Source: a virus. Taken from it: a DNA stretch of 23,984 nt. The stretch spans positions 1 to 23,984 of IMG/VR virus record IMGVR_UViG_3300037558_000716. One strand, given 5' to 3'. Positions 1-23,984 of this stretch are shown in pieces. Below the pieces are notes generated by a model, which saw nothing but the letters and a program-made list of their open reading frames with translations, did not search any database and had not been told where the DNA came from. How positions within the stretch are numbered: position 1 is the first letter of the stretch; the number at the start of each line of letters is the position of its first letter. The position numbers and the translations under genes are program-made.

Positions 1-335
1 CTTAGATCAGAATCTTTTTGACATTGAAGAATAAATTTCCAAAAGTCGGATCTATAATTATAAAGGCTATAGAGATTTTCCTTGTTATATCCCTTCTTGC
101 ATTCTATGCAGTAGCGGAAATTTTTTGGAGTTATTAAATCTCCGTGAAGCTTTAGATGTTCAGGTAGATTGTGCGTTGTAGCAAATGCTCCTGACCCAGG
201 AGTCCTAGAAAACTCTTTAGTATTAAATCTTTTATTTAACATAGTGGCTATCTGTCGCTCAAAAGAAGCCCCTTTAGTCCTACTGTTTACCTTTTTCTTT
301 TTCTTTAACTTAGAAATGTCGTAATTGTCTTCCAT
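1..335 (-). CDS. PD-(D/E)XK nuclease, Holliday-junction-resolvase/RecB-like (partial, runs off left edge)
   Basis: The reverse strand encodes at least 111 residues with no stop before the window edge, so the C-terminus is missing. A lysine-rich N-terminus (residues 10-16) is followed by KGASFERQ (Glu26), a SRTPGSGAF loop (43-51), HGDL (Asp66) and CIECKKG (Glu78, Lys80). This order, Glu, then Asp, then ExK, is the catalytic layout of PD-(D/E)XK nucleases. The SRTPGSGA loop is common in small phage resolvase-like members, which cut branched or replicating DNA. An ATG at 341 is also in frame. I chose 335 because the GAGG at 344-347 lies 8 nt from it and only 2-3 nt from the ATG at 341. The gene diverges from the plus-strand genes. 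A TATAATAG box sits just upstream at 352-359. Fold is confident; the exact substrate is inference. Confidence 0.82.
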   Translation of the reverse strand, partial: MEDNYDISKLKKKKKVNSRTKGASFERQIATMLNKRFNTKEFSRTPGSGAFATTHNLPEHLKLHGDLITPKNFRYCIECKKGYNKENLYSLYNYRSDFWKFILQCQKDSDL

Positions 336-351
336 ATTCATTTACCTCATA

Positions 352-359
352 CTATTATA
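352..359 (-). promoter_or_regulatory. TATAATAG box, candidate promoter of the leftward nuclease gene
   Basis: On the reverse strand the box reads TATAATAG followed by TATG. The 12-mer TATAATAGTATG is identical to the one at 1385-1396 on the plus strand. It is nearly symmetric: the plus strand reads TATTATAG at 353-360, so it could also serve the rightward genes. Promoter function is inferred from position and recurrence. Confidence 0.42.
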
Positions 360-411
360 GTGCAATGGATACTCAAATACAAAGTATCAAACTCGATATT
401 AAAAACTGGAG

Positions 412-433
412 ACTCCGTGTTGATGACCGGAGT
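412..433 (+). promoter_or_regulatory. Small hairpin covering the ribosome binding site of the 443 gene
   Basis: ACTCCG (412-417) and CGGAGT (428-433) are perfect 6-base inverted repeats around a 10-nt loop. The right arm contains the GGAG (429-432) that is the only Shine-Dalgarno-like sequence for the ATG at 443. If it folds, it would lower translation of that gene. Six pairs is a weak signal. Confidence 0.22.
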
Positions 434-442
434 AGAAATAGA

Positions 443-730
443 ATGAAAATACAAATTAAATTATCTAAAGACGAAGCTGAAGCTTTCAAGAACTTCTCTG
501 GGATGGTTAAGCCTGAAGAGATTAGTGATGACGATTTCATGAAGACCGTCTTTGTTGCCGGGTGCGAGGCCCTCAACCAGCAGCTACAAAACCTAGTACA
601 AAAGTACGCAATGGAGAACCAAGAGGAGCTAGCTGCTTCTGGCATTACAGTGGTTGAAGGAGACGATGGGCAGGTTCAACTTATAGATTCAGAAAAAGTT
701 GAAACCGAACAAGCTGTTGAAGAAGCATGA
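443..730 (+). CDS. Small phage protein of unknown function, acidic C-terminus
   Basis: The 95-residue product opens with a basic strand and helix (MKIQIKLSKDEAEAFKNF), continues through a predicted helical middle (MKTVFVAGCEALNQQLQNLV, about 38-57) and ends in an acidic tail rich in Glu and Asp. It resembles from memory small conserved hypothetical proteins of T4-like marine phages, but I assign no function. The frame is open back to an ATG at 365, which has no ribosome binding site. The ATG at 443 has GGAG 10 nt upstream and starts the recognisable part, so I chose it. The stop overlaps the start of the thioredoxin-like gene in an ATGA, so the two are probably translated together. A transcription-accessory role beside the sigma gene is possible but unsupported. 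Confidence 0.7.
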   Translation: MKIQIKLSKDEAEAFKNFSGMVKPEEISDDDFMKTVFVAGCEALNQQLQNLVQKYAMENQEELAASGITVVEGDDGQVQLIDSEKVETEQAVEEA

Positions 731-1047
731 AGTATAGTTTGCAGTTCCTGAGAAAGGAAAACGATCTAAACAAAATACTATCACAACAAAAATCTAACAA
801 GTCTAGCATGAGTATCCTTTTCGTTTCCGATTGGGACAACTGGTGCTCAGACTTGGTAGGAGAACTCAAGACTAAGTATGGGGAGTCTGAAGACGGGGAA
901 AAGCTTTACGTTGTAAACAGCTTTGATATGCCTCACAGCTTCGTCATCTATGGAAGTACGAAGGTGCCGCATCTCGTTCGGCTGAAGAAAGGTAAAGTGA
1001 GATCTGAGTTCTACCTACCGAATATTTATAAGCAGTTAAAGGTCTAA
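727..1047 (+). CDS. Thioredoxin-fold protein with a single active-site cysteine
   Basis: The 106-residue protein follows the thioredoxin layout. A hydrophobic strand (SILFVSD, 29-35) leads into WDNWCSDL (36-43), where thioredoxins have WCGPC. A second strand (LYVVNSFD, 60-67) and the cis-proline segment STKVPHLVRLKKGKV (77-91, Pro81) follow, matching the usual IPTL...NGEV region. The second redox cysteine is replaced: Cys40 is followed by Ser-Asp-Leu. It therefore cannot do ordinary dithiol chemistry. It may be a monothiol enzyme or a structural partner. The gene starts inside the previous stop (ATGA) and its last 12 bases overlap the convergent sigma gene. The fold call is strong; the role is unknown. 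Confidence 0.78.
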   Translation: MKYSLQFLRKENDLNKILSQQKSNKSSMSILFVSDWDNWCSDLVGELKTKYGESEDGEKLYVVNSFDMPHSFVIYGSTKVPHLVRLKKGKVRSEFYLPNIYKQLKV

Positions 1048-1380
1048 CCCACCTTTTCGAATATCAATATAGTTTTCGATTTTCTGCTTATACTTTTTCT
1101 CTCTGGTATACATCAACTTAAGTTGATTTAGTATGACCGTTGTAAAATAGTTAAAGGCTGTGCCCTTCTTGGGCTTGAAGTTCTTAACTGTTTTCAGCAC
1201 CAGAGCAAAGCATTCTTGCTTGGCATCGTTGGGGTCCACTTCAAATTTGAAGGACTCAACGATGTTTCTTATTAATAATTCGAAGACAGAAACCAGGTCT
1301 TCTTCGTGAGTTTTCGGATCTTCTTTGTATAATAGGATGATCCTCTCAAACTCGTCGTTGTCTATATACTTATTTCCCAT
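1036..1380 (-). CDS. 55: T4 gp55-like RNA polymerase sigma factor for late transcription
   Basis: This 114-residue protein resembles the minimal late sigma factors of T4-like phages. An N-terminal YIDNDEFERIILLYKED (5-21) leads to a sigma region 2-like core. That core includes DAKQECFALVLKTVKNFKPK (52-71) and then GTAFNYFTTVILNQLKL (73-89), followed by a basic REKKYKQ (93-99). The F-x-P-x-K-G-x-x-F-x-Y-F-T signature is characteristic of gp55 proteins. Such factors recruit host RNA polymerase to short -10-like promoters without a -35 box. At 114 residues it is shorter than T4 gp55 (about 185) and has no sigma region 4. A good AAGGT precedes the ATG. The gene is leftward, divergent from the polymerase gene 13 nt away, and converges with the thioredoxin-like gene. 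Confidence 0.85.
   Translation of the reverse strand: MGNKYIDNDEFERIILLYKEDPKTHEEDLVSVFELLIRNIVESFKFEVDPNDAKQECFALVLKTVKNFKPKKGTAFNYFTTVILNQLKLMYTREKKYKQKIENYIDIRKGGLDL
1328..1335 (+). promoter_or_regulatory. TATAATAG box, candidate promoter of the replication operon
   Basis: TATAATAG followed by GATG lies 58 nt upstream of the polymerase N-terminal gene start at 1394, inside the antisense sigma gene. Firing here would give a leader of roughly 50 nt, a more usual spacing than the second copy at 1385. It lies in coding sequence on the other strand, so codon constraint could also explain it. Confidence 0.36.
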
Positions 1381-1384
1381 ACCT

Positions 1385-1392
1385 TATAATAG
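1385..1392 (+). promoter_or_regulatory. TATAATAG box between the divergent sigma and polymerase genes
   Basis: The 13-nt gap between the sigma gene (minus, ATG at 1380) and the polymerase gene (plus, ATG at 1394) consists mainly of this box. It shares the 12-mer TATAATAGTATG with the site at 348-359 (minus). Because it ends one base before the ATG, plus-strand initiation here would give a leaderless or 5'-truncated message. Leftward use for the sigma gene (TATTATAA on the minus strand) is an alternative. Confidence 0.36.
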
Positions 1393-1393
1393 T

Positions 1394-2416
1394 ATGTTTG
1401 ATCTGAACAAGCTGTACGCAGGCAGCAAAATGCAGGGTGGAGACCCTCGCTGCGAAGGTTGCAGCATCCTGTGCAAGGATAAAGCTGCCCACTCTGTCAT
1501 GGACTACAAGGACATGGAGCAGTGCGATGTTCTCTTTTTGTCCGACTCCTTGAGCTTTATTCATGGGTCTCCCGTGGCCTTCAACTCAAAGGAACTTAAC
1601 CTCCTTCAGGATACTTATCCCACTAAGTTTGCGACGGCAGCCTCGGTGAAATGTACAGAGGTCAAAGAGGCGGATATGAAGACGGACGACATTAAGATTT
1701 GTCGTCAGCATATTCAATCAACTATCGACACAATCAAGCCTCGCCTAGTGTTTGCCTGTGGCAACCTTGCGATGAAGATGATTCTAAGGAAGAGCGGTAT
1801 CACAAACAAGCGAGGGAAAGCCTTCGAGTTTGAGAGCGAAGAGGGTCACAAGTGTACTGTGGTTCCGATCTTCCACCCTTACGCCTGTATCAAGGAGCCG
1901 AAGAACCTTTCTCTATTCCAAACTGATATTAAGAATGCTTATGAAATGTACATTCTTAATCGTCGTAGGGAAGGGGACTTCAAGTACAAGGCGATCATGA
2001 ACTACGAGGATCTTGAAGACTTGACTGAGGTTCTAAAGACCACCTCCGAGACCTTGGCTATGGACACAGAAACTACGGGGCTTAACTTCCTTAAGGATAA
2101 GCTCATGACTCTATCCATTTCCAGTAGGGATATGACTTGGGTTATCCCCCTTGACCACAAGGACAGCCCATTCAAGAAAGGCACCGAGCACTACGCTGAC
2201 GTTTGGTTCTGCATTCGTGCGATCATGTCTAACCCCAAGAGCAAAAAAGTATTTCACAATGCTAAATTCGACCTGCATTTCTTGCTCTCCTATGGCATCT
2301 CGGTCGAGAACGTGTGGGACACTAAGATCATGCACCACCTGCTGGATGAGAACATGCCCAAGGGCCTGATGGACCTTACTAAACTTTACTTCGCCTCTGA
2401 ATTGGAGAACCTATGA
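1394..2416 (+). CDS. Split DNA polymerase A, piece 1: family 4 uracil-DNA-glycosylase-like domain plus 3'-5' exonuclease motifs I and II
   Basis: The 340-residue product has two parts. Residues 1-190 resemble family 4 uracil-DNA glycosylases, as known for the N-terminus of SPO1-type polymerases. Cys20, Cys23, Cys87 and Cys103 match the iron-sulfur spacing of that family, and HPYA (161-164) matches the C-terminal histidine motif. The usual GEAPG catalytic loop is replaced by SDSLSFIHG (50-58), so activity is doubtful. Residues 215-340 are a DnaQ-like proofreading domain: exo I is MDTETTG (Asp224, Glu226) and exo II is HNAKFD (Asn289, Asp293). The protein stops shortly after GLMDLTKLYF, before exo III, which lies in the gene at 2601. 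The ATG lacks a ribosome binding site. The stop overlaps the next gene (ATGA). Confidence 0.86.
   Translation: MFDLNKLYAGSKMQGGDPRCEGCSILCKDKAAHSVMDYKDMEQCDVLFLSDSLSFIHGSPVAFNSKELNLLQDTYPTKFATAASVKCTEVKEADMKTDDIKICRQHIQSTIDTIKPRLVFACGNLAMKMILRKSGITNKRGKAFEFESEEGHKCTVVPIFHPYACIKEPKNLSLFQTDIKNAYEMYILNRRREGDFKYKAIMNYEDLEDLTEVLKTTSETLAMDTETTGLNFLKDKLMTLSISSRDMTWVIPLDHKDSPFKKGTEHYADVWFCIRAIMSNPKSKKVFHNAKFDLHFLLSYGISVENVWDTKIMHHLLDENMPKGLMDLTKLYFASELENL
2404..2407 (+). promoter_or_regulatory. Ribosome binding site of the inserted 62-residue gene
   Basis: GGAG lies 5 nt before the ATG at 2413, inside the last codons of polymerase piece 1. It supports an independent start rather than a sequencing frameshift. 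Confidence 0.6.
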
Positions 2417-2601
2417 CACTAAAAGACTTGAAAGCCGAGCTAGATGAAGCGCAAGCGGAGTATGAGGAGCTTGATAATAAGTACAATGAAACTTTGGTTT
2501 TATTTTCCAAGCTTGAGTATGATAAACGCAGGGCTATGAAACGCTACTACGCAACCAGATACAATTACAATACTGCTTTAGGCTCCCAGGAGAATACTTA
2601 A
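2413..2601 (+). CDS. 62-residue charged helical protein inserted inside the split polymerase
   Basis: The product is short, highly charged and probably one or two long helices. LKDLKAELDEAQAEYEELDN (3-22) shows regular hydrophobic spacing suggestive of a coiled coil, followed by a basic, tyrosine-rich half (KRRAMKRYYATRYNY, 38-52). It has no polymerase motif. The gene starts in an ATGA overlap with piece 1 and ends in a TAATG overlap with piece 2, so it is translated between them. Joining pieces 1 and 2 without it gives a normal exo II to exo III distance (74 residues against 77 in E. coli Pol I). It is therefore an addition, not a polymerase segment. A role in holding the pieces together is conceivable, as is remnant insertion debris. 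I do not recognise the family. Confidence 0.65.
   Translation: MTLKDLKAELDEAQAEYEELDNKYNETLVLFSKLEYDKRRAMKRYYATRYNYNTALGSQENT
2588..2592 (+). promoter_or_regulatory. Ribosome binding site of polymerase piece 2
   Basis: AGGAG with 8-nt spacing to the ATG at 2601, placed within the inserted small gene. This strong site shows that piece 2 is started on its own. Confidence 0.7.
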
Positions 2602-3077
2602 TGCTTACTATCGACAATCCGTCTAAGTTCGACTGGGCCAACATGGATCTAGGTGAGTGCATGGAGGGTAACGCCATGGATACCCACTTCACACTCAAGC
2701 TATTTGATCTAATCGTAGACCGCTTGGAGGACAACACTATGAATCTTCTGAAGCATGTTGTTATGCCTAGCCTGACCAACTTCGCAGAGATGGAGTGGGA
2801 GGGATTGATCGTAGATCAGGAAGCTTTGGATAGGGTAGGTCGCCAGCTATCGTCAAAGAACATGGATCGAGAAGACGGTCTGTACACATGTAAGGGGGTT
2901 ACAACAAAAGATAATGTATCTTCTAATGCAGACCTGTGCGAGATCCTGTATACTAGAGAGGGCGGCATGGAACTGTATCCTCCTGACAGAACTCCTAAGG
3001 GGGCACCGTCTGTATCCGCACCTACACTAAAACTACTACTGGAACACATTGACGAGGAGCTAGAGCGCCGTGGCTAA
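2601..3077 (+). CDS. Split DNA polymerase A, piece 2: exonuclease motif III and thumb region
   Basis: The 158 residues continue the polymerase where piece 1 stops. GNAMDTHFTLKL (23-34) aligns with exo III of Pol I; Asp27 corresponds to Asp501, while the usual tyrosine four positions earlier is Gly23. PSLTNFAEMEWEGLIVDQEA (55-74) matches the Pol I segment that precedes the thumb. NVSSNADLCEIL (105-116) and TPKGAPSVSAPTLKLLL (131-147) match the thumb's SPKQLQ and GAPSTSEEVL segments. The protein ends in ELERRG, just before the palm. It starts in a TAATG overlap behind AGGAG, and overlaps piece 3 by 8 nt in another frame. It can only be meaningful as a subunit with pieces 1 and 3. Confidence 0.84.
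   Translation: MLTIDNPSKFDWANMDLGECMEGNAMDTHFTLKLFDLIVDRLEDNTMNLLKHVVMPSLTNFAEMEWEGLIVDQEALDRVGRQLSSKNMDREDGLYTCKGVTTKDNVSSNADLCEILYTREGGMELYPPDRTPKGAPSVSAPTLKLLLEHIDEELERRG
3054..3059 (+). promoter_or_regulatory. Ribosome binding site of polymerase piece 3 (GTG start)
   Basis: GAGGAG with 10-nt spacing to the GTG at 3070, inside the end of piece 2. It decides the non-ATG start of the palm/fingers gene. Confidence 0.65.
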
Positions 3078-4155
3078 TTGGAAGCATAGGGATGAGGGTA
3101 AGAGGATTAGTAAGTCTGTGGTGTCAAGCAAAAGCACTGAGGAGTTACTTGAGTCTAAGCGTTTCATTAAGGGGCTTCTTGACCTACGCAAGTCCCAGAA
3201 GCTCACAAAGACCTACATTGACGGAACTAAGAAGGCCATTGAGTACAACGACATGAGTAAAGTCTTTGTGGACTTCAGGTTTGATGGCACGGCCACAGGT
3301 CGTTTGTCTTGTGCGTCCTACAATGCACAGAAGCCTATGGGTGTTTCTTTCCACACTCTTCCTAGGGAGACTGAGGATAACATCAGGGACTTGTTCTGCG
3401 CTCCTGCTGGGTGGGACTTCATTGCTGCTGACTACGCTGCGATGGAGCTAAGGGTCTTGGCTCACATCTCTAAAGAGTTTGTCATGCAGAAGGCGTTCAA
3501 GTCGGGAGCGGACCTCCACACCTACACGGCGAGGCTCCTGTTCCAGAAGGAGGATATTAGCAAAGAGGAACGACAGATTGCTAAGACAGTATCCTTCCTT
3601 ATTGTCTACGGTGGTGGGGCATTCAACCTTAGTGAGACGATGGGTATTCCCATGAAGCGTGCTGAGAAGATTATTGCTGACTATCAAAATGTATACCCAG
3701 GTATCTTTGAGTACATGGACTTTGTTAATCAGTATGTTCTGAGGAACCAAGAGGCGTACACTATCTTCGGCAGAACTCGTAAGCTTCCCAACGTAACCAG
3801 TAAGGATCGTGGTGTAGTCAATCGTGCCCTAAGACAAGGACTGAACTTTACCATTCAATCCACAGCGTCAGACATTCTTTTGTGCGCTCTGCTTGGCATT
3901 AGTCGTAGGTTTAAGCGAGAAGGTATGGAGGCTCGACCTGTGGCTACGGTTCATGACTCGATTGAAGTAGTTTCTCCGAAGAATGAGAGCAAGAGAGCTA
4001 TTGAAATCATCTATGATGAGATGGTAAATTACCCCACGCTCAGGAAGGTATTCGATATTGAATTTGACGTTCCCTTTGGTATTGATGTTGAGCTTGGTAC
4101 TTCGTTTGGGAACGGGAAGGAAGTGCATTTTGAGGGGGGAGTCCCCATCCTATGA
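3070..4155 (+). CDS. polA: Split DNA polymerase A, piece 3: palm and fingers (polymerase active site)
   Basis: The 361-residue product holds all polymerase motifs. TATGRLS (74-80) is followed by motif A, AADYAAMELR (119-128), with catalytic Asp121 and steric-gate Glu126. Motif B is RQIAKTVSFLIVYGG (168-182), with Arg168, Lys172, Phe176 (Pol I position 762) and Tyr180. Motif C is TVHDSIEV (293-300), with Asp296. The usual His-Asp-Glu of motif C is His-Asp-Ser, as in many phage enzymes. About 35-40 residues at the piece 2/3 junction exceed the E. coli thumb length. The start is GTG, chosen for GAGGAG 10 nt upstream and because no ATG precedes the conserved region. The last 4 bases overlap thyX. 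It should synthesise phage DNA when assembled with pieces 1 and 2. Confidence 0.93.
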   Translation: MANWKHRDEGKRISKSVVSSKSTEELLESKRFIKGLLDLRKSQKLTKTYIDGTKKAIEYNDMSKVFVDFRFDGTATGRLSCASYNAQKPMGVSFHTLPRETEDNIRDLFCAPAGWDFIAADYAAMELRVLAHISKEFVMQKAFKSGADLHTYTARLLFQKEDISKEERQIAKTVSFLIVYGGGAFNLSETMGIPMKRAEKIIADYQNVYPGIFEYMDFVNQYVLRNQEAYTIFGRTRKLPNVTSKDRGVVNRALRQGLNFTIQSTASDILLCALLGISRRFKREGMEARPVATVHDSIEVVSPKNESKRAIEIIYDEMVNYPTLRKVFDIEFDVPFGIDVELGTSFGNGKEVHFEGGVPIL

Positions 4156-4814
4156 AACTACAAGTATTAGAGAAGGGTTCGGTAGAGTTGCTGAACTATA
4201 CTGAGAACGGAGACCTGTTGGTAGTAAACGCTGCTAGGTGTTCCTTTGATAAAGAGCAAAAGGAATTCGATGAAGACAAAGACAAAAGACTTATCAACTA
4301 TCTGGCAAAACACCGACACGACCTACCGTTTCGTCATCCTTCTGCTAGCCTACGCATCGTTGCTCCTATTTTCGTGCTTCGCCAACTGGGCAAGCATCAA
4401 GTTGGTTTCTCTTGGAGCGAAGTGTCTAGACGTTATATCACCGGAGAGCCCGAGTTCCACGAACCAAGTATCTGGAGAGAGAAGGCTGATAACGTAAAGC
4501 AAGGCAGCACTGACACTATGCACCCAAAAAGCTCAAACATGTCTTCTCGAAACAGGTTTGTAAACTCTAATGCACTTGCAGTTTACAATGATATGCTTAA
4601 GGCTGGAGTGGCTCCTGAGCAAGCTAGGATGGTACTGCCTCAGTCCATGTATACTACTACGGTGACGACAGGAACCCTTTTGGGTTGGAATCACATGTGG
4701 AAGCTTAGGACGGAAAAGCACACGCAGCTAGAGGCACAGAAGTACGCTAGGGCTGTGGCGGATATCATGCGATCTATCTTTCCTGTTAGTTGGGAGGCTC
4801 TATGCCTACGCTGA
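4152..4814 (+). CDS. thyX: Flavin-dependent thymidylate synthase ThyX
   Basis: ThyX makes dTMP from dUMP using FAD, NADPH and methylenetetrahydrofolate. The 220-residue protein has the family's NAARCSFDK (26-34), LPFRHPSASL (58-67) and the signature region GKHQVGFSWSEVSRRY (80-95). The canonical RHR of RHRx7-8S is Lys-His-Gln here, a substitution I recall in phage enzymes; the distal S-x-R-Y (Ser92, Tyr95) is intact. The C-terminal half includes PQSMYTTTVTTG (163-174) and ends in a conserved helix. The ATG overlaps the polymerase stop. A run of G followed by GAG (about 4133-4141) provides a ribosome binding site about 10 nt upstream. It supplies thymidine for replication beside the reductase and polymerase. 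Confidence 0.94.
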   Translation: MKLQVLEKGSVELLNYTENGDLLVVNAARCSFDKEQKEFDEDKDKRLINYLAKHRHDLPFRHPSASLRIVAPIFVLRQLGKHQVGFSWSEVSRRYITGEPEFHEPSIWREKADNVKQGSTDTMHPKSSNMSSRNRFVNSNALAVYNDMLKAGVAPEQARMVLPQSMYTTTVTTGTLLGWNHMWKLRTEKHTQLEAQKYARAVADIMRSIFPVSWEALCLR

Positions 4815-5815
4815 TTATCGGAGACTTGCACTTCAACCATACACCTAGGGGTATGCTGGAGGCGCAAGAGGACACAGTAAGAAAAATTGTTGAGCGCGGG
4901 ATTATTAAGCATCGTTGTGACTCGGTAATTTTCTTGGGCGATCTGATGATGCACCGCTCACCCCGCCCGCCAGTGATGTTATCTCTTAAGTATTTAATGA
5001 ACTGGATCACTGAGGAAAAAGGTCTCGATGTTTATATCCTAAGAGGTAACCACGATAGCTATAATAAATCAGACGATGGGGTTACTTCCCTGTCTTTACT
5101 TGCTAACGATAAAGTAAAAGTAATAACTCAAACTGAATACAATGAAGAATATGATTGGACGTTCATACCGCACTACGAGGATGAGCAGAGGATTGAACAT
5201 GATTTGGGTGCTGCCCATCCAGGTAGTTTTGTCTTTGGTCATTTTGGTTACGTCGGTTCTCTTAACTCTGCTGGCGACGCCGACTTTGGCCTTCAACTGG
5301 ATGCTTTCAAAAACCGTACTATACTTGGGCACATTCACAAGCATACCGAAGACGGACAAGTTACAGTCCTGGGAACACCCTATTCAACAAACTTTGGAGA
5401 AGCTGGAAAAGATTGCTATTACGGAGTTATCACAAAGAAAGGATTCAAGAAATACCCAATAGACTTTGGGGTTAGACATTTAGTAATTGACTATGATAAA
5501 GTTGAAGATAATGTGGACTGGATTAATAATGAAGATTGGTTTACCCTTCTTCGAGTTAATATCAACTCTCTGGAGGAAGACTCGTCTGTGGCTTGGACAT
5601 GTGATGGGTTGGATGTAGGGACCTATGAGATCAAGTACGTTCCTCTCCTAGATGATCGAGATGTGTTTGATCCTCAGCCAGGGGTAGTGTCGTTGCAGGT
5701 TAACGATGACTTGATTGAGCAGTACCTGAACGCGAGCAACTCAAAAATTAATAAAGATGTTTTACTTGAAGGCTTGAGACTGATTAATGAAAATCAAAAG
5801 AATAGAGATCAATAA
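4802..5815 (+). CDS. 47: gp47/SbcD-like recombination exonuclease subunit (calcineurin-like phosphoesterase)
   Basis: The 337-residue protein is the nuclease half of an SbcCD/Mre11-Rad50-type complex; in T4 the pair gp46-gp47 resects DNA ends for recombination-dependent replication. Metal-binding motifs run in order: GDLHFNH (7-13), FLGDLM (44-49), RGNHDS (81-86), GHFGYVG (146-152) and LGHIHKH (175-181). These supply Asp8, His10, Asp47, Asn83, His84, His147, His177 and His179. The C-terminal third is the less conserved capping domain. An in-frame TTG at 4790 exists, but GGGAGG at 4792-4797 points to the ATG at 4802. The gene overlaps thyX by 13 nt and the ATPase subunit by 29 nt, the normal order for this pair. 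Confidence 0.93.
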   Translation: MPTLIIGDLHFNHTPRGMLEAQEDTVRKIVERGIIKHRCDSVIFLGDLMMHRSPRPPVMLSLKYLMNWITEEKGLDVYILRGNHDSYNKSDDGVTSLSLLANDKVKVITQTEYNEEYDWTFIPHYEDEQRIEHDLGAAHPGSFVFGHFGYVGSLNSAGDADFGLQLDAFKNRTILGHIHKHTEDGQVTVLGTPYSTNFGEAGKDCYYGVITKKGFKKYPIDFGVRHLVIDYDKVEDNVDWINNEDWFTLLRVNINSLEEDSSVAWTCDGLDVGTYEIKYVPLLDDRDVFDPQPGVVSLQVNDDLIEQYLNASNSKINKDVLLEGLRLINENQKNRDQ

Positions 5816-7364
5816 CTTTTATTCTGTAAAGAATATTGAGTTCGACATTGGCAGCCAAGGTGAAGGGGTTGTCATGATTGAGGGCAGGAATAAAGACACC
5901 AAAGGTTCTAATGGCTCAGGTAAGAGCGCCTTGATTGAGGCTCTTGTCTGGGGCCTTTTTGGTAGAACTATCCGTAAGTCTACAGAGGAAGCTTTAGTCA
6001 ACAACCGCACGCGGAAGAACTGCTCTGTCCGTGTAGAGGTAAACGACCTAGTGATTGAGCGAGGGAAGAGGCCAACCTACCTTAAGCTAATCAAAGACGG
6101 GCAGGACATCACCACAGACAACGCAACTAATACTCAGAAGTTGATTGATGAGTTACTAAACACAAATTATAAAGTGTTTCTTGCATCCACAATCTTCGGC
6201 CAGCAGAATAACATTGAGTTCCTGACGGCCACTCCTGATGATAAGAGAACTATCATCAAGAACTTCTTGAATTTAGATGACCTGTTTGCTTTGCGTGACT
6301 CTGTAAAGTATCTGAAGTCCGAGTATAATCAAGGAGCAAAGCGTCTGTCAGCGATTCTGGAAGAACATGAAGGGACGGTGAAGACTTATGATTACGACAT
6401 CAGCGAAGCTAGAAAGTCGCTTGAAGGCATTGATTCAGAGCTTATGGATAAGTGTAGGAATCTTACTCTCGCAGAAGTGGTGGCTGTACGCGACCACAAT
6501 CAACGCATAGACTGGGAGGAGAAAGATCTCCTGCGAACTCTCCAAGGCGAACAGAGGCGAGCACAGGACTTCCTACGGGACGCTAGGGCTAAGACCTGTA
6601 GATCGTGTGGACAGAGCGTCAAGAAGGCTATGGACGAAGACCAATTAGCAGACAAGATGGCAGCCTTTGACATTGAGATTGAGGGTATCCAGTCCTCGAT
6701 TGATCTACTAAAAAAAGGTAGGCAAAAAGAAATTGTTAGCCCGGAAGAGTATGATAAGGTTTCCAAGTATAAAACCTTCGAGGATAAGATCAGCTTTTTA
6801 CAAAAGCAAAAGGAACAAACTCTAGAGAAAATCCAAAATGTTTATGATGAGCGTGGTGATTACAATACAAACTATGAGATCATGAAGTTTTGGGAGAAGG
6901 CATTCTCTGAGAATGGTGTAGTAAAATTTGTTATCAGAAATGTGCTTGAGTATTTCAACGCAAAGGTTAACTTCTATCTATCACACCTGTCTCAAGGTAA
7001 GTTCTTCATTGAGTTTGATGAATCTCTAACGGAGACCATCACTCACAAGTCTCATACAATTCATTACATCTCCTTGTCAGGGGGAGAGAAAAAGAAAATC
7101 AGTCTAGCTGTAATGCTGGGCCTTCAAAGCCTGCTAAAGATCTCCAACACCGAAGACGTTAATATTATGTTTTTCGATGAAATCGCTGAATCTTTGGACG
7201 CCGAAGGAATGGAAGGACTCTACATACTTCTATCTGAATTAAAGAAAACAAAGACTTTGTATGTAATTACTCATAATAATTACCTCAAATCTTTAATGGA
7301 CAATGCTAAGACAGTGACTATGATAAAGTCCAACGGAACCTCAAAACTATCATTAAGAAAATAA
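5787..7364 (+). CDS. 46: gp46/SbcC/Rad50-like ATPase subunit of recombination nuclease
   Basis: This 525-residue SMC-like ATPase partners with the upstream nuclease. Walker A is GSNGSGKS (40-47). A glutamine-loop region follows (FGQQNN, 137-142). Two helical arms, roughly 165-265 and 285-355, flank the zinc hook CRSC (271-274). The ABC signature is LSGGEKKK (430-437), Walker B is VNIMFFDE (458-465) and the switch histidine is in ITHNN (494-498). The arms are short compared with bacterial SbcC (about 1,050 residues), as in T4 gp46 (560). The start lies 29 nt inside the gp47-like gene. A TAATT spacer joins it to the reductase gene. Confidence 0.94.
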   Translation: MKIKRIEINNFYSVKNIEFDIGSQGEGVVMIEGRNKDTKGSNGSGKSALIEALVWGLFGRTIRKSTEEALVNNRTRKNCSVRVEVNDLVIERGKRPTYLKLIKDGQDITTDNATNTQKLIDELLNTNYKVFLASTIFGQQNNIEFLTATPDDKRTIIKNFLNLDDLFALRDSVKYLKSEYNQGAKRLSAILEEHEGTVKTYDYDISEARKSLEGIDSELMDKCRNLTLAEVVAVRDHNQRIDWEEKDLLRTLQGEQRRAQDFLRDARAKTCRSCGQSVKKAMDEDQLADKMAAFDIEIEGIQSSIDLLKKGRQKEIVSPEEYDKVSKYKTFEDKISFLQKQKEQTLEKIQNVYDERGDYNTNYEIMKFWEKAFSENGVVKFVIRNVLEYFNAKVNFYLSHLSQGKFFIEFDESLTETITHKSHTIHYISLSGGEKKKISLAVMLGLQSLLKISNTEDVNIMFFDEIAESLDAEGMEGLYILLSELKKTKTLYVITHNNYLKSLMDNAKTVTMIKSNGTSKLSLRK

Positions 7365-7366
7365 TT

Positions 7367-9262
7367 ATGGCAAATGCAAATCTCGACCCTCTCGGTCAAT
7401 CAATCTTCGAATCTCGATACGCCTACCCAGGCGAAACAAAGTGGGCCGAAAGGGCCAGGGTCATCGCTAAGACCATCGCTTCGGCGGAACCTGATGCTGA
7501 TAAAGAGCGCGTGGAAAAAGCTTTCTACGATGCCATCGGTTCAGGTGATCTGATTCCTGGTGGTCGTATTATTTTTGGTTCAGGCCGCAACCGTGGAAGG
7601 CACAACCTTCTTAACTGCTACGTCATTATCCCTGAAGATAACGTAGACTCCATCGGTAAGACCGTGCAGGACATGTATCGTATCTCCTGTGCTGGTGGTG
7701 GTGTAGGATTCAACGTGTCTAAGCTTCGCCCTAAGGGTGATAATATCGGTAGCGTTGCCAACTCAGCCCCTGGGGCGGTGTCGGTTCTTAAGATGATTAA
7801 TGAGGTAGGTGAGCACGTTCGCGCTGGTAAGAACCGACGCACCGCTCTCATGGGTATTCTTAATGTAACACACCCAGACCTTCTTGAGTTCCTGTCAGTT
7901 AAGCTTGATCAGGGCCAACTAAATAACTTCAACATTTCTGTTGCTATTACTAACCGCTTCCTTGAGGCGATTGAGTTGGGTGAGGATTGGCACTTTACGT
8001 TTAACAGCAAGGAGTACCACCTTTACGACATGGTTCGCAGCAGTGACGGGGAAACCGTTCGCGTGGTTGGCCTAGACCCTGAGGACGCTATGGCCCGAGC
8101 CGAGAACTTCCACAAGGTTGCTTGGACAGATACTTTTGAGATGCTGGGCCAGCGTGACATGAAGGCGCGAGAGCTTTGGGACCTTATCTGGACCAACTCT
8201 GTTGAGTCGGGTGATCCGGGTATTTACAACATTGATCTAGCTAACAGCTACACTAATGTCAGCTACTTTGAGGATCTTGACAGCACGAACCCTTGTGGTG
8301 AGATCTCTCTACCTAGCTACGGTAACTGCTGCCTAGGTAACATTAACCTAAACAACATGGTACTGGAGGACGGCTCTGATATTGATTGGAAGCGCCTCGC
8401 TCGTACTGTCCGTACAGGTATTCGTTTCTTGGATAATGTTCTCACAGTGAACACATTCCCCACAGAAGAATGCAAGACTGTTGCCGAGCGAAGCCGCCGT
8501 GTCGGTCTAGGGGTGACTGGTCTGCATTACATGCTTATCCGTCTTGGTATTAGTTACGGGTCAGAGAAGTGCCTGGAGTTCCTTGAGCGCCTATTCAGCA
8601 CGATGCGTGACGAGGCATACAAGCAGTCTATCTATCTCGCTAGGGACAAAGCTCCCTTCCCCGAGTTCGACTACAAGAAGTACCTAAACGAGGAGTTTGC
8701 TAAGACACTCCCCGCTCGTATCCGAATGCTAATCAAGAAGCATGGAGTTCGTAACGCAGTCATGCTAACGATCCCGCCCTGTGGCACTACGTCCATGCTT
8801 TTTGGTCTTTCTAGTGGCATTGAGCCTATCTTCTCTGCTATGTATAATAGGCGTTATCGTCAAGCTAACGTGTGGAAAGAGACTTTGGTGGTTGACCCGC
8901 TGTTCCAAGAGTATTACTCTAAGGGCAAGGATCTTTCTCCGTTCGTCGGCGCATACGATGTCGCCCCAGAAGGACACATTAAGGTCCAAGCTACTATTCA
9001 GAAATACATTGACTCCTGTATCTCCAAGACAATCAACCTACCTGCTGAGGCGACTCCAGAGCAGTTCTCACAAGCTGCCCTAGACTTCTCCCCGTATCTT
9101 AAGGGTTTCACTGTCTACAGAGCAGGGTCAAAAGGAAACGAACCGCTACAAGCTATTCCACTTACGAATGAAAACATTGAAAAATACATGGGGACACCCG
9201 AACCCGCCGAAGCCGCAGTCCAATCAGGAGACGCATGTTCAGCCGCTGGAGGAGACTGCTGA
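7367..9262 (+). CDS. nrdJ: Adenosylcobalamin-dependent (class II) ribonucleoside reductase
   Basis: The 631-residue enzyme reduces ribonucleotides to deoxyribonucleotides. LLNCYV (81-86, Cys84) and GNCCLGNINL (319-328) carry the redox cysteines. NPCGE (308-312) carries the radical-site Cys310 with Asn308 and Glu312. A glycine-rich SCAGGGVGFNVSKLRP (107-122) and the late segments IPPCGTTSMLFG and SKTINLP are typical of the family. The C-terminus ends with two cysteines (624 and 631), the usual re-reduction shuttle. No radical-generating small subunit gene is adjacent, and the EPIFSAMYNRRY region fits class II, so cobalamin from the host or environment is expected. The start has no Shine-Dalgarno; it follows the previous stop as TAATTATG, suggesting reinitiation. 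Confidence 0.93.
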   Translation: MANANLDPLGQSIFESRYAYPGETKWAERARVIAKTIASAEPDADKERVEKAFYDAIGSGDLIPGGRIIFGSGRNRGRHNLLNCYVIIPEDNVDSIGKTVQDMYRISCAGGGVGFNVSKLRPKGDNIGSVANSAPGAVSVLKMINEVGEHVRAGKNRRTALMGILNVTHPDLLEFLSVKLDQGQLNNFNISVAITNRFLEAIELGEDWHFTFNSKEYHLYDMVRSSDGETVRVVGLDPEDAMARAENFHKVAWTDTFEMLGQRDMKARELWDLIWTNSVESGDPGIYNIDLANSYTNVSYFEDLDSTNPCGEISLPSYGNCCLGNINLNNMVLEDGSDIDWKRLARTVRTGIRFLDNVLTVNTFPTEECKTVAERSRRVGLGVTGLHYMLIRLGISYGSEKCLEFLERLFSTMRDEAYKQSIYLARDKAPFPEFDYKKYLNEEFAKTLPARIRMLIKKHGVRNAVMLTIPPCGTTSMLFGLSSGIEPIFSAMYNRRYRQANVWKETLVVDPLFQEYYSKGKDLSPFVGAYDVAPEGHIKVQATIQKYIDSCISKTINLPAEATPEQFSQAALDFSPYLKGFTVYRAGSKGNEPLQAIPLTNENIEKYMGTPEPAEAAVQSGDACSAAGGDC

Positions 9263-9308
9263 GTTGCCGCCCCTTCCGGGGGACGACGACCCATACTGGG
9301 AAGAATAA
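9168..9308 (+). CDS. Possible tiny gene overlapping the reductase end
   Basis: A second frame is open from an ATG at 9168 through the reductase stop to a TAA at 9306-9308, which overlaps the next ATG as TAATG, a coupling used elsewhere in this operon. It would encode 46 residues ending LEETAELPPLPGDDDPYWEE. A shorter version starts at TTG 9264 behind GGAGGAG (9248-9254, 9-nt spacing) and encodes only 14 residues. The acidic, proline-rich tail looks more protein-like than the upstream part. It may be a chance frame. Confidence 0.22.
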   Translation: MKTLKNTWGHPNPPKPQSNQETHVQPLEETAELPPLPGDDDPYWEE

Positions 9309-9796
9309 TGGCTATTTTTGAATGGATATGCCAGGATTGTAATGTCTACTGGGAGAGAGATCTTCCGGTAGGCAAAGCTCCTGATAGAAGCAGGTGTCCG
9401 AACTGCAAAAAACTTTCGGAAAGATACTTTGCTAACCAGAACCTACAGCATAGTTGGGGTGAGGATAGGGATTTTCATACTGTTCGAAGGCGGTTTCAAA
9501 AGCACGCTGAGAAAGGATGGGATAAGACTTCCGCAGATCGCTGGCTAGAAGGTAGTATTCAGGGCTCAAAAGATGCAATGAATGATGAGAGTTTCCGTTA
9601 CAAGCCCGCTCATATCGACTTCGAAAAGATGGCTAAGGATGGTAAGGCTAAAAAGTTATCTGACAAAGAGTCCTCAGAAAAGCTAGAAAGAGCTAGAAAT
9701 CTTACGCAGCAAGCCTATGATGTAGCGAACGAGAAAGGCTACAAAGACATTGGTAGCACCAAACTAGACATTACAAAACCACAGAAGCAACAATAA
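9308..9796 (+). CDS. Zinc-ribbon protein, FmdB-like N-terminus
   Basis: The N-terminal 42 residues form a small zinc ribbon: CQDC (8-11) and CPNC (30-33) inside FEWICQDC...RCPNCKKLSERYF, close to the FmdB-type regulatory zinc-ribbon domain. The remaining 120 residues are charged and probably mostly helical, with KDGKAKKLSDKESSEKLERA (about 110-129) and a lysine/glutamine-rich tail. I recognise no catalytic motif. The ATG has GGGAAG about 5-6 nt upstream. It lies between the reductase and the helicase, so a DNA- or RNA-binding accessory role is possible, but this is inference. The zinc-ribbon call is good; the function is unknown. Confidence 0.75.
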   Translation: MAIFEWICQDCNVYWERDLPVGKAPDRSRCPNCKKLSERYFANQNLQHSWGEDRDFHTVRRRFQKHAEKGWDKTSADRWLEGSIQGSKDAMNDESFRYKPAHIDFEKMAKDGKAKKLSDKESSEKLERARNLTQQAYDVANEKGYKDIGSTKLDITKPQKQQ

Positions 9797-9800
9797 TAAT

Positions 9801-11105
9801 ATGGCTTACGATTTTTCCGACAATATTCAGCGCGGAATCCTGTACTTCCTTAAGTCCAACAAGGATTTCTATCTGCAAATTGTTAACCTCGTAAAGCCGG
9901 AGCACTTTGATTATCCGTCTCATGCGCGGATCTTTAACACTGTGCATTCTTATTATGAAAAGTACGGCAAGCTCCCCACCGACGAGTTTATCCTTCAGGA
10001 TGTGAAGGCTAGCCTTGGTTCGAGGGAGAGCGTGTCGGACTATGATGACGAGCTTACTTACATCAACGGTCTCGATGAGGAGACGATCAGTAACTCGGAG
10101 TATATGCTAGACCTTGTGGAAACCTTCGCTAAGAAGGAGGCTATGAAGTCTGCTATTGCGGAAAGCATCTCGTTGGTCCAAGAGGACCGGATGGAAGAGG
10201 TTGAGGCTCTGGTAAAGGAGGCCCTCCTCGTCCATCGAGATGTGGACACGGGCCAGGATTACTTCTCTGACATCCACATGCGGTGGGACAGAACCTTTAA
10301 CGAGGAGAAGAAGGAGAAGTACAAGACTGTTCTTCCTTCCTTGGACAGGTCCCTTGAGGGAGGGCTAGGTAAGAAAGAGCTTGCTATGGTGGTCGCTCCT
10401 CCTGGGGTGGGTAAGTCTCTGTACCTAGTAAACCAAGGTGTCCAGGCTATGATGGAGGGGCAGAAGGTTCTGTATATCTCCTTGGAGATGAGTGAGGATA
10501 AAATTGCACAGAGGTTCGACTCTGTGACCACTCTAGTTCCTCAGTTCAAGTTGAAGAGCCCTTCCTCACAGCTTACAGTCAAGGAGCGTCTGGACCTATT
10601 CAAGGAGAGGTTCCCTGGCAGCGACCTAATGATTAAGGAGTTTCCTACGGGCCAAGCGTCCTCAAACACCGTTAGGAACCTATTGGTTCAGCTACAGAAC
10701 TACAATGAGTTCGAGCCTGACCTTGTAATTATTGATTACCTAGAGCTACTACACCCGGTGCGAGAGATCCCACAGGAGTACCTTGCCCAGCAGCGCATCG
10801 CGGAGGAGATCCGTGGAGTGGCTATGGAGTTTGATATTCTTGTATGGACCGCCACTCAGACCAACAGACAGGGGCGTATGGTGACAGTCATTACGGATGC
10901 GGAGCTTGGGGACAGCTACGGTAAGATCCGTACCTGTGATTTTGCTATCTCTTTGAACCAATCAGAAGAAGAGTTTGATAATGGGTTCATGCGTGCCTAT
11001 GTAATGAAGTCTAGAAACGGAAAGCCGAGGTTCACCGTGCACATGGGTGTCGATTATGGTACACTTCGTATGAGTGAGGTTGATGGAGGATTTAATGCCG
11101 AGTAA
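9801..11105 (+). CDS. DnaB/gp41-like replicative DNA helicase
   Basis: The 434-residue protein has the two-domain plan of replicative helicases. An N-terminal helical domain (1-110, IQRGILYFLKSNKDFYLQIV then VKPEHFDYPSHARIF) precedes the RecA-like core. The core has Walker A APPGVGKS (199-206), LYISLEM (224-230, the DnaB SLEM motif), Walker B DLVIIDY (307-313) and a sensor region around WTATQTNRQG (353-362). ELGDSYGKIRTCDFAISLNQ (369-388) and RNGKPRFTVHM match late DnaB motifs. It should unwind DNA as a hexamer ahead of the split polymerase. No separate primase gene is visible. The start follows the previous TAA by 4 nt without a Shine-Dalgarno. The 3' end overlaps the metallopeptidase gene by 11 nt. 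Confidence 0.92.
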   Translation: MAYDFSDNIQRGILYFLKSNKDFYLQIVNLVKPEHFDYPSHARIFNTVHSYYEKYGKLPTDEFILQDVKASLGSRESVSDYDDELTYINGLDEETISNSEYMLDLVETFAKKEAMKSAIAESISLVQEDRMEEVEALVKEALLVHRDVDTGQDYFSDIHMRWDRTFNEEKKEKYKTVLPSLDRSLEGGLGKKELAMVVAPPGVGKSLYLVNQGVQAMMEGQKVLYISLEMSEDKIAQRFDSVTTLVPQFKLKSPSSQLTVKERLDLFKERFPGSDLMIKEFPTGQASSNTVRNLLVQLQNYNEFEPDLVIIDYLELLHPVREIPQEYLAQQRIAEEIRGVAMEFDILVWTATQTNRQGRMVTVITDAELGDSYGKIRTCDFAISLNQSEEEFDNGFMRAYVMKSRNGKPRFTVHMGVDYGTLRMSEVDGGFNAE

Positions 11106-11484
11106 AAGAGAACATCATATATTAGACCGTCTCGTAGAGGAGGGTATCACAGAAGTTTTAGTGGGCTATCGTTCGTACACACTAAATATCAAGAGAGGAT
11201 TGCGAGAGGCTAGTGAGAAGTGTTATGGTTCAGCGGACTTCGACAAGGGTATTATTTCCTTAGAGAAGGACATGGATCATGAGACTGCCAGAGAAACCCT
11301 GGTACACGAGCTTACTCACATTGTTCTTGAGCTTTGTGGCTTGGGGGGCCAGGAAGACACTGGGCTAGTGGAGTCTCATACTAACGAAGAGATAACCACG
11401 CTCACATCCAGAGGTTGGCTAACGCTAATAAACCTTAACCAAAAACTATTTGAGATTATTAATGAGCAGGCTAAAATCGTATGA
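11095..11484 (+). CDS. Small HExxH metallopeptidase-like protein
   Basis: The 129-residue product contains LVHELTHIVLELCGL (69-83) with HELTH at 71-75, the zinc-binding HExxH motif. HTNEEITTLTSRGW (95-108) follows, where Glu98 or Glu99 could be the third ligand. The layout resembles short ImmA/IrrE-like and similar phage zinc peptidases. DKGIISLEKDMDHETARETL (50-69) forms the strand and helix usually seen before the motif. An in-frame ATG exists at 11074, but GGAGG at 11086-11090 with 5-nt spacing supports ATG 11095. It overlaps the helicase by 11 nt and the next gene by 23 nt. The target is unknown; cleavage of a host regulator is speculation. Confidence 0.72.
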   Translation: MPSKREHHILDRLVEEGITEVLVGYRSYTLNIKRGLREASEKCYGSADFDKGIISLEKDMDHETARETLVHELTHIVLELCGLGGQEDTGLVESHTNEEITTLTSRGWLTLINLNQKLFEIINEQAKIV

Positions 11485-11890
11485 TGTGTTTCAAAAACCA
11501 TCCCCCGTACAAAGGCGCATTAGTGTCATCCGATCAGGACAGTGGACTTTCGCTAGAATCTCTGCCGACACACTCGCCCGCGAAACGGAAACCCAAAAAT
11601 TCTATCTAATTAATGAAAAGTTCGGCTTGTGTACTTTTAACCAAAACAACCCAAGAAAGCGTTACTCTCGTGGTCTTCCTGGAGACTATATTGCGGCTGA
11701 TCCTGAAGGTAACCTAACTATTGTCACCGCAAAGGATTACGCCAGAAAGTTCCCTAAATCTCGCCCGTCTAACATGGCTATGCCGTTGACCTCTGATGAT
11801 TTTTTGAGAGAAAACAATCCGATTAGTGTTGAGAATTCTACTTCAACAGACTCTAATAGTGCTGAAGTAAATACTCCAACCGGATACTAA
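11462..11890 (+). CDS. Hypothetical protein with a GDY-type phage fold segment
   Basis: The 142-residue protein has no family I can name with confidence. The middle part WTFARISADTLARETE (26-41) and YSRGLPGDYIAADPEGNLTI (66-85), ending in VTAKDYARKFP, resemble from memory phage proteins with a G-D-[YW]-[IV] segment followed by an acidic turn. The C-terminal 35 residues are low-complexity and rich in Ser, Thr and Asn. The frame is open to a TTG at 11450; I prefer ATG 11462. Both lie inside the end of the metallopeptidase gene, so expression is probably coupled to it. Its place between the helicase and the mediator suggests a replication-associated but non-essential role, as inference. Confidence 0.62.
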   Translation: MSRLKSYDVFQKPSPVQRRISVIRSGQWTFARISADTLARETETQKFYLINEKFGLCTFNQNNPRKRYSRGLPGDYIAADPEGNLTIVTAKDYARKFPKSRPSNMAMPLTSDDFLRENNPISVENSTSTDSNSAEVNTPTGY

Positions 11891-11892
11891 CT

Positions 11893-12324
11893 ATGAACGA
11901 CCTTTCAGAACTACTAGAGAGCTTTAACTGGGATAACTACAAGGAGATCTCCGAGGCGATCTCTAAAGTTAACCAAAACCAAATTGAAACCGAAATGTCC
12001 CACCAAGCCTCCATGTATTCTTACTATCATGGGCTGATGGCGTCTGCAAAGCACGAGTACAATGATTTGCAGACGGATGTAAATGCTCTTACCGCCAAAC
12101 TGCGAGCAGGGCACAAAAACGCATCGTCAGTTAAGCTTACAGCAAAAGACCTGGATGATCTGGTCATGAGCGACGAGGCTTACATTACAGCGAGCAAGGA
12201 TCTGAACGAAGCTTCGTTTAGGTACGAGATTCTCAAGGGCTTGTGTCGGGCTCTTGAGCACAAGAAAGACATGATTGTACAAATGTCAAGCAACCGACGC
12301 GCAGAAACTAAACTTTATAACTGA
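11893..12324 (+). CDS. uvsY: UvsY-like recombination mediator protein
   Basis: The 143-residue product matches the size and layout of T4 UvsY (137 residues). UvsY binds single-stranded DNA and helps load the UvsX recombinase in exchange for gp32. A helical N-terminus (SELLESFNWDNYKEISEAIS) leads to a repeated-helix middle. Then LTAKDLDDLVMSDEAYITAS (about 82-101) and RYEILKGLCRALEHKKDMIV (about 109-128) resemble the UvsY stretch with VLSADKDVLK and GILLDFCSGALDAIKSRG. It is directly followed by the gp32-like gene, its known partner. The resemblance is in pattern rather than strict motifs, so this is a moderate call. The start follows the previous TAA by 2 nt without a clear ribosome binding site. 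Confidence 0.6.
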   Translation: MNDLSELLESFNWDNYKEISEAISKVNQNQIETEMSHQASMYSYYHGLMASAKHEYNDLQTDVNALTAKLRAGHKNASSVKLTAKDLDDLVMSDEAYITASKDLNEASFRYEILKGLCRALEHKKDMIVQMSSNRRAETKLYN

Positions 12325-12334
12325 GGAAACTACA

Positions 12335-13072
12335 ATGGCTATTGATCTAGACGCACTACGACGTAAACACGAACAACTTAACAACGGCGGTAGCACCGCA
12401 AGCAACTCGGACTTTCTTAATAAGTTCTATCAGATCCCCGAGGGCAGCAATGCTGTCCGTATCCTTCCTGGAAAGGATGATGATCATGAGTTCTACGCAG
12501 AGACCAAGATTCACCGAGTGACTGGTCCTGATGGAACTACTAAGAACCATCACTGCCGTAAGGTGCATGGTGAGGCTTGCCCTCTGTGCGACCTGTACTA
12601 CGGTCTGTGGAAGACGGGGCGTAAAGAGGACGAAGACCTCGCACGGCAGATCAAGCCGCGTGCTCGCTACTACATGAACATTCTAGACCGTGAGTCTGGG
12701 GATGTTAAGATTCTCTCTGTGGGAGTCATCCTGTTTAAGAAGATCATCGCAGCTATGCTTGACGAGGACTTCGGAGACATTACTGATCTTGATCAAGGAC
12801 ATGATTTCAAGATTATCAAGGAGATGGAGGGGCAATGGCCTAAGTATGACCAGTCCGCACCTCGTCCCAAGTCCTCTCCTATGGGCTCCAAGGCGGAAAC
12901 CGCTGCCGCTATGGACAGCCTGCATGACATTCACTCTCTCGTTAAGCTGGAGGATTACGAGGAGTACAAGAAAGTGGTGGCGGCTCTTACTGGCCTTCCC
13001 GAACTTGGTAGTTCCCCTAGTAACGATGATGAAGTGTCTGACGGGGACTATCTTTCGAAACTTCAAAGCTAA
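12335..13072 (+). CDS. 32: gp32-like single-stranded DNA-binding protein
   Basis: The 245-residue protein has the T4 gp32 plan. A basic N-terminus (LRRKHEQLNN, 8-17) is the region used for cooperativity in gp32. A core follows with a zinc site NHHCRKVHGEACPLCDLYY (71-89), where Cys74, Cys82, Cys85 and a nearby histidine are candidate ligands. The tail is acidic (SNDDEVSDGDYLSKL), as in gp32, where it contacts partner proteins. KFYQIPEGSNAVRILPG (30-46) resembles the family's early core strand. It protects single-stranded DNA during replication and recombination. An in-frame upstream start exists, but GAGG at 12323-12326 with 8-nt spacing fixes ATG 12335. The 3' end joins the lipoprotein gene as TAATTATG. 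Confidence 0.86.
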   Translation: MAIDLDALRRKHEQLNNGGSTASNSDFLNKFYQIPEGSNAVRILPGKDDDHEFYAETKIHRVTGPDGTTKNHHCRKVHGEACPLCDLYYGLWKTGRKEDEDLARQIKPRARYYMNILDRESGDVKILSVGVILFKKIIAAMLDEDFGDITDLDQGHDFKIIKEMEGQWPKYDQSAPRPKSSPMGSKAETAAAMDSLHDIHSLVKLEDYEEYKKVVAALTGLPELGSSPSNDDEVSDGDYLSKLQS

Positions 13073-13074
13073 TT

Positions 13075-13605
13075 ATGAGAAACCTAATTGTATCAACTAT
13101 TGTAGCCCTTGTCATCATGACTGGGTTTAGCTCCTGCAAAGTGCTAGGAGACCTTTTCGGAGAAAGCACGGTTATCACCAGCGAGACAGAACTCGTCGAA
13201 GGTGAAGTCGGAACGCCTATCCCATACGACCAACTTCCTGAGGATGTAAAGAAGCAAGTGCCTGAGGGCACTGTTCTTGTCCTTGCTGACAAAGAGCAGC
13301 TTAAAGAGGAAGCAGCGTACATCCCTGTAAGCCCTCCTGGTGATGGCGATGTAGGGGGTATCCTGGACGCTCTAATTGCACTAGGTGTAACCTTTGTTCC
13401 TGGCCTTGCGGCTTGGGAAGGTGTGCTTACTGTGATCAGCCGCCGGAAGCGTAAGAACTACGCTAAGGCTATTAAGGCCCTGGCCCCTACTGATAGCAAT
13501 GTCGATCTAGCGGGGACTATTCACGGTATTGGAGCGGCACTAGGTGTGGCTCATACTTCAGAAGCTTCAAAGGAGGCAGCAGAAGAAGAAGAAGAACTAG
13601 TCTAA
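13075..13605 (+). CDS. Lipoprotein with a second hydrophobic segment, function unknown
   Basis: The 176-residue protein starts with a lipoprotein signal: basic MRN, a hydrophobic stretch to residue 15 and TGFSSC (16-21), with Cys21 as the lipidated residue. Residues 45-90 are proline-rich and polar. GGILDALIALGVTFVPGLAA (about 95-114) is a second hydrophobic segment, followed by a strongly basic SRRKRKNYAKAIKAL. The tail is acidic (KEAAEEEEELV). This topology, lipid anchor plus internal hydrophobic helix, recalls single-protein spanins, but those normally end in the membrane segment, so I do not assign it. It ends the replication operon just before a strong terminator, where lysis or membrane genes often sit. 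The start lacks a Shine-Dalgarno and follows the SSB stop by 2 nt. Confidence 0.72.
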   Translation: MRNLIVSTIVALVIMTGFSSCKVLGDLFGESTVITSETELVEGEVGTPIPYDQLPEDVKKQVPEGTVLVLADKEQLKEEAAYIPVSPPGDGDVGGILDALIALGVTFVPGLAAWEGVLTVISRRKRKNYAKAIKALAPTDSNVDLAGTIHGIGAALGVAHTSEASKEAAEEEEELV

Positions 13606-13632
13606 TCCGCCGATCTTCATATAGGATTTGAC

Positions 13633-13640
13633 TATAATAG
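13633..13640 (+). promoter_or_regulatory. TATAATAG box immediately before the terminator, candidate promoter of the glycan operon
   Basis: TATAATAG directly abuts the left arm of the terminator hairpin. There is no TTGACA-like element 17 nt upstream (13610-13615 reads CCGATC), so it would fit a -10-only late promoter better than a host sigma70 promoter. It is the only such box in the single sizeable intergenic gap. Transcription starting about 6-8 nt downstream would lose part of the hairpin's left arm. Confidence 0.45.
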
Positions 13641-13670
13641 GAGAGCACCGAAAAGGTGCTCTCCTTTTTT
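13640..13670 (+). terminator. Strong intrinsic terminator ending the replication operon
   Basis: GGAGAGCACC (13640-13649) and GGTGCTCTCC (13655-13664) form a perfect 10-bp stem with the loop GAAAA, followed by six T residues (13665-13670). It is one-directional: the other strand lacks a T-run after the stem. It separates replication genes from the glycan operon. Confidence 0.92.
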
Positions 13671-13673
13671 ATT

Positions 13674-14828
13674 ATGACTGAAGAAAAGAAATTAAAGATC
13701 CTTTGCGTTCCCGCCAACGAAGGTGGATGTTCCTACTACAGAATCATTTGTCCTATGAAGAAATTGCAAGAGCTTCACGGAGACAAGGTAGAGATTAAGT
13801 GGGATAAGAATCCTCTAGGCATAGACGAGAAGACAGGTAAGTGGCAGGAGAACTGGGAGTTTGAGACTATGAAGTGGGCCGACATTGTGTTCACTCAAAA
13901 CCTCTCTAACTTTGGCGGACCCTACACAGCCAGGATTGTTGGAAAAGCTAAAGAGTTCGGTTGCTTTGTTCATTACGACACAGACGACCTATTGACCAAT
14001 ATTTACGAGGGGCACAGGCTTTATGACGTTTATAAGGAAAAGGGTCTAGAGCAGATCGCTTCTTTCATTTACAATAATGCCGATCTGGTTACAGTTACCC
14101 AAAGAAAGTTTGCTGAGAGAGTTGTACCCCACATGGGTAAAGGTAACGCTCTAGCGATTGTCAAGAACACCATTGACTACAACTTGCCTTGCTGGAACAT
14201 GCCCAAGACTAAGGTAAAGAAGAAGAACTACGTTCGCTTCGGCTGGGTCGGAGGTATTCACCATGAGCAGGATCTAAGATACTTCTCTGGAGTTCCTCAC
14301 TTAGTAAACCAGAGAGTTGGGCGCGAGAATTGCCAGTGGGATTTTTATGGGCACCCGCCCCCCGGAAACACCGATTGGCAAACAGACGTTTGGAAGAAGT
14401 ACCAGTCTATTATCTTGAGAGGATTCAAAGGCGGTAAGAACTGGACTATCCATCATGCTTTACAACCTGATCGCTACGGTCAGTTCTATGCTAACATGGA
14501 TGTGGCTCTTGCTCCGCTAGAGATGAACGACTTCAATGACAGCAAGTCTGAAATTAAGGTGGCTGAGTGTGGTAGGTACAAAATCCCCCTGATCGCCAGT
14601 AATGTAGGCTGCTATGATGAGTGGATCAAGGACGGTGAGACCGGGTTCCTGATTGATCCTAAGAAAGGCATTTCAGAGTGGGTTAGGATTCTAACTCTCT
14701 GTGTCAAGAAGCCTGATCTAGTTAAGAGAATGGGAGAGAACCTACATCAGCTTACAGAAGAGAACTTTAACATGAACAAGATGGTTAAAGATCGCATAGA
14801 TCTTTATGAAGAGGTGATGAACCGATGA
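13674..14828 (+). CDS. GT-B fold glycosyltransferase (GT4-like)
   Basis: The 384-residue protein resembles family 4 glycosyltransferases. The N-terminal half has KILCVPANEGGCSYYRI and a strand ending HYDTDDLL (around 105), as in phage GT4-like proteins. The C-terminal half has FGWVGGIHHEQDL and an APLEMNDFNDSKSEIKVAE segment, where the E-x7-E-type donor-binding region is expected, followed by GCYDEWIKDGETGFLIDP. It should transfer a sugar from a nucleotide donor with retention. No signal peptide or membrane helix is seen. The frame is open to a GTG at 13656 inside the terminator. The ATG at 13674 has no Shine-Dalgarno, so the start is uncertain. It leads the glycan operon and overlaps the next gene (ATGA). 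Confidence 0.85.
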   Translation: MTEEKKLKILCVPANEGGCSYYRIICPMKKLQELHGDKVEIKWDKNPLGIDEKTGKWQENWEFETMKWADIVFTQNLSNFGGPYTARIVGKAKEFGCFVHYDTDDLLTNIYEGHRLYDVYKEKGLEQIASFIYNNADLVTVTQRKFAERVVPHMGKGNALAIVKNTIDYNLPCWNMPKTKVKKKNYVRFGWVGGIHHEQDLRYFSGVPHLVNQRVGRENCQWDFYGHPPPGNTDWQTDVWKKYQSIILRGFKGGKNWTIHHALQPDRYGQFYANMDVALAPLEMNDFNDSKSEIKVAECGRYKIPLIASNVGCYDEWIKDGETGFLIDPKKGISEWVRILTLCVKKPDLVKRMGENLHQLTEENFNMNKMVKDRIDLYEEVMNR

Positions 14829-15466
14829 GCCCTACCACAGTAATTATAAAGACCATAGGAAGAGATACACTTAAAAACTCTATTGAATCCGCGTTGGGTG
14901 AGGGATTGCCTGTTATAGTTGTTTTTGATGGCCCTAGTGATCAGGAAGACAAGCTACCTTCTTACGACGAGCAAGATGTGAGGTTTGTTACGTTAGGCAG
15001 GCGTTGGGGAAGCTTTGGTAACATGGCCGCTAACGTCGGCGCAGCCCTTGCTACAACGGAGTATATCACTTTTTTAGATGATGACGACGAGTTCGTTCCT
15101 GGAGCAGGAGATGTGATTAAAGAAAAAATCCAAGGAGACGCTAGTGTGGACATTTGGGTGGGAGGCGTCCGTTTTTCAACACCAGTAATGATGAGCACTG
15201 GGGAAGGCCCCCCTAAAAAAACATATGAGCTTGCTGTAAACTCAAAAGGAGGAGTATTTCCTGGGAACGTAGCCATGCCGACGTATAGGACGGAGCTAAT
15301 AGGCACAAAACCCTTTATGCCCCTCGTACAGCCTGGACAGGAAGACTACACTGACTTTATGCATGTATCTATCTGCCATTCAGCAGGAGCCAAGGTAGAC
15401 TGGTTTGGTGAAGCTTTGTATTTGGTTAGGCCACGCTTACAGGGAACCAACGGGCGGGGAAAGTAA
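14825..15466 (+). CDS. GT-A fold glycosyltransferase (GT2-like)
   Basis: The 213-residue protein begins TTVIIKTIGRDTL and carries an NVGAALATTEYITFLDDDDE segment (70-89); the DDDD at 85-88 is the metal- and nucleotide-binding acidic motif of GT-A enzymes. FGNMAANVG corresponds to the usual R-N-x-G region of family 2. The C-terminal part, with QPGQEDYTDFMHVS (about 175-188), likely holds the catalytic acidic residue in the ED pair. The protein is short for the family and soluble. Its ATG overlaps the previous stop (ATGA). Acceptor and donor cannot be told from the sequence. Confidence 0.8.
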   Translation: MSPTTVIIKTIGRDTLKNSIESALGEGLPVIVVFDGPSDQEDKLPSYDEQDVRFVTLGRRWGSFGNMAANVGAALATTEYITFLDDDDEFVPGAGDVIKEKIQGDASVDIWVGGVRFSTPVMMSTGEGPPKKTYELAVNSKGGVFPGNVAMPTYRTELIGTKPFMPLVQPGQEDYTDFMHVSICHSAGAKVDWFGEALYLVRPRLQGTNGRGK

Positions 15467-15469
15467 GCT

Positions 15470-16174
15470 ATGGACTCTAAGTATTTAGTGACTGTATTGT
15501 GCTCCACATATAACTCTGCGAAGTGGATAGAGGGGTATCTATGTTCTTTGAATGACCAACTTTTGGAGAACTTTAAAGTTATCTTTGTTGATGCAAACTC
15601 AGATGATGGATCCTTGGAAACAATAAAAAACTTTTCATTTAGAGAAGGTATCTTTGTGGACATCGTAGAGTGTGACTCTAAAATACCTATTTATGAAGCC
15701 TGGAATATAGCCATAGAAAGAGCAGAAACTTCGTATGTTCTTAACATCAACACCGATGATAGATTATTTCCTGGTGGCCTTACAAGCTACCTGACATATG
15801 CAGAGGCAAACCCGGAGGTAGATGTGTTTTATTGTTCTTATCTGGTTACAGGGGACGCAGAGCACACTCAAGTAACGGGTCTAAGGTGTTCTCCCCCCCA
15901 CGACCACAAAACTCTCTGGAACTTTTGTTATTGCGGGCCGTTCCCAATGTTAAAAAGAAACTCTGTAATTGAAGATGGTTTGTTTAATCCGAAATATGTT
16001 ATCTCTGGAGATTATGAGATGTGGCTTAGGATGTCAAAGAAAGGAAGAAACTTTTTTCGGGTGCAAGAGCCTTTGGGAACTTACTTTGAAAACCCCGAGG
16101 GCGTGAGCACCGACAAAAAACATTTTGATGAGATCCGTCGCCAGGACAGTGAGATTAGGAGAATATATGTATGA
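15470..16174 (+). CDS. Family 2-type glycosyltransferase
   Basis: The 234-residue protein has a standard family 2 N-terminus: LVTVLCSTYNSAKWIEGYL (6-24), then VIFVDANSDDGSLE (37-50) with the Asp that binds the nucleotide base, and LNINTDDRLFPGG (91-103) holding the D-D metal motif. VISGDYEMWLRMSKKG (about 180-195) matches the family's G-[DE]-[DY]-x-[ED]-[MW] acceptor region with its catalytic acidic residue. No membrane helix is present. It starts 3 nt after the previous stop and ends overlapping the next gene (ATGA). It should transfer a sugar with inversion onto a glycan built by its neighbours. Confidence 0.88.
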   Translation: MDSKYLVTVLCSTYNSAKWIEGYLCSLNDQLLENFKVIFVDANSDDGSLETIKNFSFREGIFVDIVECDSKIPIYEAWNIAIERAETSYVLNINTDDRLFPGGLTSYLTYAEANPEVDVFYCSYLVTGDAEHTQVTGLRCSPPHDHKTLWNFCYCGPFPMLKRNSVIEDGLFNPKYVISGDYEMWLRMSKKGRNFFRVQEPLGTYFENPEGVSTDKKHFDEIRRQDSEIRRIYV

Positions 16175-16995
16175 GAAATTATTGCACCCTCTCTGATAAA
16201 AACTATTTAGGTCAAGGACTTGCTTTAATAAATTCCATTAGACGAGTATCCTCGGAAAAGTTTACTCTATATTACCTTTGTTTAGATGATGAAACTTATC
16301 GAAGATTGGCTAATATAGAAGGCGTAGTTCCCGTTAAACTGAGCGATGTGGAAGACTCTAGAGAGCAAATAAAAAAGTATAAACAATCCGCAGCGTATAA
16401 CGAGTATTGTTGGTCCTTGGCTTCTACTTTTTCAAGATATCTTCTTGAAGATGGTCTTGAATCTGTGATGTACATTGATGCTGATATTTATTTTTATCAA
16501 GACCCAAAGATTATTTATAAGGAATTAGGAGACAAAAGCATTGGAATTATTAGACATCGGCACAATACAAGCTCGTCTCCAGACGGCGAGTTTAATGTAG
16601 GAATCATATTCTTTAAGAATGATGAGAAAGGAAGAGCATGTTTGAATTGGTGGAATGATTGTCTGTTACAAAATCTTCGACCCGATCTGGCTTCTTGCGG
16701 TGACCAAAAGTATTTGGAGGAGTTTCCTAAGAAGTGGGACACTGCAATCTTAGACAAGACATTCGCACACGGCGCACCTTGGAACTATAGGCTGTATGTG
16801 TACGATAATTTTTTCACTGATGGCACGGTTATCTGGGGGGATAAAGTTCAGCCTTTGGTATTTAATCACTTTTCAAAGTTTAGTTTAGATCACCCTACAT
16901 CGGGCAACTACGCAGACCATACTTTAAATTTCCAAGTGTTTGCTATTCCCGCTCTTAATCAAATGTATAGAGAGTATGCACAGGAGGTAAGGTGA
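16171..16995 (+). CDS. Glycosyltransferase with GT8-like DxD motif
   Basis: The 274-residue protein carries MRNYCTLSDKNYLGQGLALI at the N-terminus, the family 8-like opening, and VMYIDADIYFYQDP (99-112) with Asp103 and Asp105 as the DxD metal site. FNVGIIFFKNDEKG and CGDQKYL (a conserved D-Q pair) follow as in retaining GT-A enzymes. HGAPWNYRLYVYDN and LVFNHFSKF near residues 200-240 fit a late histidine-containing metal-binding region. The base composition is visibly more AT-rich than in the replication genes. It overlaps both neighbours by 4 nt. Confidence 0.82.
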   Translation: MRNYCTLSDKNYLGQGLALINSIRRVSSEKFTLYYLCLDDETYRRLANIEGVVPVKLSDVEDSREQIKKYKQSAAYNEYCWSLASTFSRYLLEDGLESVMYIDADIYFYQDPKIIYKELGDKSIGIIRHRHNTSSSPDGEFNVGIIFFKNDEKGRACLNWWNDCLLQNLRPDLASCGDQKYLEEFPKKWDTAILDKTFAHGAPWNYRLYVYDNFFTDGTVIWGDKVQPLVFNHFSKFSLDHPTSGNYADHTLNFQVFAIPALNQMYREYAQEVR

Positions 16996-17858
16996 AGATA
17001 GCTTTTGGAATGATCGTGTTTAATGGAGATTATGTTCTTCAAGAGTGTTTAGAGTCGGTGTACCCTTATGCTACTCAAATTCTTATTGCAGAAGGCCCTG
17101 TAAGATACTGGCAGGATCAAGGCTACACTACCTCTACAGATAAAACAAATGAGATCTTAGCCAACTTCCCAGACCCAGAGAACAAGATTACGATTGTCCA
17201 CGGACAGTTTGAGGGGAAGGACGAGGAGTGCAGGGCGTACATGCCGCATATGAGAGATGACATAGATTACATTTGGAATCTAGACTCGGATGAAATTTAC
17301 AAACCTGAGGATATTGAAAAGATTATACAGATCTTAAAGAAAGAGAATTACACTTCTGTGGGAGTTAGAAGCTGCTCTTTCTATGGAGGCTTTGATGATT
17401 TCATTGGGGGCTTTGAGCTTGCTAAGGATAACTTTCTTAGAATCTTTAAAGTATACCCTAACGCTACTTGGAAGACTCACCGACCTCCCACTATTATCGC
17501 ACCCGCTGGAACCGCAACACTCCCAGAGAAACACTTAGACAGTGATACGCTCTGGGAAGAGCATGGTGTGCAAATGTATCATTACTCTTATGTGTTTCCT
17601 AGACAAGTAAAAGAAAAGATCGCATACTACAAGGCAAAGGTGAGCAGGGAAAATTGTCACCCCAGTTACTATGAGGATATTTATCTTCCATGGGTTAGGG
17701 GAGTTAAGAGTGTAGAACATAGTTGGAGAGGTGTACATGAGTTTAGACCAGAAAGCAGGGGAGAGGCGTACACCGAAAAATTTAAAGGAAAGCACCCAGT
17801 GTTGATTTCAAAGAAAATAGAACAGTTTAAAAAAGAGATAGAAAATGGAACACGTTAA
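16992..17858 (+). CDS. Family 2-like glycosyltransferase
   Basis: The 288-residue protein starts MKIAFGMIVFNGDYVLQECL, continues with ILIAEGPVRYW and has YIWNLDSDEIYKPEDIEK (93-110) with the Asp98/Asp100 metal site. This is the pattern of short phage glycosyltransferases related to family 2. RIFKVYPNATWKTHRPPTII and YHYSYVFPRQVKEKIAYYKAK lie in the acceptor half. The start is GTG in a GTGA overlap, with AGGAGG 5 nt upstream, which decides this start over later ATGs. The last 14 nt overlap the methyltransferase gene. Confidence 0.83.
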   Translation: MKIAFGMIVFNGDYVLQECLESVYPYATQILIAEGPVRYWQDQGYTTSTDKTNEILANFPDPENKITIVHGQFEGKDEECRAYMPHMRDDIDYIWNLDSDEIYKPEDIEKIIQILKKENYTSVGVRSCSFYGGFDDFIGGFELAKDNFLRIFKVYPNATWKTHRPPTIIAPAGTATLPEKHLDSDTLWEEHGVQMYHYSYVFPRQVKEKIAYYKAKVSRENCHPSYYEDIYLPWVRGVKSVEHSWRGVHEFRPESRGEAYTEKFKGKHPVLISKKIEQFKKEIENGTR

Positions 17859-18465
17859 TTCTTGGAAAAACAAAGAGGTATTTGTTGATCAGTTAGCTCT
17901 TAACGAAAGTGAGCTAAATAACTATCCTGATCATTGGAAGCATTTTCTAAACGCTACACTCAAATGTGTTAGTATTAGAAAGTCTACCCTTCTAGATATT
18001 GGGTGTGGAGCAGGAACATACAAGACGATTTGCGAGTCCCATCTGCCCAACGTAACATACACTGGTATGGATTATTCACAGGAAGCGATTGAGATAGCTA
18101 AGACTCGCTGGGGAGGAGTAAACTGGAGAGTGGGGGACTACCAGAGTTTGACGGAACAAGATGGGGCACAGTATGACATTCTTCATGCAGGAGCGATGTT
18201 AGATGTTCTCCCTAAGGGGGATGAAGCTCTTTCTTTCTTATTAAGCTTGGGGTTTAAAAATATTATACTTGGTAGGGTTAAATTAACTGAGGATGATAGC
18301 AACTGCTCAGTGTATGAGGTCTATAATAAGATTCAGACCTACGCTTACTCTCACAACATTCCTAACCTTTTGAGAATGTTTAAAGAGGCGCAGTACGCTT
18401 GCACATTAATTCAAGGAGAACAAAACAGTTGCACCATTCTACTACAAAAGAACCAGTCACATTAG
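17845..18465 (+). CDS. Class I SAM-dependent methyltransferase
   Basis: The 206-residue protein has LLDIGCGAGTYK (49-60), the SAM-binding glycine motif, followed by YTGMDYSQEAIEIAK with the acidic residue that contacts the ribose. YDILHAGAMLDVLP sits at motif IV. Its place among sugar-transfer genes suggests O-methylation of a sugar or of a modified target, but substrate specificity is not visible. The ATG lies 14 nt before the previous stop. The 3' end overlaps the next gene by 37 nt. Confidence 0.82.
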   Translation: MEHVNSWKNKEVFVDQLALNESELNNYPDHWKHFLNATLKCVSIRKSTLLDIGCGAGTYKTICESHLPNVTYTGMDYSQEAIEIAKTRWGGVNWRVGDYQSLTEQDGAQYDILHAGAMLDVLPKGDEALSFLLSLGFKNIILGRVKLTEDDSNCSVYEVYNKIQTYAYSHNIPNLLRMFKEAQYACTLIQGEQNSCTILLQKNQSH

Positions 18466-19169
18466 GCACTCCCCCCTGCACCCGTGAAGAGCTTTGTGAT
18501 GCTCTTGAAGAGTTTGCAGAGCTTTATAAAAAACGACCTATCAGGGATAACGATGGCGGCATGAAGGCCCCACAGATGTTCGCCGCATGGTTTATGGCTA
18601 AGAAATTACAGCCTACCGCCATCATTGAGAGTGGGGTTTGGTTAGGACAGGGAACATGGTTCTTTGAACAAGCTTGCCCTACTGCTAAACTTATTTGTAT
18701 AGAACCGAATATTGAGAGGGTGCAGTACCGTAGTGATAAAGCTACTTATACTAAGCTGGATTTTTCTCAAATTTCATGGAAGCAAGCAGTAGATTGTGAA
18801 ACTACTTTGTGCTTCTTTGATGATCATCAAAATGCTTTATCGCGTTTAGAGGTCGCTACTCCTCAAGGGTTTAAGCATTTAATATTTGAAGACAATTACC
18901 CTGTCTCCCAAGGAGATTGCGTAAGCTTAAAGACTATCTTAGAAGAGGACTCCGATGACAGGAGTATTGCTGATAATTATCTCCTTTCTTACTATGAGTT
19001 CCCACCCCCTGTAAAAGGTGAGAAGACTAGATGGGGCGATGACTGGACAGACGAGATGTACCCGACGCATGATCCCCTAATTACTGAGAGAACCGAGGCG
19101 TATGAAGATTACTTCGACGGGTATGAGAATTACACTTGGATCTGTTACGCAGAGGTAGGAGAGAAATGA
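18429..19169 (+). CDS. Methyltransferase-like protein, CmcI/sugar O-methyltransferase type
   Basis: The 246-residue protein has IIESGVWLGQGTWFFEQ, where motif I of SAM-dependent enzymes is expected, then AKLICIEPN, and CFFDDHQNALSRLE with an Asp-Asp-His pattern typical of metal-using sugar O-methyltransferases of the CmcI/rhamnosyl type. The assignment is moderate because motif I is non-standard. The frame is open to a TTG at 18399. The TTG at 18429 has AAGGAG with 10-nt spacing and is preferred. It is the second methyltransferase-like gene in a row. The C-terminus is acidic and tyrosine-rich. Confidence 0.62.
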   Translation: MHHSTTKEPVTLGTPPCTREELCDALEEFAELYKKRPIRDNDGGMKAPQMFAAWFMAKKLQPTAIIESGVWLGQGTWFFEQACPTAKLICIEPNIERVQYRSDKATYTKLDFSQISWKQAVDCETTLCFFDDHQNALSRLEVATPQGFKHLIFEDNYPVSQGDCVSLKTILEEDSDDRSIADNYLLSYYEFPPPVKGEKTRWGDDWTDEMYPTHDPLITERTEAYEDYFDGYENYTWICYAEVGEK

Positions 19170-19996
19170 AAATTCCTGTTGTAGTTATTAGCAAGACTAT
19201 AAACCCATGTCCTGAATTGAAGCTGGTGGTAAACCAAGCTAAGGCATGGAACTCTGATGTATTCCTTCTTGGAGATGAAGGTAATCAAGATTACTGCCCA
19301 GACAATCATAAGTTTATGTCTGAGTATTACGAAGGCGTAGAAGATTTTGAAAATCTCTATCAGCATCTTAGCACTAACCCCCAAGATATTGAAAAGTTTT
19401 GCTTTAGCAGGTGGTTTATTCTTAGAAACTTCTTGCGTAAGGAGGGTTACAAGGGTGCATTTTATATAGATAACGATATTTTGTTATTCACAGATGTTTC
19501 CGTAGAGTATGAAAAAAGAAAGCATCTCTATTGTATGCTTTCTGGAAAAACGTCTGGACATTCCTCTTATTGGTCTATCGAAGGAATAGAGGCATTTTGT
19601 GACTATCTGATGGAAATTTATAGTAATAAAGATTCCTACGATTTTGCTAGGCTTGCTTCCCATTATCATGTAAGACAACAGCATGGTCTTTATGGAGGAC
19701 TATGTGATATGACACTATTAGAATCTTTTGGGAGGTATAGGTATCCTCACATGGTAGGAGAAGGAAGTGTAGCAAATCCTATGAGTAAAGAACCTTACTA
19801 TGATCATGTCATCCAAGAAGATGAGGGGTTTGAACATGAAAATGGTAGAAAGAAATTTATTATAACGGACGGAATACCATATTCCAAATATTTGTCTACT
19901 GGAACTTATATCCCTTTTGCTACGGTTCATTTTCAAGGAGCCAACAAACCTTTAATGGCTCCCTTCATCAAAGAATGTAATGATACCCTTATTTAA
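19166..19996 (+). CDS. Glycosyltransferase-like protein with DxD motif
   Basis: The 276-residue protein has KIPVVVISKTINPCPEL at the N-terminus and AFYIDNDILLFTDV (98-111), with Asp102 and Asp104 as a DxD-type site, the hallmark of GT-A glycosyltransferases. HGLYGGLCDMTLL and YIPFATVHFQGANKP (histidine near the C-terminus) fit the later metal-binding and sugar-binding parts. GGAG just upstream fixes ATG 19166, in an ATGA overlap with the previous gene. Exact family is uncertain. Confidence 0.72.
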   Translation: MKIPVVVISKTINPCPELKLVVNQAKAWNSDVFLLGDEGNQDYCPDNHKFMSEYYEGVEDFENLYQHLSTNPQDIEKFCFSRWFILRNFLRKEGYKGAFYIDNDILLFTDVSVEYEKRKHLYCMLSGKTSGHSSYWSIEGIEAFCDYLMEIYSNKDSYDFARLASHYHVRQQHGLYGGLCDMTLLESFGRYRYPHMVGEGSVANPMSKEPYYDHVIQEDEGFEHENGRKKFIITDGIPYSKYLSTGTYIPFATVHFQGANKPLMAPFIKECNDTLI

Positions 19997-20900
19997 CATT
20001 AACAAGTATACCATTAACATGGAACAGTTCGGTAATGTTTTGCATGGTACTGTTGTCGATGATTTTGTGAAGTCCTTCTGTAAATATGTTGGGGCTAAGT
20101 ATGGTTGCGCGGTCAACAGTGCAACCAATGCAATCTTCCTGACCTTTGAAGGTCAGGAAGAGGAGGTCACCATACCTTCTGTGTTACCTCCAGTGGTCTA
20201 CAATGCGTTACACCACGCAGGACAGCAAATCAGGTATAAGGACGACGTTGAGTGGGTAGGAAGCTCTTATGAGCTTCATAATTTTGGCCCTTATAAAGTA
20301 ATCGACTCAGCGCAGAGAGTAGAGAAAGATCAATTCAAAGAAGCTAATGATGATGATTTAATGATATTCAGCCTTTACCCAACAAAACCCGTTGGTGGAA
20401 TGGATGGAGGACTCATAGTTTCCAACGATAGAGATAAGATTGAATACTTCAAGCAAAGGTCACTAAACGGAATGTCTTTTTCCGAAAACAACTGGGAGAG
20501 AAAACAAATTTCAATTGGTTGGAAAATGTATATGAACTCGGCACAGGCTTATGTAGCAAAACAGAATCTAAAAAAATTGCCAATGAAGTATAAGAGGCTT
20601 AAGCAAATAAGAGAAAGATATAATGCTGAGTTTGGGCTGAATAATACCAGCAACCACCTGTACAGAATTAATGTAAAAAATAGAGAACAAGCTGCCCAGA
20701 AGCTTTCTTCAGCGGGAATTACCACAGGTATTCATTACACCCCTCTCCATAAACAGTCGCTGTATATGCAAGACATCGCTTTGCCTAAATCTGAGGAGGA
20801 AGGTAAGACAACATTAAGTATTCCTTTCAACGAAGCTTTATCCCAAAAAGAGGTAAATAAGATTGTACAGGAGGTGTCTGCATGTTTATTGAGTCACTAA
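19980..20900 (+). CDS. DegT/DnrJ/EryC1-type sugar aminotransferase (PLP-dependent)
   Basis: The 306-residue enzyme should transfer an amino group to a keto sugar nucleotide. Pyridoxal phosphate-site motifs are present: GCAVNSATNAIFL (42-54), VIDSAQR (107-113, Asp109 and Gln112), and FSLYPTKPVGGMDGGLIV (130-147) with the Schiff-base Lys136. The presence of Lys136 argues against the ColD-type dehydratases, which have histidine there. At 306 residues it is shorter than the usual 370-400; the segment after residue 50 is compressed. It overlaps the previous gene by 17 nt and the FdtA-like gene by 19 nt. Those two steps work in sequence in known 3-amino-sugar pathways. Confidence 0.87.
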   Translation: MIPLFNINKYTINMEQFGNVLHGTVVDDFVKSFCKYVGAKYGCAVNSATNAIFLTFEGQEEEVTIPSVLPPVVYNALHHAGQQIRYKDDVEWVGSSYELHNFGPYKVIDSAQRVEKDQFKEANDDDLMIFSLYPTKPVGGMDGGLIVSNDRDKIEYFKQRSLNGMSFSENNWERKQISIGWKMYMNSAQAYVAKQNLKKLPMKYKRLKQIRERYNAEFGLNNTSNHLYRINVKNREQAAQKLSSAGITTGIHYTPLHKQSLYMQDIALPKSEEEGKTTLSIPFNEALSQKEVNKIVQEVSACLLSH

Positions 20901-21268
20901 AAGCTTACTCTGATGACCGTGGCGAGTTGAGACCTTTTAATTTTAGCGAGCTTCCTTTCTCACCAAAACGAATGTTTCTGGTTTCTGAAGCGCCCAAGGG
21001 AATTACGAGAGGTGAACATGCTCATTACGAAACCGAGCAGTTTTTAATTTGTTTAGAAGGAGAAATTACTGTTTCGTTGTATGATGGTGTAAAAGAAACG
21101 GTAAAAACACTGAAACCCTTCCAAGGAATATACATCCCTAATATGGTTTGGGATTCGCAAAAATTTAATACTGGGAAAGATCTTCTTTTGGTTTTAGCTT
21201 CTACTGAGTATAATCAAAAAGATTATATTACTTCTTTGTCTTTGTTTGAGGGCGTAGTAAAAAAATGA
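20882..21268 (+). CDS. fdtA: FdtA/WxcM-type sugar nucleotide 3,4-ketoisomerase (cupin)
   Basis: The 128-residue cupin carries the family pattern DDRGELRPFNF (11-21), RGEHAHYETEQFLICLEG (43-60) with His46 and His48, the catalytic histidine pair, and VSLYDG. IPNMVWDSQKF and the ending YNQKDYITSL match WxcM-like proteins. The known reaction moves the keto group from C4 to C3 of a dTDP-4-keto-6-deoxy sugar, making the substrate for a DegT aminotransferase. Here it follows such an aminotransferase and precedes GDP-sugar genes. Whether it acts on a dTDP or a GDP sugar is open. Confidence 0.82.
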   Translation: MFIESLKAYSDDRGELRPFNFSELPFSPKRMFLVSEAPKGITRGEHAHYETEQFLICLEGEITVSLYDGVKETVKTLKPFQGIYIPNMVWDSQKFNTGKDLLLVLASTEYNQKDYITSLSLFEGVVKK

Positions 21269-22170
21269 AAACTCTAGTTACCGGATCAGGGGGCCTCGTC
21301 GGATCTACAATCCAAGCAGACGTTAAGGTCTCAGGCAGGGATTCTTGCGATCTTTCAAACTATCAAGAGGTATTCGATTTATTCACAAAAGAAAAGCCTA
21401 CGCATGTAATTCATTGCGCGGGAAGAGTGGGCGGATTAAAAGCTAATTCGGATCATTTGGGAGAGTTCTTTTATGAAAACATGATAATTAATCTTAATGT
21501 GCTGGAAGCGGCCAGGGCGTGCGGCGTAAAAAAAGTTGTATCTTTTCTTTCGACTTGTGTGTTCCCTGACAGCGTAGACTACCCTTTAACTGAAGAAAAA
21601 ATTCACAGTGGAGAACCTCATCCATCAAACTATGGATATGCCTACGCCAAAAGAATGTTAGAAGTTCAGAGCAGAGCATACTCAGACCAATATGGAATGA
21701 ATTGTGTTTGTGTAATTCCTACAAACATTTATGGACCCAATGATAATTTTAATTTGGATAGTAGTCATGTTGTTCCTGCTCTAATACACAAGTGTTATTT
21801 GGCAAAACGAGATAACACTGATTTAGTTATTTGGGGCAGCGGTGAACCGCTTCGGGAATTTATTTTTTCCGAGGACGTAGGCTCCCTTGTTAAATCCATA
21901 TCTGAGCAACAGGATAGTCTAGACTCTATGATTATTTCTAACAGTCAAGAAATCACTATAAAAGAATTAGTAAATACTGTCGTAAATGCTTTGGGGTTTG
22001 AGGGAAAAGTGGTCTATGATAATAGTAAGCCTGACGGGCAGTATAGAAAACCTACAGACAATCAGCGCCTGAAAAACGCTTTCCCTAAATACGAATTCAC
22101 CCCTTTGAATGTGGGAATACAAAAAACTGTGGATTGGTTTATCTCAAATTACGAAAAATGCAGAAGATGA
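21265..22170 (+). CDS. fcl: GDP-L-fucose synthase (epimerase/reductase)
   Basis: The 301-residue short-chain dehydrogenase has an NADP-binding TGSGGLVGS (6-14) and CAGRVGGLKANSDHLGEFFY (51-70), a stretch typical of Fcl. The catalytic set is STCVFP (Cys), HPSNYGYAYAKR (Tyr and Lys) and DSSHVVPALIHK (His). GPNDNFNLDSSH and EPLREFIFSEDV are family signatures. It epimerises and reduces GDP-4-keto-6-deoxy-mannose to GDP-L-fucose. It overlaps the previous gene by 4 nt and the dehydratase gene by 4 nt, so consecutive steps are co-expressed. Confidence 0.92.
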   Translation: MKTLVTGSGGLVGSTIQADVKVSGRDSCDLSNYQEVFDLFTKEKPTHVIHCAGRVGGLKANSDHLGEFFYENMIINLNVLEAARACGVKKVVSFLSTCVFPDSVDYPLTEEKIHSGEPHPSNYGYAYAKRMLEVQSRAYSDQYGMNCVCVIPTNIYGPNDNFNLDSSHVVPALIHKCYLAKRDNTDLVIWGSGEPLREFIFSEDVGSLVKSISEQQDSLDSMIISNSQEITIKELVNTVVNALGFEGKVVYDNSKPDGQYRKPTDNQRLKNAFPKYEFTPLNVGIQKTVDWFISNYEKCRR

Positions 22171-23135
22171 AAAAAGCAATTATTACTGGTGTTAACGGTC
22201 AAGACGGATCGTACTTAGCGGAATTACTCTTAAGTAAAGATTATGAGGTTTGGGGTGTTTTACGTCGCACTTCGCAGCCACAACATCAATCAGAGAGGCT
22301 TGAGCAGGCTGGAGTTTACACCAACCCAAACCTCCATCTAGTTTACGGGGATGTGACGGACTTAGTTTCTATGACACACTTGGTAAAATCAGTTCAGCCC
22401 GATGAGTTGTATAACTTAGCTGCACAATCTCATGTTAAAATTAGTTTTGATCAACCGGCGCTAACCACAAGCGCGGACGCCGTTGGTGTATTAAACATCT
22501 TAGAGGCTGTTCGCCTGGGGTGCCCTACGGCTAAAATTTATCAGGCGGGGTCGTCCGAAATGTTTGGTAACGAGTTTGATGAAGATGGTTTTAGGAGGGA
22601 AACGACGCCTATGATTCCCGTGAGTCCTTATGGGTGTGCAAAACTATATGCTTACAATCTCTGCAAGGTTTATAGGTCCAGTTACGATATGTTTGTTTCA
22701 AACGGCATTCTTTTCAATCACGAATCTCCTCGTCGCGGCTTGAATTTTGTGACTAATAAAATTGTTTCTGGGGCAGTGGATATCTACAAAGGAGAGAAAG
22801 AGAAGCTCGCTTTAGGCAATCTTGATGCCTCCAGAGACTGGGGGCACGCAAAGGATTACGTTAAAGCCATGTGGATGATGTTACAGCAGGATGAGCCTGG
22901 AGATTTTGTTTGTTCTATGGGTCAGTCTCATACTGTGCGAGAGTTCTGTGAAAAAGTTTTCTCAAAGTTAGGTTTATCTTACGAAGATCATGTGGTGGTA
23001 GATCCTAAGTATTTCCGACCAACTGAGCTTCACGATTTGAAAGGCGATTGTAGTAAAATTAAAAATACCTTGGGTTGGTCGCCCGAGTACACGTTTGAAG
23101 AGTTAGTTGACGAAATGGTGGAGGCTAGACTATGA
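22167..23135 (+). CDS. gmd: GDP-mannose 4,6-dehydratase
   Basis: The 322-residue enzyme converts GDP-mannose to GDP-4-keto-6-deoxy-mannose. KKAIITGVNGQDGSYLAELL (2-21) is the GMD-specific NADP-binding start. LAAQSHVKISFDQP, QAGSSEMFG, PVSPYGCAKLYAY (Tyr-x3-Lys) and NHESPRRGLNFVTNKI follow in the family order. GNLDASRDWGHAKDYVKAMW is the late substrate loop. An in-frame ATG lies 9 nt upstream, but the ATG at 22167 gives the standard N-terminus and overlaps the fcl stop (ATGA). GDP-mannose itself must come from the host. Confidence 0.95.
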   Translation: MKKAIITGVNGQDGSYLAELLLSKDYEVWGVLRRTSQPQHQSERLEQAGVYTNPNLHLVYGDVTDLVSMTHLVKSVQPDELYNLAAQSHVKISFDQPALTTSADAVGVLNILEAVRLGCPTAKIYQAGSSEMFGNEFDEDGFRRETTPMIPVSPYGCAKLYAYNLCKVYRSSYDMFVSNGILFNHESPRRGLNFVTNKIVSGAVDIYKGEKEKLALGNLDASRDWGHAKDYVKAMWMMLQQDEPGDFVCSMGQSHTVREFCEKVFSKLGLSYEDHVVVDPKYFRPTELHDLKGDCSKIKNTLGWSPEYTFEELVDEMVEARL

Positions 23136-23984
23136 TAAATTTAGATATAAAAAATGAACCCGAATTTTATGTTAATTATAAGAGGGGGTTGGACTTTCTT
23201 AAGAACCTTGACGAAGATGATTTCTCATACCCGGAAGAAACAACTATTTTTCATGTGTACACTGAGGCTCGAACAGAAAAAGAATTGCTTTCTATTAAAT
23301 CTTATTTAGCAACCCAGAATCTAGAAAAAACAAAACTTATTGTTTGGTCAGATTACGACATTTCAGAACAAGAAAATATTCAGCCTTACAAAGATTTAGT
23401 AGACCTTAGAATCTATGATCCTAAAGAACTATCCGTAGGCACGCCTTTAGAGGATGTAGAGAGCCATCTATCAACTGGAGGTGATCATAACCATTGGATG
23501 AGCAGTGGCATCATGCGCTTCTTGGTTTTGTATAAGTTTGGGGGTATATATTTTGATATGGATATGGTTCTTCTGAGGGACTTTAAACCAATTTTGGGCC
23601 AAGACTTTGCTTACCAATGGGGAAGCTCGACAGATTTTGCAAAAGAGCGTAGGTGGGAGCCTGATTGCCACGGTCCTTGTGCAGCAATGCTGGGTGCCGT
23701 AAAAGGGAGCGAGTTTATGAAGAATTGCATGGAAAGACTTATGAAAACCCCAGCGACAGGAGGCACCTGTTACGATGAAGATATGTTGGGTTATGTTTAT
23801 GAAAAAAACCCCTTCACAGTTTTTCCCTCTACTTTTTTTAACACTGAGTGGTTAGTTAGTAAGATGGATAAAAAGAAAGCTCAAAAACTAGAGCACAGTC
23901 AATTTGATGGTAAATTGGAAGACTCAAAGGATCTGTTCCTAGAAGCCTTTGCTTGGCATTGGCATAACTCTAGTAACAAAAACA
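23132..23984 (+). CDS. Glycosyltransferase with DxD sugar-binding motif (partial, runs off right edge)
   Basis: At least 284 residues are encoded with no stop before the window edge. MSSGIMRFLVLYKFGGIYFD (123-142) followed by MDMVLLRDF is the GT32/capsular type signature, in which Asp142 and Asp144 form the DxD motif and GGIYFDMD is the hallmark loop. HVYTEARTEKELLSIKSYL and KLIVWSDYD precede it, and an AFAWHWHNSS segment near residue 275 contains the late histidine region. It starts in an ATGA overlap with gmd, so the glycan operon continues beyond the window. Confidence 0.85.
   Translation, partial: MINLDIKNEPEFYVNYKRGLDFLKNLDEDDFSYPEETTIFHVYTEARTEKELLSIKSYLATQNLEKTKLIVWSDYDISEQENIQPYKDLVDLRIYDPKELSVGTPLEDVESHLSTGGDHNHWMSSGIMRFLVLYKFGGIYFDMDMVLLRDFKPILGQDFAYQWGSSTDFAKERRWEPDCHGPCAAMLGAVKGSEFMKNCMERLMKTPATGGTCYDEDMLGYVYEKNPFTVFPSTFFNTEWLVSKMDKKKAQKLEHSQFDGKLEDSKDLFLEAFAWHWHNSSNKN

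What the first reader, a model, noticed from the sequence alone, without database searches (positions are those of the whole stretch)
1394..4155. DNA polymerase A encoded as three separate, translationally coupled genes
Exonuclease motifs I and II, exonuclease motif III plus thumb, and palm/fingers are in three different frames, each with its own start (ATG without a ribosome binding site, ATG behind AGGAG, GTG behind GAGGAG) and stop/start overlaps. Joined, they give one complete polymerase: the exo II to exo III spacing is 74 residues against 77 in E. coli Pol I. All palm catalytic residues are intact, so this is unlikely to be a dead gene. One break is inside the proofreading domain, where a split has to be repaired by protein assembly.
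Basis: partly seen in the sequence, partly recalled or inferred. Interest (0 to 1): 0.78.

Follow-up and report, generated by a model that had tools for sequence, protein, structure and literature searches.

The report
Phage DNA polymerase in three genes
A widespread group of uncultured marine T4-type phages carries its DNA-copying enzyme as three separate conserved genes, cut even through the proofreading site and with unrelated genes often lodged in that cut, so the enzyme must be put together from pieces inside the infected cell.

Summary
Family A DNA polymerase is encoded at 1394-4155 as three separate cistrons: E (UDG-like + exo I/II), M (exo III + thumb) and P (palm/fingers). All 134 related loci (51 after clustering) that carry the three pieces keep them separate; none is fused. 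dN/dS is 0.01-0.11 for every piece. Exo carboxylates and the main palm residues are invariant in all 134. Only one PolA, and no PolB or PolC, was found in the larger contigs. The breaks map to about Klenow 472/475, inside the exonuclease domain so that D501 sits on M, and about 615-623 in the thumb. The E/M junction is either a TAATG stop-start overlap with a Shine-Dalgarno, or holds 0.15-2.3 kb of cargo; with minus-strand cargo, M loses its Shine-Dalgarno and has a TATATAG box 2 nt before its ATG. Most likely three proteins assemble into one polymerase, as Aeromonas phage 25 43A/43B do. Unexpectedly, the exo III tyrosine (Y497) is Gly in every member, so proofreading strength is open. A new three-part variant of a known kind.

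The parts
1394..2416 (+). E: UDG-like domain (Fe-S type Cys C20, C23, C87, C103) plus N-terminal part of the 3'-5' exonuclease domain with exo I (D224, E226) and exo II (D293)
1385..1393 (+). promoter-like TATNATAG box directly before the E ATG (0-4 nt spacing in 46 of 51 clustered loci); no Shine-Dalgarno; probably a near-leaderless start
2413..2601 (+). 62-aa predicted coiled-coil ORF lodged between E and M, coupled by ATGA to E and by TAATG to M; present only in the window's close relatives; dN/dS about 0.1-0.2
2601..3077 (+). M: C-terminal part of the exonuclease domain with exo III (D27 = D501; Y497 position is Gly23) plus thumb
3070..4155 (+). P: palm and fingers (motifs A DYAAMELR, B RQIAKTVSFLIVYG, C VHDS), GTG start overlapping the M stop by 8 nt; about 20-30 N-terminal residues absent from intact relatives

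Best explanation
A single family A replicative DNA polymerase (UDG-like domain, 3'-5' exonuclease, polymerase) was cut into three cistrons in the ancestor of this clade of marine phages that carry T4-type head genes, and it has been kept that way. E, M and P are translated as separate proteins. By default M is coupled to E by TAATG with a Shine-Dalgarno in the E 3' end, and P is coupled to M by a GTG...TAA or ATGA overlap. Where minus-strand genes sit between E and M, M probably starts from its own box. The three proteins dock through their native interfaces (the E/M ends meet in a variable loop of the exo domain), possibly helped by about 40 extra residues at the M/P junction, to rebuild one polymerase whose exonuclease site draws its metal ligands from two chains. 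Shown: arrangement, conservation, selection, invariant residues, absence of another phage replicase in the contigs searched. Inferred: physical assembly, activity, and use as the replicase.
For: No fused copy in 134 loci / 51 clusters. The arrangement also occurs on a 130.6-kb contig of the Prochlorococcus single-cell assembly AG-409-P03. The E/M gap is -1 in 24 and 184-2287 nt in 27 of 51 clusters, on mixed frames and strands, so no frameshift or intron can join E and M generally. dN/dS 0.014-0.114 for each piece. D355, E357, D424, D501, D705, R754, K758, F762, Y766, H881, D882 equivalents invariant in 134 of 134. E + M + P together cover Klenow about 330 to the C-terminus with nothing missing at E/M (13+9 residues against 24). 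Shine-Dalgarno match of 4 nt or more before M in 20 of 24 overlap loci and before P in 42 of 51, against 22% background. TATRTA[GC]NN before the M ATG in 22 of 22 minus-cargo loci and 0 of 29 others. One DNA_pol_A match per contig in 12 of 12, and no PolB or DnaE in 16. Precedent: phage 25 43A and 43B co-purify and are active (PMC2988022).
Against: No biochemical or proteomic data. The Y497 position is Gly in all members, so proofreading may be weak or absent. M alone folds poorly in silico (pLDDT 62, pTM 0.25): it fits a need for partners but does not prove it, and the alignment was thin. No complex could be modelled. Contigs are mostly fragments, so a second polymerase elsewhere is not strictly excluded.
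Confidence: 0.85

Rival explanations
1. Recoding or RNA-level joining (programmed frameshifting, a self-splicing intron or trans-splicing) makes one full-length polymerase from the three frames.
For: M/P overlap by 8 or 4 nt and E/M overlap by 1 nt in about half of the loci, which formally could allow frameshifting.
Against: E/M are separated by 0.15-2.3 kb with minus-strand genes in many relatives, in all frame relations; junction types vary; M and P have well-placed Shine-Dalgarno matches; no Rfam intron in the window or in ten insert loci; M/P carries about 40 residues absent from intact relatives.
Confidence: 0.04
2. The pieces work apart: P (with or without M) is an exonuclease-free polymerase and E, or E with M, has another role such as uracil recognition or repair.
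For: E and M are uncoupled by cargo in many loci, which would allow different expression; Y497 is lost in all members; E keeps the four Fe-S cysteines.
Against: All four exo carboxylates, including D501 on M, are invariant in 134 of 134; M and P are nearly always overlapping; breaks fall inside domains, not between them.
Confidence: 0.1
3. Sequencing or assembly errors, or a decaying gene.
For: Frameshifts do occur in individual contigs (L028 and L076).
Against: Identical architecture in 134 loci from many independent assemblies plus a single-cell genome, strong purifying selection, precise stop/start overlaps.
Confidence: 0.01

Closest known systems
Split gp43 (43A/43B) of Aeromonas T4-like phages 25 and 44RR
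   Same: A T4-type phage replicase in separate genes that reassembles; per PMC2988022 43A and 43B co-purify and polymerise; intercistronic material varies between phages
   Different: Family B; two pieces; the gap holds a seg homing endonuclease or an untranslated spacer. Here family A, three pieces, cut inside the exo and thumb domains, clade-wide, with non-endonuclease cargo on both strands
OM43 phages MEP401/MEP402 (Zobellviridae) PolA in two ORFs
   Same: Marine phage family A polymerase in separate ORFs around a small unknown ORF (PMC10580990)
   Different: One break, inside the palm (Pfam DNA_pol_A ends at 132 in gp13 and resumes at 154 in gp15); exo domain intact on one ORF; unrelated short PolA; authors considered an intron
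Rhodothermus phage RM378 exonuclease and polymerase genes
   Same: A distant terminase relative (30% TerL identity) with exonuclease and polymerase domains on separate genes
   Different: Family B (DNA_pol_B_exo1 and DNA_pol_B), two pieces far apart, cut between domains
Herelleviridae (SPO1-type: LysYB1, phi18) and phage ctfzr933 PolA
   Same: UDG-like + exo + polymerase order, about 30% identity; the nearest intact annotated relatives found
   Different: Single gene; exo III Tyr present
Bacillus phage BSTP12/BSP7 PolA in two annotated ORFs
   Same: UDG + exo + PolA interrupted
   Different: One break in the palm (profile position 217/233) with a gap of about 350 bp, cause not tested

Membership tests
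Family A DNA polymerase | Motifs A, B and C with catalytic Asp pair and O-helix R/K | tested here: met
   PF00476 2.8e-76; D705, R754, K758, F762, Y766, H881, D882 equivalents invariant in 134 of 134
Family A DNA polymerase | Thumb and palm on one polypeptide | tested here: not met
   Most of the thumb is on M, palm/fingers on P, in every locus
DEDDy 3'-5' proofreading exonuclease of Pol I type | Four acidic residues D355/E357/D424/D501 | tested here: met
   Invariant in 134 of 134, three on E and one on M
DEDDy 3'-5' proofreading exonuclease of Pol I type | Exo III Tyr (Y497) | tested here: not met
   Gly in 134 of 134; Tyr in three intact relatives
DEDDy 3'-5' proofreading exonuclease of Pol I type | 3'-5' exonuclease activity | not testable with these tools
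   Needs protein
Family 4 uracil-DNA glycosylase (N-terminal domain of E) | UDG fold with CX2C...CX14-17C Fe-S cysteines | tested here: met
   Family-4 UDG 4zbx by profile 2.1e-13 and by fold 3e-6; C20, C23, C87, C103 invariant
Family 4 uracil-DNA glycosylase (N-terminal domain of E) | Catalytic GEAPG-type loop | tested here: inconclusive
   No GEAPG-like motif seen by eye in E; not tested by structure
Split replicative polymerase reassembling from separate chains (gp43A/B type) | Conserved separate cistrons under purifying selection with no intact copy | tested here: met
Split replicative polymerase reassembling from separate chains (gp43A/B type) | Physical complex with polymerase activity | not testable with these tools
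   Experiment needed
Split by homing endonuclease or group I intron | Endonuclease gene or intron RNA in the gap | tested here: not met
   No Rfam hit; the inserts examined resemble no homing endonuclease. An ancestral element that was later lost cannot be excluded

The most novel reading that the evidence does not exclude
A phage replicase that is an obligate three-protein enzyme, whose 3'-5' exonuclease site is built across two polypeptides and has traded the catalytic Tyr for Gly, and whose E/M break has become a standing cargo site: genes come and go there on either strand while M switches between coupled translation and its own start. Separate control of E and M could let the phage tune proofreading.
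Probability: 0.45. Interest if true: 0.78.

Novelty: new variant of a known kind. Interest (0 to 1): 0.64.

Why it matters
It is a clade-wide natural experiment in protein fragment complementation of a replicative polymerase. It shows that both the exonuclease domain and the thumb tolerate a permanent break, gives junctions under natural selection for split-polymerase engineering, and makes testable whether a proofreading site shared by two chains and lacking Y497 still proofreads. It also warns that standard annotation can miss or mislabel replicases in marine viromes.

Tried and rejected
Assembly error or decay: rejected by 134 relatives and dN/dS. Frameshift, intron or trans-splicing: rejected by insert sizes, strands and frames and by no Rfam hit. 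Homing endonuclease in the gap: none among the inserts examined; cargo is lipoprotein-like, internal-protein-like, glycosyltransferase or 2OG-oxygenase. Cyanophage-type metabolism: no psbA family match in ten contigs, so the Prochlorococcus single-cell link is only a lead. RM378 as a PolA precedent: its split genes are family B. Modelling M + P as one chain: the alignment with separate M and P rows failed. M alone gave a low-confidence model, not searched further. PHROGs on cargo proteins gave nothing. DNA-level search of the single-cell contig against annotated phages gave nothing. No fused close relative was found; only about 33% identical intact phage polymerases are known as outgroup, so the order of the two splits is unresolved.

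Full report
OBSERVATION. The three frames are as described. E (1394-2416) carries a UDG-like domain and exo I/II; M (2601-3077) carries exo III and thumb; P (3070-4155) carries palm and fingers. The window is a 24-kb IMG/VR virus fragment.

CONSERVATION. Scans of viral contigs with P, E and a P alignment gave about 190 loci. In 134 loci (51 after clustering) all three pieces are complete and separate; no locus has E-M or M-P in one frame. One locus is on a 130,604-bp contig of the Prochlorococcus single-cell assembly AG-409-P03. E identity goes down to about 45%, so the split is old.

JUNCTIONS. In 24 of 51 clusters the E stop and M start overlap as TAATG; in 27 there are 184-2287 nt between them. 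M-P overlap is 8 nt (GTG...TAA, 32), 4 nt (ATGA, 15) or 23 nt (3); one locus, L130, has inserts at both breaks (634 and 585 nt), carrying a 2OG-Fe(II) oxygenase gene between E and M and a DUF6445 gene between M and P. On the tree the E/M state changes at least 8-9 times by starred branches alone, so that break is an insertion site in repeated use; recombination could contribute. L012 and L013 are close relatives, one with TAATG and one with a 91-aa coupled ORF precisely between E and M.

EXPRESSION SIGNALS. Upstream of M, 20 of 24 overlap loci have a Shine-Dalgarno match of 4 nt or more, and 42 of 51 upstream of P, against 22% at random positions. When the cargo next to M is on the minus strand, M has lost the Shine-Dalgarno (19 of 22 without a 3-nt match) and has TATRTA[GC] exactly 2 nt before its ATG in 22 of 22, against 0 of 29 other loci. 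E itself is preceded by TATNATAG at 0-4 nt in 46 of 51, a box enriched before ORFs in these genomes (126 against 3 in shuffled sequence). I read these as promoter boxes giving nearly leaderless mRNAs. The box is near-palindromic and may serve the divergent neighbour too, so this step is inferred.

SELECTION AND RESIDUES. dN/dS is 0.014-0.114 for E, M and P in the pairs where it could be estimated. D355, E357, D424 (on E), D501 (on M), D705, R754, K758, F762, Y766, H881 and D882 equivalents are invariant in 134 loci. The Y497 position is Gly in all 134, while three intact relatives have Tyr. E883 is Ser, as in the intact relatives compared.

WHERE THE BREAKS LIE. Profiles place E on Klenow 330-459 plus 13 residues, M on 484-615 with 9 residues before and 13 after, P from 623 (Klenow chain residue 1 taken as 324). 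The E/M join has 22 residues where Klenow has 24, so nothing is missing or added; the break lies in a loop that varies in length among intact phage enzymes. The M/P join has about 37-42 residues more than Klenow or Bst, including a conserved P N-terminus (W..R.E.K.I), a candidate docking element. The E model is confident (pLDDT 80) and matches Klenow exo and family-4 UDG folds. M alone is not, which fits a piece that needs partners but is weak evidence.

SOLE REPLICASE. Twelve larger contigs have exactly one DNA_pol_A match, and sixteen have no PolB or DnaE match. Portal_T4 and T4-type terminase genes, and in the window gp32-like SSB, SbcC-like (gp46) and metallophosphoesterase (gp47-like) genes and a DnaB-type helicase, mark these as phages with T4-type head and replication genes but a family A polymerase.

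KNOWN CASES. Split gp43 of Aeromonas phages 25 and 44RR co-purifies and is active (PMC2988022). MEP401-type OM43 phages have PolA in two ORFs, cut in the palm (PMC10580990). RM378 has family B exonuclease and polymerase on distant genes. The Far-T4 paper (PMC4360716) mentions DNA polymerases but no split. In the searchable literature I found no three-part PolA and no polymerase cut through its exonuclease active site; literature coverage is limited to open-licence PMC papers.

VERDICT. A real, selected, clade-wide three-gene DNA polymerase. Best reading: an obligate three-chain enzyme. Assembly, activity and proofreading are not shown.

Noticed in passing
L043:6004-6993, L061:5983-8284, L084:4435-4960, L076:6014-7551, L018:3566-4504 (minus strand): Minus-strand cargo genes in the E/M break often share N-termini such as MNxYExIGESIWNTYxxMAxLLxE|A/G, resembling the T4 capsid-targeting sequence of internal proteins with a gp21-type hxE|A/G cleavage site; possibly a variable locus of co-packaged proteins.
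   Followed up: partly
L053:5986-6486 and equivalents in L052, L073, L083, L088, L089, L093, L094, L107, L068 (minus strand): A recurring 160-170 aa lipoprotein-like gene (SCSTIKHAVGGALGGG...TASTLHETGGLIKTLGYW) sits antisense in the polymerase break, with no Pfam or PHROG match; the window has a similar-looking lipoprotein at 13075-13605.
   Followed up: partly
window 1385-1393, 353-364; M starts of minus-cargo loci: Near-palindromic TATNATAG / TATATAG boxes 0-4 nt before start codons without Shine-Dalgarno, enriched across these genomes: possible bidirectional promoters with leaderless mRNAs.
   Followed up: partly
window 1036-1380 (minus strand): Small protein with a sub-threshold sigma-70 region 2 match (Pfam 2.7e-4), divergent from E by 13 nt; possibly a T4 gp55-like late sigma factor.
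   Followed up: no
window 1394-1900: The UDG-like domain keeps four Fe-S type cysteines in all 134 loci but shows no GEAPG-like catalytic loop by eye; it may be a structural or DNA-binding module.
   Followed up: partly
L130:4289-4846 and 5399-6001: Both polymerase breaks of one phage hold coupled plus-strand genes: a 2OG-Fe(II) oxygenase in the first and a DUF6445 protein in the second.
   Followed up: partly
window 13656-23984: A long run of glycosyltransferase, methyltransferase, aminotransferase and GDP-mannose dehydratase/fucose-synthase-like genes follows the replication genes.
   Followed up: no
L191:3923-4272 (Bacillus phage BSTP12): PolA interrupted in the palm by about 350 bp between two annotated ORFs; cause (intron or otherwise) not tested.
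   Followed up: no
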